A stretch of DNA of 64,000 bases from Cyanobacterium stanieri PCC 7202 (GTDB lineage: Bacteria; Cyanobacteriota; Cyanobacteriia; Cyanobacteriales; Cyanobacteriaceae). Every line of letters begins with the position of its first letter. Position 1 is the stretch's first letter. A program made the position numbers and the translations under genes. Of this stretch, positions 1-64,000 are shown piece by piece. The notes below the pieces were generated by a model. The model was not told where the DNA came from. It was given only the letters and a program-made list of their open reading frames with translations, and did not search any database. Location of the stretch: assembly GCA_000317655.1 (NCBI GenBank), contig CP003940.1:62001-126000 (forward strand). Direction: 5' to 3'.

Positions 1-240
1 TTACAAAGCAATTAAATTTACCAAATCAATGATGTTATCTCTGATAATATATTTATTAACTTAAAAAAAATTATTGCAAAATATCGTTATTTTTCCTTAC
101 ATTCTTAAAAGAATAGTTACAAAAACCAAACATCTAAAAAAAATTAGTAAGCAACCATAACCTTTATAAGACAAAGACTAACAAAATTAATCAAGTAATT
201 TTTTATAATTTAATTACTGCACTTTGATCATAACAAAAGA
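1..240. other. AT-rich intergenic stretch at window edge
   Basis: Very AT-rich sequence downstream of the minus-strand sasA gene. I see no convincing open frame, RNA or repeat here. It may hold the 3' flank of a gene lying outside the window. Confidence 0.5.
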
Positions 241-1404
241 TTAAAGATATACAGGTAGGGTAAAACGAAAACAACTGCCCTGATTGCCATTATCATCTAC
301 CCATATTTGACCATAATGGGCGTTAATTACCTGACGACAAAGAGCCAAGCCAATGCCATATCCCTCCTCATTTATATCCCTTTCTAAACGAAAATGACCA
401 TCAAAAATACGCTCTTTTTTTTCTGGGGGGATACCCGAACCTGTATCAATAATACTAATCTCTACTTTTTGGGTCGTTTTATGAATAATAGAAATGGTAA
501 TATGTCCTTGGTCAGGGGTATATTTAATAGCATTTTCAATTAAGTTAATTAAGACTTGGCGAATTAACTCAGGATCTGCATATACGGCGGGTAAATCTTG
601 GGGAATATCCTTAATTAATACTTGATTTTTTCTCCTTATTTTATTATTAATACTATTAATCAATCCATAGCATAATTCAGATAAATTGACTTTAATAGGG
701 ACGATATTAAGCTGATTATTGGTTCTTTTTGATGTTTCTAACAAATCAGAAATCATTTTATTCATCACATTAAACTGTTTTTTTGCCTGTTGACAAAGTT
801 GTTTTTGTAGACGAAAAAGTTTTTCTTGATCAGGTTGATTTTTAGCTAATTCAATGGTTTCTACGGCAATGGAGGCAGCAGTTAAAGGATTTCTTAAATC
901 ATGAACTAACATTGCCAACATTTGATCTTTAAAATTTAATTGCTGTCGTAAATTATCTACCTCTTGCCTGAGTTGAAAAATTTCATCACTCAAACGCATT
1001 AACTCTGAAGAAGGCAAACAGGTTTGTAAAATAGATTCTTTTTCCGCAGTGTTATTGTTAAAATCTTGTCTGAGGGAATATTGCCATTTATCCCACCATT
1101 TCTGTAATTGAGCGGTTAAATTACTTCCTGCTAAGGTTTGTTGAGGTGCAGGGTTAACTTTAACCAAAGCAGGAGTAGCAACTAATTTAAAATGTTCCAC
1201 CAGATGAGGGTATTTACTAATTTCTAACACCTCTAATTGAAATTGATAATCACGGGTTAAACTTTGTAGATATTGTTTTATTTCTTGAATGTTTTTTTGA
1301 GAACTATGGCGATTATCAACAAACAATAAAAGTTGAAGAGAGTTTTTTTCTGGCTCTAAGTTTTGATCTTCGTTAGAAATTTGATCACTTTCTGATGGAT
1401 ACAT
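241..1404 (-). CDS. sasA: Adaptive-response sensory histidine kinase SasA
   Basis: SasA is the clock-output kinase that docks on KaiC and phosphorylates the response regulator RpaA. The protein has an N-terminal KaiB-like thioredoxin-fold domain (about residues 25-105), a short coiled linker, then a HisKA domain with the phosphoacceptor in VHDLRNPL (His168 counted from MYPS), and an HATPase domain with N box NLIENAIKYT, G1 box DTGSGI and G2 box GYGIGLAL. The KaiB-like domain fused to a kinase is diagnostic of SasA, and about 388 residues fits the family. I chose the ATG at 1404. A GTG at 1416 and a TTG between them are also in frame, and a GGGAG lies just upstream of the GTG. As usual for SasA, no response regulator gene is adjacent. 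Confidence 0.9.
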   Translation of the reverse strand: MYPSESDQISNEDQNLEPEKNSLQLLLFVDNRHSSQKNIQEIKQYLQSLTRDYQFQLEVLEISKYPHLVEHFKLVATPALVKVNPAPQQTLAGSNLTAQLQKWWDKWQYSLRQDFNNNTAEKESILQTCLPSSELMRLSDEIFQLRQEVDNLRQQLNFKDQMLAMLVHDLRNPLTAASIAVETIELAKNQPDQEKLFRLQKQLCQQAKKQFNVMNKMISDLLETSKRTNNQLNIVPIKVNLSELCYGLINSINNKIRRKNQVLIKDIPQDLPAVYADPELIRQVLINLIENAIKYTPDQGHITISIIHKTTQKVEISIIDTGSGIPPEKKERIFDGHFRLERDINEEGYGIGLALCRQVINAHYGQIWVDDNGNQGSCFRFTLPVYL

Positions 1405-1627
1405 ACTCAATATCACTCCCTTTGAGCGTATTTTTTTGGGCTACTATTACCAATGTATAGTATTGGCTTCAATTTAAATTTTCCTAAAAATTAAAGTTTA
1501 ATATTATTATTGCATTTTTAGGGCAAATAATATCAATTTAAAAAAGAAATATCAATTTTCTCCATATACAATATTATGCTTAGTTAGTATATGGAATTGA
1601 ATTGCTTAACTATATAAACTATTATCG

Positions 1628-2404
1628 TTAAGTCTCTTCTAATATTTTTATTGTTATATCCTGATAAAATTCCTCTTGAGATAATTCGACTTTTGATTGA
1701 GAGGATAGTAATAATAATGCCCAAAAAATTCCTACTTTATCTTGTTTAGATTCTTCTTGATATTGACTCCAAGATATTACCAACTTTTCTAAATTAATTT
1801 GATTATTAAAATCAGAGATAATCGGTATATTTTTAGTTAAAAAAAGGTTTAAATCTTGGGCTAGTTGAGTTAAATTTTCATTATGTGCTAGTTCTGTAAT
1901 GGTTTTTAATGCCTGTTTTTTGGTATATTTTCGTTTTTTATTTAAATTTAAACCATGAAGATTAGTGGCTTTTTTGAGTTCTTTTTCTATGTCTTGAAGT
2001 TGAGTTATAAATTCAGAAAGGGTAACTCTTCTTTTGCGAGGAGGAAGGGCAGAGCTTCTTCTTTTTATTTGCTCTTCTAGGTTCGATTGTAGTCTTTTTT
2101 GTCTGAGATTATTTTCTAAATCTTCTTCTTCATAAAATGTTTCGGTTTCTACTTCTTTTTGTCCCAATTTTTCGAGGGTATCTGCTTTTAATAAAACTAG
2201 CATGGATGCCCACAACATAACTTGCCCTGAGTGGGATAAGTCTTGATCTAAAATATCAAGATTATCACTATTTTTAAGGTTTAATTCTGCCAAAAAACGG
2301 TCTATTATTTCGATGACTTGCACATCCCAAGGGTCAATTTCTCCTTTTTGGGCTAAATCGATGAGGGTGGCTATGGCTTCACTGGCGGGGCTATTATTTT
2401 TCAT
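1628..2404 (-). CDS. scpA: Segregation and condensation protein ScpA
   Basis: ScpA is the kleisin subunit that bridges the SMC ATPase heads in the bacterial condensin complex. The N-terminus carries the typical motif around LIDLAQKGEIDPWDV, followed by a helical segment with LWASMLVLLKADTL. The middle is charged and the C-terminus is a winged-helix-like region, as in cyanobacterial ScpA. The open frame continues upstream to 2494, but that part encodes a proline-rich stretch overlapping a palindromic repeat. I therefore take the ATG at 2404 (MKNNSPAS) as the start, giving 258 residues. No scpB or smc gene is nearby. Confidence 0.85.
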   Translation of the reverse strand: MKNNSPASEAIATLIDLAQKGEIDPWDVQVIEIIDRFLAELNLKNSDNLDILDQDLSHSGQVMLWASMLVLLKADTLEKLGQKEVETETFYEEEDLENNLRQKRLQSNLEEQIKRRSSALPPRKRRVTLSEFITQLQDIEKELKKATNLHGLNLNKKRKYTKKQALKTITELAHNENLTQLAQDLNLFLTKNIPIISDFNNQINLEKLVISWSQYQEESKQDKVGIFWALLLLSSQSKVELSQEEFYQDITIKILEET

Positions 2405-2476
2405 TATGAGGTTTGGCGGATGGAGAGAAACAGTTATCAGAAACGGAAAATGATGGGCGTTGTCGTATAAGGTTTT

Positions 2477-2505
2477 GCCCCCTAAATCCCCCAATTCTGG
2501 GGGAC
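2477..2505. repeat. Palindromic C5/G5 extragenic repeat, copy 1
   Basis: The core GCCCCCTAAATCCCCCA, followed by TTCTGGGGGAC, folds as a hairpin. The reverse complement of this block recurs at 31230-31260 upstream of the ATP synthase gamma gene. Similar C5/G5 palindromes are common extragenic repeats in cyanobacteria. This copy lies between scpA and murE. Confidence 0.6.
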
Positions 2506-2514
2506 TTATTACAT

Positions 2515-2645
2515 TAACTTGAGTTCAGGATAACATCGGTTAATTAACAATTGACAATAAAGAATTATTATCTCTTGCCTTTTGCCTGTTGCCTGTTGCC
2601 TGTTGCCTTTTCCTGACTGACAACTATTATCCCGAATTGAGGCTA
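2515..2645. repeat. Degenerate MITE-like element with heptamer interior
   Basis: The left end TAACTTGAGTTCAGGATAAC and the right end ATTATCCCGAATTGAGGCTA match, with several changes, the terminal inverted repeats of the 187-bp elements at 4262 and 37913. The interior differs: it contains about five units of a TTGCCTG-type heptamer (around 2577-2611). It is either an old, internally replaced copy or a composite of terminal repeats and a heptamer array. It ends just before the murE stop codon. Confidence 0.55.
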
Positions 2646-2647
2646 TG

Positions 2648-4144
2648 TTAAATAATTGTCCATTGTCCATTGTTTATGAGGGCTTTTTGGGCTTCTTCTC
2701 GATCATCAAAATGCACTTTTTCTGTGCCTAATATTTGATAATCTTCATGTCCTTTTCCTGCAATTAATACCCCATCTCCTGCTTGGGCGGTTTGGATGGC
2801 GGTTTGGATGGCTAAGGAGCGATCGCCCTGTACAATAGGCTTAATATGCTTGGGAATACCCGTCAAAATATCTTCAAGGATTTGGGTGGGGTTTTCGGTA
2901 CGGGGATTATCAGAAGTAACTACCACCACATCCGCCAAATCAGTGGCAATTTTACCCATTATAGGGCGCTTGGTGCGATCGCGATCGCCCCCACACCCAA
3001 ACACACATATCATTTTACCCTGAATAAAAGGACGAGAGGCTTTGAGTAAATTTTCTAAGCTATCGGGGGTATGGGCATAGTCGACGATAACGGTAACATC
3101 TTGATCTGATTTTACTTGTACCCTTTCCATACGCCCCGGCACTCCTGTAAACTGGGGTAGGCAGTGAGCAATGGTATCCAAATCAATACCCAACTGTAAC
3201 ACAGCACCCACCCCAGCCAAAAGATTCGCAAGGTTAAATTGCCCCACCAGAGGAGAAGAAAACTTAATTTCTCCTTGGGGAGTATGTAAAATCCCCTCTA
3301 CCCCCGTAGCTTGATACACTAAATCAGTGGTGTATAAATCCGCTTCAGGATTAGTGACACTATAACTCCAGACATTATCAACAGATTTGATCAATCTTTG
3401 TCCATAGGGATCATCATAGTTAATAATCGCCTTACCTTTTAGATATTCGCTGTTAAATAGGAGAGCTTTGGCTTGAAAATAATCCTCCATATCTTTATGA
3501 TAATCGAGGTGATCTTGGGTTAAATTAGTAAATACCGCCACATCAAAATGACAACCTTTGATGCGTTTTTGGGCGAGGGCATGGGAACTTACTTCCATTA
3601 CTGCGTATTGATTACCAGCCTTTACCGCCTCCGTTAGTTGTGCTTGTAAATCCACAGCGAAAGGGGTGGTATGACTAGCAGTTTTTTGATAATCTTGCCA
3701 ACGTGCATACAGAGTGCCAAAGAGGGCGGTTTTTTTCTCGGCTTGATGTAGGAAAAATTCGATTAAGTGAGTGGTGGTGGTTTTGCCATTGGTCCCTGTA
3801 ACTCCTATCATGCCAAGTTTTTGACTAGGATAATCGTAAAATTTACTGGCAATCTGCGCACATACATCATTCATGTCATCAGCAACGATGACGCAATCAG
3901 AGTCTGTGGGGGGGTGTTTATCATAGGCTTCTTTACTGATTATAGAGGCGATCGCCCCTTCATTCAAAGCACTTTGCCAAAATTCTCCTCCATCAACCCT
4001 TGTACCGGGCATCCCGATAAATACATCCCCCAATGAAACTAACTGAGAATTAGTAACCACCCCTTTGACATCAACATCAAGGGCGGGATGTTCAGGAATA
4101 GAGTTAATCTGTTCTATATTGGACAATAATTGACGTAATTTCAT
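2648..4144 (-). CDS. murE: UDP-MurNAc-tripeptide synthetase MurE
   Basis: MurE adds meso-diaminopimelate to UDP-MurNAc-L-Ala-D-Glu in cytoplasmic peptidoglycan synthesis. The Mur-ligase ATP-binding loop VTGTNGKTTTT is at about residues 115-125, and the YAHTPDSL and GCGGDRDRTKRP motifs of the central and C-terminal domains are present. The DNPRTE motif (about 412-417) is the established signature of meso-diaminopimelate rather than lysine specificity. The ATG at 4144 (MKLRQL) is preferred over the in-frame TTG one codon upstream. The last residues (NNGQWTII) and the stop codon are encoded by an intergenic heptamer repeat (ATTGTCC-type), so the C-terminus has apparently been rewritten by repeat invasion. 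Length (498 residues) is normal. Confidence 0.95.
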   Translation of the reverse strand: MKLRQLLSNIEQINSIPEHPALDVDVKGVVTNSQLVSLGDVFIGMPGTRVDGGEFWQSALNEGAIASIISKEAYDKHPPTDSDCVIVADDMNDVCAQIASKFYDYPSQKLGMIGVTGTNGKTTTTHLIEFFLHQAEKKTALFGTLYARWQDYQKTASHTTPFAVDLQAQLTEAVKAGNQYAVMEVSSHALAQKRIKGCHFDVAVFTNLTQDHLDYHKDMEDYFQAKALLFNSEYLKGKAIINYDDPYGQRLIKSVDNVWSYSVTNPEADLYTTDLVYQATGVEGILHTPQGEIKFSSPLVGQFNLANLLAGVGAVLQLGIDLDTIAHCLPQFTGVPGRMERVQVKSDQDVTVIVDYAHTPDSLENLLKASRPFIQGKMICVFGCGGDRDRTKRPIMGKIATDLADVVVVTSDNPRTENPTQILEDILTGIPKHIKPIVQGDRSLAIQTAIQTAQAGDGVLIAGKGHEDYQILGTEKVHFDDREEAQKALINNGQWTII

Positions 4145-4261
4145 CAAACTTCACCCCTCACTTAACAATAAAAGATTTTTACTATGTTATAGCAGTTTGC
4201 CTTGTAGGGTGGGTAGGGAAAATGACAAAACAATCAACTGACACTGCCTCAAACCATTAAC

Positions 4262-4448
4262 TAACCTCAATTCGGGATAATAATTATGAGTATCGTTTAG
4301 TGTCAGCCTTGACGGTAAAAAGTTTACGGCGGTTTTTAAATTGCTAAATAACACCTAGAAATGGTGAAAAATATTCACTTCACTATTGCCCATTGCCTAT
4401 TCCCTATTGCCTGCCTTAACGAGAAAATGTTATCCCGAACTCAGGTTA
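4262..4448. mobile_element. MITE-like element, full-length copy 1 (187 bp)
   Basis: This is a non-coding element with imperfect terminal inverted repeats: TAACCTCAATTCGGGATAA at the left and the complement of TAACCTGAGTTCGGGATAA at the right. It is the reverse complement of the copy at 37913-38099: both are 187 bp, and I counted about seven substitutions by eye. A truncated copy lies at 30021-30138. The flanks read ATTAAC on both sides, a possible 6-bp target duplication, but the copy at 37913 does not show the same pattern. The interior holds four GGCAATA-type heptamers. It encodes no transposase, so movement would need one supplied in trans. Confidence 0.75.
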
Positions 4449-4449
4449 A

Positions 4450-5373
4450 TTAACCTTGATTTAACTTAATCTGTAAATCGGTAAATTCTTCGGGTGGTTT
4501 TCCTTCATTTCTCACCCGAATTAAATAGTAACCTTTATTATGAAGGGGTTTAGTTTTTTCTTGTAAACTTTTCACGGTAAACCATTGTACAGGAAGACTA
4601 CAACGATCATATACTGTTACATAAATATCATATTTATCAAGGGTATTTTGATCTACTTCGATGGTTAATATTTCCCCCATATCCAAAGCATCATAATAAA
4701 ATTTTGTATCGATCGCCCCTACAGGTAAAAATTCATACTTAACAAAAGACTCAGGCAAATATTTTCTGAATTTTAAAACAGTATAAATATAATAATGTAT
4801 CGCTAAAAAATACCAGTTTTTTTTACTAATTATACTATGATAAAATCCATTACTATCATTAGGTATTTCCTTAGTTGATGTAAACTTTTTCCCATCTATT
4901 TTTACTGCAGGTAAAGTTAATTTTTCAGCATAATTATAATATCTTAAACCAATGGTATATTTTCCCTTTTTTAGCTTAATAGATTGCCACTGCTCTCGAT
5001 TATCAACCTTTGAGGCGATGGTATCCACCGTATTATAATTAGGAAAATCATAAAAAATAGCAAACCAAGATTGAGCCGAATTATTAGCCGATGCTATATC
5101 CAAACTAAGTTCATTTTCCACCGCAAAAGGGCCCAAGGTACCGATAATAGCATGGGTATTCCAACGAGGAGCCTTTGTCATTAATACCCCCATATTAATA
5201 GCCGAAGAAACTAATTGATTATCAATTACCCGCCATTGATTAGCCTTTTTTTGATTGATTTTTAAATAAATACTATAAAGATTACCAATCAAAAATTTAT
5301 TAACCTTAGCAAAAAGAAAAGAGGAAATCGCCAGAGGAATTTCCACAATTAAACCAACATTTTTAGTGGACAT
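4450..5373 (-). CDS. Conserved cyanobacterial protein, DUF6208-like
   Basis: The function is unknown. The 307-residue protein has a hydrophobic N-terminal stretch (IPLAISSFLFAKVNKFLIG), followed by motifs such as MTKAPRWNTHAIIGTLGPF, a predicted beta-rich middle, and YYIYTVLKFRKYLPESFVK. From memory this resembles the cyanobacterial family DUF6208; I could not confirm this with a search. The stop codon abuts the end of a MITE-like element (4262-4448), and the gene is divergent from icd. The start MSTKNVG is the only ATG near the 5' end. Confidence 0.65.
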   Translation of the reverse strand: MSTKNVGLIVEIPLAISSFLFAKVNKFLIGNLYSIYLKINQKKANQWRVIDNQLVSSAINMGVLMTKAPRWNTHAIIGTLGPFAVENELSLDIASANNSAQSWFAIFYDFPNYNTVDTIASKVDNREQWQSIKLKKGKYTIGLRYYNYAEKLTLPAVKIDGKKFTSTKEIPNDSNGFYHSIISKKNWYFLAIHYYIYTVLKFRKYLPESFVKYEFLPVGAIDTKFYYDALDMGEILTIEVDQNTLDKYDIYVTVYDRCSLPVQWFTVKSLQEKTKPLHNKGYYLIRVRNEGKPPEEFTDLQIKLNQG

Positions 5374-5384
5374 ATATTCGAGGT

Positions 5385-5468
5385 TTCAGGTTGCAGGTGG
5401 CAGGTGGCAGATTAAAGTTTGTTCATTATCAATTGTCCATTGTTAATTATCCATTGTCAATTATTGCC
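5385..5468. repeat. Heptamer repeats between DUF6208-like gene and icd
   Basis: There are two short arrays with a 7-bp period: GGTTGCA/GGTGGCA units at about 5391-5411, then ATTGTCC/ATTGTTA/ATTATCC/ATTGTCA units at about 5432-5461. They belong to the same loose heptamer family (WTTRYCM and relatives) seen at 2650, 9361, 36570, 48600, 52081 and 54140. Confidence 0.6.
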
Positions 5469-5557
5469 CATCAGAAAATTTGAGAATGAATCAGCCCTAC
5501 TGATATATTATGATGTTGTAATTGTGCAGTTTATAACTTTTGAGAAGGCAACCGAAT

Positions 5558-6985
5558 ATGTTTGAAAAATTGACCCCCCCCCAAGAAGGTACTAAAATTA
5601 AATTTGAAAATGGTAAACCCATAGTTCCTGATGATCCCATTATTCCCTTTATCCGTGGTGATGGTACAGGGGTAGATATTTGGCCAGCCTCTGAGAAAGT
5701 TATTGATGCGGCAGTGACTAAAGCCTACGGTGGTAAACGTAAAATCAACTGGTTTAAAATTTATGCAGGGGATGAAGCCTGTGAAAAATACGGCACTTTT
5801 CAGTATTTGCCCGAGGATACTTTAACCGCCATTAGGGAGTATGGTATCGCCATCAAAGGACCCCTTACAACCCCCGTAGGTGGTGGTATTCGCTCCCTAA
5901 ACGTTGCTTTGCGACAGATTTTTGATTTATATGCTTGTGTGCGCCCTTGTCGCTATTATCAGGGTACTCCTTCCCCCCACAAAAGCCCTGAAAAGTTGGA
6001 TGTCATCGTTTATCGGGAAAACACCGAGGATATTTATCTGGGTATCGAGTGGAAGGAAGGTTCGGAAATTGGTCAAAAATTAATTACCATCCTCAATGAT
6101 GATTTAATTCCCTCTACCCCTGAACACAAAAACAAAAAAATCCCCCTCGATGCGGGGATTGGTATTAAACCCATTAGCAAAACTGGCTCTCAACGTTTGG
6201 TGCGTCGTGCCATCCAAAATGCCCTCCGTTTACCCAAGCATAAGCAAATGGTTACTTTGGTGCATAAGGGTAATATTATGAAATACACTGAGGGGGCTTT
6301 CCGTGATTGGGGTTATGAGTTGGCAGTGACGGAATTTCGTGATGTGTGTGTAACCGAGAGAGAGTCTTGGATTTTGGGTAATAAGGAAGCAAATCCAGAT
6401 ATTTCCACCGAAGATAATGCCCGTAAAATTGATCCAGGTTATGATGGTCTAACCCCTGAGAAAAAGGAGGCTATTTGTGCTGAGGTGGAGGGCGTTTTGG
6501 CTTCTATCTGGGATACCCATGGTAATGGAAAATGGCAGGATAAGGTAATGGTTAATGATCGCATTGCCGATAGTATTTTCCAACAAATTCAAACCCGCCC
6601 TGATGAATATTCTATTTTAGCTACCATGAACCTGAATGGTGATTATCTTTCTGATGCGGCGGCTGCCATTGTGGGTGGTTTAGGTATGGGGCCAGGTGCC
6701 AATATTGGGGATAATTGTGCTATTTTTGAAGCTACCCATGGCACAGCCCCTAAACACGCTGGATTAGATAGAATCAATCCCGGTTCGGTAATTCTTTCTG
6801 GGGTGATGATGCTGGAGTTTATGGGATGGCAGGAAGCCGCTGATTTGATTCGTGATGGTATCAGCCGTGCGATCGCCTCTAGGCAGGTAACTTATGATTT
6901 AGCAAGGATGATGACTCCCCCTGTCGAACCTCCTTTAAAATGTTCTGAGTTTGCCCAAGCTATCATCGATAATTTTAACAGTTAA
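5558..6985 (+). CDS. icd: NADP-dependent isocitrate dehydrogenase
   Basis: This enzyme oxidises isocitrate to 2-oxoglutarate and CO2 with NADP. In cyanobacteria that product is the carbon skeleton for ammonium assimilation and the signal for NtcA and PII. Family hallmarks seen are [13 protein letters not shown] near the N-terminus, the substrate loop [52 protein letters not shown], and the cofactor segment [21 protein letters not shown]. Length (475 residues) matches the cyanobacterial form. I start at the ATG at 5558 (MFEKL); a TTG six codons upstream overlaps the GAGAAGG ribosome site. I looked for a perfect GTA-N8-TAC NtcA site upstream and found none. Confidence 0.96.
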
Positions 6986-6992
6986 TTGACCT

Positions 6993-7019
6993 GGGGAGGT
7001 AGTTATATCCGCCCTCCCC
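6993..7019 (+). terminator. Stem-loop downstream of icd
   Basis: GGGGAGG (6993-6999) pairs with CCTCCCC (7013-7019) across a 13-base loop, just after the icd stop codon. No T-run follows, so it may be a transcript-stabilising hairpin or a weak terminator before the SDR gene. Confidence 0.4.
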
Positions 7020-7079
7020 CGTTTGAGCAACAGGATAAGATTGAAGGTGTAGTTAGTCATTATAAAATTATCATCTATT

Positions 7080-7733
7080 ATGAAAATCTTAGTTGCAGGT
7101 GCCACCGGGCAAACAGGCAGAAGGATAGTTACAGAATTAGTAGAAAAAGGCATGGATGTTCGTGGCTTGGTGAGAGATGAAGCCAAGGCAAAGGACATTT
7201 TACCCGAGTCGGTGGAGTTGGTAGTGGGTGATGTTTTAAAACCCTCTACCCTCAAAAATGCCCTCCAAGGTTGTGATGTGGTAATTTGTGCCACGGGTGC
7301 TACCCCTAGCCTAGATTTTACGGCATTTTATAAGGTGGACTTGGAAGGGAGTAAAAATTTAATTGATGGTGCCAAGGAGGCAGGGGTAAATAAATTTATT
7401 TTTGTTACTTCCCTATGTGTATCTAAGTTTTTCCATCCCCTCAATTTGTTTGGTTTGGTGTTGTTTTGGAAAAAACAGGCGGAAAAATATTTAATCAATA
7501 GTGGTTTAAACTATACCATCGTGCGCCCTGGGGGTTTGAAAAATGAGGATAATTTATATCCCTTGGTGGTAAGGGGCGCTGATACTCTCTTTGAGGGTTC
7601 AATTCCCCGTAGAAAGGTAGCACAGGTATGCGTAGAGGCAATTTCTCGTCCCGAAACCGATGGCAAAATTTTGGAAATTGTTGCCCAGGAGGATGCCCCT
7701 AGCCAAGATTGGGATCAACTGTTGGCGGTTTAG
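7080..7733 (+). CDS. NAD(P)-binding atypical SDR family protein
   Basis: Rossmann-fold protein of the NmrA/atypical short-chain dehydrogenase group. It starts directly with the nucleotide-binding motif MKILVAGATGQTGRR, followed by GDVLKPSTLKNALQGCDVVICATGA and a FVTSLCVSKF segment at the position of the SDR active site. The usual YxxxK is not obvious: FWKKQAEKYLINSGLNYTIVRPG follows the pattern of atypical members such as Tic62 and plant At5g02240-like proteins. The substrate is unknown. The 3' end overlaps the convergent GTPase gene by 35 bp. Length 217 residues. Confidence 0.8.
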   Translation: MKILVAGATGQTGRRIVTELVEKGMDVRGLVRDEAKAKDILPESVELVVGDVLKPSTLKNALQGCDVVICATGATPSLDFTAFYKVDLEGSKNLIDGAKEAGVNKFIFVTSLCVSKFFHPLNLFGLVLFWKKQAEKYLINSGLNYTIVRPGGLKNEDNLYPLVVRGADTLFEGSIPRRKVAQVCVEAISRPETDGKILEIVAQEDAPSQDWDQLLAV

Positions 7734-9162
7734 TGGCTTTGAGTTTGGCTTTTAGTTCCCATTTGATGCGGTTTAAAATCGATGTTTCATCAAGGGAGTT
7801 GATAATGTTTTCCACCACTGCCAAGGGGCCATTTTCTCCCCATGAGGCACCGTTGGCAAGATATGCTTTACTTACTTGCCCGATGGTGTAGGTGGAAACC
7901 CCTGCTACCCCTGCTTGGGTGATGGCAACGGAAAAATACGGGGCAAGGCTTAATCCTCCTGTGACGGGGGTGGTTAAGCCTAATACTCCTTTGAGGGAAC
8001 TTAAGCCAAATGTAACTAATATGTCACTGGCTGTAATACCTCCCATGCTGAAGGCTATTTTTTTTAGTAGCCCTAATGCCCCTTTTTGGGTCATGGGGAT
8101 GTTGTAAAGGTGGGAAAGGCTCAAAATCATCGCCACGTCAATGACCGCCCCTGTGAACAAATCTAGGGCGGTTACGGGGTTAAGGGCGATCGCACTGGCT
8201 TTGGTCATGACAGCTTTTTGGATAATTTTCTCGGCGTTATCATCCCTTACATCTAGTTTTCTTTGCACCAATCGCTCGTTAATGTTACCCGTAAACAACA
8301 TGGTATTGAGGGCGACGAGGGATTTTCCTTCCCGATGGAGAATTTCGAGGATTTTTAATTGTAAATCTTCAATGTAGGGCATTCCCCGACGGCGGGTAAT
8401 TTTTAATTTCCCTTCCTCATCCCTAATGGCTTCAGAAACCAGAGGAGAAGCCGCCACCATCACAATCTCATCAGGGGATAATAACTCTCTTACCCTCTTA
8501 TCCCTAATTGTCTCATAGATTTCGGTGCGATCGGCGTCAGGATATTGATCAATTTTATTAAACACCAAAATCATCGGTTTACCCACCTCCCGCAACTGCG
8601 AAAGTGCTTGATACTCCACCCTTGTAATATCCCCCGACACCACAAACAAAATCAAATCCACCTGACTAGCCAAATCATGGGCTAAAGCCTCCCTAGTTTC
8701 CCCGTCAATCTCATCAATGCCAGGGGTATCAATCAATTGAATTTGAGCTTTTGCACTAGAATTAATCAACCGTTGCACATTGCCCAATCCATTACCGATA
8801 CTCTCTTGGTTAAATTGCCAATTAGTCTGACTTATATCCTGCGTAACCCCATGCAAAGGGCCTGTGATAAATATTTCTTCTCCTACCAAGGCATTTAAAA
8901 CGCTAGATTTTCCCCTGCCCACCATACCAAAGGCGGCAATTTGAATGACGGAGTTTTCTAGTTTTTCTAACATGGTTGTTAGTTGCTCAATATCAGTTTC
9001 TAAGCCTGTTTTTTCTTCGTCTTTCAGGTCAAGATTATCTAGTAAATTTTGTAATGATTTTTGGGCTTGTTTATAGTTAATTTCTCCCTGTAAATTAGCA
9101 AAGTCTAGGATAGTTGTTTCCCATTCTTCTTGATTCCATTGGTTAAATTCTTCTTCTGCCAT
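7699..9162 (-). CDS. Era/dynamin-type GTPase with C-terminal DUF697-like region
   Basis: The P-loop GTPase domain follows an acidic, coiled N-terminus (about 1-70). G1 is GMVGRGKSS (79-87), G3 is DTPGIDE (145-151) and G4 is NKID (202-205). After the G domain the protein has a hydrophobic C-terminal region (about 310-440) with KASAIALNPVTALDLFTGAVIDV, typical of DUF697 proteins thought to associate with membranes. The family is widespread in cyanobacteria and its role is unknown; membrane remodelling or transport is only inferred. The gene converges on the SDR gene, overlapping it by 35 bp. Confidence 0.8.
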   Translation of the reverse strand: MAEEEFNQWNQEEWETTILDFANLQGEINYKQAQKSLQNLLDNLDLKDEEKTGLETDIEQLTTMLEKLENSVIQIAAFGMVGRGKSSVLNALVGEEIFITGPLHGVTQDISQTNWQFNQESIGNGLGNVQRLINSSAKAQIQLIDTPGIDEIDGETREALAHDLASQVDLILFVVSGDITRVEYQALSQLREVGKPMILVFNKIDQYPDADRTEIYETIRDKRVRELLSPDEIVMVAASPLVSEAIRDEEGKLKITRRRGMPYIEDLQLKILEILHREGKSLVALNTMLFTGNINERLVQRKLDVRDDNAEKIIQKAVMTKASAIALNPVTALDLFTGAVIDVAMILSLSHLYNIPMTQKGALGLLKKIAFSMGGITASDILVTFGLSSLKGVLGLTTPVTGGLSLAPYFSVAITQAGVAGVSTYTIGQVSKAYLANGASWGENGPLAVVENIINSLDETSILNRIKWELKAKLKATKPPTVDPNLG

Positions 9163-9360
9163 AATTCTATTTTATTTCTAATATAAATTTCTCAAGTCTG
9201 GGCAATTTTAATGCTAAGTATTTATCTAATCTTTAAAAATAGTCATAAATTTCCAAATGGTGGGCAATGCTTAAAAATAATCATTTTAAGGGCTAAAGCC
9301 CTTACTACAAGCCCACAAAAAATAATTTATGGAGAAATATATTTATTAAAAAATTAATCA

Positions 9361-9386
9361 TTGTCCATTGTCAATTATCCATTGTT
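9361..9386. repeat. Heptamer repeat overlapping the 3' end of the TgpA-like gene
   Basis: The units TTGTCCA, TTGTCAA, TTATCCA and TTGTTAA run in a 7-bp period. Positions 9371 onward lie inside the coding region and encode the final residues and stop codon of the transglutaminase-like protein. Confidence 0.65.
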
Positions 9387-11737
9387 AACTGTTTACTTAC
9401 TTTAGACTTAAAACTACTTTTTAATAAGTTAAATTGACCAGACAAATAATCAATATTGTACCCCTGTTGTCCATAACGCCAAGCCACAAAATTAGTAGAA
9501 ATTAAATCGATAATTTCTAACTGTTCAGGAGCTAAAAATTCTCGTAATCTTTGGGCATATTCCTTGGGGGTTTGAGCTTTATGTTTGGGGTAGCCTTTTT
9601 GGCTGAGAAAATCAATCATTTCAAGGTAAAGTTTCTCCATGGGATCTAGTTTAGCTAAACGGAGACGATATAATTGTTTTTGAATAAAATTGAACCCTAA
9701 CCAACCAATAAAGCTGAGGAAAATTAACACCATAGCGCCGACTAAAATTCCCATAAAGCTACCTGTGAAAAACCCCCAAAGACGAGTTAGCCATGGAGAG
9801 GAAAGAAAGCCCGAAATAGCGTTAATAATATCGGTAAAAAGAATGGTGATAAAGTCAACGATGGGGGAAGGCAACCAACTGGCAACCCAATCCCATAATT
9901 GTCCTAATACTCCAAAGGTGTTGTCATCATCCACGGAAGGGGGGATGATTTCGTTACCGGGGAGGGGATCAAAATAAAACCAGCCATAGTCGGGGAAATA
10001 TACTTCTGTCATGGCATAGGCATCAATGTTGCGCACCACATAATATCCTGTGAAGGGGTTGAAGTTACCCGATGAAAAGCCCACTACTAAACGGGCTGGG
10101 ATGTCGAGCGATCGCAACATAAGGGTATATACGGTGGCAAAATGATCGGGATAACCCCCCTGATAGGTTTGCAAAAAGGCTTGGGCTAAATCTTCCCCTT
10201 CCTCAAGGGGTGGAATGTCAGGATCGATGCGATAATTTTGTTTGATGGCTTGGGCAAGATAAAGTGCCTTGGCATAGTTGGAGGTTAACTCGTTAGGAGA
10301 TCTCGATAATAATTCCTCCGCCCTTTCCCTGACTAAATCTCGGATATTATCGGGTACATCTAAATAGTAGTTAGCAATGGATTCGGGATAGCTGGTACCT
10401 GCTTGGGATAGTTGGGTTTGATCCCTTTTCCTTACCCGTGAAACCACCGTATAGGTTAACCCTTCTAACAATCCTGTGGGCGATCGCAAACTACCCTCCG
10501 TATCCACTGCCACTTGCTCTGTGGGAAAATAAAGATGTTGAGGAGAAGAAAGTAGGGGAATAATATTCGGTAAATCAGAAACCACCGTATAAGTTTGAAT
10601 TACCCTCTCCGTTTCCCCTTGCACATTGGGCAACGAAAAATTAAACTGGAAATTCCAACGGTTGCGATCGACATCCATAGTTTGCTCATCCCTAGAAATG
10701 TCCCAACCTTGCCCCGTATAATGATCAAAAGCCAATGCCCTCCAAAACCCCGGTGCCTGCGATCGCACCCTCAAAACCACCCTAGGATTAGTAATCGTAC
10801 CCCGCAAATTTTGGTCAATGGTAGTATTAAAACCATAATAAAAAGTATCATCCACCTGCCCAGTACCTGCACCACCTTCCCCAGAAAGTCCTCCACCCCC
10901 TGCACCACTACCATCACGGTTATAACCAGGGCTAACAATCCCCCGATCAGTTTGGGAAAAATCAAGGTCTTCTAGCCCTTGAGGGGCGCTAACGGGAAAG
11001 GTTTGTAACTGATACCCCGGATAACGAGGCATAATCGCAAAAATCAGTAAACCCACCACAAGGGTAACCGTCAAAAAAGAAGTAATCTTTTTCGGAGACA
11101 AAGGAGAATTTTTTAACCACTGTCTATTTTTCTCCGACTGCTTTTGGTTTTTATTGCCCCGATTTGCCCGATACTCACTCTCATAGGTAGCCAAACCGAT
11201 ACGGGAACGATAATCCAAAATCATCGTCGGAATAGTAATAATCAGAAATAGCAACAACCAAGGGGCAAAAGCCACCGTTTGCGAAAGAGTACCTGCCACC
11301 CCAATTAAAATAAAACCAATCACCATAGAATAACCTAAATCCTTACGGCGAGGTAAATCAAAACTGTGTAAAACCTGCAACTGCACCAAAAACTCCGCCA
11401 ACACCAGACGATTATCAAACAAACTGCGAATCAGATTACCCAAAAAGAAAAATAAAGTAGCCACCATGGCAATGGCAAGAATAAACTTTAAAGTAATGTT
11501 CTTTTTCTTGCGCCGATGCCAACTTACCACCCCCCCCAAAATACTAAGGGGAATAGCCCAAACACTCATGGGAAACTGACTCATCGCCGCCACATCCGTA
11601 GCTACAATCCCCACGATTACCATCAACTGTACTAATACTCGAAATAAAATTGACTCCTCAGTTTTGAGGGGGGGGAGGGATTCTATTTGCTGGATAATTC
11701 TTTCAAAGGTAGGGAAACGCTTTAGTTGCTCAATCAT
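9371..11737 (-). CDS. TgpA-like membrane protein with degenerate transglutaminase domain
   Basis: This 788-residue protein has TgpA (DUF3488) architecture: several N-terminal membrane helices (about 30-175, plus one at 218-236), a large extracytoplasmic region with a glycine-rich linker (275-293), a transglutaminase-like core (about 485-600), a further membrane helix (about 660-685) and a C-terminal DUF4129-like tail. The core keeps the fold motifs IPARLVVGF and FDP, but the catalytic Cys position reads GGYPDHFA (Pro530) and the catalytic His position reads DAYAMTE (Tyr574); only Asp590 of the triad remains. It is therefore unlikely to be an active transglutaminase or protease. The last residues (about QLTMDN) come from a heptamer repeat. 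Confidence 0.82.
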   Translation of the reverse strand: MIEQLKRFPTFERIIQQIESLPPLKTEESILFRVLVQLMVIVGIVATDVAAMSQFPMSVWAIPLSILGGVVSWHRRKKKNITLKFILAIAMVATLFFFLGNLIRSLFDNRLVLAEFLVQLQVLHSFDLPRRKDLGYSMVIGFILIGVAGTLSQTVAFAPWLLLFLIITIPTMILDYRSRIGLATYESEYRANRGNKNQKQSEKNRQWLKNSPLSPKKITSFLTVTLVVGLLIFAIMPRYPGYQLQTFPVSAPQGLEDLDFSQTDRGIVSPGYNRDGSGAGGGGLSGEGGAGTGQVDDTFYYGFNTTIDQNLRGTITNPRVVLRVRSQAPGFWRALAFDHYTGQGWDISRDEQTMDVDRNRWNFQFNFSLPNVQGETERVIQTYTVVSDLPNIIPLLSSPQHLYFPTEQVAVDTEGSLRSPTGLLEGLTYTVVSRVRKRDQTQLSQAGTSYPESIANYYLDVPDNIRDLVRERAEELLSRSPNELTSNYAKALYLAQAIKQNYRIDPDIPPLEEGEDLAQAFLQTYQGGYPDHFATVYTLMLRSLDIPARLVVGFSSGNFNPFTGYYVVRNIDAYAMTEVYFPDYGWFYFDPLPGNEIIPPSVDDDNTFGVLGQLWDWVASWLPSPIVDFITILFTDIINAISGFLSSPWLTRLWGFFTGSFMGILVGAMVLIFLSFIGWLGFNFIQKQLYRLRLAKLDPMEKLYLEMIDFLSQKGYPKHKAQTPKEYAQRLREFLAPEQLEIIDLISTNFVAWRYGQQGYNIDYLSGQFNLLKSSFKSKVSKQLTMDN

Positions 11738-11811
11738 CGATAATGGTGGAATGTTGGCAGTAAATTCATTTTAACAATGAAATCCCTTTGATTGTCACCC
11801 ACATTTTGCCA

Positions 11812-11842
11812 CAAAAAAATCCCCCATCAAATGACAGGGGAT
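11812..11842 (-). terminator. Rho-independent terminator of acsF
   Basis: Read on the minus strand, ATCCCC and GGGGAT arms flank a short loop and are followed by seven T residues (11813-11819 as A on the plus strand). It sits about 20 bp past the acsF stop codon. Confidence 0.75.
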
Positions 11843-11863
11843 AAAATCTAAACCAAAATGAAT

Positions 11864-12940
11864 CTAACGAACACAACCTTGTAAAGTATCAGTTTGAAGA
11901 GGCTTAATGAAGTATAAACCGATAAACTGAGCCGCATTAGATACAAATAGAGGTAACTTACGTAAAAACTTGATAGGTGCAGGACTTGTAGAAGCATCGA
12001 TAGCTCTCAACTGCTCACAATTACTAAAGCATTTTTCTAGTTTGCCGTAGAAATTGGGGTTTTCAATATCGAGGATGATGGGGAATACTCTACCTGCGGT
12101 TTCATTGGTTTTTTCAATGACCTTTTTATCGTAATCCCTTGCATCTAAACCAATAGAAGCATAGAAACCAGAGCGGTGTAAATCATTGAGATACATGGTG
12201 GCGAATACGGATAATAAGAAGAAGCGACACCATAGTTTTGCTCTCCAGTCGTTGAGAAATTCAGGTTTTGCTTTTAAGACAGCATCAAAGAAATCTCCAT
12301 GGCGGTTTTCATCCTGACACCAATTTTCAAAGAATTTGAAGATGGGATAGATACGACTTTCAGGATTTTGTTCTAGGTGACGATAGATGGTGATATAACG
12401 CCAATAACCAATTTTTTCGGATAGATAGGTGGCGTAGAAAATAAACTTAGGTTTAAAGAAAGTATATTTACGACTCTTGGTTAAAAATCCTAGATCAAGG
12501 GATAAATTAAAGTCGGTTAAGGCCTTATTGAGGAAACCAGCGTGACGGGCTTCATCACGAGACATGAGATTAAAACCTTCGGCTAAAAGGGGATTGGTAT
12601 TTTTTAAACGTCTGCCCAACTCTTTGTATAGTAAAAATCCAGAAAATTCTGCGGTACAAGAGCGCTCTAAAAATTCCACAAACAAACGACGGGTTTCGCC
12701 ATCAATATGATCCCATGATTGCTCAAAATCAGCATTACGGACAAAGTGATGACGGTTATAGTCTTGTTTAAACTCGGCAATGATAGCTCTTAGCTCATCC
12801 TCATTAACGCTAAGATCCATTTTTGCCATCTCCTCAAAGTCTGTGGTGTAAAAACGAGGAGTTAGGATAGTTTCTTTTGCAGGAGTTTTAATACCGGGGC
12901 GTAACTCTTCAAACTCTGGTTTTTGAACTGTTGTTACCAT
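11864..12940 (-). CDS. acsF: Mg-protoporphyrin IX monomethyl ester oxidative cyclase AcsF
   Basis: AcsF is the aerobic di-iron cyclase that forms the isocyclic ring of chlorophyll, converting Mg-protoporphyrin IX monomethyl ester to divinyl protochlorophyllide. The carboxylate-bridged di-iron ligands are visible in [12 protein letters not shown] and in [12 protein letters not shown]. The N-terminus ([22 protein letters not shown]) and the segment [19 protein letters not shown] are typical of the family. Length 358 residues is normal. It is monocistronic with its own terminator. The ATG at 12940 has no strong Shine-Dalgarno. Confidence 0.96.
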
Positions 12941-13150
12941 AATTTTTTTTGATTAAGACAGTACCTTTGAATGTATATTTTGATATTTTAATTCCTTCCC
13001 CAGTGTAACAGACCCATGACTATATATTTTCGTGAAGTATATTAATACTTGTTACAAAAATATTAACTTTTTCTATTTAGTCTTGACTTTTATTAAGTTT
13101 TATGGGGACAAATTAATGTTTTCTATTTGTTAAAAGTGGGCATAATGTGA

Positions 13151-15574
13151 ATGAAGATACATCAAGAGGATTTGTTATTCCTAGTTATGCCTAGTATTCA
13201 TCCACAATGTCAGGATTTGGCCTCCCAAGTAAATCAAATCATTGAACTGCTACAAAAAAATCCTGAACTCAGGGTACATCATGATACATCACCCCTCGAA
13301 ACTTCGCTACAAAAGGCGATCGCCCCTAAATTTGAAATAGTATTTGCAGGGGCATTTAGTGCAGGAAAATCCATGTTAATCAACGCTCTGCTCGAAAGAG
13401 AATTATTATATAGTGCCGAAGGACACGCCACAGGCACAGAATGTTATATCGAATATGCCCCTCCCCAAGAAGAAAGAGTCGTTTTAACCTTTCTCAGTGA
13501 GGCAGAAATCAGAAGTCAGGCTTCTATTCTGGCTCAAATTCTCAATATTGACCTAAAAGATGTAAACATCAATCAAACCCCCATTATGGAAGAATTAAAG
13601 GGTATCTGTGATGATCTTATCCGTCAGGAGGGGGGACATAATAAATCTGAGTTAGGGAAACAAGCCAATGCTCTGAAACTTCTACTCTCAGGATTTGAAG
13701 CCAACCGAGAAAAAATCCATACCACCCAAAACGCTACCTATTCCATGGAGCAATTTAATTTTACTAATCTTAGTGAGGCGGCTAGTTATGCTCGACGGGG
13801 AAAAAATTCGGCGGTGTTAAAACGTCTTGATTATTATTGTTATCATCCCCTCCTCGAGGATGGTAATGTTTTGGTGGACTTACCGGGGATTGATGCACCG
13901 ATTAAAAAGGATGCTGAGTTAGCCTATAGTAAAATTGAAGATCCTAACACTTCTGCCGTGGTGTGCGTCCTCAAACCTGCATCTGCAGGGGATTTGACCC
14001 AGGCAGAAACGGATTTATTAGAAAGGTTAAAAACAAATCCTGCCATCAGAGATCGAGTGTTTTATGTGTTCAATCGCATTGATCAAACTTGGTACAATGG
14101 ACAATTAAGACAGCGTTTAGATAATTTAATAAATACCGAATTTAACCATACAAATCGTATTTATAAAACCAGTGGTTTATTAGGTTTTTATGGTAGTCAA
14201 ATTAAGCATACTTCTTTTGATAATCGTTTTGGTTTAGACACTATTTTTGCTGAAACCATTAAGGGAGTAGAAGGGGAGGAAGAAACCCCTCAATTTATTA
14301 GTGAGTTTAATAATTACTGTGCTAATTCTGGTAAGTTAACCCGTACTGATTTCAGGGTTTCTGTCCACGGTTATGAAAGCCCTAATCGTAACTATGAAAG
14401 AATTTTAACTGAATGGGGAACCCCTTTGATTGAGCAGTTAATTACTGATAGTGGTATTAATATTTTTAAGGAAGAAATTAGTCGTTATTTAAAGGATGAA
14501 AAACAGCCAGAATTATATAAAAATTTGGCTAATGATTTACAATCTATTTGTATGCCTTTAAGGGAATCTTATCAAGATTTACAACGAGATTTAGATAGTG
14601 AACCTCAAGAAATTGAAGCCATGAAAAAGCAAAAGTTAGCTGATTTAAATAATCAGTTACAGGAAATTGGTCATGGTTATTATCAATATATAAATGATCA
14701 GGTAAATTTAATTATTACTAATGAAAATAAGGCTTTTAATCAAGATTTTCAACGGTTACAAAATCGTTTTGTCAACTACCTAGATGAGTTATTAAATAAT
14801 TTCTCCGTGGCGGATACTTACAGTTTGGCGGTGAAGTCTCATCCTCGCAATCAAACAGCACCCTTAATTGCTGTATTGGTGGAGGCTCTTTATCATATTG
14901 CCAACGCTTTAGAAGATTTGTTGAAGGACGGTTTAAAGGATTTGGTGGGCAATTTTATCCAAAATTTGACCTATGATGTGCGCCAACAGGATTGTTATCG
15001 TAATCTCTATCGTTTGTTAGGTGATGATGGCGGTATTGAAAAAGAGTTACAAGATTTACAGACAAAATTACTCTATGCTTTACAATCTGAAGCTAGTACA
15101 GAGTGCGATCGCTACGTACGGGAAAGCCCTCAATTCTACAGCGAAGGTACCTTTTCCATCTATCAATTTCGGGAAACCCTTAAACAAACATCTCAAGCCT
15201 ATGATTCCTCTGCCATGGTAGAATCTGAACCTGCCATCCGTCAACTATTACGCCTAGATTTTGAGCCAAAAATTGATCGCACCATACGCCAAGTTTTTCG
15301 TCAAACCATTAACCAAACCATTAAAACTAATTTGATACCCATGGCGAAGAAAATGGCGGATAGTATATTACAAAAATATGATGTGGCAAGGGAAAATCTC
15401 AAGCAAACCCTAGAACAAGAGGCAAAGGAAAAAATTGCCTACAATCAACAGCTAACTCAGGAATTAAATTCCGATGCCATAACCTACAACCAAGCTATTA
15501 CTAATATCAATAGTTGTTTGGAAGCCATGGATATTAATGATCATGACCTACCCTTAATTCATATTGAGCATTAA
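13151..15574 (+). CDS. Dynamin-like GTPase
   Basis: Large GTPase of the bacterial dynamin-like group. G1 is GAFSAGKSM (about 67-75), G3 is DLPGIDAP (243-250) and G4 is NRID (308-311). A long helical region (about 440-807) with heptad-like stretches near 465-500 and 745-790 would form the stalk. A hydrophobic segment near 575-600 (APLIAVLVEALYHIANALEDLL) may be a membrane paddle. Members of this family tubulate or fuse membranes; thylakoid or stress-related membrane maintenance is an inference. The start is uncertain between Met1 and Met13 (13187); neither has a clear ribosome site. The gene is convergent with hemL. Confidence 0.8.
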   Translation: MKIHQEDLLFLVMPSIHPQCQDLASQVNQIIELLQKNPELRVHHDTSPLETSLQKAIAPKFEIVFAGAFSAGKSMLINALLERELLYSAEGHATGTECYIEYAPPQEERVVLTFLSEAEIRSQASILAQILNIDLKDVNINQTPIMEELKGICDDLIRQEGGHNKSELGKQANALKLLLSGFEANREKIHTTQNATYSMEQFNFTNLSEAASYARRGKNSAVLKRLDYYCYHPLLEDGNVLVDLPGIDAPIKKDAELAYSKIEDPNTSAVVCVLKPASAGDLTQAETDLLERLKTNPAIRDRVFYVFNRIDQTWYNGQLRQRLDNLINTEFNHTNRIYKTSGLLGFYGSQIKHTSFDNRFGLDTIFAETIKGVEGEEETPQFISEFNNYCANSGKLTRTDFRVSVHGYESPNRNYERILTEWGTPLIEQLITDSGINIFKEEISRYLKDEKQPELYKNLANDLQSICMPLRESYQDLQRDLDSEPQEIEAMKKQKLADLNNQLQEIGHGYYQYINDQVNLIITNENKAFNQDFQRLQNRFVNYLDELLNNFSVADTYSLAVKSHPRNQTAPLIAVLVEALYHIANALEDLLKDGLKDLVGNFIQNLTYDVRQQDCYRNLYRLLGDDGGIEKELQDLQTKLLYALQSEASTECDRYVRESPQFYSEGTFSIYQFRETLKQTSQAYDSSAMVESEPAIRQLLRLDFEPKIDRTIRQVFRQTINQTIKTNLIPMAKKMADSILQKYDVARENLKQTLEQEAKEKIAYNQQLTQELNSDAITYNQAITNINSCLEAMDINDHDLPLIHIEH

Positions 15575-15591
15575 ATTCAAGGGATTAGTTG

Positions 15592-15644
15592 CAAAAAAAA
15601 CTAGCCCCTCTCCTCGAATATTATTAAAGCAAGGAGAGGGGTAG
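15592..15644 (-). terminator. Rho-independent terminator of hemL
   Basis: The arms CTAGCCCCTCTCCT (15601-15614) and AGGAGAGGGGTAG (15632-15644) pair almost perfectly. On the minus strand the hairpin is followed by a run of eight T residues. It lies between the convergent dynamin-like gene and hemL; the T-run favours termination of hemL. Confidence 0.85.
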
Positions 15645-15659
15645 AAGTAAAAAGAAAAA

Positions 15660-16961
15660 TTAAATCTCTTTTAACACCTCTGCAGCTGCTCTGATGGTCG
15701 CCTCAATATCTTCCTCTGTGTGAGCGAGGGAAGTAAAACCTGCCTCAAATTGAGAAGGAGCGAGATAAACGCCTTTTTCGAGCATTCCTCTGTGAAAACG
15801 CCCAAATTTAGCAGTATCTGCTTTTTTCGCATCACTATAGTTATGAACAGGAGTATCAGAGAAAAACATGCCAAACATACCGCTGATGTTACCACCATTT
15901 ACCTGATGTCCTGCTTTACGAGCCACATCCAATAAACCAGTAATTAACTGATTAGTGATTTTTTCTAAATACTCATAGGTCCCCGGTTTTTGTAACAATT
16001 CGAGGGTTTTAATCCCTGCCATCATTGCCAAAGGATTACCAGAAAGAGTACCCGCTTGATACATAGGCCCTGCGGGAGCTACCATGGACATAATTTCCTT
16101 TTTACCGCCATAGGCACCCACGGGTAAACCTCCACCGATGACCTTACCAAGGGTGGTTAAATCAGGGGTAACGCCAAATTTTTCCTGTACTCCACCATAG
16201 GCAATACGGAAACCTGTCATTACTTCATCGAATACCAAGAGAGCGTCATTTTCTTCGGTGATAACTCTTAATCCTTCCAAAAATCCCGCATCAGGAGGTA
16301 CAAATCCAGCATTACCTACCACTGCCTCAAGGATTACCCCAGCAATTTCTCCTTTGTTTTCCTCAAATAATTTTTTAACCGCTTCTAAATCGTTATAAGG
16401 GGCGGTGAGGGTGTCGGAGGTGACGTTTTTGGGTACTCCGGGAGAGTCGGGTAAACCAAGGGTAGCAACCCCAGAACCCGCCTGAACTAAGAACATATCT
16501 CCATGTCCATGGTAACAGCCCTCGAATTTAATAATTTTGTTTCTCTTGGTGTAGGCGCGCATGAGACGCAATACTGATAAACACGCCTCTGTACCAGAAT
16601 TAACAAATCTAACCATTTCGATGCTAGGTACCGCTTCAATGACCATTTCAGCGAGGACATTTTCCAAAAGACAAGGGGCACCAAAACTTGTACCTTTTTC
16701 TAATACTTCTTTGAGGGCGCTTAATACTTCGGGGTGAGCGTGACCGCAAATGGCAGGGCCCCAACTGCCTACATAGTCAATATATTTATTATTATCTACG
16801 TCCCAAATATATGCTCCATTTACTCTATCGAATACAATAGGTTGTCCACCCACGGATTTAAATGCTCTGACAGGGGAGTTAACTCCCCCCGGCATCAGTT
16901 TTTGAGCCTGGGCGAAAATTTCCTCTGATTTTGTGGTTGTAAATGATGTTGTGCTAACCAA
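15660..16961 (-). CDS. hemL: Glutamate-1-semialdehyde 2,1-aminomutase HemL
   Basis: This PLP enzyme makes 5-aminolevulinate, the first committed tetrapyrrole precursor, in the C5 pathway. Class III aminotransferase features include [28 protein letters not shown] and the PLP lysine in [10 protein letters not shown] (Lys273). Length 433 residues is normal. The start codon is TTG at 16961: no ATG precedes residue 23, and an AAGGAG ribosome site sits four to five bases before AACATTG. With acsF upstream in the window, it places two chlorophyll-pathway genes within 5 kb, although they are separate units. Confidence 0.96.
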
Positions 16962-17046
16962 TGTTATCTCCTTAGTTTTTATGTTGTGATTTCTTATAAT
17001 CGATCTATTTTACCGAACAATTCGCCTGTAAGTTGTTGATAAGGTT

Positions 17047-18894
17047 TTACTTTTGGGTACGGATTTTGTTTCTGTCTTTGAGTTTTTCATTGAGTTTCTC
17101 GAAGATTCCAGTAAATTGTAATGAGTGGAGTTTGGCGTAGTAGCCTTTTTTGGCGAGTAATTCTTGGTGGGTGCCAATTTCTTTGATGGTGCCTTTTTCG
17201 AGCGCCACAATTTGATCCGCTTCGTGAATGGTGGAGAGTCGATGGGCAATGACTAGGGTGGTTCGATTTTTAGATAGTCGATTGAGAGCGTCTTGGACTA
17301 TTTTTTCTGATACCGTATCTAAGGCACTGGTGGCTTCGTCTAGGAGTAGGATTTGTGGATCTCTTAATAAGGCACGGGCGATCGCAATTCTTTGTTTTTG
17401 TCCCCCTGAAAGGAGTACGCCGCGATCGCCTATTTCTGTGTCCAATTGCTGAGGTAATTCCATCACAAACTCATAGGCATTGGCCTGCTTTAAGGCATTA
17501 ATTAAATCCTCCTCACTTATATTTTCCATACCATAACAAACGTTATAACGTACGGTGTTATTGAACAAGAAAGTATCCTGACTCACAATAGCCATTTTAT
17601 CCCGCACACTCTTAAGGTTGTACTCCCGATAATCAATTCCATCAATCAAAATACAACCATCACTAGGATCATAAAAACGAACAAACAGATCACCCAAAGT
17701 AGATTTTCCAGAACCTGAAGAACCAACTAAAGCAGTAACTTTACCTTGAGGAATCAATAAATTAATATCCTTCAAAACTAAATTATCATGCCCTGGGTAA
17801 TGAAAATTCAGATTTTTAATTTCAAAACCATTTTTCAAATAAGAAAACTCTATATCTCCTTGGGGCAAAAATGGCTTGTCTGATTTATTCAAAAAAGCAT
17901 GAACAACTTCCACACTACTAGACTGATTAGCAAAAGCACTTCTTTTATTATCAATCTGCGCAACCAAAGGTACAGCCCTAAATAACAAAACTAGATAAGT
18001 TAATAATAGTGGAACTAGAGTATCCGCATCTTCTTGGAAAATTAACCTACCAATGATCACAATCCCCAAAATAATACATATTCCGCCTACTTCATTAAGA
18101 GGTTGAATAAAAACACTATTATACTGAACCCTTAAAGCAGCTTCTTCCCGTGCATGAATTAAATCAATTAAATTATCATATTCATGATCTTCTCTGCTGA
18201 CTGATTTTACTAATCTAATACCACTCAAGGTTTCCACCAATTTTTGAGTATAAGTCCTCGAAATTCTTCTTTGTTCACGACCTAATTCTTTTGACCTACT
18301 CACAAAAATTTGATTACTACGACTCAAAAGAAATAATAAAGCCCCTGTTATTAGTGTTAACTGCCAAGACAAAGTAAAAAGGATTGCTGTAAAAGTAAGC
18401 AAATTGAAAGAAGTACTAATCATGCCAATGGCAGTTTTAATAGAAGATGCTGTTCTGCTACATTCAGTTTCTAAATAACTCATCAAAGTACCAACTTTTG
18501 TTTTTTGGAAAAAGTCTAAATCCACAGACATGACAATTTTAAATAAGTCATCTCTAATACTATTTGCTAATCTTTTACTCAACCATGATCCAGATAATGT
18601 ACTAATAATATTATTAACGTTTTTTAAAACAATTATAAATACAATAGTTGATAACATTAAAGTGATTCTCATATTCCCTTCAAAACTATCAAAAAAAGAA
18701 AAAGGCTTACTCAAAATAGGAGGGAAATTGCTAATATCTAACAAAGTAGGATCAAGAATAGCTAGGACGATGGGAATAATGAGAGTAATTCCAATACTAT
18801 TAAATAAAGCCCCAGAAAAACCAAAAATAAGACTTAGTAAAATCCACCAACGAAAACGAAGGGCATAGTGTAATAATAATTGATTTTGATTCAT
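17047..18894 (-). CDS. ABC exporter, fused permease and ATPase
   Basis: Type IV ABC half-transporter of the MsbA/HepA-like class, exporting a lipid-linked sugar, glycan or lipid. About six transmembrane helices lie in residues 15-310, followed by a nucleotide-binding domain with Walker A GSSGSGKS (391-398), signature LSGGQ (495-499), Walker B ILLLDEATSALD and the H-loop IAHRLSTI. I use the ATG at 18894 (MNQNQLL) rather than 18963, because the upstream extension is not conserved-looking and 18894 leaves 71 bp to the glycosyltransferase gene. The pair is transcribed glycosyltransferase then exporter, which suggests export of the glycan product. Confidence 0.88.
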   Translation of the reverse strand: MNQNQLLLHYALRFRWWILLSLIFGFSGALFNSIGITLIIPIVLAILDPTLLDISNFPPILSKPFSFFDSFEGNMRITLMLSTIVFIIVLKNVNNIISTLSGSWLSKRLANSIRDDLFKIVMSVDLDFFQKTKVGTLMSYLETECSRTASSIKTAIGMISTSFNLLTFTAILFTLSWQLTLITGALLFLLSRSNQIFVSRSKELGREQRRISRTYTQKLVETLSGIRLVKSVSREDHEYDNLIDLIHAREEAALRVQYNSVFIQPLNEVGGICIILGIVIIGRLIFQEDADTLVPLLLTYLVLLFRAVPLVAQIDNKRSAFANQSSSVEVVHAFLNKSDKPFLPQGDIEFSYLKNGFEIKNLNFHYPGHDNLVLKDINLLIPQGKVTALVGSSGSGKSTLGDLFVRFYDPSDGCILIDGIDYREYNLKSVRDKMAIVSQDTFLFNNTVRYNVCYGMENISEEDLINALKQANAYEFVMELPQQLDTEIGDRGVLLSGGQKQRIAIARALLRDPQILLLDEATSALDTVSEKIVQDALNRLSKNRTTLVIAHRLSTIHEADQIVALEKGTIKEIGTHQELLAKKGYYAKLHSLQFTGIFEKLNEKLKDRNKIRTQK

Positions 18895-18965
18895 TATAGA
18901 TAATTTAGATAGTAGGTATAAAAGGTTTTTGTGTTGAATATATGAATATGAGGTAGCATTCAAGG

Positions 18966-20132
18966 TTAATGAACTGAATCTATTATTTTTTCTAGAGTTG
19001 AACCCATACTGTCTATGCTATAGTGATTAATACAATGCTCTCTGATTTTTTTCCCTTTTTTTAAAGCTACATCATAATTTTCAAAAATTTCCCCAATAAC
19101 TTGTTTGATTTCTATAGGGGACTCAGGTTCGACTAAGTAACCTTGATCGTTTAAAATCTCAGGTATGTCACCCACTTTAGTAGCAATAATGGGTTTAGCC
19201 ATGGCCATAGCATCAGTTAATTTGATGGGAAATTGTGCTATAGCTGTTGTTGTTTTCCTTTGAGGTACAACAACAATATGAGCTGCACTTATTATCTCTG
19301 GCATGGAATCAAAAGGACAAGGAGGAAGATAAATAATAAATTCACTCCATTCGTTTTTCAAATTTTCCATATATCCATCTCCAATATTTCTACCTCCAAC
19401 AATAACCAGTTTTATATCAGTTTGATTTAATAATTTGATCGCCATCAATACATCTTCCAAGCCCTTATGAGGTCTAGGTGTACCTGGAAACATTAAAATT
19501 CTGTAATCCAACAATCCATATTTTTCTCTACTAAGTTGCGGATTAAATTTATCAGGATTAAACATCTCTGTATTTTTCCCGCTGGGAAGATAGGTACCAC
19601 CGAAATAGGATTGTAAAAAACGAGTATTAACCGTAATTGCATTAGCTTTGTCAACTAATTTTTCAGACCATTTGATATATAAAGGATGCCCTAAATCTCT
19701 CAATGCTCCATTTTTTTTTAATAAGTCGCCCATTAATTGTTTGATAGTTGGTTTATATTGCCAATGCTCTCCCCCAAACCAACTCATTTCCCAATCATCA
19801 ATATCTAACATCAAAGGTTTTCTCTTCAACAAACTTATAATGTAAGCAATGCCAAGACTTGTTGGCTTTGGTTTTATTGCATATATCAAATCTCCATCAA
19901 TTTCTTTCGCTAAATCTGATATGGGTTTCCATATTTGAGGAAATTTAGTGCCATGAGTATAGACTACTGGTAAACCAATCGGTGGCTGAGGATAAATGTT
20001 TTCCCCAAAAAGTAGACCAAATACTTTAACCTCATAACCCAAGTTTTGTAAGGTTGTAGCAATGATATAAACCCGAGTCATTCCCCCACCTGATAAATCA
20101 GGGGCTATTACTGAAATTTTTTTATTTTTCAT
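18966..20132 (-). CDS. Family 4 glycosyltransferase
   Basis: GT-B fold glycosyltransferase. The N-terminal domain begins VIAPDLSGGGMTRVYIIATTL, the acceptor-binding Rossmann half typical of GT4. The donor-binding half holds MFPGTPRPHKGLEDV and the terminal PIIATKVGDIPEIL, where an EX7E-like pattern binds the nucleotide sugar. Sugar specificity cannot be read. It is upstream of, and probably co-transcribed with, the ABC exporter. It is divergent from gloB across a 170-bp AT-rich region. Codon use is AT-rich, like the neighbouring glycan genes. Confidence 0.85.
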   Translation of the reverse strand: MKNKKISVIAPDLSGGGMTRVYIIATTLQNLGYEVKVFGLLFGENIYPQPPIGLPVVYTHGTKFPQIWKPISDLAKEIDGDLIYAIKPKPTSLGIAYIISLLKRKPLMLDIDDWEMSWFGGEHWQYKPTIKQLMGDLLKKNGALRDLGHPLYIKWSEKLVDKANAITVNTRFLQSYFGGTYLPSGKNTEMFNPDKFNPQLSREKYGLLDYRILMFPGTPRPHKGLEDVLMAIKLLNQTDIKLVIVGGRNIGDGYMENLKNEWSEFIIYLPPCPFDSMPEIISAAHIVVVPQRKTTTAIAQFPIKLTDAMAMAKPIIATKVGDIPEILNDQGYLVEPESPIEIKQVIGEIFENYDVALKKGKKIREHCINHYSIDSMGSTLEKIIDSVH

Positions 20133-20302
20133 TTAACCTATAAATATAAAATGTAAAGATATTACTCAAACCTATTATGTACTTGTTCACAATGATAAGG
20201 ATAAAAACAATTTAATGACTTGGATACATTGTTCATAGTCAAGATGATAATCAATATTCAGAAAGACTCAGCTATTAAATTTATTTATTAATAAAATTAT
20301 TT

Positions 20303-21085
20303 ATGGATATTATCAGGATTCCCGTATTATCGGATAATTATATCTTTGTTTTACACGATCGCACTTTAAACCAAGCAGCAGTAGTCGATCCAGCAGAAGC
20401 AAAGCCTGTTTTGGAATGCTTGAAGAATTTGGGAGCACAATTAGTCGCCATTTTTAATACTCACCATCATTTAGACCATGTGGGGGGTAACAAGGAATTG
20501 TTAACGGCCTTCCCTGATGCGGTGGTTTATGGTGGAGAGGAAGATCGAGGCAGAATTCCAAGACAACAGTTTTTTTTGAAAGAAGGAGACACTGTGGAGT
20601 TTGCTGGTAGAACAGGGGAGGTATTTTTTGTCCCAGGTCATACAAAAGCTCATATTGCCTACTATTTTGCCCCTAACGATCAAAATGATCAAAATGAGGT
20701 AGGAGAGCTATTTTGTGGGGATACGCTTTTTGCAGGGGGCTGTGGACGATTGTTTGAGGGAACTCCTGCCCAGATGGTAGACTCCTTGGGGAAATTACGT
20801 TCTCTTCCCGACCATACGAGGGTATGGTGTGCCCATGAATATACCTTGAGTAATTTAAAGTTTGCTATTACAGTAGATGGTAACAATTTAGACCTTATCA
20901 ATCGTTATCAAGAGGTTACAATGGCACGGGAAAATGATCAGCCTACCATTCCTTCCTCTATTGGGTTAGAAAAAAAGACTAATCCTTTTATGCGTTGGGA
21001 TAATAATCAAATCAAATCTGCCATGGGTTTTGAGGAGCCTAGTCGGGTGTTTGGTCGTTTAAGGGGTATGAAAGATAATTTTTAG
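20303..21085 (+). CDS. gloB: Hydroxyacylglutathione hydrolase (glyoxalase II)
   Basis: Zinc metallohydrolase that cleaves S-lactoylglutathione in methylglyoxal detoxification. The metal-binding HxHxDH motif is THHHLDHVGG (His54, His56, Asp58, His59). Further ligands lie in VPGHTKAHI, FCGDTLFAGGCGRLFEG and AHEYTLSNLKFA, and the C-terminal substrate-binding helices are present (RWDN, SRVFGRLRGMKD). Length 260 residues is normal, so this copy is intact. Its last 255 bp (20830-21084) are duplicated with three silent changes at 23046-23300, beyond the adjacent membrane-protein gene. This suggests the present 3' end was rebuilt during an insertion. Confidence 0.95.
   Translation: MDIIRIPVLSDNYIFVLHDRTLNQAAVVDPAEAKPVLECLKNLGAQLVAIFNTHHHLDHVGGNKELLTAFPDAVVYGGEEDRGRIPRQQFFLKEGDTVEFAGRTGEVFFVPGHTKAHIAYYFAPNDQNDQNEVGELFCGDTLFAGGCGRLFEGTPAQMVDSLGKLRSLPDHTRVWCAHEYTLSNLKFAITVDGNNLDLINRYQEVTMARENDQPTIPSSIGLEKKTNPFMRWDNNQIKSAMGFEEPSRVFGRLRGMKDNF
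20830..21084 (+). repeat. 255-bp direct repeat, copy A (in gloB)
   Basis: This block is identical to 23046-23300 except for three G/A differences, all at third codon positions and all synonymous. The two copies bracket 1,961 bp holding one gene. Both copies end at the same base inside the stop codon. Confidence 0.95.
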
Positions 21086-21207
21086 CTTAACTTTAAGTTC
21101 AAGAGAAGCTGAAAATGTTATCATCCTGCATAAAAAATAATAAAATAACCACAATCAAAACTGAAGCTATAATTAAGTTTTATTGTTAGGCTAATGAGAA
21201 CAAAGTT

Positions 21208-22983
21208 ATGATTCATGGTAAGCAATATGCCTTAATTATAAATTTAATTATAGTTATATTTTTTGTAATACTAACCATTGTTATAAACTCCCAGATGATA
21301 CGTTTTGGGTTAAATGGACTAGGAGATGTTAGATGGCATATCGGTTGGGTTCAAAATTTTTCTGCACAATTACAAGAGGGGATTTTATATCCCCGTTGGT
21401 TAGCAAATACAAACTTTGGTTACGGTAGTCCCACATTTGTTTTTTATCCTCCCTTAGTTTATTATTTTGGTTCTATATTGCGAATAGTAGGTTTTAACAG
21501 TCAGCAAACTATGACTTTATTATTTTCCTTACCCATTCTTTTAAGCGGTATAAGTTTTTATGTTTATGGTCAAAGTAAATGGAATAGCATAAGTGCGACT
21601 GCAGGAGCTTTATCTTATATGCTTTGTCCTTTCATTATTCATTCCGTTAATTTCGGAAATTTGTCTACTCTCTGGACAATTCCTCTTTTACCTCTAGGAA
21701 TGTTTTTTACGGATAAATGTTTGGAGAATTCCAAATGGGGATTGTTGTTAACCGTATTTGTCTCTCTGATTGCACTCACCCATACACCGACTTTATTAAT
21801 ATATACAATCGCATGGTTGTTATATATGATTTATCAAACTCAAGAAAAACCTGTTATTCAAGTTATTATTACGATCATTTTTGCTTTTGCTGGATTAGGA
21901 TTAGCCTCATTTTATCTATTACCGGCAATCCTAGAACAAAAATACGTAAATATTGACTATCAATCAGGTTCTATGGGAGGTTTCTCAACGCTGCCTTGGA
22001 AAGATTTATTTATGGTTGATGGACCATACTCTATCGGAGCTAAAAATGTTATTGCAACTATTTCCATCGCAATAATCAGTATAATCTATACAGAAAAGAG
22101 AAAACCATATTTGAAACACATTATGGGATGGATTATTTTTATGGTTATCGTTTTATTTATGGTCAGTAATTTATCAGAAATAATTTGGTATTCCAGTCAT
22201 ATTTTGTTGAAAGTACAGAGAAGTGGAAGAATAATGGGGTTATTTTACTTTGCCCAAGCTGTACTATTCAGTTGGCTAATAAAATCTTTGTTAGGATTAA
22301 AAATCAAGCAACAGTTAATTCCCATAACGATTTTAACCACTATTTTATTTGTAAATTTTCAATATGGTTATAATCTTACCCGTCAGTCACCAGGACTTAA
22401 TGCGCAAACACAAGGAGTAGTATCTAGTAGAGAATGGATGGAGATAGCACTTTTTGAACCGCTATCAGAGAAACTTCTTGATGTTCCAGAATTTAGACCA
22501 CAAATAATTTCCCCTTATGAATTTAATCCTGATGTAAGAGAATCGACTCCAGTGATTGACGGTATTCCAACTCCCAATATTATTGGAGGTAATCCCTATT
22601 TCCCCGTACCGAAACTGAATAAACCAAAAATGGAAGTTTTACAAGGAGAAGGCGATATTTTCATTGAGAATTGGTCAAGCTATGTTCGAAATTTTAGAAT
22701 TAATGTTAATCAACAATCAAGAATAAAAATCAGGACTTATTACTATCCTGCTTGGACGTTGAAAATTAATGATCAAATGCATGATATTGACATTTTAGAA
22801 GATGGTACAATCGGCTTTTCTTTAGACCAAGGAATATATCAAGGAACATTAAACTACAATATGACACCAGCATTTGCTTGGGGAATTTTACTTAGCATTT
22901 TAAGTATTATTTTTCTTCTCGTATTGTATATCATATTCAATAATTATGATTCTGTAATGTTTTTCTGGAAAACAATCTTTTGA
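21208..22983 (+). CDS. Multi-spanning membrane protein, PTPS-related domain family
   Basis: This 591-residue integral membrane protein has roughly ten or more hydrophobic segments. The opening luminal motif GDVRWHIGWVQNFSAQL, then LYPRWLANTNFGYGSPTFVFY, fits the 6-pyruvoyl-tetrahydropterin-synthase-related membrane family, whose members look like GT-C glycosyltransferases. The acidic D-x-R/H motif after the first helix is the GT-C-like feature. A periplasmic beta-rich domain (about 410-560) and a last membrane helix complete it. Function is not established; a lipid-linked sugar transferase is plausible given the nearby GT4 and exporter. It is flanked on both sides by gloB 3' sequence, so it is the cargo of an apparent insertion. 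Confidence 0.7.
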   Translation: MIHGKQYALIINLIIVIFFVILTIVINSQMIRFGLNGLGDVRWHIGWVQNFSAQLQEGILYPRWLANTNFGYGSPTFVFYPPLVYYFGSILRIVGFNSQQTMTLLFSLPILLSGISFYVYGQSKWNSISATAGALSYMLCPFIIHSVNFGNLSTLWTIPLLPLGMFFTDKCLENSKWGLLLTVFVSLIALTHTPTLLIYTIAWLLYMIYQTQEKPVIQVIITIIFAFAGLGLASFYLLPAILEQKYVNIDYQSGSMGGFSTLPWKDLFMVDGPYSIGAKNVIATISIAIISIIYTEKRKPYLKHIMGWIIFMVIVLFMVSNLSEIIWYSSHILLKVQRSGRIMGLFYFAQAVLFSWLIKSLLGLKIKQQLIPITILTTILFVNFQYGYNLTRQSPGLNAQTQGVVSSREWMEIALFEPLSEKLLDVPEFRPQIISPYEFNPDVRESTPVIDGIPTPNIIGGNPYFPVPKLNKPKMEVLQGEGDIFIENWSSYVRNFRINVNQQSRIKIRTYYYPAWTLKINDQMHDIDILEDGTIGFSLDQGIYQGTLNYNMTPAFAWGILLSILSIIFLLVLYIIFNNYDSVMFFWKTIF

Positions 22984-23045
22984 CTGTTATGATTTTTACA
23001 CGTTCTATCAAAATTCTCACTAGTTTTTTTTATTGCCCTTATAAT

Positions 23046-23301
23046 TGCCCATGAATATACCTTGAGTAATTTAAAATTTGCTATTACAGTAGATGGTAAC
23101 AATTTAGACCTTATCAATCGTTATCAAGAGGTTACAATGGCACGGGAAAATGATCAGCCTACCATTCCTTCCTCTATTGGGTTAGAAAAAAAGACTAATC
23201 CTTTTATGCGTTGGGATAATAATCAAATCAAATCTGCCATGGGTTTTGAGGAACCTAGTCGGGTATTTGGTCGTTTAAGGGGTATGAAAGATAATTTTTA
23301 A
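23046..23301 (+). pseudogene. Duplicated 3' fragment of gloB
   Basis: The fragment encodes the last 84 or so residues of GloB (from AHEYTLSNLKFA to GMKDNF) and ends in its own TAA. It lacks the metal-binding N-terminal domain. No ATG is in frame upstream; the frame is open only from 22993, and the first usable codon would be a TTG at 23062. It is therefore a remnant, not a functional hydrolase. The matched region begins abruptly at 23046 and stops at 23300. Confidence 0.9.
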
Positions 23302-23461
23302 ATAATTATTACTCGTTTTGTGGTCTAATTTCTTATTATTTAATTGATCGTTTTTAGCAGATCCGATTAATTTTTATCTATCATATTGATGAGCTAAAAA
23401 GAGATAGAGCGTCATGTTATCTAACTAAATTATTTTTTATATTTTTTTGTGGGGAGTCTTA

Positions 23462-24859
23462 ATGTCTGTAAGTAAAGTAAATTACCGTCCCAAAAAAGGG
23501 GGACACAAAAAACCACAGGCTCCAAAAAAGGGGTCTAGGATCAATTGGGTTTTAATGGGTTTTGGTTTAAGTGCGATCGCCTCTTTATCCACTGCCATTG
23601 GTGCTTTGTTAGCCTTATCGGTTACTCAAACTCCTCTTAACCAAGTGAGATTAACCCCAGAAGAAGAAGCAGTTTTTAACCAAGAAGAAACCTTAAGTTA
23701 CAGTAGTTTAAATGTACCGAACCTCCGAAGACCAATCAATATTTTAGTCTTGGGAGTCAAAGTTTTAAGCACCGACATCCCCGACTACCCAGAAACTAAT
23801 TTAGGTTATCATCCCCTTGTCAACTCCTTCCAAGGGCGATCGGATAGTATGATGTTACTACGCCTCGACCCACAAAAAAATGAAGTAGTCGTTTTATCCA
23901 TTCCTCGAGACACCCGAACTAGAGTGCGAGGGGTGGGTTTAACCAAAATTAATGATGCCAATGCCTATGGTGGGGCTTCCCTCGCCGCAGAATCAGTCAG
24001 TGATCTTCTCAATGGTGTGAAAATAGATCGCTATGTTCGCATCAACGTTCAAGGAGTAGAGAAGTTAATTGATGCCCTTGGTGGGGTTGATTTTTATGTT
24101 CCCAAGGATATGAGGTATACTGATCACAGCCAACGTCTCTATATCAATTTACAAGAAGGGCAACAACACCTAGATGGGGAAAGAGCATTACAACTTTTAC
24201 GCTTCCGTTACGATGCCTATGGAGATGTAGGTAGGGTACAAAGACAACAAGCTCTGATCAGGGCATTAATGGAACAAGCCCTAAGTCCGAGGACGGTGTT
24301 GCGTATTCCTGAAATTCTTAGTATCATCCGTTCCCATATTGACACCAACTTGGGTACAAATGAACTAATTGCCATGGCTGCTTTTATGGGACAAAAAAGT
24401 AGATCTGATTTTCAGATGGTAATGTTACCGGGAGACTTCAATCAACCAGAGGAAGGGGAATTAAGTTATTGGTTGCCCAATCAGCGAGGTATTTCTCGTA
24501 TCAGTCAAGATATTTTTGGTGTCCAACCAGATTATTTTTATACCAGTAATACCAATAGCGAACCCATCGCCCCTAGTCGTGTTAGAGTCGCTATACAAAC
24601 CCGTGACGCTGATAGGGAAATAGCCCAAAGTGTAGCGGATGAGTTAATCAACTCAGGTTATAACCGAATTTTTATCAGCAACACTCCCTATAATGAACCC
24701 ATCAGTAAAACTAGAATTGTCGCCCAAGGGGGAGACTCTTCCATGGCAGCAAGGGTGAGAGCCACTTTGGGTGTGGGAGAGGTGTTAGTGGAAAGCACAG
24801 GGGTTTTAGGCACAGACATCACCATTCAAGTGGGTAGTGATTGGAGTATGGAGGATTAA
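23462..24859 (+). CDS. LytR-CpsA-Psr family cell-wall glycopolymer transferase
   Basis: LCP proteins attach glycopolymers from undecaprenyl-pyrophosphate carriers to peptidoglycan or other acceptors outside the membrane. A cytoplasmic basic N-terminus (KKGGHKKPQ) precedes one membrane helix (about 35-60). The LCP core follows with RSDSMMLLRLDP, LSIPRDTRTRVRGVGLTKINDANAYGG, LIDALGGVDFYVPKDM and LRFRYDAYGDVGRVQRQQ, which hold the conserved Arg and Asp residues. A C-terminal LytR_C-like domain (about 360-465) is present. The ATG at 23462 has a GGGGAG ribosome site, so it is preferred to the TTG at 23447. Before the insertion upstream, it was probably the direct neighbour of gloB. Confidence 0.9.
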   Translation: MSVSKVNYRPKKGGHKKPQAPKKGSRINWVLMGFGLSAIASLSTAIGALLALSVTQTPLNQVRLTPEEEAVFNQEETLSYSSLNVPNLRRPINILVLGVKVLSTDIPDYPETNLGYHPLVNSFQGRSDSMMLLRLDPQKNEVVVLSIPRDTRTRVRGVGLTKINDANAYGGASLAAESVSDLLNGVKIDRYVRINVQGVEKLIDALGGVDFYVPKDMRYTDHSQRLYINLQEGQQHLDGERALQLLRFRYDAYGDVGRVQRQQALIRALMEQALSPRTVLRIPEILSIIRSHIDTNLGTNELIAMAAFMGQKSRSDFQMVMLPGDFNQPEEGELSYWLPNQRGISRISQDIFGVQPDYFYTSNTNSEPIAPSRVRVAIQTRDADREIAQSVADELINSGYNRIFISNTPYNEPISKTRIVAQGGDSSMAARVRATLGVGEVLVESTGVLGTDITIQVGSDWSMED

Positions 24860-24910
24860 GATTAAGGTAAGCTATCAAATTAAAGGTAATAACTGTACTA
24901 TCCATTCTTA

Positions 24911-25450
24911 ATGCGTATTTACGGTAATAGAGAAATAAAAACCCTTGGGGGGCAGAATACTCGCCCCACAACTTCCAAAGTCCGGGAAGCTATTTTTAAT
25001 ATTTGGCGAGATAAAATTGATGGTTGCCGATGGCTTGATTTGTGTGCAGGAAACGGAACCATGGGGGCTGAAGCCCTTTGTCGTGGTGCGGTTAAAGCCG
25101 TGGCGATCGAAAAATCATCCCCTGCCTGTCAAATTATTCGGGAAAATTGGCAAAAAATAGCCAAAGATGATCAAGAGATTAAAATTTTAAAAGGAGATTT
25201 GTTAAAAAGACTCAAAAATTTACAAGGACAGGAATTTGATTTAATTTATCTTGATCCTCCCTATCATTTAAACCTTTATAACCCTACATTAAAAGCGATT
25301 TTTGACTATGACTTGTTATCTTCTCAAGGAGAAATAGCTGCCGAATTTGATCCAAAAAAATCTCCTGCAATAATTACCAATGAATGGCAACTATTACAAG
25401 AGAAATCTTATGGAAAAACCAATGTTAATTTTTATGGGAGATCACTTTAA
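24911..25450 (+). CDS. rsmD: 16S rRNA (guanine966-N2)-methyltransferase RsmD
   Basis: RsmD methylates G966 of 16S rRNA in the assembled 30S subunit. The N-terminus MRIYGNREIKTLGGQNTRPTTSKVREAIFNI is typical, with TRPT and the helix that follows. The SAM-binding motif is LDLCAGNGTMGAEALCRGA, and the catalytic motif is LDPPY (canonical DPPF/DPPY). Length 179 residues is slightly short at the C-terminus but within range. Its stop codon TAA shares the palindrome TTAA with the stop of the convergent pirin gene. Confidence 0.88.
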   Translation: MRIYGNREIKTLGGQNTRPTTSKVREAIFNIWRDKIDGCRWLDLCAGNGTMGAEALCRGAVKAVAIEKSSPACQIIRENWQKIAKDDQEIKILKGDLLKRLKNLQGQEFDLIYLDPPYHLNLYNPTLKAIFDYDLLSSQGEIAAEFDPKKSPAIITNEWQLLQEKSYGKTNVNFYGRSL

Positions 25451-26151
25451 TTCATAAAGTGAAATAACAAAAATTCACTATCTTTTTGATTACCTTTAAT
25501 GGTTAATGAATCTTCCTCCTTGATAGCTACTCCATCCCCTGCCTTAATAACGTGGTTATTTACTTCTAATTCTCCTTTCACCAATTGAATCCAACCATAG
25601 TCATTATCTGCCAAGGAATGATTAATAGTTTCATCTTTTTCTAAAATAGAAGACCAAATATTAACATTTTGATGAATTTTAAGGGAACTATCTTTACTTT
25701 CAGGAGATACTAATAAACGTAATTTTCCTCTTTTTTCTTCCTCAGAAAATATTTTTTGCTCATAACCAGGCTCTAAATCTTTTTGGTTGGGTAAAATCCA
25801 GATTTGTAAGAGGTGAACTTCACTCTGTGCAGAATGATTAAATTCACTATGACGAATACCCGTTCCTGCACTCATTCTTTGGACTTCGCCCCGAGAGATT
25901 GTTTCACCATTGCCAATACTATCTTTATGCTCTAATTCACCTTCGATAACATAGGTGACAATTTCCATGTCTTGGTGTCCATGGGTGCCAAATCCTTTCC
26001 CCGGAGCAATTTTATCTTCGTTAATCACTAAAAGATTACCAAAGCCTGTGTATCTAGGGTCATAGTAGCTACCAAAAGAAAAAGTATGTTTTGTATCTAG
26101 CCAGTCAAATATAATGTGTCCTCTTTGGTCGGATGGGCGTATTGTAATCAT
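25447..26151 (-). CDS. Pirin family cupin protein
   Basis: Bicupin of the pirin family; some members (E. coli YhhW) have quercetin 2,3-dioxygenase activity, but the physiological role is mostly unknown. Metal ligands are visible in GTHGHQDMEIVTYVIEGELEH and in IRHSEFNHS. The N-terminus has the usual DQRGHIIFDWLDTKHTFSFG. Length 234 residues fits. It converges on rsmD with a 4-bp shared TTAA at the stop codons. Confidence 0.9.
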   Translation of the reverse strand: MITIRPSDQRGHIIFDWLDTKHTFSFGSYYDPRYTGFGNLLVINEDKIAPGKGFGTHGHQDMEIVTYVIEGELEHKDSIGNGETISRGEVQRMSAGTGIRHSEFNHSAQSEVHLLQIWILPNQKDLEPGYEQKIFSEEEKRGKLRLLVSPESKDSSLKIHQNVNIWSSILEKDETINHSLADNDYGWIQLVKGELEVNNHVIKAGDGVAIKEEDSLTIKGNQKDSEFLLFHFMN

Positions 26152-26457
26152 TATTTTCTTTCCTTAAAAGTTAACTATAAATAGTATGTTTCGTGATGGA
26201 AAATTTGTTTTTTTGGAAATGTAAATTAATTATAACATAGATAATTTTACGGTTTAGGTTCGTAAATTACCCACTAACTTCACTAGATAAATAATTTGTT
26301 TTTTGCTAGTTTTTATTGGTGATTGATTTGATGGGAAAATTAATAAAAATAATAATAAATACTAAAGATATATTTATTTAAAATAAATTGTAAAGATGAT
26401 ATAAAGAGGGGAGCAAAATATGTTTAAAAATGACAATGAGCTTGAAGTCTATTAATT
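26152..26457. other. Intergenic region with possible 11-codon ORF
   Basis: This 306-bp AT-rich gap lies upstream of pirin and downstream of the 87-residue gene. The only notable item is a plus-strand mini-ORF at 26420-26455 (MFKNDNELEVY), preceded by GAGGGGAG at good ribosome-site spacing. Nothing else is recognisable. Confidence 0.4.
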
Positions 26458-26721
26458 CTACTTTTTATAATCAGAGGTGATTTGATGGATGGGGATGAAG
26501 TTTTCCCAAGGTAAAAGAATGGGCTGTTTACTAAAAATTAGTTGACCGTGATAGGTTTTTTTGTCGATGGCTACCCCAAGGGGTGGAGATTCTAGGGTGA
26601 CATGAAATTTACAATAGGTTTCATAAATTTCTCGGGCCGCCCTTAGCATGGTGGGATCTAATATTTTGGGGATACTATTTAAGACTTTTTGAGAAAGATT
26701 ACTTTTATTGGTGACTGACAT
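26458..26721 (-). CDS. Small hypothetical protein, 87 residues
   Basis: I do not recognise this gene. The protein has no membrane segment. It is predicted to be helical in its first half (LSQKVLNSIPKILDPTMLRAAREIYETY), followed by a beta-like second half (KFHVTLESPPLGVAIDKKTYHGQLIFSK). It begins with ATG at 26721 and has its own short upstream region, divergent from glmU. Codon composition is like that of its neighbours, so I consider it a real gene. Confidence 0.6.
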   Translation of the reverse strand: MSVTNKSNLSQKVLNSIPKILDPTMLRAAREIYETYCKFHVTLESPPLGVAIDKKTYHGQLIFSKQPILLPWENFIPIHQITSDYKK

Positions 26722-26882
26722 TGCTTTAATTTAGAATAACTCTAGTAAATGCTAAGTTATATTTTACTGAGATCTGAGTCAAAGAGATCTTTTTATATTT
26801 TGCAAAAAATAGTTTTCTGGCAAATTAAAATCCTAATTCCTTTGATGATATACTCTAGGGCAAACGGTAGTTAAAATATCTC

Positions 26883-28238
26883 ATGTTAGCAGTTGCAATT
26901 CTTGCCGCAGGCAAAGGAACTAGAATGAAATCCAAACTTCCTAAAGTTTTACACCCTTTAGGAAATAAAAGTTTAGTCGAAAGGGCGATCGCCTCTTGTG
27001 AACTGGTCAAACCCGATCGCACCGCCATCATTATCGGTTATGAAGGAGAAAGAATTAAACAAGCCCTAAACCACCTCACAGGGGTTGAATTTGTAGAACA
27101 AAAAGAACAACTAGGCACAGGACACGCCATTCAACAGTTGCTCGAACCCCTCAAGGACTTTTCTGGGGATTTGTTGGTACTCAATGGGGATGTACCTTTA
27201 TTACGTCCAGAAACCGTCCAAAAACTCATTGCCACCCATCAAGAATATCAAAACCAAGCCACCCTCCTCACGGCTAATTTATCAAATCCCCAAGGGTATG
27301 GGAGGGTATTCTGTGATGGTCATAATATAGTTAAACAAATTGTGGAAGATCGGGATTGTAATTCCGCTCAAAAACAAAATCCGAAAGTAAATGCAGGAGT
27401 ATATTGTTTTAACTGGGATGTTCTTAAGGAAGTATTACCAAAACTGAGCACCAATAATGATCAACAGGAATATTATTTAACGGAAGTGGTGGATTTTCTT
27501 AATCCTGTGATGGCTTTGGATGTGGATGATCACTTAGAAATTAATGGTATTAATGATCGTCGTCAATTGGCGGTTGCCTATGACATTTTACAAGCAAGGG
27601 TAAAAGAGGCGTGGATGATGGCTGGTGTCACTATGATTGACCCTGATAGCATTACCATTGAAGATACTGTAACCCTCACCAGTGATGTCATTATCGAACC
27701 TCAAACCCACCTCAGAGGTAATACCGTTATCGGTTCGGGATGTCACATTGGACCGGGTAGTTTTGTGGAAAATAGTCAGATTGGCGAGGATGTAAAGGTA
27801 TTTTATTCCACTGTCATTGATAGTTCGGTGGCTTCCCACAGTAAGATTGGCCCCTATAGTCATTTACGAGGACAGGCAAACATTGGCGAAAATTGTCGGG
27901 TGGGGAACTTTGTGGAGGTGAAAAAATCCACTATCGGTAATAAAACCAATGTGGCTCATTTATCCTATATTGGTGATGCAACCCTTGGCAATCAGGTTAA
28001 TGTGGGTGCTGGTACTATTACCGCTAATTATGACGGTTTCAATAAACATCCTACAATTATAGGCGATCGCACTAAAACTGGTTCTAATAGTGTTTTGGTT
28101 GCCCCTGTAACTATTGGCGAAGATGTGACCATTGGAGCAGGTTCTGTTATTACCCATGATGTACCTGATGAAGCCTTGGCGATCGCCCGTCAAAAACAAA
28201 AAAACATTGAAAACTGGCATTCAAGAAGCAAAAAATAG
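26883..28238 (+). CDS. glmU: Bifunctional GlcNAc-1-P uridyltransferase/GlcN-1-P acetyltransferase GlmU
   Basis: GlmU makes UDP-GlcNAc, the precursor of peptidoglycan and surface glycans. The N-terminal uridyltransferase domain has [28 protein letters not shown] and NGDVPLL. The C-terminal left-handed beta helix holds hexapeptide repeats from about residue 250. Acetyltransferase residues lie in [10 protein letters not shown] and GTITANYDG. Length 451 residues is standard. It converges on argG, with a hairpin between them. Confidence 0.97.
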
Positions 28239-28266
28239 GAACTGCTAGTTTTGGAGTTGAATTAAT

Positions 28267-28310
28267 TACCCCCATCCCCCTTTCGCATTTAGCGAGGGGA
28301 AAAGGGGGTA
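28267..28310. terminator. Inverted repeat between convergent glmU and argG
   Basis: TACCCCC (28267-28273) plus CCCCCTTTCGC pairs with GCGAGGGG and AGGGGGTA (ending at 28310) around ATTTA. It lies in the 88-bp gap between two convergent genes and could stop transcription in both directions, although no clean T-run follows. The sequence also resembles dispersed C5/G5 palindromes. Confidence 0.5.
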
Positions 28311-28326
28311 GTATCAGAGGAATTAA

Positions 28327-29541
28327 CTAGCCATTAATGGATCTGGTTTTTTCTGCCCAAACTCTGGTAGATAGACCCCAAACATAAATAAATCCTTCAG
28401 CGGCTTTATGATCAAATTGGTCCTCTTCTCCGTAGGTAGATAAATCAGAATCGTATAAAGAATACTCAGATTTTCTGCCCACCACAGTAGCATTACCCTT
28501 AAAGAACTTGATGCGCACTGTACCGCTAACCCTTTTTTGGGTTTCCTCTACAAAAGCATCTAGGGCGTTTTTGAGGGGGCTGTACCATAAACCTTCATAA
28601 ATCAAACGGCTATAGGTTTCGTCAATGTGCGCCCTCTTATAATGGGTGACATCACTGGTGAGGGTCAAACTTTCTAAATCCTCATGGGCTTTGATTAGTA
28701 CCAATAAAGCGGGGGCTTCATAAATTTCCCGAGACTTAATCCCCACCACTCGATTTTCAATCATATCGATGCGTCCTACACCGTGATTCCCTGCCACTTC
28801 ATTAATCTTTGTGACCAAAGCCACAGGAGAAAGAGCAATCCCATTCACCGCCACAGGGGTTCCTTGCTCGAAAGTAATTTCTAAATATTCAGGCTCATTG
28901 GGGGCATCTACCACAGATTTTGTCATGGCATAGATTTCCTCGGGGGGTTCGGTCATGGGATCTTCCAAGGGACCGGCTTCGATGCTACGACCAAGGAGGT
29001 TACGATCTATACTGTAGGGAGAAGATTTTTTCACAGGGGCTTCGATACCAAATTGTTCCCCATAGGCGATCGCATCTTCCCTACTCATACCCCATTCCCT
29101 AGCAGGGGCCAAAATCTTAATATTAGGATTTAGGGCAGTAATTCCCAAATCAAAACGAACCTGATCATTTCCCTTTCCAGTACAACCATGGGCAACCGCA
29201 TCGGCTCCATATTTTTCGGCCGCCTCCACCAACAATTTAGCAATGAGAGGACGAGCTAAAGCGGTAGAAAGAGGATAACGATTTTCATACAAAGCATTAG
29301 CTTTAATGGCAGGAAAAGCATAGTTTTTCACAAATTCTTCCGTTGCATCCGCCACCAAAGACTCCACCGCACCACATTTAAGCGCTTTGGCTTGAATAGG
29401 AGCTAATTCTTCTCCTTGACCTAAATCTGCCGCGAGGGTGATGACTTCTTTTACACCCCATTCTTTTTTTAAATAAGGAATACAAACGGAAGTGTCAACT
29501 CCCCCAGAATAAGCTAAAACGACTTTCTCGGCACGACTCAT
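28327..29541 (-). CDS. argG: Argininosuccinate synthase
   Basis: ArgG joins citrulline and aspartate using ATP in arginine synthesis, which in cyanobacteria also feeds cyanophycin. The PP-loop motif [12 protein letters not shown] is at the N-terminus. [30 protein letters not shown] and [17 protein letters not shown] are all present. Length 404 residues is normal. It is a single transcription unit with ATG at 29541. Confidence 0.97.
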
Positions 29542-29630
29542 AAAATTTACTCTACTTCAGATAAGACTAAAGGGATATTTTAACAATAACTGTATTTTTA
29601 ACCAATTGTAAGTCAAGATTTCTATATTTT

Positions 29631-29683
29631 AACCTGAGTTCTCCATGAAATTTTTGGATGCTGTTGCTTTAAACTCAGGTGTT
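29631..29683. repeat. Short inverted repeat resembling MITE ends
   Basis: ACCTGAGTT at about 29634 and AACTCAGGT at about 29673 are exact reverse complements. Both resemble the outermost bases of the MITE-like terminal repeats (TAACCTGAGTTCGGG). It could be a heavily deleted copy of that family. It lies upstream of argG. Confidence 0.35.
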
Positions 29684-29737
29684 TTTTAACATAAAAAGTT
29701 ACGTTCCGACTTTTTTGATCCTTTTTTCCAAAATATC

Positions 29738-29766
29738 TTGACAAATTTTTTTCAGTTCGTTAATAT
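29738..29766 (+). promoter_or_regulatory. Sigma-70-type promoter of tRNA-Asp
   Basis: TTGACA (29738-29743) is a perfect -35 box, and TAATAT (29761-29766) is a near-perfect -10 box with 17-bp spacing. Transcription would start about 29773, some 15 bp before the mature tRNA 5' end. Confidence 0.75.
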
Positions 29767-29787
29767 AGATAATGTTGAAAGCGACAA

Positions 29788-29861
29788 GGGACTGTAGCTC
29801 AGCTGGTTAGAGTGCTTGCCTGTCACGCAAGATGTCGCGGGTTCGAGCCCCGTCAGTCCCG
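29788..29861 (+). tRNA. tRNA-Asp (GTC)
   Basis: This is a 74-nt tRNA. The acceptor arms GGGACTG and CAGTCCC pair perfectly with discriminator G, as expected for Asp. The D-arm AGCTCAGCTGGTTAGAG is canonical, the anticodon loop CTGTCAC has anticodon GTC within the stem TTGC/GCAA, and the T-arm GCGGGTTCGAGCCCCGT is canonical. The 3' CCA is not encoded. Confidence 0.97.
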
Positions 29862-30020
29862 TTTTAAACACCCTAAGTTACTATAAAACTTTTGGTTTCT
29901 TTTATCTCTTCAGGATTTTTTTAAGATAAGCGTTGGTCTATTTTTGATTAGATTAGTATGTAGGAAAAATAGAACTATCTTTAATCTCTCAATAAATTTT
30001 TTTGTGGATTTATCTATAAA

Positions 30021-30138
30021 TAACCTGAGTTCGGGATAACATTTTCTAGTTAAGGCAGGCAATAGGGAATAGGCAATGGGCAATAGTGAAGTGAATCTTT
30101 TTCACCATTTCTAGGTGTTATTTAGCAATTTAAAAACC
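30021..30138. mobile_element. Truncated MITE-like element
   Basis: The sequence starts with TAACCTGAGTTCGGGATAAC and matches the first 118 bp of the copy at 37913 almost base for base, through TTTAGCAATTTAAAAACC. It then breaks off at the stem of the ATP synthase terminator. The right half and right terminal repeat are missing, apart from a possible GAGGTTA at 30164-30170. Confidence 0.75.
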
Positions 30139-30156
30139 CTCTCCATAAGGAGAGGG
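30132..30156 (-). terminator. Rho-independent terminator of the ATP synthase operon
   Basis: CCCTCTCC (30137-30144) pairs perfectly with GGAGAGGG (30149-30156) around the ATAA loop. On the minus strand it is followed by TTTTT. It lies 25 bp past the gamma-subunit stop codon. The T-run lies inside the MITE remnant. Confidence 0.88.
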
Positions 30157-30181
30157 GAATGTCGAGGTTATAAATTAATAA

Positions 30182-31132
30182 CTAACCAAGGGCATTGGCA
30201 CCAGATACAACCTCGAGAATCTGTTGGGTAATAGAAGCCTGACGAGCTTTGTTATAGGATAAAGTCAAAGTCTTCATCAAATCACTAGCGTTTTGACTAG
30301 CGTTATTCATAGCCGTCATACGAGCCGCCAATTCACTAGCTGCCGCTTCTTGTAATCCTCTTAATAACTGATTATTGATATATAAAGGTAAGAGAGAATC
30401 TAAAATCTGGACAGGATCCTGTTCAAAAATCATATCTCTGGGAAAATCAGCTTTAGCAGGACTGGTTACCGCTTCTCTTTCCACTTGGAATGAACCATCA
30501 CGGACAATGAGGCGGAAAATTTCATCGTCTTGAACTTCTAAACCTTGGGGGGTAAGAGGTAAAAGAGTTTGAATCACGGGTTTAGAGCTAATAAGAGATA
30601 CAAAACGGGTATAAATTAACTCAACTCTATCAACGGTATCAGAGAAGAAAAGAGAGAGTAATTCATCGGCGATTTTGCCAGATTCTTCGGCGGTGGGAAT
30701 TTGTTCTAAACCAGTGTATTTTGCCGCAATGGGTTCATTACGACGTTGGAAATATTGGGTTGCCTTTCTACCAACGATAACGAAGGTATATTTTAAACCC
30801 TGTTCTTTTAATTCTGCTGCTCTTTGTTCAGCTTTTTTGATAATACTGGAATTGTAGCTTCCGCATAGACCACGATCGCCCGTAACTACCAACAAAGCGA
30901 CAGTTTTAACATCTCTTTGCTTGAGTAGGGGTAGATCGGTTTCTTCCATGCGTAAACGGTTTTGTAAACCGTATAAAACTTGAGCTAGGGCATCAGCAAA
31001 AGGACGAGTAGCAGTTACTTGCTCTTGCGCCCGTCTTACCTTAGCCGCCGCTACTAGACGCATTGCTTCAGTAATTTTTTTGGTATTTTTTACTGAGTCG
31101 ATGCGATCGCGAATCGCTTTTAAGTTAGACAT
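30182..31132 (-). CDS. atpG: ATP synthase gamma subunit
   Basis: This is the central rotor stalk of the F1 sector (also called atpC in cyanobacteria). N-terminal [24 protein letters not shown] and C-terminal [17 protein letters not shown] form the coiled-coil shaft. The cyanobacterial insertion (about residues 195-240, [21 protein letters not shown]) is present, and I see no thiol-regulatory cysteine pair of the chloroplast type in it. Length 316 residues fits cyanobacteria. It is the last gene of the operon and is followed by a strong terminator. Confidence 0.96.
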
Positions 31133-31229
31133 GATGTTAATTGATAACTAATAATTAATAATGACTTCAGGGCGAATATCGCCTTATTTACCCCAATATC
31201 AGGGCAATAACACCATTAAATGAAAAGTA

Positions 31230-31260
31230 TTCCCCCAAATTTGGGGGATTTAGGGGGCTT
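31230..31260. repeat. Palindromic C5/G5 extragenic repeat, copy 2
   Basis: TCCCCCAAATTTGGGGGA is a near-perfect palindrome, followed by TTTAGGGGGCTT. It matches the reverse complement of 2477-2505. It lies between atpA and the gamma gene and could act as an intra-operon processing hairpin. Confidence 0.6.
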
Positions 31261-31263
31261 TAA

Positions 31264-32784
<1,521 letters not shown>

Positions 32785-32893
32785 TTAGAGCTACTTATAT
32801 GTAACAAATTGATTGTCAGTTATTAATTTTATTTTGATTATGGCTAGGGCATATAAATTATATGCTCATAACAATTATTACCATCAAGACTAC

Positions 32894-33448
32894 CTAGTTA
32901 GAACCAAGCATCCCCAAGGTGATACGGCGTAATTGTCCTCGTAAACTAGCATCATAAACCTGAGAGCCAACTTTGATAATTACACCACCGATAATATCAG
33001 GATCAATTTTCGTTTCCATCTCCACGGCATTAGCACCAGTGAGACTTTTAACCTTATCTACCAACTTCTCAGACTCACCCTCATCCAAAGTTACCGCAGT
33101 GGTAATCTCGGCGAGGACAGTATTATTGAGTTTGCGTAAAATTTCCAAATACTTGGCTAAAATACCCTCAATAAAACTAATTCTACCTCTGTCCACTAAC
33201 AATAATAAAAAATTGAGCAAGAAAGGATTTATCTGCTCACCAGCGATACTTTTAATAACAGCTTTTTTTTCTTCTGCTTTCACCATAGGACTAGCAAAGA
33301 AAGAATTTAATTCTGCAGACTCTTTTAACAAATTAGCAAGAGAGCGTACATCTTCACCGACGGCATCGGCAACTTTCTGATCTTTGGCTAGAGACATCAA
33401 GGCTTCGGCATAAGGTTCTACTACTTCAGCGGTAATAGCACTTTGCAT
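32894..33448 (-). CDS. atpH: ATP synthase delta subunit
   Basis: This is the OSCP-like subunit at the top of F1 that links it to the peripheral stalk (also called atpD in cyanobacteria). It has N-terminal EPYAEALMSLAKDQ, the central NPFLLNFLLLLVDRGR and C-terminal DPDIIGGVIIKVGSQVYDASLRGQLRRI motifs. Length 184 residues is normal. Its ATG is 2 bp from the atpF stop codon, with GGAGG between the genes, so it is translationally close-coupled. Confidence 0.95.
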   Translation of the reverse strand: MQSAITAEVVEPYAEALMSLAKDQKVADAVGEDVRSLANLLKESAELNSFFASPMVKAEEKKAVIKSIAGEQINPFLLNFLLLLVDRGRISFIEGILAKYLEILRKLNNTVLAEITTAVTLDEGESEKLVDKVKSLTGANAVEMETKIDPDIIGGVIIKVGSQVYDASLRGQLRRITLGMLGSN

Positions 33449-33450
33449 TT

Positions 33451-33975
33451 TTAACCTCCTAATTGCTCAACGGCACGACTAATGATTTTTCCTTGAACCT
33501 CATCAGTCAGAGTTTCCTTTAACTGCTGTTCTGCTTTCTCAAGGGCTAAGACAGCAATAGTTCTCTTTAATTCATTTACTACCTTGGCTCTTTCAGAGTC
33601 TAACTCTTGTACCGCAGTAGCTTTCATTCTTTCAATATCTTTTTGTCCTTGAGCCAAAATTTCTTCTCTGACCTTACCAGCAGTGGTTTGAGCATCGGAG
33701 ACAATTTTCTTCGCTCTTTCTTGGGCTTCGTTTAAGTTTTTCTGTCCTTCGGCTAGAGCTTTGGCGGCATCAGCAGCTTGTTGTTCTGCTTCTTCAATTT
33801 CTTGGGCAATTTTATTACGTCTTTCGGTGAGTAAATTGCCTACAAACTTGCCACCATATACTACTAATAAACCAATTACAATAATTAAGTTAATTAGGTT
33901 AGAGCCTAGAATGTCTGAACTTAAACCAAATCCACCCTCTGCTGATTCAGTGGCTAGATAGAATAAAGTCAACAT
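33451..33975 (-). CDS. atpF: ATP synthase subunit b
   Basis: This is a peripheral stalk subunit of Fo. One N-terminal membrane helix (about residues 25-45, NLINLIIVIGLLVVYGG) is followed by a long charged coiled coil. Length 174 residues fits. It follows the b' gene, the duplicated-b arrangement characteristic of photosynthetic organisms. Confidence 0.94.
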   Translation of the reverse strand: MLTLFYLATESAEGGFGLSSDILGSNLINLIIVIGLLVVYGGKFVGNLLTERRNKIAQEIEEAEQQAADAAKALAEGQKNLNEAQERAKKIVSDAQTTAGKVREEILAQGQKDIERMKATAVQELDSERAKVVNELKRTIAVLALEKAEQQLKETLTDEVQGKIISRAVEQLGG

Positions 33976-34071
33976 AATTATTTTTTGTTTAAACTAGGCG
34001 TGTTTATCTTATGTTTTTTTAAAAGGGTGAGAGAATGAGAAAATTCCCCTCTCTATGCCCTAATTACTAAG

Positions 34072-34551
34072 CTATTTCGCAAATTCACGTCCTAAGACTT
34101 TCTCTAAGATTTGCTTACTAAGGGCTTGGACTTGTTGCTCTAAAGCTGACATGGCTTGATTTCTTTCAGCTTCAATTTGTTCTGATGCCTTTTGACGTTC
34201 AGCAATTACTTCTTGCTGGGCCTGTTGGGTTTGCTCAGAAACAATTTTTTGAGCTTCTGCCTGAGCATTAGCAATGATTTCTTGAGATTGTTTGCGGACT
34301 TCCTTTAGTTCTTGCTCATATTGTTGAGCAAGGGCTAAGGACTTTTCTTTTTGCTCTTTGGCGCTTTTTAATTGACCTTGAACATATCCTGCTCTTTCGT
34401 CAATTGCTTTTCCTAAAGGTTTATAAAATAGGGCATTTAATATCGCTGCTAAGATCAAGAATTGAATTGCCATTAAGGGCAAAGTAGCATCAATATCAAA
34501 TAAGCCCCCTTCTGCGGTTTCCGCCGCAAATAAAATCCATTGTGTCATCAT
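34072..34551 (-). CDS. atpF2: ATP synthase subunit b'
   Basis: This is the second peripheral-stalk subunit (atpG in older cyanobacterial usage), pairing with b as a heterodimer. It has an acidic N-terminus, one membrane helix ([20 protein letters not shown]), then a Gln/Glu-rich coiled coil. The motif [16 protein letters not shown] after the helix is typical of b'. Length 159 residues. The start could be either of two adjacent ATG codons. Confidence 0.94.
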
Positions 34552-34734
34552 AATTTGACTTCGGGGCAGAATTTACTGGTTTGCTTTGTCAATGTGCAAT
34601 TATCCTTAAAGATATTACTGCAATTGATATTTTTTGGTTATTAGGTGTTTAGGCATTCACTGTAAATGTGAAGATACCTAAAACCTAAAACCTATTTTTG
34701 TAGTTTGAGTTATCCTAGATAATTATCTAAATTA

Positions 34735-34998
<264 letters not shown>

Positions 34999-35192
34999 TT
35001 AATTAATTTAGTACAACAAGAAAATTTAGTTTTTTGTTTTAAGGGAAGGGATTGTTTAATCTTTTCCCCTATGTTAGTTAATCACACAATGGCGATTTAT
35101 TTAAGCCCAAAATGTATTTAACTATATTTTGGTGTTTTATGCTAGTCAATCAAGGGTTATTTTTTATTTTTCCTTGGATGATTTGCTTTTTT

Positions 35193-35942
35193 TTAATCGT
35201 GTTCTTCGCCGTGGGCTTCCATGGCTTCTCCGATGTAGGAGGCGGCTAGGGTGGCGAAAATAAGGGCTTGGATAGCACTGGTGAATAGTCCCAAAATCAT
35301 CAATGGTAAGGGGATAATTAGGGGTACGAGTAATACTAATACGCCGACGGCTAATTCATCCGCTAGGATGTTTCCGAATAGACGGAAACTCAGGGATAGG
35401 GGTCGGGTGAAGTCTTCGATCGCCCTAAAGGGTACCATGATAGGAGAGGGTTGAGCATAATCAGCGAAATAACCTAAGCCTTTTTTGCTAATCCCTGCAT
35501 AGAAATAAGCGAGGGAGGTTAGGAGGGCAAAGGCCACGGTAGTGTTGATGTCCACGGTGGGCGCTGATAATTCTCCTTCGGGGATTTCGATTAATTTCCA
35601 AGGAATTAAAGCCCCGGACCAGTTGGATACGAAAATGAATAGAAATAGAGTACCGATGAAGGGAACCCATGGACGATATTCTTTTTCGCCAATTTGGTCT
35701 TTGGTGAGATTGCGTAAGAAGTCGAGGACGTATTCCATAAAGTTTTGGAATCCGCTCGGAATTCTTTGGATGTTTCTAGTAGCAGCGATGGAGGCGATTA
35801 GTAGAACACCGACGACGAACCAGGATACGAGAAATACTTGTCCGTGGACTTTGAATTTTCCGATTTCCCAGTAAAAGTGTTCTCCTACTTCGATGGCTGC
35901 TAACAAATTGTTAGTTAGATTGATTGTATTTGTAAGTCCCAT
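35193..35942 (-). CDS. atpB: ATP synthase subunit a
   Basis: This is the stator membrane subunit that forms the proton half-channels (atpI in chloroplast naming). It is multi-spanning. The essential Arg lies in [25 protein letters not shown]. The N-terminal [20 protein letters not shown] motif is also canonical. Length 249 residues. It precedes the c gene as in other cyanobacteria. Confidence 0.97.
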
Positions 35943-36000
35943 TAAGCAAGATTTTCCCTGATTGTAGGAATCTCAGACAATTTACCATAAAATTAACCCT

Positions 36001-36468
36001 TTACTCTGATTTATTTTTGCCACTGAGTAAACTACTGGGCAAAACATAGAACAGAATAGAGGCTTTATAGGTCATGAAACCTAGGAATATAGGCATGACT
36101 TGGAGTTGTTCCCGTTGGGTGGCGATAATCATTAGTCCGGCAAACAGTGCCAGACGGGTTGAGCCGATGCGTTTTTTGCCGCTGCCTACTTTTTCTACTT
36201 CCCTGGCTAACAGATTGAGATATACCAAGCCTACACATGCTCCTAGGAGGTAGTTTAATCCTGTGGATAGGGAGTAAAACACCCACACTAAGATGAAGCA
36301 GGATAGGGCGATAACTAAGGTGGCGATGAGAATACTATATTTGAGTTGATAGTATTCCGCCATGGAGTTATCTTGGGTGCTATCAACATCATTGTCTCTG
36401 TCTGTCAGAGTTTCTTGATTTTCTGTGGTGGGGGAAGTGTCTGAGGTAGTCACTAGGGGCGATCGCAT
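36001..36468 (-). CDS. ATP synthase protein I (Atp1-like)
   Basis: This is the first gene of the ATP synthase operon; the Atp1/AtpI family assists c-ring assembly in some bacteria. The acidic N-terminus (about 1-40) is probably disordered, and four hydrophobic segments follow (about 45-70, 74-88, 105-120, 125-145). The sequence is poorly conserved, so the call rests mainly on position and topology. The gene symbol atp1 is used in cyanobacteria. The transcription start must lie between here and the heptamer array at 36570. Confidence 0.8.
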   Translation of the reverse strand: MRSPLVTTSDTSPTTENQETLTDRDNDVDSTQDNSMAEYYQLKYSILIATLVIALSCFILVWVFYSLSTGLNYLLGACVGLVYLNLLAREVEKVGSGKKRIGSTRLALFAGLMIIATQREQLQVMPIFLGFMTYKASILFYVLPSSLLSGKNKSE

Positions 36469-36569
36469 TTACTTATGTTTATCGATATTTTAGCCACACA
36501 ACAGTAACTAAAACCAGAGCCAATTGTATCATGAAATAAACCGTTAGTAATGAGTAAATAAATTTGAGA

Positions 36570-36758
36570 GGCAATAGGCAATGGGCAATAGGCAATGGGC
36601 AATGGGTAATGGGTAATAGGCAATGGGCAATAGGCAATGGGCAATAGGCAATAGGTAATGGGCAATGGGTAATGGGTAATGGGCAATGGGTAATGGGTAA
36701 TGGGTAATGGGCAATGGGTAATGGGTAATGGGCAATGGGTAATGGGCAATAGGCAATG
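36570..36758. repeat. Perfect 27-unit heptamer array (GGYAATR)
   Basis: It consists of exactly 27 consecutive 7-bp units, each GGCAATG, GGCAATA, GGTAATG or GGTAATA, with no insertion or deletion. It lies 101 bp upstream of the first ATP synthase operon gene and 42 bp past the hydrolase gene. Short tandem heptamers of this sort are known in cyanobacteria (STRR sequences). The long proline/histidine-rich frames it opens are not genes. Confidence 0.95.
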
Positions 36759-36800
36759 GTTGTTAATATCAGTTATAGGGAATTGTTAACGGTTGTAGTT

Positions 36801-37844
36801 TCAAGTATCTTCTTGAATCAGCCAATCTAAAAAGCGATTCCATGCCCACCAAATATCGTCGTCTCCATTAAGTTTTTGCCCTCTGGCGGAGTTGATATAA
36901 CCCACATGACCACCATGGCGAGTTAAAATTAGTTGCAAATGGTGATTCTGACTAATTTCTTTTTCTAAATCGGGAATAATTGTGGGGCAAAACATGGGAT
37001 CATCTTTTGCGTAGATAATGAGGGTTGGTTTTTTTATTTTTGGCAGAATGCGAAATGGACTACTGGCATAGTAGTAATCGGTGACGGTTTTAAAGCCAAG
37101 GGTGGGAATGACAAAATATTGATCAAAGTTGCGAATACTATCAACAAATGGTAAAAGTTTTAGCTCAACATCTTGGGGGTGATGGTGATGAATATGGGTA
37201 ATTAATGCTCTTAATCCTTGGGTTATGGCTTGGTCTAAATATTTTTTGAGGGGATGATTTTCTAGGTAGGTTAAGGATTTTTCGGCATCCAGACTAGGAC
37301 AAATTACCCCGCAACCCCCAATATCCTTCTCTGTCAAACTACTAATTTTATCAATCTGTGAACCGTAAGATATTGCCCATAGTGCCAGTTGTCCGCCCAA
37401 GGAGTAGCCTGTAAACCAAAATTTACTAGGAAAACCCTCTTTTTTGGCTTGAGAGGCGATCGCCACGAAATCCTGACCTTCAAAAATGCCATCGGAGGTT
37501 AAAACGGGTGATAACTGGGCTGTTTTTCCATGCGCCCTCCAATCAAATAAAATGATGGCATAACCTAGATGATAGGCTTTTCGGGCTAAAATTTGCAATA
37601 ACCATTGATTGTCAAGATTACCAGTTATGCCATAGGTGGCGATGATTGTTCCCTTGGGTTTTGGGGGAATAGCGGTTAGGGCGTAAAGGGGTACGTTATC
37701 AACACCATAAAATATTTTTTCTCGGTAAGATATGGGGGATAAATTGATAGTTTTTTGCCAGTGTTTGTTGAGTTGTTTGGCTATGTAGATGGTTTGGATT
37801 AATCCACTTTTAAGAAAAAAAGATGGTTGATAATTTGATGACAT
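36801..37844 (-). CDS. Alpha/beta-fold hydrolase, YheT-like
   Basis: The architecture is that of COG0429/YheT-type hydrolases. The nucleophile elbow is GYSLGG (Ser in WFTGYSLGGQLAL), with upstream GNLDNQWL oxyanion region and FDWRAHGKT. The acid is probably the Asp in YAKDDPMFCP, and the His is in TRHGGHVGY. Length 347 residues fits. The substrate is unknown; an esterase or lipase-like activity is expected from the family. It could be transcribed toward the ATP synthase operon, but the heptamer array intervenes. Confidence 0.85.
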   Translation of the reverse strand: MSSNYQPSFFLKSGLIQTIYIAKQLNKHWQKTINLSPISYREKIFYGVDNVPLYALTAIPPKPKGTIIATYGITGNLDNQWLLQILARKAYHLGYAIILFDWRAHGKTAQLSPVLTSDGIFEGQDFVAIASQAKKEGFPSKFWFTGYSLGGQLALWAISYGSQIDKISSLTEKDIGGCGVICPSLDAEKSLTYLENHPLKKYLDQAITQGLRALITHIHHHHPQDVELKLLPFVDSIRNFDQYFVIPTLGFKTVTDYYYASSPFRILPKIKKPTLIIYAKDDPMFCPTIIPDLEKEISQNHHLQLILTRHGGHVGYINSARGQKLNGDDDIWWAWNRFLDWLIQEDT

Positions 37845-37912
37845 TGTACTTTTAAATCAAATTTTGTTTACACTTTTCGTTGTTCTTAATAATTCCCATG
37901 AATGTGAGTAGA

Positions 37913-38099
37913 TAACCTGAGTTCGGGATAACATTTTCTAGTTAAGGTAGGCAATAGGGAATAGGCAATGGGCAATAGTGAAGTGAATATTTTTCACCAT
38001 TTCTAGGTGTTATTTAGCAATTTGAAAACCGCCGTAAACTTTTCACCGTCAAGGCTGATACTAAACGATACTCATAATTATTCTCCCAAATTGAGGTTA
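37913..38099. mobile_element. MITE-like element, full-length copy 2 (187 bp)
   Basis: The ends are TAACCTGAGTTCGGGATAA and the complement of TAACCTCAATTTGGGAGAA. It is in inverse orientation relative to the copy at 4262-4448 and the same length. Its interior carries GGCAATA/GGGAATA/GGCAATG/GGCAATA heptamers. GATAA-like bases occur at both borders (37911 and 38100), so the target-site duplication is unclear. Confidence 0.75.
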
Positions 38100-38490
38100 G
38101 ATAATAATTTATGAGAAAGAGTGATGGAATTACATTTTTTCTGGGTAATATGGGTTTGATGATCGCATTTTATGTAATCAAAAACATTTTTTTTTAAAGA
38201 CTGTTATATTATCAAAACTTATTTTTATACTAACATTAATATTTTTTTAATCTTTTGATTGGCAAAATATATATATTTTTTGCAGAGAAAAGTATCATAT
38301 TTTATTGTAAACAATATGTATATTGAAAAGGTATTATAATTGTTAAAATTTTATAATAGTTAAGAATAAGAATAATTTTTGTTTTAAAAAGGTTTTAAGA
38401 ATGTTCAGTCTTGAATAAAAAATGCAAATTAGAAAAAATGAGTTAGGATAAAATAGAATCTTTTTATCTCTTCGATAATTCTCAAATACC
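38100..38490. other. AT-rich upstream region of hybrid kinase
   Basis: This 391-bp region between the MITE and the kinase gene is very AT-rich. It includes a 28-codon plus-strand frame at 38111-38197 (MRKSDGITFFLGNMG...) with one hydrophobic stretch but no ribosome-binding site. No clear promoter boxes or RNA structure were recognised. Confidence 0.4.
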
Positions 38491-41175
38491 ATGATAGATC
38501 CTCAAGCCTTTACCGAATTATACCTAAGAGAAAATACGCAAAAAAATCAGATATTATCAGAGTATCAAAAACTAATCCTAGATAACATCATTGATGGAGT
38601 AGTTTTATTTAAAGAAGATCGCTACATATACGTAAATCAGGCATTTACTGAAATTTCAGGCTATGGAGAAGAAGAATTATTAGGAAAAAGATGGCAAGAC
38701 TTTTATCCAGCAAAAGATGCTCAAAAAATAGAAAAAGAGATTCTTGGTATTTGTAAAGAAAACAAATATTGGAGAGGAGAAACAATTTCTTATCATAAAA
38801 ATGGACAAAAAGTTTGGAAACAAATGTCCTTATCCTTGATTGAAGATGGAATTTTAATAGGAATTTGTCGAGATATTAGCGAGGGAAAAAAAACCCAAAC
38901 TATGGTCAAAGCCCAAGAATCTGCCATGAGGGCTTTATATCAAGTGACATCATCATCTAGTTTAACCTTTGCAGAAAAATTAGAAGGTATCTTTAACCTT
39001 GGTAGGACATTTTTTGACTTAGAAATGGGGGTGTTAACCCGTGGATTAGACACATCTATTCAAATAGTCAAATTTCAGGGGGAAAAAAGAAATGGTGAAG
39101 TAGTTCAACTGCCTGTATATATAAACAATGATCAATCATTATGCTTTATTTGTTTGCAAAAACAAGAACCTTTAGTCATTGAATCCTTAGCCAAATCTAT
39201 TTATAAAGAACATCCAGGGCATACTCTTTGGAATATCCAAAGCTATATTGGGGCAAAGATTGAAGTATCTGGGAAAACCTACGGTACTTTATGTTTTTTT
39301 TCGTTTGAGGAAAAAAATAGTGATACCATCACCGAAAATTCTCAACAGTTATTAAAATTAATGGCTCAATGGATTGGTTATGAAATTGAGCGCCAAGAGT
39401 CGCAAAAGTTACTGGAGCAAAAATTTCAGCAGGAAGTTTTATTAAAAACCATTGTTCAATCCATTCGTCAAACTATTGATTATGAAGAGTTATTCCAAAG
39501 GGCGGCTGAAACTATTGGAGAAACTTTCAACTTAGATCGTTGTCATCTTTTTACCTATGATACAACCAAAAAACCAGCCATGACTCCTTTGGGAGAATAT
39601 TTGAGTGAGGGTATTTTATCTATGAGTCATGTAAATGTTGATCCTCATAATATTCGTAATCTTCACCTGGAAAAAATATTAGAACAAGATGAGGCGGTGG
39701 TAACTAATAATGTTTTTGAAGATCCTCTCTTGGAAAATATGCGTCATGTGTGTGTACAAGTTGATTTAAAGTCGATGATGGCGGTGCGCACTTCTTATTT
39801 AGGTCAAGCTAACGGTATTATTTGTTTACATACTTGTAAAGAGTACAGAAATTGGACGGATTCGGAGATAGAATTAATTGAAAATGTTGCTTCTCAATTT
39901 GGCATTGCGATCGCACAGGCGAAGTTATTGCAACAGGAAAAAGAACAGAAAGAACAATTAGAGTTAAAAAATAAAGCCTTAGAGGAAGCGAGGAAGGAGG
40001 CAGAAAGTGCTAATAGGGCAAAAAGTGCTTTCTTAGCTACCATGAGTCATGAAATTCGTACACCGATGAATGGGATTATGGGTATGGCGGATTTGTTGTG
40101 CCATACTCCTTTAAATAAAGAGCAAAAAGATTATGTCAAAACCATTAATCAAAGTGGCAGTTTATTACTGACAATTATTAATGATATTTTAGATTTAGCA
40201 AAAATTGAAGCGGGTAAAATTGAGTTAGAAAAAAAACCTTTTAATCTTCATCAATGTATCGAGGAAGTTTTAAAATTGATGAGGGCTAATGCTATCAATA
40301 AAAATATCAAATTAATTTATATTAAAAATCATTTAATTCCTGCCGATTTTATCGGTGATATTAATCGTCTCAAGCAAATTATTCTCAATTTAGTGAGTAA
40401 CGGCATAAAATTTACTGAAAAAGGGGAGGTACAGGTAAAAGCTGATGCTCGTCTTTGTCCTGATGGTTTTCATGTCATTCAAATTGCCATAAAAGATACA
40501 GGCATCGGTATTCCTACAGATAAGTGCGATCGCCTCTTTAAACCATTTTCCCAAGTAGATGGCACCAATACTCGTAAATATGGCGGTACAGGATTAGGAT
40601 TAGTAATTAGTCAAAAAATAGCCCATTTAATGGGAGGAAAAATTACTTTTAAGACAGAAATAGCTCAAGGCTCTACCTTTTATATTACCATAAAATTACT
40701 AGCTCTTTCCTCAGAAGAAATAAGTGAAAGAAACCTGTTAAATAGTAATGAAAATATAGAAAATAAAACCTTAAAAATATCCTCCTTACCCATCAAAATT
40801 TTATTGGTAGAAGATAATCCCGTTAACTACAAAGTAGCCCGTTTAATGTTTCAAAAACTAGGCTATACAGGAGAAAAATTAAACATTGCCCATGACGGTT
40901 TACAAGCCCTCGAATTAATTAATCAAAACCAATATGACATCGTCTTTATGGACTTACAAATGCCTAACCTAGATGGTTTGAATACTACCATCAAAATACG
41001 GGCATTAGGTAAAAAAATAAAACAACCTTGGATAGTCGCCATGACAGCTTCCGCCTTGGCAGAAGATCGAAAAAACTGCTTTAATGTAGGAATGAATGAT
41101 TATGTCAGTAAGCCGATTCGCTCTGGTACCATTCAACAAGCATTGCAAAGGTTTTCTAATAGTTTGATTCTCTAA
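38491..41175 (+). CDS. Hybrid sensor histidine kinase (PAS-GAF-GAF-HisKA-HATPase-REC)
   Basis: This is a soluble 894-residue kinase. A PAS domain (about 25-135, with GVVLFKEDRYIYVNQAFTEISGYGEEELLG) is followed by two GAF-like domains (about 155-300 and 325-480), a short coiled coil, and a HisKA domain with His520 in SHEIRTPMNG. An HATPase domain follows (N box NLVSNGIKFT, G1 DTGIGI, G2 GGTGLGL), then a receiver with Asp821 in FMDLQMPNLDG and Lys in SKP. All catalytic residues are present. The second GAF domain could bind a bilin, but its candidate Cys (around RHVC) is unproven. Its partner is unknown. The next gene is only 9 bp downstream. Confidence 0.92.
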   Translation: MIDPQAFTELYLRENTQKNQILSEYQKLILDNIIDGVVLFKEDRYIYVNQAFTEISGYGEEELLGKRWQDFYPAKDAQKIEKEILGICKENKYWRGETISYHKNGQKVWKQMSLSLIEDGILIGICRDISEGKKTQTMVKAQESAMRALYQVTSSSSLTFAEKLEGIFNLGRTFFDLEMGVLTRGLDTSIQIVKFQGEKRNGEVVQLPVYINNDQSLCFICLQKQEPLVIESLAKSIYKEHPGHTLWNIQSYIGAKIEVSGKTYGTLCFFSFEEKNSDTITENSQQLLKLMAQWIGYEIERQESQKLLEQKFQQEVLLKTIVQSIRQTIDYEELFQRAAETIGETFNLDRCHLFTYDTTKKPAMTPLGEYLSEGILSMSHVNVDPHNIRNLHLEKILEQDEAVVTNNVFEDPLLENMRHVCVQVDLKSMMAVRTSYLGQANGIICLHTCKEYRNWTDSEIELIENVASQFGIAIAQAKLLQQEKEQKEQLELKNKALEEARKEAESANRAKSAFLATMSHEIRTPMNGIMGMADLLCHTPLNKEQKDYVKTINQSGSLLLTIINDILDLAKIEAGKIELEKKPFNLHQCIEEVLKLMRANAINKNIKLIYIKNHLIPADFIGDINRLKQIILNLVSNGIKFTEKGEVQVKADARLCPDGFHVIQIAIKDTGIGIPTDKCDRLFKPFSQVDGTNTRKYGGTGLGLVISQKIAHLMGGKITFKTEIAQGSTFYITIKLLALSSEEISERNLLNSNENIENKTLKISSLPIKILLVEDNPVNYKVARLMFQKLGYTGEKLNIAHDGLQALELINQNQYDIVFMDLQMPNLDGLNTTIKIRALGKKIKQPWIVAMTASALAEDRKNCFNVGMNDYVSKPIRSGTIQQALQRFSNSLIL

Positions 41176-41184
41176 ATAAAATTA

Positions 41185-41436
41185 ATGAACATTATCATCT
41201 TATCTATGATTGCCGCCCTCATCATTCCCATGTATCAATCATGGCGGGATGAAAACGTCTGGCAAAAAATGTTGGCAGTGGCGAGTATCTCGACAAAAAC
41301 GGCACTGCTAATTTTGGTAATTGCCGTTTTTCGGGACGATTGGATGATGGGGGTTGTGGGTGTAATTATCCTCACCGTTGGCAATGCAGGATTGATGTTG
41401 TTAGCTCATCTGCTCAAAAGAATGGGAGAAATTTAG
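41185..41436 (+). CDS. Small membrane protein (83 residues)
   Basis: Three hydrophobic segments (about 3-15, 30-48, 53-76) are separated by polar residues including WRDENVWQK and FRDD. The pattern has a faint resemblance to MrpF/PhaF antiporter subunits, but no other Mrp genes are nearby, so I leave the function open. It starts 9 bp after the hybrid kinase gene and is probably co-transcribed with it. Confidence 0.65.
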   Translation: MNIIILSMIAALIIPMYQSWRDENVWQKMLAVASISTKTALLILVIAVFRDDWMMGVVGVIILTVGNAGLMLLAHLLKRMGEI

Positions 41437-41494
41437 AGTCTATTTTCTTTAAACCGACTCAATCATCAAATTTTTCCCAGTTGTGGCTCAGATA

Positions 41495-41537
41495 GTATGG
41501 ATTGTTACAGACTAGAGGGCTGATCTAGTCGTAGGGT
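41495..41537 (+). promoter_or_regulatory. NtcA-activated (class II) promoter of ntcB
   Basis: GTA (41495-41497), eight bases, then TAC (41506-41508) is a perfect NtcA box. TAGGGT (41532-41537) fits the -10 consensus TAN3T at 23-bp spacing, within the known 20-24 range. The ntcB start codon is 41 bp downstream. Confidence 0.82.
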
Positions 41538-41578
41538 ATTAATCGATGTAATAAGAGAGGTTGAGGATTAATGCACCT

Positions 41579-42481
41579 ATGAGAATTGAGCAAATTAAGG
41601 CATTTTTAGCAGTTAATGATACAGGTAGTTTTGGACAGGCAGCCAAACAATGTGGTGTGACTCAGTCCACTGTCAGTCGTCAAGTTCAGGCCTTAGAAGC
41701 TCATCTAGGTACCTCTTTATTTCATCGTCACGCTCAGGCAAAATTAACGGTGGGAGGAGAGCGACTTTTGCCCCATGCTCGACGAATTTGTCAGGAGTGG
41801 GAAAAGGTGGAGGAAAAAATGAAAGAGCTTTTACAGGGAGAGCAACCTGAGTTGTGCGTGGCGGCCATTCATTCTGTATGTGCCTATTTTCTTCCCCCCA
41901 TTCTACAGAGTTTTTGTCGCAGTTTTCCCCAAGTACAATTAAGGGTAACAGCTTTAGGGAGCGATCGCGCCTTAAAAGTATTACGGGATGGATTAGTGGA
42001 TGTCGCCATCGTCATGAACAATAAATATTTAACCGCCACAGGGGAAATGTATGTCAAACCTTTGTATGAAGAAGTAATACAAGTTTTAGTATCAAAAGAT
42101 CATCCCCTAGCATCCTTCGAGACGACAACCATAAAAGACTTAGTGGGCTTTCCTCAAGTAATTTTCAAGGATGGTTATGGTATGCAAAGAATTGTCCAAG
42201 ACTTATTCACTAGCCATGGTTTTGATTTACCCGTAGCCATGGAATTAAACACCCTTGATGCTTTTCGGGGGGTAATTCGTCAGGGTAATTTGATCGCTCT
42301 GTTGCCCCAATCTGCCCTCCAAGAAGCGGTATTAGATCCTACCCTAGCGGTGGTTTCCATCGCCCTAGATTCGGGTTTACCCCTCACCAGAGACGTTGTT
42401 TTAGTTACCACTAGGGATAGGCTAGAAATTCCCACAGTCAAGAACTTTTTTAACCTTGTCTATAACCAAACTCAGAGTTGA
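41579..42481 (+). CDS. ntcB: LysR-type regulator NtcB (nitrate assimilation)
   Basis: NtcB activates nitrate/nitrite assimilation genes in response to nitrite in cyanobacteria. The N-terminal winged helix is AFLAVNDTGSFGQAAKQCGVT with QSTVSRQVQALEAHLG, and the effector domain contains CVAAIHSVCAYFLPPILQSF and ALGSDRALKVLRDGLVDVAIVMNN. I recall these as close to NtcB of Synechocystis rather than to CbbR or CmpR. The perfect NtcA promoter upstream supports the call. The ATG at 41579 is preferred to a TTG at 41561. No nitrate genes are adjacent. It converges with a Crp-type regulator, 7 bp apart. Confidence 0.78.
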   Translation: MRIEQIKAFLAVNDTGSFGQAAKQCGVTQSTVSRQVQALEAHLGTSLFHRHAQAKLTVGGERLLPHARRICQEWEKVEEKMKELLQGEQPELCVAAIHSVCAYFLPPILQSFCRSFPQVQLRVTALGSDRALKVLRDGLVDVAIVMNNKYLTATGEMYVKPLYEEVIQVLVSKDHPLASFETTTIKDLVGFPQVIFKDGYGMQRIVQDLFTSHGFDLPVAMELNTLDAFRGVIRQGNLIALLPQSALQEAVLDPTLAVVSIALDSGLPLTRDVVLVTTRDRLEIPTVKNFFNLVYNQTQS

Positions 42482-42488
42482 AGAATGA

Positions 42489-43151
42489 TTAATTTCTTGC
42501 CATAATAACGGCTGGATTTTGGACAATGATATGGCGCTGTTTATCGATAAAAATTAAACCATCCCTTTGCAAGTCGCCCAATAAACGAGTTACCGTTACC
42601 CTTGTAGTACCAATGGCACTTGCCAAATTTTGATGGGTAAAACGTACCGTAATTCGTGAACAACCATTGTTCATTTTTTCCCCAATACTATCGGCTAACA
42701 AGCGTAATAATGCTATCAGTTTGTCCTCTACTCGTTTTAAACCTGCGATCGCCAATAACTGTTCATTTTGCCGAACTCGACTCACCGTTTGAGTTAAAAC
42801 ATTTTGAGCGATTTGTGGAGATTTCTCAATTTCTTGTAAACTATACCATTGTAAATACACATCAGACAAAGCCCTTGCCTTAAAAGAATCGAGGGAAGTT
42901 AACCAAAGACCAAAAAAATGATCCTGTGCCGCCCATCCCAACCAAGTCTCATCCCCTTGAGGATTTACCCTAATCAACTGTACAAAACCACGACTAATGC
43001 CCCAAACCCCTTGACTTAAAAGAGGAATTTCTTCACCCTTTCCATAAAAATGTAATCTTCTTTCGCCAGATTGGATTTTAGTGCTTAAATTATGTTTAGA
43101 GGGAGAAGTTAGTAACATAAATAGAAATAGCAGATGTTTGCTAGGATACAT
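42489..43151 (-). CDS. Crp/Fnr family transcriptional regulator
   Basis: This protein has a cyclic-nucleotide-binding-like beta barrel (about residues 25-115), a long dimer helix, and a C-terminal HTH with FTHQNLASAIGTTRVTVTRLL. The recognition helix is close to that of NtcA (IGSTRVTVTRLLGDL), so it may recognise a similar DNA motif. It is not NtcA itself: the N-terminal half (SQGVWGISRGFVQLIRVNPQG, DETWLGWAAQDHFFGLW) differs. The start is ambiguous between Met1 (43151) and Met12 (43118). It is divergent from a small membrane protein gene and convergent with ntcB. Confidence 0.82.
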   Translation of the reverse strand: MYPSKHLLFLFMLLTSPSKHNLSTKIQSGERRLHFYGKGEEIPLLSQGVWGISRGFVQLIRVNPQGDETWLGWAAQDHFFGLWLTSLDSFKARALSDVYLQWYSLQEIEKSPQIAQNVLTQTVSRVRQNEQLLAIAGLKRVEDKLIALLRLLADSIGEKMNNGCSRITVRFTHQNLASAIGTTRVTVTRLLGDLQRDGLIFIDKQRHIIVQNPAVIMARN

Positions 43152-43239
43152 CGAATTACCCCTTATCCTAAGAGATAAAAGTTAATAGAAGGTAATGAAA
43201 AGTTTAAATTTTTAACCTCAATTTGTTAACCAAAAAACC

Positions 43240-43629
43240 ATGAACGAAAATCAACCAGAGTCCATAGTAGAAGATGCCGATATTCAAAAACTACATCTAA
43301 CCAGAATATACGGAAGATGGTTATTAGTGCTTTTATCTTGGTTAACCTTGATGCCTTGGGGTTTGTGGCAATTTAGGGAAACCTTTTCACTATGTCAAGA
43401 ACATTGTACATGGGCAGCCATTCGGGCAGGAATGGAATTTAATCCCCTAGCTACTTTGGCAGTTACTTTTTCTATCGGTTTTTTAACCTCTGTGTTAATC
43501 TGGCATAGTTCCTATATTTTACGGGGAGGTTTATCGGATAAAGAAAAATATTATTTTGCCCAAGAAGTAAAAAAAATTAGAACAAAGGGCAATAAACATT
43601 TTCTTTGGAAATGGTTAGAAAAAAAGTAA
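43240..43629 (+). CDS. Conserved hypothetical membrane protein (129 residues)
   Basis: There are two hydrophobic segments (about 28-46, 67-90) with cytoplasmic-looking acidic N- and basic C-termini. A CQEHCTW motif lies between the helices and might be redox-active or a disulphide. I do not recognise the family. It is divergent from the Crp-type gene with an 88-bp shared promoter region, and ends 23 bp from the convergent MASE1 kinase gene. Confidence 0.6.
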   Translation: MNENQPESIVEDADIQKLHLTRIYGRWLLVLLSWLTLMPWGLWQFRETFSLCQEHCTWAAIRAGMEFNPLATLAVTFSIGFLTSVLIWHSSYILRGGLSDKEKYYFAQEVKKIRTKGNKHFLWKWLEKK

Positions 43630-43652
43630 GTTAATAGTTTATTTAGCACTCC

Positions 43653-45923
43653 TTAACTTTTTTTGATTTGATCAATAATTTGTTTAATATCATCAAAAGC
43701 CATGGGTTTATTAATACAATCGTCAAATCCTAAAGATAAATAGTAGTCTTTATTATCAGTAATATGGGGATGTACAGCAATAATAAAATGATTATTTTTA
43801 TATTTATTTCTAATGTTTTCAATAGTTAAAAAACCGTCCATTTTAGGCATATTTATGTCTATAAAAATACCATCATAATTATGTTTTTCTAGTTGTGCTA
43901 AAACTTCTAATCCATTATTAGCAATATCAGGATAAATTCCTAATTTTTGTAAATAAAATTTAAATACTTTTTGGTTAATGCGATTATCTTCCGCTACTAA
44001 AATTTTCAAAGTAGATAAAACAAGAGCCTTATTATCAAAAGAATTATCTTTATTTTCTACAAAAGGCTGTAAATGTAATGTAAAGTAAACCGTTGAACCC
44101 TGAAAAGATGTAGAAGAATAACACCATTGAGGAGGAGGATTTCCCGCTATATTTCCCTTACTTTCTATCCACAGAGTACCACCCATGACACTGACTAAAC
44201 TTTTGGCGATGACTAATCCTAGTTTTCTACTGATATTATTATGTTTTTGATTAAATGGTTCAAAAATATGAGATATATCTTCTCCTTTTATGCCAATGCC
44301 AGTATCTTTGATCATAAACATTAAACATTTATTATTTAATGATAAATCATTATTTTCTGAACAAAGATTAGTTTCTTTAACCACTATAGATATTGAGCCT
44401 TGTTTTGTAAATTTAAAAGCATTATCTAAAATATTAAATAATATTTGTCTAATACGGGGAGCATCACCAAGAAAAGATGGTAAATTATGGGGGATTGAAA
44501 AGGTAAAATTTAATTGGCTTTCTTCTGCTTTTTTGACAAATAAAACAAAGACAGATTTGATAATTTCCTCAATGGTTAATTTTTGTTGTTCTAATACTAA
44601 ATTTCCCACCTCAATACTAGAAAAATCAAGAATATCATTAACGGATTTTAGTAAATTTGACCCTGTATTCCTAATGGTTTGAATATAATTTTTTTGCTCT
44701 TCTGTCAATTCAGTATTGGCTAACATTTCGGCAACTCCTAAAACCCCACTCATCGGATTACGAAATTCATCACTTAGACTGGCTAAAAATTGGGTTTTTT
44801 GTTGAGTGAGGTTTTCTGCTTCTTGTTTTGCTTTTTTGAGGGATAATTGTTTTTCGAGAATTTTGTTATAGTCAATTAATATTTTTTCTTTTGCTTGGGT
44901 TTGTAATTCTTTTTGATGATTTAATTCTTCTAACTGATTATTTTTATTTAGTAATAGTTGATTAAATTTAATGAGTTCTTTTTTGGCATAACTATTTTCA
45001 TTTAAAACAGCACTGAGAATTAAAGTTGTCATAGAAATACAGGCAACAAATGATTGCAATAATAACAAAGAGTCTCGGCTAGATTCTCTGACAAAGGATG
45101 TATTTCCCCTAACTGTTTCAATCACTAAAAGGATGGAGATTATTAGTACGACAGAAGTCGCCCCTAATTCGTAAAAGCGAAATACTGTCCATACTAAAAG
45201 GGGAATAAAAAAATATTCTAAATGATAATCTGTGTAGGTAGTTTGATTTAAAACTAGGGTAAGAAAAATAATAATTAGGGCTTCTAACCATTGTTTTTTT
45301 ATTAATTTGATGAAGTTATTGATTTGTTTTTGCCAAGCAACAATTAAGGGAGTAAAGATTAAAATACCAAAACTATCACTTAGCCACCATGTAATGGCGA
45401 TGGCGGGGAATAAATTCCACGGTGCATTACCAAATCCACAAACTAAACTCGCACAAATAATGCCGATGGGTATATGGCTAATAAAACTACCAAAAACGAT
45501 GAACTGTACGGTATTTTTAGCACTATGTAGAAAGTAACGGCTGCTTAATTCTTCGGGGTTATTGGTATTGCGGGATTCACTCCAAAGGGTAGCGATTATT
45601 TTTCCTAGGCTTGTGACGATGGTTAGTAGTAAAATTAATAGTAGGTTAGATAAACTTGCCCAACCTTGATAAATAGTAAATTCAGCGATAAAGATACCTA
45701 AAAATACTCCTAACCAAAGGGAATAACCCCAAATAAATAGTAAGCCAACGGCTATTCCTCCCGGAATCCAGATAGGGGTTGAGCCTGTGTTGGGATAGGT
45801 GGTAAAACTAATGGATAGTAGGGCGGTTAGAAAGTAAAGGATGGCAACTAAAATTTGTTTCCACCATGAAACATGAAGGGGGTTAAAATCATACTGTTTT
45901 ATGATGGATGAAAAACACTTCAT
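43653..45923 (-). CDS. MASE1-domain hybrid histidine kinase with degenerate catalytic boxes
   Basis: This 756-residue protein has an N-terminal MASE1 membrane sensor (about 25-310, with PIWIPGGIAVGLLFIWG), a coiled linker (315-375), a HisKA-like region, an HATPase domain and a receiver with Asp689 in FIDINMPKMDG. The phosphoacceptor His is replaced: the box reads SLSDEFRNPMSG (Asp385), where SHExRNP is expected. One base (44771) would restore His. The G2 box is also altered, reading NNISRKLGLVI (about 562-572) instead of GGTGLGL. The N box (NILDNAFKFT) and G1 box (DTGIGI) remain. It is probably not an autokinase, but may act by dimerisation or as a phospho-receiver. The stimulus is unknown. 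Confidence 0.86.
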   Translation of the reverse strand: MKCFSSIIKQYDFNPLHVSWWKQILVAILYFLTALLSISFTTYPNTGSTPIWIPGGIAVGLLFIWGYSLWLGVFLGIFIAEFTIYQGWASLSNLLLILLLTIVTSLGKIIATLWSESRNTNNPEELSSRYFLHSAKNTVQFIVFGSFISHIPIGIICASLVCGFGNAPWNLFPAIAITWWLSDSFGILIFTPLIVAWQKQINNFIKLIKKQWLEALIIIFLTLVLNQTTYTDYHLEYFFIPLLVWTVFRFYELGATSVVLIISILLVIETVRGNTSFVRESSRDSLLLLQSFVACISMTTLILSAVLNENSYAKKELIKFNQLLLNKNNQLEELNHQKELQTQAKEKILIDYNKILEKQLSLKKAKQEAENLTQQKTQFLASLSDEFRNPMSGVLGVAEMLANTELTEEQKNYIQTIRNTGSNLLKSVNDILDFSSIEVGNLVLEQQKLTIEEIIKSVFVLFVKKAEESQLNFTFSIPHNLPSFLGDAPRIRQILFNILDNAFKFTKQGSISIVVKETNLCSENNDLSLNNKCLMFMIKDTGIGIKGEDISHIFEPFNQKHNNISRKLGLVIAKSLVSVMGGTLWIESKGNIAGNPPPQWCYSSTSFQGSTVYFTLHLQPFVENKDNSFDNKALVLSTLKILVAEDNRINQKVFKFYLQKLGIYPDIANNGLEVLAQLEKHNYDGIFIDINMPKMDGFLTIENIRNKYKNNHFIIAVHPHITDNKDYYLSLGFDDCINKPMAFDDIKQIIDQIKKS

Positions 45924-46105
45924 GGTAGATAAGGGGCAGAGGAGGGATAATATATCTATTTATATTTTGTTAATTACCATTATCGTTGAGGATTAATTAA
46001 GTTATCAACCCTAATCGGGTTAAGATATTCTTTATAATTAAATTTATCTAAAATTTGGTTGCTAATTTTGTTAGTAATTTTTTGAGTTTTGATGGTTAAG
46101 TCATT

Positions 46106-47368
46106 ATGGCTGAATATGAGGAAATTTTTGTCAGTAAAGAGTTTATTGGTTTGTGTCAGTCACAGTTAATTTTATTGGCGCAAAATTTAGCGGCACAGGA
46201 AAGTGCTATTTATTTAACTGAAACTGTCAAAAATGAAGAACCAAAGTTAATTCCCGTGGTAATTTATCCTTTTTCTTCTGGGGAAAATAACGATAATTTA
46301 TTATTGTTACCTGAATCTCAGGATGGTACGGATTTTGAGTTTGATTTGATGGAAGAAAATAATAATAGTTTTAATCAAATTGTTAATTATATTCCTGAGT
46401 CGGCTTCTCCTTATCAGTTACTTTTACCTCTTATCCATGATGATTCTATGGTGGGGTTATTGGCGACTAATCGGAGTAAGAAACCTTGGCGTAAAAGGGA
46501 GATTTTACAGGTGCAGGAAGTGGCGCAAACGATTACTTTTGCTCGACTTTTGGATCAAAAACAACAGGTTTCTGAGGAACAATTAAAGCGTTATCAAAGT
46601 TTGCAAAAGTTACAAAATGATCATCTCGATGATTTTTTCCATCAGTTGCGTAATCCTTTGACTGCTATTCGTACTTTTGGCAAGTTATTGATTAAACGTT
46701 TGCTTGGGGATGACCAAAATTATACCATAGCCGAGGGAATTGTGCGTGAGGGCGATCGCCTCAAGGATTTAATACAAGATTTTAGTGAAGATTGGAAGGT
46801 GGTTAATAATATTTCTAATCCTAGTTTAGAACAAACGGAGTCAACGAGTTTCTTTTTGACAGAAAATATCCAACGATTGGAAAAGGTAGATTTGAATAAA
46901 TTAATTATCCCTTTAGTTCAGGGAATTTCTACCATTGCCAAGGAAAAAAGTATTACTTTTATGAGTGATATTGATGAAGATTTACCCTTGATTTCTACTA
47001 ACCCAAAAGCCTTGACAGAAGTGTTAAATAATTTATTAGATAATGCGGTCAAATATACTCCTGATGGTGGTAAAATTTGTTTGGAAATAGTAAAACAAAA
47101 ATCTACTCCTGCGGGGGAAAAATTAGTCATTGAAATTAGTGATACGGGCTACGGTATTCCTCCTGAAGATCAAAAACATATTTTTGAGCGTCATTATCGT
47201 GGGGTACAAGAAGAGGGTAATATCCATGGCACTGGTTTGGGGTTAGCTATTGTCAAGGAATTGTGTGATAAAATGTCCATTGATATTGAGCTTTTTAGTC
47301 CTTCTTTTTGGCTGAAAAATCAGGAGTTAAATGGAACAACTTTTACTTTGTTTATTCCCATTGCATAA
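46106..47368 (+). CDS. GAF-domain histidine kinase, Hik2/CSK-like
   Basis: Soluble 420-residue kinase. The N-terminal GAF-like domain spans about 12-150 and includes a single Cys at residue 17. The dimer/H-box is FFHQLRNPLTAIRTFGKLL (His179). The HATPase domain has NNLLDNAVKYTP, DTGYGIPPE and GTGLGLAIVKELC. Size, domain order and the H-box wording recall the conserved cyanobacterial Hik2 (chloroplast sensor kinase homologue), which relays redox and osmotic signals to Rre1 and RppA. I put this at moderate confidence. No response regulator is adjacent. It is convergent with ureF, 9 bp apart. Confidence 0.78.
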   Translation: MAEYEEIFVSKEFIGLCQSQLILLAQNLAAQESAIYLTETVKNEEPKLIPVVIYPFSSGENNDNLLLLPESQDGTDFEFDLMEENNNSFNQIVNYIPESASPYQLLLPLIHDDSMVGLLATNRSKKPWRKREILQVQEVAQTITFARLLDQKQQVSEEQLKRYQSLQKLQNDHLDDFFHQLRNPLTAIRTFGKLLIKRLLGDDQNYTIAEGIVREGDRLKDLIQDFSEDWKVVNNISNPSLEQTESTSFFLTENIQRLEKVDLNKLIIPLVQGISTIAKEKSITFMSDIDEDLPLISTNPKALTEVLNNLLDNAVKYTPDGGKICLEIVKQKSTPAGEKLVIEISDTGYGIPPEDQKHIFERHYRGVQEEGNIHGTGLGLAIVKELCDKMSIDIELFSPSFWLKNQELNGTTFTLFIPIA

Positions 47369-47377
47369 AACAGTTTT

Positions 47378-48058
47378 TTAACTACGAAATAGTCTACTAT
47401 AAAGGGTTTCGTGGTGCATACTTGCCATAGATAAACCCCAACTACAACAGTTTAACTCTTCATCCTTTAAGTTGATAATATCAGGACTAATTTCTTTTAA
47501 TAAATCATTAAATTGTAAGAGTATTTTCTGCCCTTCCGTTTGTCCTAGGGGAATGAGTTTAATTCCTACCCCAATCAGGTTATTTAACCAACTATGTAAA
47601 TATCCCAATAACGCATCTTCAAGGGGAATTTGCCAATAAGACACTATACCACTAAAGGCGATCGTATAACTACATCTTTGAGGTAGTAAATTTAGAAAAG
47701 ATTGACTATCATTTCCTTTTTCTAAAGATACAATTAAACGACGTAAACTTTTGCCCATCTGTAAAGTTTGTTCCCTTAATTCAGAGGTTTCTCTACTAGC
47801 AATTAACCAATTATTCCAATAATTAATTTTGTCTTGATCACTATTCATAAATCCATGGTATCCTCTTACAAAAATCCCTGCCTCCATTTTGATAGAACCA
47901 TAAATTAATTCATTTTTTAACCACTGATAAAGGGAAACACCATCACAAATTACTTTTTTTTCCACTAAACTTTCTATGGCATCAGAATAACTATATGCCC
48001 CTAAAGGAAGACTCGAATTACATAATTGTAAGAGTAATAATAAAGATTTTTGAGACAT
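47378..48058 (-). CDS. ureF: Urease accessory protein UreF
   Basis: UreF is a chaperone that, with UreD and UreG, loads nickel into urease. The N-terminus LLLLQLCNSSLPLGAYSYSDAIE is the family hallmark. SRETSELREQTLQMGKSLRR and the C-terminal segment fit. Length 226 residues is normal. It is last in the run ureA, ureE, ureF; ureB, ureC, ureD and ureG are not in this window. Confidence 0.93.
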   Translation of the reverse strand: MSQKSLLLLLQLCNSSLPLGAYSYSDAIESLVEKKVICDGVSLYQWLKNELIYGSIKMEAGIFVRGYHGFMNSDQDKINYWNNWLIASRETSELREQTLQMGKSLRRLIVSLEKGNDSQSFLNLLPQRCSYTIAFSGIVSYWQIPLEDALLGYLHSWLNNLIGVGIKLIPLGQTEGQKILLQFNDLLKEISPDIINLKDEELNCCSWGLSMASMHHETLYSRLFRS

Positions 48059-48122
48059 GAATAAAATTTTAAAAAAATAATGGGCAATAGACGATACACA
48101 ATAGTTATGAGTTTCTATTTTA

Positions 48123-48560
48123 TCAATGGTGGGAATGGTGGTATGCCCCTATTTCTGGACAGAAAGGAGCAATTTCTTCTATGACTTGTAAACCTAAATT
48201 AATCACCATAGATGCCAAAACATGATCAGAAGAAAACCGTAAATAATTATCTCCAATTTCTAAAGATACGTGACGATTTCCTAAATGATAACTAGCTCGT
48301 ATTAAATCAAGAGAATGATGACTAATAATAGTCATTACAGGCTCTGATTTGGCTCTCACTTTCACTACAACTGTGCCATTTTCATCGGTTAATAAATCAC
48401 CATCAACAAGAATAGTACCCCTCTTTAAATTCAACTTAATTTCTTGCCCATCAATAATAAATTTTTGTCTCGTTTTTTGCCTTTCCTCTGCGGTTAATAA
48501 AATATCAAAATCAATATCTTGGGGAATATTTTTATCTACATATCTATCTAAAACAATCAT
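48123..48560 (-). CDS. ureE: Urease accessory protein UreE
   Basis: UreE is a metallochaperone that delivers nickel to urease. The N-terminal peptide-binding domain contains LTAEERQKTRQKF. The C-terminal metal-binding domain has YHLGNRHVSLEIGDNYLRFSSD, and the protein ends in a short His cluster (HHSHH). Length 145 residues is typical. It is preceded by a half-copy of the MITE terminal repeat and heptamers. Confidence 0.92.
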   Translation of the reverse strand: MIVLDRYVDKNIPQDIDFDILLTAEERQKTRQKFIIDGQEIKLNLKRGTILVDGDLLTDENGTVVVKVRAKSEPVMTIISHHSLDLIRASYHLGNRHVSLEIGDNYLRFSSDHVLASMVINLGLQVIEEIAPFCPEIGAYHHSHH

Positions 48561-48569
48561 TATTCATCA

Positions 48570-48625
48570 ATTATCCCGAACTGAGTTTTATTGTTATCAA
48601 TTATCCATTTTCAATTATCAATTAT
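48570..48625. repeat. Isolated MITE end plus heptamer tract
   Basis: AATTATCCCGAACTGAGTT matches one terminal repeat of the 187-bp elements. It is followed by heptamers of the ATTATCM type up to and including the ureA stop codon. It is probably a relic inserted between ureE and ureA. Confidence 0.55.
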
Positions 48626-48924
48626 TTAATAGGATTATGAACCGTAACTAATTTTGTACCATCAAGAAAAGTCGCCTCAACCTGCACCTCGTCAATCATT
48701 TCCGCAATGCCATCCATTACATCATCTTTGGTTAATAAAGTAGTGCCATAACTCATTAATTCTGCCACACTACGCCCTTCCCTTGCACCTTCGAGGATAG
48801 CAGAGGATATATAAGCAATAGCTTCAGGATAGTTAAGTTTTAATCCTTTGGCTTTTCTTCTTTCTGCTAACAATCCTGCGGTGAAAATTAATAATTTATC
48901 TTTTTCTTGGGGTGATAATTGCAT
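48622..48924 (-). CDS. ureA: Urease gamma subunit UreA
   Basis: UreA is the smallest structural subunit of urease, which hydrolyses urea to ammonia and CO2. The sequence [20 protein letters not shown] and [22 protein letters not shown] is canonical, as is the C-terminal [18 protein letters not shown]. Length 100 residues is normal. The catalytic subunits ureB and ureC are not adjacent, consistent with dispersed urease genes in many cyanobacteria. Confidence 0.96.
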
Positions 48925-48958
48925 GGTCTTTTTTACTGAACAAAATTTAATTGTAATC

Positions 48959-49600
48959 TTATCTTACGCCGAGATATTTATGGGTTTGTAAACTTAGGCG
49001 CCATTGAGGATTTTCTTTGATGTAGTTAAAAATTAAGTCTTGAGTATCAGGGCTATTCCATTCTGGTTGTAAATATTTGATGGTGTGGGAAGGTACTTTT
49101 TTGGCTTCGGATAATGCCCAGATGAAGTCTTTTTCTTGACTAATAACTACTTTTAACTCACTAGCATGGTTATAAATACTTTCATGGGGTTTTTTATAGG
49201 GTTTGGGGGAAAATGTTACCCAGTCAAATATACCCGAAAAAGGGTGGGCGCCTGATGTTTCTAAATGGATATTTTTACCTGTTTTTTTTAGTTCTAAAGT
49301 GAGGGGTTTTAAGTCATGTAAGAGGGGTTCTCCTCCTGTAATAATAATGATATTAGTATTGATTTGTTTTATTTGATTGACAATTTTTTCTACGCTGTGA
49401 AGCGGATATTTTTTTGTTGACCATGTTTCTTTTTGATCACACCAAGGACAAAAGACATCGCAACCAGCGAGGCGAATAAAATAGGCGTTAACTCCTGCAT
49501 AAAATCCTTCTCCTTGGACGGAGTGGAAGGTTTCAACGATGGGATATTGATAACTTAAGTTATCTTTTATGGGTGCATTTTTTTCGATTATATTGATCAT
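48959..49600 (-). CDS. queE: 7-carboxy-7-deazaguanine synthase QueE
   Basis: QueE is a radical SAM enzyme that contracts the ring of carboxy-tetrahydropterin on the way to the queuosine precursor preQ0. The cluster motif is CDVFCPWC (CxxxCxxC). The N-terminus [25 protein letters not shown] and the [11 protein letters not shown] motif are typical. Length 213 residues fits. It follows trpF by 8 bp and precedes ureA by 34 bp, so it may be co-transcribed with both. Confidence 0.92.
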
Positions 49601-49608
49601 GAAATGAT

Positions 49609-50256
49609 TTAATTGGGTAAGGTAGTTTTAATACTTTCTAGGCTATTAATTAACTGTTTTATTTTTTCTAAATCTTTTTTCCCAGGGCTGATTTCTACTT
49701 TACTAGAAAGATCAATTCCATCACATTTAAGGGTATTCAAAGCAGTGATGACATTATCTGGGCTAATACCTCCTGCCACTAGCCAAGGGCGTGAGGGGCG
49801 AAATTCGCTTAATTCTTGCCAGTTAAAGGTTTTCCCTGTGCCTCCATGGATGCCTTTTTGGTAAGTATCGATTAAGAGGGTGTCGACAAAGGGTAAGTAT
49901 TTTTCGGCTTCTTGTTGAGATTGGGAATTTTTGTGTCTGATGGCTTTGATAATTTCAATATCGGGTAAATGTTCCCGTAATTGATTACAAAAATCAATGT
50001 CTTCTTCTCCATGGAGTTGAACACCTGTGAGTTTTGCTTCTTTTATTATATCGATAATTTCGGTCACAGAAGCGTTTACAAATACGCCGATGGTGCTAAC
50101 TTGGGGGGGGAGTTTTTCAACGATCGCCCTTATACTAGAAGGAGAGATATAACGGGGAGAGTCTTTGACACATATAAAACCAATGGTATCTACTCCCATA
50201 GATGCGATCGCCCTTGCCTCCTCAACATTAGTCAAACCACAGATTTTTATACGCAT
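49609..50256 (-). CDS. trpF: Phosphoribosylanthranilate isomerase TrpF
   Basis: TrpF is a (beta/alpha)8 enzyme of tryptophan synthesis. The N-terminal catalytic Cys is in MRIKICGLTN, and the general acid Asp is in VDTLLIDTYQ. GTGKTFNW and LVAGGISPDNV are present, and the phosphate-binding GIDLSSKVE is near the end. Length 215 residues is normal. It is divergent from psaK. Confidence 0.95.
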   Translation of the reverse strand: MRIKICGLTNVEEARAIASMGVDTIGFICVKDSPRYISPSSIRAIVEKLPPQVSTIGVFVNASVTEIIDIIKEAKLTGVQLHGEEDIDFCNQLREHLPDIEIIKAIRHKNSQSQQEAEKYLPFVDTLLIDTYQKGIHGGTGKTFNWQELSEFRPSRPWLVAGGISPDNVITALNTLKCDGIDLSSKVEISPGKKDLEKIKQLINSLESIKTTLPN

Positions 50257-50282
50257 GATTTAGAGAATCAATATTATTAATA

Positions 50283-50317
50283 AAAGTTAACAAAAAAAAG
50301 TTAATTAAAGTTAAGTA
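50283..50317 (+). promoter_or_regulatory. Possible HLR1-like (RpaB) site upstream of psaK
   Basis: Three AAAGTTAA motifs start at 50283, 50297 and 50307. The last two form GTTAATTA-AA-GTTAAGTA, two 8-bp direct repeats separated by 2 bp. That is the architecture of the RpaB-binding HLR1 element, although the bases differ from GTTACAWW at two positions per half. Confidence 0.35.
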
Positions 50318-50386
50318 AATCGGCAAAAAACCGTTGGAAAGAGTACAATAACCGAAATAGTTAACATAATCAAATTTATCATAAAA

Positions 50387-50662
50387 ATGGATTTAATGAC
50401 TTTTCCTAGCTTATTAGCCCAAGTACCCCAAACCGTGGAATGGAATTTCCAAGTAGCCCTAGTAATGATTTCTGCTAATTTAGTCGCAATTTTCATTGGG
50501 CGCTTTGCCATCCAAAAAGCAGGAGTAGGCCCTGACTTACCCATTTCCAAACCTGATGTCTGGAAAAATTTTGGAGTACCCGAATTACTAGCCACCGTTA
50601 GTTTAGGTCATATCCTAGGGGCAGGATTTATTCTCGGATTGTCTAATGCAGGATTATTATAA
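50387..50662 (+). CDS. psaK: Photosystem I subunit X (PsaK)
   Basis: PsaK is a peripheral two-helix subunit of photosystem I at the antenna edge. The sequence has an N-terminal helix (WNFQVALVMISANLVAIFIGRFAI), the loop QKAGVGPDLPISKPD, and a C-terminal helix (LATVSLGHILGAGFILGLSNAG). Length 91 residues fits with a short presequence. Its own promoter lies in the 130-bp divergent region shared with trpF. Confidence 0.94.
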   Translation: MDLMTFPSLLAQVPQTVEWNFQVALVMISANLVAIFIGRFAIQKAGVGPDLPISKPDVWKNFGVPELLATVSLGHILGAGFILGLSNAGLL

Positions 50663-50805
50663 TTAATCATATAGTGGTCAGTGTTAGGTAAAATAGGGAA
50701 GAATAGATAAACAAATTCAGATAAAAGATCATTCTTCGACTAAAATAAACTTGTTAAAATAGTTGTTGTTGATTTATAACTATAAAAAATATCTATCCAG
50801 ATGGA

Positions 50806-51204
50806 ATGTTGGTGATTACCTTAACTCTTTTGCACCCTCTCAAATCGACTCCCGTTCAAAAATGGAATTTTGAACCAAATACGGTGATCAGAATTGGCAG
50901 GGCCAATGATAATGATGTTGTATTATATAGTGCTGTGGTTTCCCGTCACCATCTGGAAATTCGCCCCAGAAATGATGACTGGGCATTAATCAGCTTAGGC
51001 TCTAATGGTACTTTTGTTAATGGTCGTAAAATTAATAAAGTATTGGTAAAAGATGGAATGATCATTCGTTTGGCTAGTTCAGGGCCAAAAATACTGATAC
51101 AATTAAGTTCCGATGACGAAGACTCTACCATGGGAAGAAGTAAAAATATCTCAGCAAAACCCATCAGCAGTAAAGATATTTCCAAGGAAACGGTGATGAA
51201 TTAA
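50806..51204 (+). CDS. FHA domain protein
   Basis: The protein is a small phosphothreonine-binding FHA module. The binding residues lie in IRIGRANDNDVVLYSAVVSRHHLEI (GR and SRHH) and SNGTFVNG. The C-terminal tail (about 105-132) is Ser/Lys-rich. It has no kinase domain of its own. Translation starts at the ATG at 50806. Its stop shares a TTAA palindrome with the convergent TlyA-type gene. Confidence 0.88.
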   Translation: MLVITLTLLHPLKSTPVQKWNFEPNTVIRIGRANDNDVVLYSAVVSRHHLEIRPRNDDWALISLGSNGTFVNGRKINKVLVKDGMIIRLASSGPKILIQLSSDDEDSTMGRSKNISAKPISSKDISKETVMN

Positions 51205-52001
51205 CCGATGGCGTTTTTAGTTATCTTGGTTAACTCTTCCCCTGATGGGGTAGTCAAATCGCTATAGGCATCCAGCCATAACAAATACTCCACATTACCC
51301 GCAGGCCCTTGAATGGGAGAAGGGATTAAACCTTTATACTTCCATCCTATATTTATAGCACAATCAAGCACCGAGGCGATCGCCTCTGCCTGTAAACGAT
51401 AATCCCTCACCACCCCATTTTTACCTACCTTTCCCTTGCCCACCTCAAACTGAGGCTTGACTAATAACACCACCTCTCGAGAATCCACCAACAACTCCCA
51501 AAGAGTAGGTAACACTTTAGTTAAAGAAATAAACGATAAATCCATCACTCCCAAATTAGGAGGCTCACTATCGTGATATAAATCATCATAAGTAAGATAA
51601 CGGAAATTAGTCCTCTCCCTCAATACCAAACGCTCATCTTGCCTTATTTTCCATGCCACCTGCCCATAACCTACATCAATGCCATAAACTTTTTTTGCCC
51701 CTTTTTGAAACAGGCAATCAGTAAATCCCCCCGTAGAAATACCCCCATCAAGGCAAATTCTACCCTCCACCTCAATGGCGAAATATTCCAACGCCTTCAC
51801 CAACTTTTCACCCCCCCGAGACACAAAAGGAGGCTCTTCTTTTACTTCAATCAGGCTATCCGCATTTATCAAAGTACCCGGTTTATCGACAATTTGCCCC
51901 TTTACCTTTACTTTCCCCGCCCTAATCAATTTTTGTGCCAAGGCACGGGAATCACATAATCCCTGACTGGTTAATAGTGTATCTAATCTTTCTTTTGCCA
52001 A
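51201..52001 (-). CDS. TlyA family rRNA 2'-O-methyltransferase
   Basis: TlyA family members methylate ribosomal RNA ribose (16S C1409 and 23S C1920 in mycobacteria). An N-terminal S4 RNA-binding domain (about 1-60; AKERLDTLLTSQGLCDSRALAQKLIRAG) is followed by an FtsJ-like Rossmann methyltransferase with LDGGISTGGFTDCL and the DLSFISL motif. Length 266 residues is typical. The start is a TTG at 52001 and no in-frame ATG is available upstream. The stop overlaps the FHA gene stop by 4 bp. Confidence 0.9.
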   Translation of the reverse strand: MAKERLDTLLTSQGLCDSRALAQKLIRAGKVKVKGQIVDKPGTLINADSLIEVKEEPPFVSRGGEKLVKALEYFAIEVEGRICLDGGISTGGFTDCLFQKGAKKVYGIDVGYGQVAWKIRQDERLVLRERTNFRYLTYDDLYHDSEPPNLGVMDLSFISLTKVLPTLWELLVDSREVVLLVKPQFEVGKGKVGKNGVVRDYRLQAEAIASVLDCAINIGWKYKGLIPSPIQGPAGNVEYLLWLDAYSDLTTPSGEELTKITKNAIG

Positions 52002-52080
52002 TGGTTTTTATATAATCATGGAAATACATCCCTAATTATATAGGGGTTAATGAAAAAGTGAAGGTCAGGGATAAGGAATA

Positions 52081-52150
52081 GGCAATGGGCAATGGGCAAT
52101 GGGCAATAGGCAATGGGCAATAGGCAATGGACAATGGGCAAAAGGCAAGA
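52081..52150. repeat. Ten-unit heptamer array (GGCAATG)
   Basis: There are ten units of the GGCAATR type, the last three degenerating (GACAATG, GGCAAAA, GGCAAGA), about 40 bp upstream of the DUF790 gene. It is a smaller relative of the array at 36570. Confidence 0.85.
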
Positions 52151-52188
52151 GGCAGAAATAAAATAATCTAAACTAATCAATATTTAAA

Positions 52189-53406
52189 ATGCTAAAAACA
52201 GACTTATTAATGTATCGTTTTGATGGAGAAACGATTATCCCTAAAAAATTACCCCTTAATAAAAATAATCTTTTTTTAGCCTGTGAGCAAATAGATTGTT
52301 TTCAAACTTGTGTGGGTAAAACTCAAGCCTATTTAGATAATAAACTTAAAGAATTAGAAGGAGATAGCCCCGATTATCGTCTCAAAAGAGGGTTAGCGCA
52401 TCTACTCAAAAATCACTTTAGCACCTTTGAAATTGTTAGCCCCCTAGTACCTGCCAAACTAAGGGAAATGGTTTTTTCCCACAGTGCCGAGTCTTTACCT
52501 ATACCCGATAATAAAGAATCTGTTTTAAATGCGATCGCCCTTAATCTTAGCAAAAAATTAGAAAAAGAAGTATTACCCCACGAAATCGAACAAGGCTTAT
52601 ACGCAGACTTACAAGAAAACCGCATCCTTACCCAATTTGACTCCCCCCAACCCGAAACCCTCATCCACCGTTACAACCTTTCCCAAGTACAAGGCATATT
52701 TTACCGTGCCAGTGAAATTACCATCCACGCCCACCGCAATCAACCGGGAGAATATAAACAACTATTTCGCTACCTAAAACTATTTGAACTCATGGTATAT
52801 GTAGAAGGAGATGCCGACACAGGCTTTACTATTACCATGGATGGCCCCACCAGCCTTTTTAAACCCAGTACCCGTTACGGTTTAGCCCTTGCCAAGATGA
52901 TACCTGCCCTCTTGCACGTACGAAAATGGAGTTTAGAAGCCAAATTGAGAATGAAAGATAACTACACCAACCGCATCAAAGAAAAACGCTTTCACCTCGA
53001 TGACAGTTGCGATTTAGTTAGCCATTATAGTGTCAATACCACCTACGATAGTTTATTAGAAGAATCCTTCGCCAAAAGGTGGGCAAAAATTGATACTCCA
53101 TGGCGCCTTGAAAGGGAAGTGGATTTATTACCCGTGCCGGGGAGTGTGATGATTCCTGATTTTCGTTTGGTGCATCCTGACGGTAGAGATTTCTTATTGG
53201 AAATCGTCGGTTATTGGAGTCCTCAATATTTACAAAAAAAATTTTATCAAGCTCAAAAAGTAGAGCGAGACAATTTAATTTTAGCTATTTCTGAACGGTT
53301 AAATCTTGCCAAGGCGGGGGTAAATTTTAAAGAGTTGCCTAATAAGCTAGTTTGGTTTAAAAATAAATTATCCCCTCAAGATGTATTAAGTATTATTAAC
53401 CCATAA
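52189..53406 (+). CDS. DUF790 family protein, Bax1-like nuclease fold
   Basis: This 405-residue protein has an N-terminal helical region, a middle beta-rich part with HAHRNQPGEYKQLFRYLKLFELM, and a C-terminal restriction-endonuclease-like core. The core reads IPDFRLVHPDGRDFLLEIVGYW, followed by a lysine/glutamine-rich helix (PDF at 323-325, Glu338). The DUF790 family includes archaeal Bax1, a nuclease that partners the XPB helicase. No helicase is adjacent here, so a role in DNA repair is only inferred. Confidence 0.75.
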   Translation: MLKTDLLMYRFDGETIIPKKLPLNKNNLFLACEQIDCFQTCVGKTQAYLDNKLKELEGDSPDYRLKRGLAHLLKNHFSTFEIVSPLVPAKLREMVFSHSAESLPIPDNKESVLNAIALNLSKKLEKEVLPHEIEQGLYADLQENRILTQFDSPQPETLIHRYNLSQVQGIFYRASEITIHAHRNQPGEYKQLFRYLKLFELMVYVEGDADTGFTITMDGPTSLFKPSTRYGLALAKMIPALLHVRKWSLEAKLRMKDNYTNRIKEKRFHLDDSCDLVSHYSVNTTYDSLLEESFAKRWAKIDTPWRLEREVDLLPVPGSVMIPDFRLVHPDGRDFLLEIVGYWSPQYLQKKFYQAQKVERDNLILAISERLNLAKAGVNFKELPNKLVWFKNKLSPQDVLSIINP

Positions 53407-53469
53407 TATTTTACACTGTGTGTATGTTTATTTTAATTAACCTCAAGGTCAATTAATGATCTTTGATCC

Positions 53470-54081
53470 ATGACTAATCACGAACCTATTACGCCCATAG
53501 ATAACCAAAATCCTATCTTATATGACCAACCTTGGTTTAACCTTAGTAAATACAATCAAGATCATTTTGACAGGGGCAAACCTCAGTGGTTTATATTTTT
53601 GTGGTGGATTGTGGAAGGTATTATTTTTCCTCTTACCCCCCATAATTTTTATGGAGTCAGACGGGTATTATTACAACTTTTTGGGGCAAAAATTGGTAAG
53701 GGGGTAATTATTCGCTCTAGTGCTAGATTTTTGTACCCTTGGAAGGTGGAAATCGGTGATTATAGTTGGATAGGCGATCGCACCTACTTTTATAGTTTAG
53801 ATAAAATTACCATAGGCTCTCACACTGTCATTTCTCAACACAATTATTTATGTACAGGAAGCCATGATTATAATACAGCAAGTTTCAATCTAATTACATC
53901 CCCTATTACCATCAGTAACGGCGTTTGGATAGCTAGTCATTGTTTTGTGGCCCCGGGAGTAAAAATCGGTGCAAATACTGTTATTGGCGCCCGTAGCACC
54001 GTTTTAGACAATATTCCCAGTGCCAAACTAGCTTGGGGTACTCCTTGCAAAGTTAAGGGCAATCGCACTCCACCCCATTAG
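53470..54081 (+). CDS. WcaF-like hexapeptide acetyltransferase
   Basis: The left-handed beta helix with hexapeptide turns starts at about residue 75 (IGKGVIIRSSARFLYP, VEIGDYSWIGD) and includes the catalytic His in CTGSHDY. The N-terminal hydrophobic helix FIFLWWIVEGIIFPLTP is characteristic of the colanic-acid-type WcaF group. It would acetylate an exopolysaccharide sugar. Length 203 residues is normal. Nothing adjacent indicates the polymer. Confidence 0.83.
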   Translation: MTNHEPITPIDNQNPILYDQPWFNLSKYNQDHFDRGKPQWFIFLWWIVEGIIFPLTPHNFYGVRRVLLQLFGAKIGKGVIIRSSARFLYPWKVEIGDYSWIGDRTYFYSLDKITIGSHTVISQHNYLCTGSHDYNTASFNLITSPITISNGVWIASHCFVAPGVKIGANTVIGARSTVLDNIPSAKLAWGTPCKVKGNRTPPH

Positions 54082-54277
54082 GGAGATGGGGAGATGACGA
54101 GTAGGGGAGATAGGGAGATGAGGGGATAAAAGTTTAATTATCCATTCTCAATTATCAATTATCTCTAACCCTGTCAACAATGGATTGAACCTATCCTTAA
54201 TCCCATTTTCTCCATTGTTAATTGTGCCAATAAAGCCTAAACTTTCTATAAAGTGATTATTTTAGAGGTCAAAAAGC
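54082..54277. repeat. Purine-rich and heptamer repeats upstream of glgC
   Basis: About 54082-54128 contains imperfect GGGAGATR units (roughly 8 bp). Then ATTATCCATTCTCAATTATC at 54139-54163 is a heptamer-type tract. No promoter was identified with confidence. Confidence 0.5.
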
Positions 54278-55567
54278 GTGAATAAAGTACTTGGTATTAT
54301 CTTAGGAGGCGGTGCAGGTACCAGACTGTATCCCCTGACTAAATTAAGAGCCAAACCAGCAGTACCTTTGGCGGGAAAATATCGCCTAATTGATATTCCT
54401 ATCAGTAACTGTATTAACTCGGAAATTTTAAAAATATATGTTTTAACTCAATTTAACTCTGCTTCTTTGAATCGTCATGTAAGTAGAGCTTACAATTTTT
54501 CTGGGTTTAGTGATGGTTTTGTGGAAGTATTAGCCGCCCAACAAACCAAGGAAAATCCTGACTGGTTCCAAGGTACAGCCGATGCGGTACGTCAATATAT
54601 CTGGCTTTTTGATGAGTGGGATATTGATGAATATATTATCCTTTCTGGGGATCATCTCTATCGCATGGATTACAGTAAATTTGTGGAACACCACCGCAAA
54701 ACTAATGCTGATATTACCATTTCGGTAGTTCCCATCGACGAAAAAAGAGCCGAGGCTTTCGGTTTAATGAAGATTGATGACTCTGGCAGAATTACCGATT
54801 TTAGCGAAAAGCCTAAAGGTGATGCCCTCAGACAAATGGCAGTAGATACCAGCATTTTAGGTTTAAGCCCTGAACAGGCTCAAGAAAAGCCTTATATTGC
54901 TTCTATGGGTATCTATGTATTCAAAAAAGAGGTATTACGCAAGTTATTAACCGAAAACCCTGATCAAACCGATTTTGGTAAAGAAATTATCCCCTATGCG
55001 GCAAAGGATCATAATATCCAAGCCTATTTATTCAAGGGTTATTGGGAAGATATTGGAACTATTGAGGCTTTCTACGATGCCAACCTTTCTTTGACTAATC
55101 AGCCTCAGCCTTCTTTCAGTTTCTATGACGAGAAAGCACCTATCTATACACGCTCTCGTTATTTACCCCCTACCAAGTTACTCGATTCTCAGGTGACTCA
55201 ATCTATTATCGGTGAGGGTTGTATTATCAAGGAGTGTCGCATTAACCACTGTGTTTTAGGGGTGAGAACTCGCATTGAAACTAATTGTGTGGTGGAAGAT
55301 ACTTTAATTATGGGTGCTGATTTATATGAGCCTTATACCGTCAGACAGGCTAAATTAAAAGAAGGCGGTGTACCTATTGGTATCGGTGCTAATTCCATTG
55401 TACGTCGTGCGATCGTTGATAAAAATGCTCGTATTGGTCAAAATGTGCAAATCATCAATAAGGATAGGGTTGAGGAAGCCAACCGAGAGGATGAGGGATT
55501 TTTAATCCGTAATGGTATTGTGGTTGTTATTAAAAATGCTTCTATTGCTGATAATACTATTATTTAA
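54278..55567 (+). CDS. glgC: Glucose-1-phosphate adenylyltransferase GlgC
   Basis: GlgC makes ADP-glucose, the committed step of glycogen synthesis, and is allosterically controlled by 3-phosphoglycerate and phosphate in cyanobacteria. The nucleotidyltransferase domain has [38 protein letters not shown] (Glc-1-P site) is present, and the beta-helix part is at the C-terminus. Length 429 residues is typical. The start is GTG at 54278. A strong terminator follows. Confidence 0.97.
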
Positions 55568-55670
55568 TAACTAAAAATCGGGATATTTTTGATTGTTTTT
55601 TGTTTAATTTTAATAACGTCAGTTCTCTTTTTTTAGGGGAGAAATAAAAACCGAATTTTAATCAAATCAG

Positions 55671-55694
55671 GCAGGTCAAAAGACCTGCTTTTTT
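55671..55694 (+). terminator. Rho-independent terminator of glgC
   Basis: GCAGGTC (55671-55677) pairs perfectly with GACCTGC (55682-55688) around AAAA, followed by TTTTTT on the plus strand. It serves glgC; the convergent methyltransferase gene ends 2 bp further on. Confidence 0.88.
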
Positions 55695-55695
55695 A

Positions 55696-56619
55696 TTATT
55701 TTTTCCTAGCAACGATCGCCCTGTGCCGTTTACTAATGGGAATAATTTTGGGCTGTTCAAAGCCTATATTTAGTAACTCTTTTTCAATATCTAAACTAAA
55801 ATATTGATCCAAATAAGGCTCGGTACTTTTTAATAAAGTTAGCACATAACGAGGCATTTTTTGATAGGCTTCTGATTGAGGATTCATGTCCATAATACCC
55901 AGATAACCCCCAGTTTTTATTAAACGATGGGCTTCTTGTAAAATATTTTTAGCGGCAAATTGGGGCAATTCATGGAACATTAAAAAATGAGAAACTAGAT
56001 CAAAAGATGCGGATGATAAATGAGTATTTTCTGCCTGATTATGATGCCATTGAATATCATAATTTTTTTGCTGGGCTTGATGTTTTGCCACCGCCAAAAA
56101 ATAGGGGGATAAGTCCAACCCTGTAACCTTAGCATCGGGGTATTTTTCTTGTAGAGCAAAGGTACTTAAACCCACTCCACAGCCCATATCTAAAATATTC
56201 TGAGGATTCTCACTAATTTCCCTTTCTAATACTTTATGATAATTACGGCGCAAAGTGCGATCGCCCTCTAATTTTGGCTCCTTAGAAAAAATGGTCGAAT
56301 GAACACTATAAGCCGCCGACTCCAATTCCCAAGCCGCCTTCCACTCCAGATTGCCCTGATCATAAGCATGAAAAGATCTAAAATAATACTCAGGATAATC
56401 CACCGCCTTATTTTCCACCGCAGCTATATCCTCACTCCAATCCCGACTCTCCAGACTGGCAATATTTTCATACCAATTAACCCCAATAGTTTCCGCCCGA
56501 CTAATAATCATCTTTCTGGCGCGACTCTTGGCAAAATTAGCAAGGGGTTTAATCCCTAACAAAGTATTAATAACAGTGGTACTAAAATTATTCTCTGGTT
56601 TAATAGTATTAGTGGTCAT
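55696..56619 (-). CDS. Class I SAM-dependent methyltransferase
   Basis: The SAM-binding motif is ILDMGCGVGLSTFAL (about residues 141-155) followed by the acidic VTGLDLSPY. The second half, with SFDLVSHFLMFHEL, is typical of small-molecule methyltransferases of the Methyltransf_25 type. The N-terminal 130 residues (WYENIASLESRDW, AYDQGNLEWKAAWELESAAY) form a lid of unknown specificity. The substrate is unknown. Confidence 0.78.
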   Translation of the reverse strand: MTTNTIKPENNFSTTVINTLLGIKPLANFAKSRARKMIISRAETIGVNWYENIASLESRDWSEDIAAVENKAVDYPEYYFRSFHAYDQGNLEWKAAWELESAAYSVHSTIFSKEPKLEGDRTLRRNYHKVLEREISENPQNILDMGCGVGLSTFALQEKYPDAKVTGLDLSPYFLAVAKHQAQQKNYDIQWHHNQAENTHLSSASFDLVSHFLMFHELPQFAAKNILQEAHRLIKTGGYLGIMDMNPQSEAYQKMPRYVLTLLKSTEPYLDQYFSLDIEKELLNIGFEQPKIIPISKRHRAIVARKK

Positions 56620-56668
56620 CTTACATCGTGATTTTATATGAATATCTCAATTATCTAAACCTAATTTT

Positions 56669-58168
56669 ATGGCGAAATCCCAACTGATTAACAAAATGCA
56701 ACAGGAAATTTTTTATTTCCACCCCGTAAACACTCCCATCAAAGTCATACAAACTCATTGTTCCATAGTTTTTTTGACGGGTAAATATGCTTACAAACTC
56801 AAGAAAGATGTTAATTTCGGATTTTTAGACTATTCAACCCTTGAAAAAAGAAAACATTTTTTAGAACAAGAATTAGCAATGAATAAGGTAATCGCCCCAG
56901 AATTATATGTGGAAGTATTACCCATTAGCTACACTAACGATACTTTTGTTTTAAATAATAGTATTAATGTGGTTGATTATGCTTTAAAAATGAATCAATT
57001 TCCTCAAGAGAATCTTTTTATCAACATTTTTGAAGCAGGAAAATTAACAGAAAATCATATTAAAGAATTAGGAAAAATTGTCGCTGATTTTCACCAAAAA
57101 ACCATTACCAATGATTATATTAGTAGTTTTGGGAAAGTAGAAAAAATTGCCCTATCTATTAATGATAACTATCGACAAACAGAAAAATATATCGGCATCG
57201 CACAAACGGCAGAACAGTATCAAGAAACTAAGAAATTTACCGATAATTTTTTAGCTAACCATCAAGATATTTTTGAAACAAGAATAAATAATCAAAAGAT
57301 TAAAGAATGTCATGGAGATTTACATCTCAAAAATATTTGTATTTTTAATAATAAAATTCAACTTTTTGATCGGATCGAATTTAACGAAGAATTTAGGTTT
57401 GTAGATGTCATGTATGATGTCGCTTTTACAGTGATGGATCTTCATTCTAAGGGAGAAAAAGAACTGGCAAATATTTTCCTCAATACTTATTTAGAATATA
57501 CAGGAGATTGGGAAGGAGTAATAGTTTTACCATTATATTTAAGCCGTCAAGCCTATGTCAGAGCAAAAGTAACATCTTTTCTTTTAGATGATTCTGCCAT
57601 TGAGTCAGAGGAAAAAGAAAGGGCGACAAAGACAGCAAAAGATTATTATGATTTAGCTTGGAAATATACTCAAAAAAGTGAAGCAAAATTAATTTTAATG
57701 TCTGGTTTATCAGGCTCAGGAAAAAGCACTTTAGCCAGTAAAATAGCCAAGGAATTAAATGCCATTCATATTCGCTCAGATGCCGTCAGAAAACATTTAG
57801 CTCAAATATCTTTGCAAGAAAAGGGTACTGACGATATTTATTCACCTCAGATGAATAATAAAACCTATGGACGTTTATTGGAGTTAGCACAGATTTTGAT
57901 AAATGCAGGATTTACCGTTATTTTGGATGCTAAATACGATCGCATTTATCTCCGTCAACCCATTATCCAATGGACAAAAAAACAACAAATTCCCCTCGAA
58001 ATCATTTATTGTTATGCTCCTTTTGAAGTAATGTGCGATCGCATTTCCCAGCGTCAAGGAGACATTTCCGATGCTACCCCAGAAATTTTAAAAAAACAAC
58101 AAGAACAATTAGAACCTTTTACCGAAGAAGAAAAGCCCTTCGTCAGAAAAATAAACACCCACCATTAA
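56669..58168 (+). CDS. Bifunctional APH-like kinase plus P-loop ATPase
   Basis: The N-terminal half (1-300) is an aminoglycoside-phosphotransferase-like domain with HGDLHLKN (215-222) and FDRIEFNE (Asp of the DFG-like site). The C-terminal half is a P-loop kinase with GLSGSGKS (346-353) and IRSDAVRKHLA. This fusion (COG2187 plus COG0645 type) is common in cyanobacteria and proteobacteria. The substrate of either half is not established and resistance should not be assumed. Length 499 residues. The gene is divergent from the methyltransferase gene. Confidence 0.83.
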   Translation: MAKSQLINKMQQEIFYFHPVNTPIKVIQTHCSIVFLTGKYAYKLKKDVNFGFLDYSTLEKRKHFLEQELAMNKVIAPELYVEVLPISYTNDTFVLNNSINVVDYALKMNQFPQENLFINIFEAGKLTENHIKELGKIVADFHQKTITNDYISSFGKVEKIALSINDNYRQTEKYIGIAQTAEQYQETKKFTDNFLANHQDIFETRINNQKIKECHGDLHLKNICIFNNKIQLFDRIEFNEEFRFVDVMYDVAFTVMDLHSKGEKELANIFLNTYLEYTGDWEGVIVLPLYLSRQAYVRAKVTSFLLDDSAIESEEKERATKTAKDYYDLAWKYTQKSEAKLILMSGLSGSGKSTLASKIAKELNAIHIRSDAVRKHLAQISLQEKGTDDIYSPQMNNKTYGRLLELAQILINAGFTVILDAKYDRIYLRQPIIQWTKKQQIPLEIIYCYAPFEVMCDRISQRQGDISDATPEILKKQQEQLEPFTEEEKPFVRKINTHH

Positions 58169-58282
58169 TTTTTATTTATGGGCTTATAGGCCCATCTTTG
58201 AAATCAGGGGCTTTACGCCTATTTTTTGGTAATATTAATATAGGAAACTTAACAAACACAAAATAAGGAGAAAAGAAACAAA

Positions 58283-58579
58283 ATGCCCACGATTAAATTC
58301 CTCAAAGAAAACAAAGAAGTAATTGCCGCCGATGGTGCCAACTTAAGAGAAAAAGCGAAACAAAATGGAATTGACATCTATAGACTAAGAGGAAAATTAA
58401 TCAACTGCGGAGGTTATGGGCAATGCGGTACTTGTCTTGTGGAGATTGTAGAAGGAATGGATAATTTATCTCCTAAAACTGATTTTGAACTCAGAAAATT
58501 AAAAAAGAAACCCGATAACTATCGTTTAGCTTGTCAAACCCTCGTTAATGGCGAAATAAGCGTTAACACCAAACCATAA
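58283..58579 (+). CDS. [2Fe-2S] ferredoxin-type protein
   Basis: This 98-residue protein has cluster ligands Cys42, Cys48, Cys51 and Cys84. The spacing C-x5-C-x2-C-x32-C differs from the C-x4-C-x2-C of photosynthetic ferredoxins and is closer to adrenodoxin-type proteins. The partner and role are unknown. An AAGGAG site precedes the ATG at 58283. It has its own transcription unit. Confidence 0.88.
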
Positions 58580-58633
58580 GCATTTAAGACATTAAACCCC
58601 TTGAAGAAAATTGAAGATTGGGGAACAAACAAT

Positions 58634-58663
58634 AAAAAAGGGGTAAGTAGTATAACTTACCCC
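58634..58663 (-). terminator. Rho-independent terminator of rplU-rpmA
   Basis: GGGGTAAGT (58640-58648) pairs perfectly with ACTTACCCC (58655-58663). On the minus strand the hairpin is followed by TTTTTT. It lies about 50 bp past the rpmA stop codon. Confidence 0.85.
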
Positions 58664-58713
58664 AATTTAGTTAATGGTATTGGGAAAACTCAGTGTGGTT
58701 TAACTACAAAAGC

Positions 58714-58977
58714 CTAGTTAGCTTCTGCAGGATAAACACTTACTTTCTTTTGGCTACGGCTTTTATGTTCAAATTTTACAACTCCAGCGATTAAAGCAAA
58801 GAGAGTATCATCATTGCCACGTCCAACATTTTCCCCAGGATAAACCTTAGTTCCACGTTGACGAATAAGGATATTTCCTGCTTTAACGGTTTCTCCGCCA
58901 AAACATTTAACGCCTAAGCGCTTAGAATTAGAGTCTCTTCCGTTACGAGTACTACCTGTACCTTTCTTATGTGCCAT
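58714..58977 (-). CDS. rpmA: 50S ribosomal protein L27
   Basis: L27 is a ribosomal protein near the peptidyl-transferase centre. The N-terminus [20 protein letters not shown] and the motif [16 protein letters not shown] are canonical. Length 87 residues is normal. It follows rplU by 53 bp, as in most bacteria. Confidence 0.98.
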
Positions 58978-59030
58978 GGTATTATGCTATTCCTCTAATA
59001 AAGTGTACTGTTATTTAAGTTTATGTTATT

Positions 59031-59402
59031 TTAGGCTTCCACTGCTTCGGTAGTAGCTTCTGCCTCTTTCTGAGCAATGACATTGCCCCCTAAACTAATG
59101 GAATTAATCATTAAACGACTTAATTCCTGTCTATGACCTCTTTTCTTGCGGGTTTTCTTCTTGGGTTGCATTTTATAAACAATTACCTTTTTGCCTCGGC
59201 TATGTTTTAAAATGGTTCCGTTGATAGAAGCACCGTTAACGTAAGGTTGTCCCACATGAATTTCTCCGTCGTGGTTAACGAGTAATACTTTATCTACGTT
59301 TAATTCTTCGTTTACTTCAAGATCAAATCTATCTAATTCATAGAATCTACCGGGTTCTACCTTAAGTTGTTTCCCGCAGATTTCGATTATTGCGTAAGTC
59401 AT
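59031..59402 (-). CDS. rplU: 50S ribosomal protein L21
   Basis: L21 is a ribosomal protein that contacts 23S rRNA and L20. The beginning TYAIIEICGKQLKVEPGRFYELDR and the motif YKMQPKKKTRKKRGHRQ are typical. A short C-terminal extension (AQKEAEATTEAVEA) makes it 123 residues, longer than E. coli L21. It is upstream of rpmA. A 145-nt leader precedes it. Confidence 0.97.
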   Translation of the reverse strand: MTYAIIEICGKQLKVEPGRFYELDRFDLEVNEELNVDKVLLVNHDGEIHVGQPYVNGASINGTILKHSRGKKVIVYKMQPKKKTRKKRGHRQELSRLMINSISLGGNVIAQKEAEATTEAVEA

Positions 59403-59547
59403 AATTTTTTCCTAATATATACTGCCGTACAGGTAGCAAAATTAATTTTTTTGCTTTTTCTAAATGCCTTTACCTGATCCGAACAGGAGTGGAGACACAA
59501 TCAATCATTTTATCTTTATTTTTGATTAATTGTCAACTATTTGTAGT

Positions 59548-60324
59548 TTAGCGAAAAACTCGAATGAGAGTACCTCGTTGGGGCAAGTCTTGGGGGCGAA
59601 TGGTGGTTTGATTACCACTAATTGTATTAATGTTTAACTCTTCTGCCCTTGCAAGGGTTAAAAATTCCTCTAGGGGTACCAAATCGCAACTATTAGGATC
59701 TGCATTATTGGTTAAATATTGGGTAGGAAAGACTACTTTGGGTTGTAGCGCCCGAATAGCGTCCATGGCTTCTTGGGGGTTATAGTTTTTTGGGCCTCCA
59801 CCGATGGGTATCATGGCAACATCTGGGCTACCCATCAAAATTCTTTGCTCGATGTCGATGGGGGAAGCAATACCGCCGAGGTGTAAAATATTCACCCCCC
59901 CTTGATTCCAGCGCCAGACTATATTTTCTCCGAATCTTCTTCCTCTTTGGCGATCATGAAATGTTCTGATACCCTGAAATCGGATACCTCCTACTTCATA
60001 AACCCCCGGTTCAACCATCAGTTGAGGATTGTTCGGAAGTCCTCCTGCGGCACCTTCATCAAGGAGGCGACTGCTAATCATGACGACATCGGCGTTGACT
60101 CTGGGCGCAGGATAGTTGGCAGTACAGCCAAGAGGCTCGAAGGGGTTGGATAACACTCTGAGGTTGTTTCCTGTGCAGAGGAAGCAACTATGCCCTAGCC
60201 ATTGGATAGTAACTCCTGTTCCTGTGGTTTGGGCGATCGCCCTTTGGGGGGAATATTTAGCACTTAGGAGAGAAGTAAGAACCCCTACCCCCGTCAAACG
60301 CATCCAGTCACGACGATTAATCAT
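59548..60324 (-). CDS. Tat-exported metallo-beta-lactamase-fold protein lacking metal ligands
   Basis: The N-terminus NRRDWMRLTG followed by a hydrophobic stretch is a twin-arginine (Tat) signal. The fold is UlaG-like: WLGHSCFLCTG, VEPGVYEVGGIRFQGIRTFHD, VNILHLGGIAS and MIPIGGGP match in order. The metal sites do not: HxHxDH is replaced by SSRLLDEG (about 87-94), the Asp after HLG is Gly, and the His of the PxHY motif is Gln (FPTQYL). It is probably a catalytically inactive exported member. I use the ATG at 60324, which overlaps the trpG stop by 8 bp. Confidence 0.78.
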   Translation of the reverse strand: MINRRDWMRLTGVGVLTSLLSAKYSPQRAIAQTTGTGVTIQWLGHSCFLCTGNNLRVLSNPFEPLGCTANYPAPRVNADVVMISSRLLDEGAAGGLPNNPQLMVEPGVYEVGGIRFQGIRTFHDRQRGRRFGENIVWRWNQGGVNILHLGGIASPIDIEQRILMGSPDVAMIPIGGGPKNYNPQEAMDAIRALQPKVVFPTQYLTNNADPNSCDLVPLEEFLTLARAEELNINTISGNQTTIRPQDLPQRGTLIRVFR

Positions 60325-60916
60325 ACTTAGCAATAGATTTGAGGAAATTTCGTAACAATTGTAACCCAGAATTAGTTAAGATGCTTTCAGGATGAAACTG
60401 GACCCCTTCAATCCAAGGATATTGTTTGTGTCGGATACCCATAATAATGTCATCTTCTGTCCAAGCAGTAATTTCTAATACCGAAGGGATAGAGGCTTTA
60501 TCCACAATTAAACTATGGTAGCGGGTAGCTTGAAAGGGAGAAGCAATATCTTTAAATACCCCTTGATTGTTATGGAGGATAGGAGAAGTTTTACCGTGCA
60601 TCAAACTAGGTGCAGAGACAATTTTACCGCCATAGGCTTCGCCGATGGTTTGATGTCCTAAACATACTCCGAGAATGGGGTAATCTTGACCCATTTTTGT
60701 GACAAGTTCGAGACAAATTCCTGCGCTGCGAGGATTTCCTGGACCAGGAGAAATGACGATCGCATCTGGTTTTAAGGCTTGTAATTGTTCGAGGGTAATT
60801 TGATCGTTACGATAAACCACAACATCCTTGGCGATGGTAAACTCGGCGCTTAATTCCCCCAAATATTGAACCAGATTATAAGTAAAACTATCGTAGTTAT
60901 CAATAACTAGAATCAA
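60317..60916 (-). CDS. trpG: Anthranilate/aminodeoxychorismate synthase component II
   Basis: This is a class I glutamine amidotransferase that feeds ammonia to TrpE and/or PabB. The nucleophile is in GVCLGHQTIGEAYGG, and the catalytic His/Glu are in QFHPESI. ISPGPGNP is present. It probably serves both tryptophan and folate synthesis, as in many cyanobacteria. The start is TTG at 60914-60916, with AAGGAG nearby and no ATG available. Its stop overlaps the start of the MBL-fold gene by 8 bp. Confidence 0.93.
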   Translation of the reverse strand: MILVIDNYDSFTYNLVQYLGELSAEFTIAKDVVVYRNDQITLEQLQALKPDAIVISPGPGNPRSAGICLELVTKMGQDYPILGVCLGHQTIGEAYGGKIVSAPSLMHGKTSPILHNNQGVFKDIASPFQATRYHSLIVDKASIPSVLEITAWTEDDIIMGIRHKQYPWIEGVQFHPESILTNSGLQLLRNFLKSIAKYD

Positions 60917-60929
60917 ACTATGGATCTCC

Positions 60930-61391
60930 TTATAGCAGTGAAAATATTAAGTTTAACCCATAGGGGAACAAAATAAAACAGGCAACTAATACAGAAGCAA
61001 TGGCACTTACTAAAACAGCGCCAGCGGCGCAGTCTTTGGCTTTTTTGGCTTGTTCATGATATTGTTTGCCAACGGTTAAATCGACCACAGATTCGATGGC
61101 AGTATTTAATAATTCAAGAATCATCACCAAAGCACAAGTAATGGCAAGGATAGCCATTTGAGTCATGGTCACATTAAACCATAATCCTAATAGTATGGCG
61201 ACAAGGGCGATGCCAGTATGAATTCTAAAATTGCGTTGAGTTTTAAAAGTATAAATCACCCCTGCCCAAGCAAAGCGAAAACTAGAAAAAACATCAGGCG
61301 CTACTTTCCACGCCGAAGAAAGACGGGAGTTGCGTTTAGGCACGGATTGATTACGGGTAACAAATTTAGATTTGTTAATTAAGTTAGTCAT
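60930..61391 (-). CDS. dgkA: Diacylglycerol/undecaprenol kinase DgkA
   Basis: This is a small three-helix membrane kinase. A soluble basic N-terminus (about 1-40) precedes the conserved FRFAWAGVIYTFKTQRNFRIH. The core motif ELLNTAIESVVDL and AKKAKDCAAGAVLV are diagnostic. It phosphorylates diacylglycerol or undecaprenol, recycling lipid carrier. It is 13 bp upstream of trpG, so dgkA, trpG and the MBL-fold gene form a likely operon. Confidence 0.93.
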   Translation of the reverse strand: MTNLINKSKFVTRNQSVPKRNSRLSSAWKVAPDVFSSFRFAWAGVIYTFKTQRNFRIHTGIALVAILLGLWFNVTMTQMAILAITCALVMILELLNTAIESVVDLTVGKQYHEQAKKAKDCAAGAVLVSAIASVLVACFILFPYGLNLIFSLL

Positions 61392-61490
61392 CTTATTTAT
61401 ATCCTCCTCATGGAGTTTGAGACTATATTCATATATTGTTACTTCAGTATAAACGCAACTCTCTATATGTCAACGGTCAAATAATTAAAT

Positions 61491-61517
61491 TAGTTCGAGA
61501 TGTCAGGACTCGAACTA
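61491..61517. repeat. Perfect inverted repeat between dgkA and WD40 gene
   Basis: TAGTTCGAG and CTCGAACTA form exact 9-bp arms around a 9-base loop. It could be an operator or RNA hairpin in the divergent promoter region. It is not a tRNA arm: the bases outside the loop do not pair as a T-stem. Confidence 0.55.
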
Positions 61518-61591
61518 TTATCTCTCTAATTCTCAAGGAAAGATATAATTAAAGAGCAAAAAAAATCCTATCTATCACCGTCCTTAATGCG

Positions 61592-62656
61592 ATGAAATTT
61601 GCCAAACTATCCCTAACCCTTGTTTTCTTGCTCAGTCTTAATCTCTTATTTGCCCATCAAAATCGGGTGCAATCGGAAACCACTTCAGAAGAAACCGAAA
61701 ACCATTATCATCGTAATCCGAATATTGAAGACATTAGAAATAGTTGGCGAGATTTACGCTTGTTGCGTAGTTTGGAAGAACACACATCCCCTGTATATGG
61801 TTTGGCATTTGATCCCCTAGGTAAAAATTTAATTAGTGTCGGTAGTTATAACGATCCTCGCATGAGATTTTGGGAGGTGGAAACAGGGAGACAAATAAGG
61901 TATCAAAGAGCCCATGGTTCGGCGGTAAACTCTTTGTTATATAGTCCTGACGGTAAAACTATCGTGACCACTGGTCAAGCCTCAGATATACGTATCTGGA
62001 ATGGGGAAACAGGGGAACATGAAACGAGTTTGTTGAGTCATGCAAATAATGTAATGGCGATCGCCATTAGTCCTGACAGTAAAACCTTGGTGAGCGGAGC
62101 ATTGGATGGCATCAGGGTATGGAATTTGGAGTTTCGGCGACTATCCTACGTTTTAGAAGGAGTTGGTAATCCTACCCATGCCCTCGCCATTCACCCTGAA
62201 GGAAAGATGTTAGCCAGTGGCAATGGTAGGGGTAGAGTAACTCTTTGGGATTTAACCACAGGTAAGAAAATTAGGGAGTTTACCCCCCACCGTTCTAAAA
62301 TTACAGGGTTAATTTTTACCCCCGATGGCAAAAGTTTGATTACTAGCGCTGAGGAAAGAAGTGTTAAGGTTTGGGACTTGAGTAGTCGTTTACAAATTGC
62401 CGAATTTGGCTTACATGGCGATCGCATCCGTACCATTGCCCTATCCCCCGATGGTTCAACCCTAGCCAGTGGCGGTAATGATGGAGTGAGAATTTGGGAT
62501 TACTATTCCACCCGAGAACTTGCTTTTATTCCCTACAACCGAGACTGGGTGCAAACCCTCATCTTTAGCCCCGATAGTCGTATCTTGGCAACGGGTTCAT
62601 TTAATACTAGAATTGACCTTTGGCAAAGAGGTAGAGCTTTATTGAGCGAAAATTGA
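61592..62656 (+). CDS. Exported WD40 repeat protein
   Basis: An N-terminal signal sequence (AKLSLTLVFLLSLNLLFA) is followed by about seven WD40 repeats forming a beta propeller (for example LLYSPDGKTIVTTGQ with IRIWNGETG, and IALSPDGSTLASGGNDG with VRIWD). Periplasmic or thylakoid-lumen location is inferred from the signal. Partners are unknown. The stop codon overlaps the start of the next gene (TGATG), so translation is coupled. Confidence 0.85.
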   Translation: MKFAKLSLTLVFLLSLNLLFAHQNRVQSETTSEETENHYHRNPNIEDIRNSWRDLRLLRSLEEHTSPVYGLAFDPLGKNLISVGSYNDPRMRFWEVETGRQIRYQRAHGSAVNSLLYSPDGKTIVTTGQASDIRIWNGETGEHETSLLSHANNVMAIAISPDSKTLVSGALDGIRVWNLEFRRLSYVLEGVGNPTHALAIHPEGKMLASGNGRGRVTLWDLTTGKKIREFTPHRSKITGLIFTPDGKSLITSAEERSVKVWDLSSRLQIAEFGLHGDRIRTIALSPDGSTLASGGNDGVRIWDYYSTRELAFIPYNRDWVQTLIFSPDSRILATGSFNTRIDLWQRGRALLSEN

Positions 62657-62940
62657 TGCTCCAAGATCAACAACATCCCCAAGCCCACATCGATAGGGTA
62701 ATTTTGCAAAAGTTATTTGTCGAAGGACAAACGGACTACTATATGGCAGAAGTAGCTCGGTTGAGAATTCGTTACCACAATTTCCCGGGTGCTAGGGATA
62801 TTCAACGGGATTTGGATGTTATTTTGCAACAGTGGGATATGAGCGAGGAAGAACTTTTTACTCGGGTTAGGGCGTTACACAGTCAAGGCAAAATCTACGG
62901 TAAGAAGAAAACAGGGGAAGATCAAGAGGATTGGAGTTAA
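62656..62940 (+). CDS. DUF3288-like cyanobacterial protein
   Basis: This small soluble helical protein contains YYMAEVARLRIRYHNFPGAR and DLDVILQQWDMSEEELF, which I recall as DUF3288, a family of cyanobacteria. Function is unknown. I use the ATG at 62656, which overlaps the WD40 stop by one base, over the TTG at 62653. Its own stop overlaps the next start (TAATG). Confidence 0.75.
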   Translation: MLQDQQHPQAHIDRVILQKLFVEGQTDYYMAEVARLRIRYHNFPGARDIQRDLDVILQQWDMSEEELFTRVRALHSQGKIYGKKKTGEDQEDWS

Positions 62941-64000
62941 TGACTAAAGTTGTAATTATTGGGGCAGGTATCATTGGCAGTGCGATCGCCTTTGAACTGA
63001 GTAAAGATTCTCAATTGGACATTACTTTAATAGATCAAAATCCCCCTGCCTCTGGCTCTTCTGGGGCGGCCCTAGGTCTGTTGATGGGAGTGATCAGTCA
63101 AAAGGTAAAAGGAAGGGCATGGCGACTGAGAGAAAACAGTTTAAGCAGATATAAAACCCTTTTGCCCGAACTAGAAACATTAACAGGATTAAAAATTCCC
63201 CACAATCATCATGGTATTGTCAAACTACTTTTTGCCGAAGATAACCTCGAAAAATGGCACAAATTGGCTCAGACAAGGGCAGAGCAAGGTTATCGCTTAG
63301 AAGTGTGGGATCGTTCTGAGTTACAGTCCTTTTGTCCTCAAGTACAAGGGGATGAGATTATCGGTGCGGTTTCTTCCCCCGATGACTTACAAATTAACCC
63401 TATCCCCCTAGTGGAGGCATTGGTGGCAGGGGCGAAAATTCAGGGGGTAAAATGTATTTTTGGGCAAAAAGTTGATAATTTTACTATCAACTCTACTGCG
63501 GAGGAGGAAAAGAAGGTTTGTGAGTCTTTATCAGTGGGGGGTAAACCCCTTTTTGCTGACCTGATAATTCTATGTGCGGGTTTAGGTTCAACTCCCCTAA
63601 CAGAGAAGTTAAACCATACTATTAAGATAAAACCTGTCCTAGGACAAGCCATGGTCATTCACTACCATGGTTGGCAAAACCGAGGGGATTTTAACCCAGT
63701 GATTACGGGGGATGACATTCACATCGTACCCTTAAGGGATGATCGTTTCTGGCTAGGGGCAACCCTCGAATTTGCTGATGACCATGGGCAGGTGATCGAC
63801 AATCCACAGTTATTAGAGGACTTATACCAAAGGGCGATCGCCTTTTGCCCCTCCCTCATATCTGCCTCCATTATTTCCCAATGGTCTGGAAAACGCCCCC
63901 GTCCCCAAGGGCGCCCTGCCCCCATCATCGAAAAATTAGAAGGCTATGACAATGTAATATTAGCCACGGCTCATTACCGTAATGGTGTTTTACTCGCCCC
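62940..64000 (+). CDS. FAD-dependent amine oxidoreductase, ThiO/DadA-like (truncated by window end)
   Basis: The frame is open from the ATG at 62940 to the last base of the window, so the gene is cut by the window edge. The dinucleotide-binding motif VVIIGAGIIGSAIAFELS is at the N-terminus, followed by SGSSGAALGLLMG and the DAO-family segments KPVLGQAMVIHY and IVPLRDDRFWLGATLEF. Near the visible end, ILATAHYRNGVLLAP matches the glycine oxidase (ThiO) pattern. It may be glycine oxidase for thiamine synthesis, but D-amino acid oxidase relatives cannot be excluded. It is translationally coupled to the upstream gene. Confidence 0.83.
   Translation, partial: MTKVVIIGAGIIGSAIAFELSKDSQLDITLIDQNPPASGSSGAALGLLMGVISQKVKGRAWRLRENSLSRYKTLLPELETLTGLKIPHNHHGIVKLLFAEDNLEKWHKLAQTRAEQGYRLEVWDRSELQSFCPQVQGDEIIGAVSSPDDLQINPIPLVEALVAGAKIQGVKCIFGQKVDNFTINSTAEEEKKVCESLSVGGKPLFADLIILCAGLGSTPLTEKLNHTIKIKPVLGQAMVIHYHGWQNRGDFNPVITGDDIHIVPLRDDRFWLGATLEFADDHGQVIDNPQLLEDLYQRAIAFCPSLISASIISQWSGKRPRPQGRPAPIIEKLEGYDNVILATAHYRNGVLLA

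Follow-up and report, generated by a model that had tools for sequence, protein, structure and literature searches.

A scar of single-gene acquisition at gloB in Cyanobacterium stanieri PCC 7202

Architecture of the gloB locus

In the window, by which we mean the whole 64-kb stretch of Cyanobacterium stanieri PCC 7202 DNA that was analysed, the detoxification gene gloB, intact and encoding a hydroxyacylglutathione hydrolase of 260 amino acids, lies on the plus strand at 20303..21085 (NCBIfam TIGR03413, 321.5 bits against a cut-off of 200.8; Pfam Lactamase_B and HAGH_C). It is followed on the same strand by a 122-bp spacer (21086..21207), which is present in a single copy in the genome and does not resemble in alignment the native DNA downstream of gloB, by a gene for a membrane protein (21208..22983; hereafter the cargo gene), by a 62-bp cargo end (22984..23045) and by a second, truncated gloB end (23046..23300). 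The next gene on the plus strand (23447..24859) belongs to the LytR-CpsA-Psr (LCP) family (PF03816) and is the native downstream neighbour, as it stands directly after gloB in relatives. Upstream of gloB, on the minus strand, a GT4 glycosyltransferase gene is found (18966..20132).

The first-pass annotation had recognized that the gloB 3' end is repeated, and this was borne out: 20830-21084 recurs in direct orientation at 23046-23300 with 3 mismatches in 255 bp, at repeat positions 31, 208 and 220 (98.8% identity; self-match E = 1.4e-125), the copies being 2,216 bp apart, start to start. The stop codon also differs, being TAG in copy 1 and TAA in copy 2, and past it the flanks of the two copies are unrelated. 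The genome, assembled as one contig of 3,163,381 bases, contains exactly 2 matches to the gloB 3' end, and an origin of the duplication from a dispersed repeat was rejected on this ground. Judged by coordinates, the third base of codon 176 in the 260-codon gloB is the first base of the repeat, and the HAGH_C domain (residues 179-260) falls within it. Copy 2 lacks the catalytic half, as had been described, but the accompanying statement that it has no start does not strictly hold, since a TTG at 23062, within the repeat, is the earliest in-frame start downstream of the preceding stop and would permit a 79-aa product.

In the 62 bp ahead of copy 2 the similarity to gloB was no better than in shuffled sequences (49/300 shuffles reached as high a score); by this comparison the joint between the cargo end and the truncated gloB end at 23045/23046 is non-homologous. 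A TTGCCC word is located 12 bp ahead of this junction. In a search for an RNA or tRNA target no Rfam family reached the gathering threshold in 19800-24000, and the sole tRNA of the window is at 29788. The promoter scan gave 17 hits against 15.4 in shuffles and the terminator scan 3 against 1.9, and neither was used as evidence. The cargo gene is intact and is the sole open reading frame of at least 80 aa within the repeat unit, in agreement with the earlier remark that no integrase or transposase is visible. Looping-out of the unit through the direct repeats is plausible.

The cargo gene and the empty site in relatives

The cargo protein (591 aa) matches the PTPS_related family PF10131 with 41.8 bits against a cut-off of 26.4, and this match was recovered at E <= 0.001 in 26 of the 28 aligned proteins, the cargo of the window included; PTPS_related is placed in the GT-C clan in the account of PMC7801869. 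The predicted model of this YfhO-like protein (pLDDT 89, pTM 0.89) matches STT3, PglB, AftD, Pmt4 and ArnT at Z 15-19.6, the best structural match being 8agc_A (Z 19.6, 360 residues aligned, rmsd 3.8); residues after 471 are barely covered in this comparison, and the structural alignments (VIA-align) scored Foldseek candidates only, hence the absence of other families there is meaningless. The model thus predicts a GT-C fold. A single-protein sequence search returned no related solved structure at E <= 10, and the weak 38-residue match obtained with an alignment (E 0.18) was not believed. As a probable glycosyltransferase, the protein probably takes a sugar off a polyprenyl-phosphate carrier and transfers it to an envelope polymer on the outer side of the membrane. 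A GT2 glycosyltransferase gene was found near cargo homologues in 12 of 31 loci, and together with the predicted fold this resembles the multi-component transmembrane glycosylation of the CsbB-GtcA-YfhO type (PMC8035078).

PTPS-type homologues are patchy in cyanobacteria. The genome of PCC 7202 itself contains a single gene of this type, with the cargo DNA occurring there only once, and no homologue was found at E <= 0.001 in four congeners (one of them, G001, only 63% complete). The nearest homologue is 48% identical, and a tree of 24 proteins groups the cargo with Leptothoe, a member of another order (SH-aLRT 99). The cargo gene is foreign in origin. A single-protein pattern search in named genomes matched 5 stretches, none of which was confirmed as a close relative, and the alignment-based search gave 47 confirmed PTPS-type loci; neither these nor the other searches yielded a donor in which gloB precedes this cargo. 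Plasmids held no near match to 20303-23446; with the cargo protein as query, 5 of 72,556 plasmid records gave pieces covering 12-36% of it at 27-47% identity, and 0 of 50,697 phage records gave a match.

It was demonstrated that the insertion is derived. The first-pass annotation had proposed an insertion at gloB with the original end displaced downstream and had suggested a search among relatives for gloB directly before the LCP gene; this order, free of any insert, was found at 6 of 15 relatives' gloB loci, namely in 4/4 congeners and in 2/11 others, while at the other 9 the LCP gene was not found (E <= 1e-8) in the fetched stretch. None of the 15 loci carries the cargo gene behind gloB. Since gloB and LCP are adjacent in all four congeners searched, the insertion arose in the lineage of this genome, and since the stretch running from copy 2 through the LCP gene matches the native junction, uninterrupted in three congeners and split into two alignments in the fourth, copy 2 with its LCP side is the native junction, the remnant of the displaced original gloB end.

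Origin of the two copies

Between the copies 4 codons differ, the stop codon included, and 4/4 are synonymous; the chance of this under random changes is p 0.0016, or p 0.012 if only transitions occur. At site 208 copy 1 is the changed one, as it differs from all 6 aligned relatives, and at the stop codon it is copy 2 that departs from the two nearest congeners, so the changes probably did not all occur in the functional copy. The synonymy of all differences favours a displaced allele, with copy 1 probably the incoming 3' end that came with the cargo, over a simple duplicate that has decayed, even if four changes prove nothing. The earlier claim that a replacement 3' end was brought along is accordingly favoured and not proven. 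No recombination breakpoint on the gloB side is visible in the alignments. Identity to G003 is 91.4% in the repeat segment and 82.4% in the remainder of gloB (Fisher p = 0.0008), the corresponding values for G004 being 87.1% and 80.3% (p = 0.02); this closeness was not relied on as a historical signal, since the identity between G003 and G004 rises likewise in this segment, from 83.2 to 86.7% (p = 0.25).

The best explanation, which we hold to be somewhat on the probable side, is homologous recombination on the gloB side with non-homologous joining on the other. The incoming DNA, inferred to come from another strain of this species or of one very close to it, would have carried the gloB 3' end (or more) followed by the GT-C glycosyltransferase gene. 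One of its ends would have recombined homologously in gloB, and the other, just past the cargo gene, would have been joined to the resident gloB at codon 176 without homology, either directly or after the piece had closed on itself as a circle, about 2.2 kb in size, which may have entered by a single crossover. The product would be an intact gloB with the incoming 3' end and then the cargo gene in the same orientation, the old 3' end surviving ahead of the LCP gene as a stub with 84 codons and a stop. Circular entry has a counterpart in the report of PMC3240628, where, in a test for homology-facilitated illegitimate recombination, molecules that had been trimmed and re-circularised entered by single crossover and left 109-950 bp of a lacZ end duplicated; the partial gene-end duplication around incoming DNA is alike, although that case was a laboratory plasmid under selection in E. 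coli and the gloB unit is a natural event. Several points speak against the preferred reading: the differences total only four, and if all of them lay in the functional copy synonymy would be expected under any model; the searches yielded no donor, and the gloB side shows no breakpoint; L048, another similar locus, has amino-acid replacements among its differing codons; and the recipient DNA has been duplicated, with the gloB end through LCP kept. Homology-facilitated illegitimate recombination usually deletes recipient DNA, as described in PMC3240628, and because nothing was deleted here we do not file the event under its classical form.

A possible but clearly less probable alternative is insertion in one step with a long target duplication, in which foreign DNA was joined non-homologously at staggered breaks, 255 bp of resident gloB were duplicated and the four differences came later. 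The map is identical to that pattern, which is known from Helicobacter (Nobusato et al. 2000, via PMC1643837) and there often involves restriction-modification genes: a target single in relatives is doubled around foreign DNA, the copies are 98.8% identical and the insert has no transposase or integrase frame. Against it, all four differing codons are synonymous, with at least one change probably in the dead copy, and foreign DNA sets in at the stop codon of copy 1, where a gene junction taken over from a donor would naturally lie. The gloB unit further differs from the Helicobacter cases as described there in carrying a glycosyltransferase gene and in that its repeat is a gene 3' end with synonymous differences only, hinting at copies from different genomes.

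Tandem duplication of gloB with later deletion of the second gene's 5' portion had been offered by the first-pass annotation as the alternative; the cargo would then have had to arrive as well. The copies are in direct orientation as it would predict, but foreign DNA begins right after the stop of copy 1 and no gloB similarity precedes copy 2, so that further exact breakpoints are needed and we consider this course improbable. Still somewhat more improbable is a site-specific mobile element with the gloB 3' end as attachment site and its integrase lost or acting in trans. Prophage e14 in E. coli icd (PMC6379469) has this anatomy, with a housekeeping-gene 3' end (163 bp) supplied by the element and the former one surviving as a pseudo-3' end at the opposite side; however, e14 is a site-specific element of 15,204 bp, whereas the gloB unit spans 2.2 kb and holds a single gene, shows no recombinase and no other frame of at least 80 aa, and has no second cargo copy in the genome. 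Moreover, among 388 genomes of the class surveyed for HAGH_C (375 with a match, 13 with none, 3 with two matches) a displaced 3' fragment is confined to the window genome, the two matches being in long open frames 312 kb apart in G207 and overlapping pieces of one gene in G422; gloB as a recurrent insertion site was rejected on this ground, and the similar locus L179 has another gene as its target. Least credible are an ancestral arrangement lost in relatives, since the PTPS-type gene near gloB in Baaleninema and Geitlerinema BBD sits upstream behind a GT2 gene, not downstream, and the site is empty in 4/4 congeners and 2 further genomes, and equally an artefact or misjoin in the assembly from which the locus was read, given that the genome is one contig and the copies have distinguishing differences and distinct flanks.

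Similar loci and significance

An uncultured cyanobacterium has a locus (L179) with the same anatomy, built around a distantly related PTPS-type gene; its target is a Gfo/Idh/MocA gene, the unit measures 2,074 bp, the copies differ in 10 codons, 9 of them synonymously, and the genome holds two matches. L048, with a GT2-GtrA gene end around a 9.6-kb glycosylation block, is a possible further case; its native side is not distinguished by the congeners of its genome, G013. A looser repeat search around PTPS-type genes (30 loci with the gene tested) gave 9 matches, and L179 is the one locus among these taken to have a host-gene stub. L161 has three matches, of which a 111-bp one was interpreted by eye as leftover PTPS 3' ends next to a TnpB gene; L172, with two, contains a tandem PTPS pair; the others are 62 bp of intergenic DNA (L164), 63 bp at 82.5% (L177) and 45 bp at 80% (L185). 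The immunity arrays of the Vibrio cholerae T6SS are similar in their proposed upstream homologous anchor and in the shift of the old gene downstream, but the leftovers described there are whole genes (PMC5361080), and that of gloB is a truncated stub.

The GT4 protein encoded on the other side of gloB is 50-52% identical to its congeneric counterparts, which are 70-88% identical to each other. By these identities the GT4 gene is one replaced by a foreign homologue in this lineage; it is associated with the cargo insertion by position, and the same event is not implied. Probable envelope glycosyltransferase genes have been exchanged on both sides of gloB, a conserved metabolic gene.

It should be emphasized that the locus is a clear scar of the acquisition of a single gene, not a new kind of genetic element, and that the empty site of this one-gene event in a cyanobacterium is preserved in relatives. 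We suggest that synonymous-only differences in displaced 3' stubs can tell the arrival of a replacing allele apart from a plain duplication of the target. A broader idea, which we regard as doubtful, is that single PTPS-type GT-C genes are a recurrent cargo of a recombinase-free route anchored in the 3' end of a host gene and leaving a synonymously diverged stub, as at gloB, in L179 and possibly in L048. If this were true, 3'-end stubs could reveal past swaps of envelope-glycosylation genes.

The duplicated gloB 3' end and its native counterparts

The last 255 bp of gloB (copy 1, 20830-21084) are present again at 23046-23300 (copy 2), 2,216 bp away and with 98.8% identity, and no third match was found in the genome (one contig, 3,163,381 bases). 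The duplication of a gloB 3' end around a membrane gene, as noted in the first-pass annotation, was borne out. gloB encodes a full-length hydroxyacylglutathione hydrolase (TIGR03413), the HAGH_C domain of which is covered by the repeat. Between the copies there is a single intact gene of 591 codons (the cargo, 21208-22983), and no further open reading frame of at least 80 amino acids was seen there. In one genome of the class (G207) two equal-scoring HAGH_C matches (C1:97507-97752 and C1:409727-409972) lie 312 kb apart, each in a 320-aa open frame.

Comparison of gloB loci from 15 relatives revealed that gloB is followed directly by the LytR-CpsA-Psr (LCP) gene, in the window at 23447-24859, in all four congeners and in two further genomes (G005 and G013); in the other nine loci no LCP gene (E <= 1e-8) was found near gloB within the stretch fetched. 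The cargo gene was absent next to gloB in all 15. The window DNA from copy 2 into the LCP gene could be aligned as a single block with the native junction in three congeners (G001, G003, G004), and as two blocks, the gloB end and the LCP gene, in G002. Because of this alignment copy 2 is the original 3' end, displaced downstream as the first-pass annotation had suggested; its finding and most of its reading hold. On this sequence comparison, the inserted unit appears to be copy 1 together with the membrane gene, and the insertion is the derived state in the window lineage.

The copies show mismatches at positions 31, 208 and 220 of the repeat and carry different stop codons (copy 1/copy 2: AAG/AAA, GAG/GAA, GTG/GTA, TAG/TAA), and all four codon differences are synonymous, an outcome with p = 0.0016 under random changes in the repeat and 0.012 if only transitions are allowed. 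At position 208 copy 1 is unlike all six relatives aligned; at positions 31 and 220 both states occur among the congeners, and the stop codon of G003 and G004 agrees with copy 1, that of G001 and G002 with copy 2. The simplest reading, from four sites only, is that the two 3' ends may have diverged in different genomes while both were functional; later change of a true duplicate could likewise account for these few sites.

The best supported mechanism is that an incoming fragment would have carried the cargo together with a 3' end of gloB, entered by homologous recombination on the gloB side and been joined non-homologously on the far side of the cargo, thereby displacing the resident gloB 3' end. 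Comparable products are described in E. coli, where trimmed and re-circularised molecules gave, via a single crossover, duplications of 109-950 bp of the homologous gene end (14 clones sequenced; duplication PCR product in 56 of 60; PMC3240628). The main rival is a one-step insertion with long target duplication, a process named in PMC1643837 and also mentioned in PMC3031569, which would give the same map as observed. An integrative element at gloB, similar in outline to e14/icd (PMC6379469), lacks support here.

Family, fold and distribution of the cargo

The cargo protein matched PTPS_related (PF10131) with 41.8 bits (cut-off 26.4); among 28 aligned proteins, that of the window included, PF10131 was matched by 26 and YfhO by 11 (E <= 0.001). 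The structure predicted from this alignment (pLDDT 89, pTM 0.89) has a GT-C fold: the model resembled yeast STT3 (Z 19.6, 360 residues, rmsd 3.8), AftD (Z 17.5, 486 residues, rmsd 5.4), PglB (Z 16.3) and ArnT (Z 15.2), with a best Foldseek match at E 1.9e-4, and PTPS_related is placed in the GT-C clan (PMC7801869). We examined 38 loci, in 31 of which the gene was present at E <= 1e-20; a GT2 glycosyltransferase was found in the stretch in 12/31, a TVP38-type (VTT domain) gene in 9/31, and a tight GT2-PTPS-TVP38 order in four. Such neighbours fit the scheme of multi-component transmembrane glycosylation, where a GT-C enzyme uses a lipid carrier charged by an enzyme of GT-A fold (PMC8035078), and a role of this kind for the cargo is suggested by family and neighbourhood.

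The cargo-type gene is patchy, being present, with the window genome counted, in 7 of 60 near genomes, in 38/388 genomes of the class and, by profile search, in 77/388 of the order. No homologue was matched in the four congeners (G001 is 63% complete). The closest one, from Leptothoe kymatousa (48% identity), pairs with the cargo against species relationships (SH-aLRT 99) in a rapid 24-protein tree, from which four distant sequences were omitted and in which the window branch is long and its composition flagged. A PTPS-type protein on a contig titled Candidatus Gracilibacteria SU_1_2 (L170) falls beside Okeania (SH-aLRT 99); the contig may be cyanobacterial and mis-binned, or the gene may have been transferred.

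Probable exchange of the GT4 gene upstream of gloB

The GT4 glycosyltransferase gene (18966-20132, minus strand), divergent from gloB, has 50-52% identity to the corresponding genes of the four congeners, among which identities are 70-88%; unlike GT4, the HepA, gloB and LCP genes show ordinary distances to the congeners. The closest GT4 proteins occur in another taxonomic family (58-59%), and the congeners' GT4 clade also stands on a long stem. We read this as a probable exchange in situ for a foreign homologue.

A PTPS-type gene near gloB was met in other genomes in 2/31 loci, namely between gloB and GT4-HepA in Baaleninema simplex PCC 7105 (L160) and close to gloB in Geitlerinema BBD (L159), which count as one lineage because each is the other's closest neighbour in the tree; their gene orders and orientations around gloB differ from the window. 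Both have an operon-like GT2-PTPS-TVP38 set divergent from gloB (L160 3535-11836, with GT4-HepA next; L159 3115-7746).

Direct repeats around other PTPS-type genes

Direct repeats (at least 80 bp, 88% identity, 1.5-12 kb spacing) were sought in 76 loci (1,024,176 bases), 52 of which hold a total of 56 PTPS-type genes, six duplicate loci being removed beforehand and short ones left out. Six pairs were obtained, four of them, including those of the window and L161, spanning a PTPS-type gene, in a survey which cannot show enrichment because it was built around PTPS genes. Of the two non-spanning pairs, one was a tandem PTPS pair (L172) and the other the dispersed 193-bp MITE-like repeat of the window (4256-4448, 37913-38105, 30017-30138), for which the window genome gave at least 49 matches (with 40 of 250 first-look candidates scored), at least 10 of them nearly full length with 94-100% identity. 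The window also holds an inverted pair of about 190 bp (40045-40236 and 44583-44774; 68% identity).

The window anatomy appears to be cleanly matched by L179, from an uncultured cyanobacterium, where the 3' end (~95 bp) of a Gfo/Idh/MocA oxidoreductase gene (5599-5693) occurs a second time directly after a PTPS-type gene (7673-7767; unit 2,074 bp). Its genome gave two matches of the repeat (40 of 121 first-look candidates scored). The copies differ in 10 codons, 9 of them synonymously, the stop codon included; by our own post-hoc arithmetic a random pair of this spacing would span a surveyed PTPS-type gene with a chance of about 0.02. In L048, a locus from the window's family, a GT2-GtrA gene has its 3' end (4163-4318 and 13937-14092) on both sides of 9.6 kb of glycosylation genes, one of them a distant PTPS-type gene; the second copy is within a 61-codon open frame, and four codon differences are synonymous and six are not, three of the latter arising because the ends of the copies differ in length by one codon. 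The L161 repeats (5749-5859 and 8904-9014) enclose a PTPS gene together with one for TnpB (OrfB_IS605), and read by eye like remnants of PTPS 3' ends. When 5 more long loci and 65 short ones were scanned (limits 50 bp, 85%), the sole spanning repeat, that of L216, was identical to the L161 match (111 bp, 90.09%).

Among the papers listed, none was recognisable by its title or abstract opening as reporting the gloB-cargo locus, which is an informative case of an already known pattern. The loci compared give a modest hint that this pattern recurs around the PTPS gene family.
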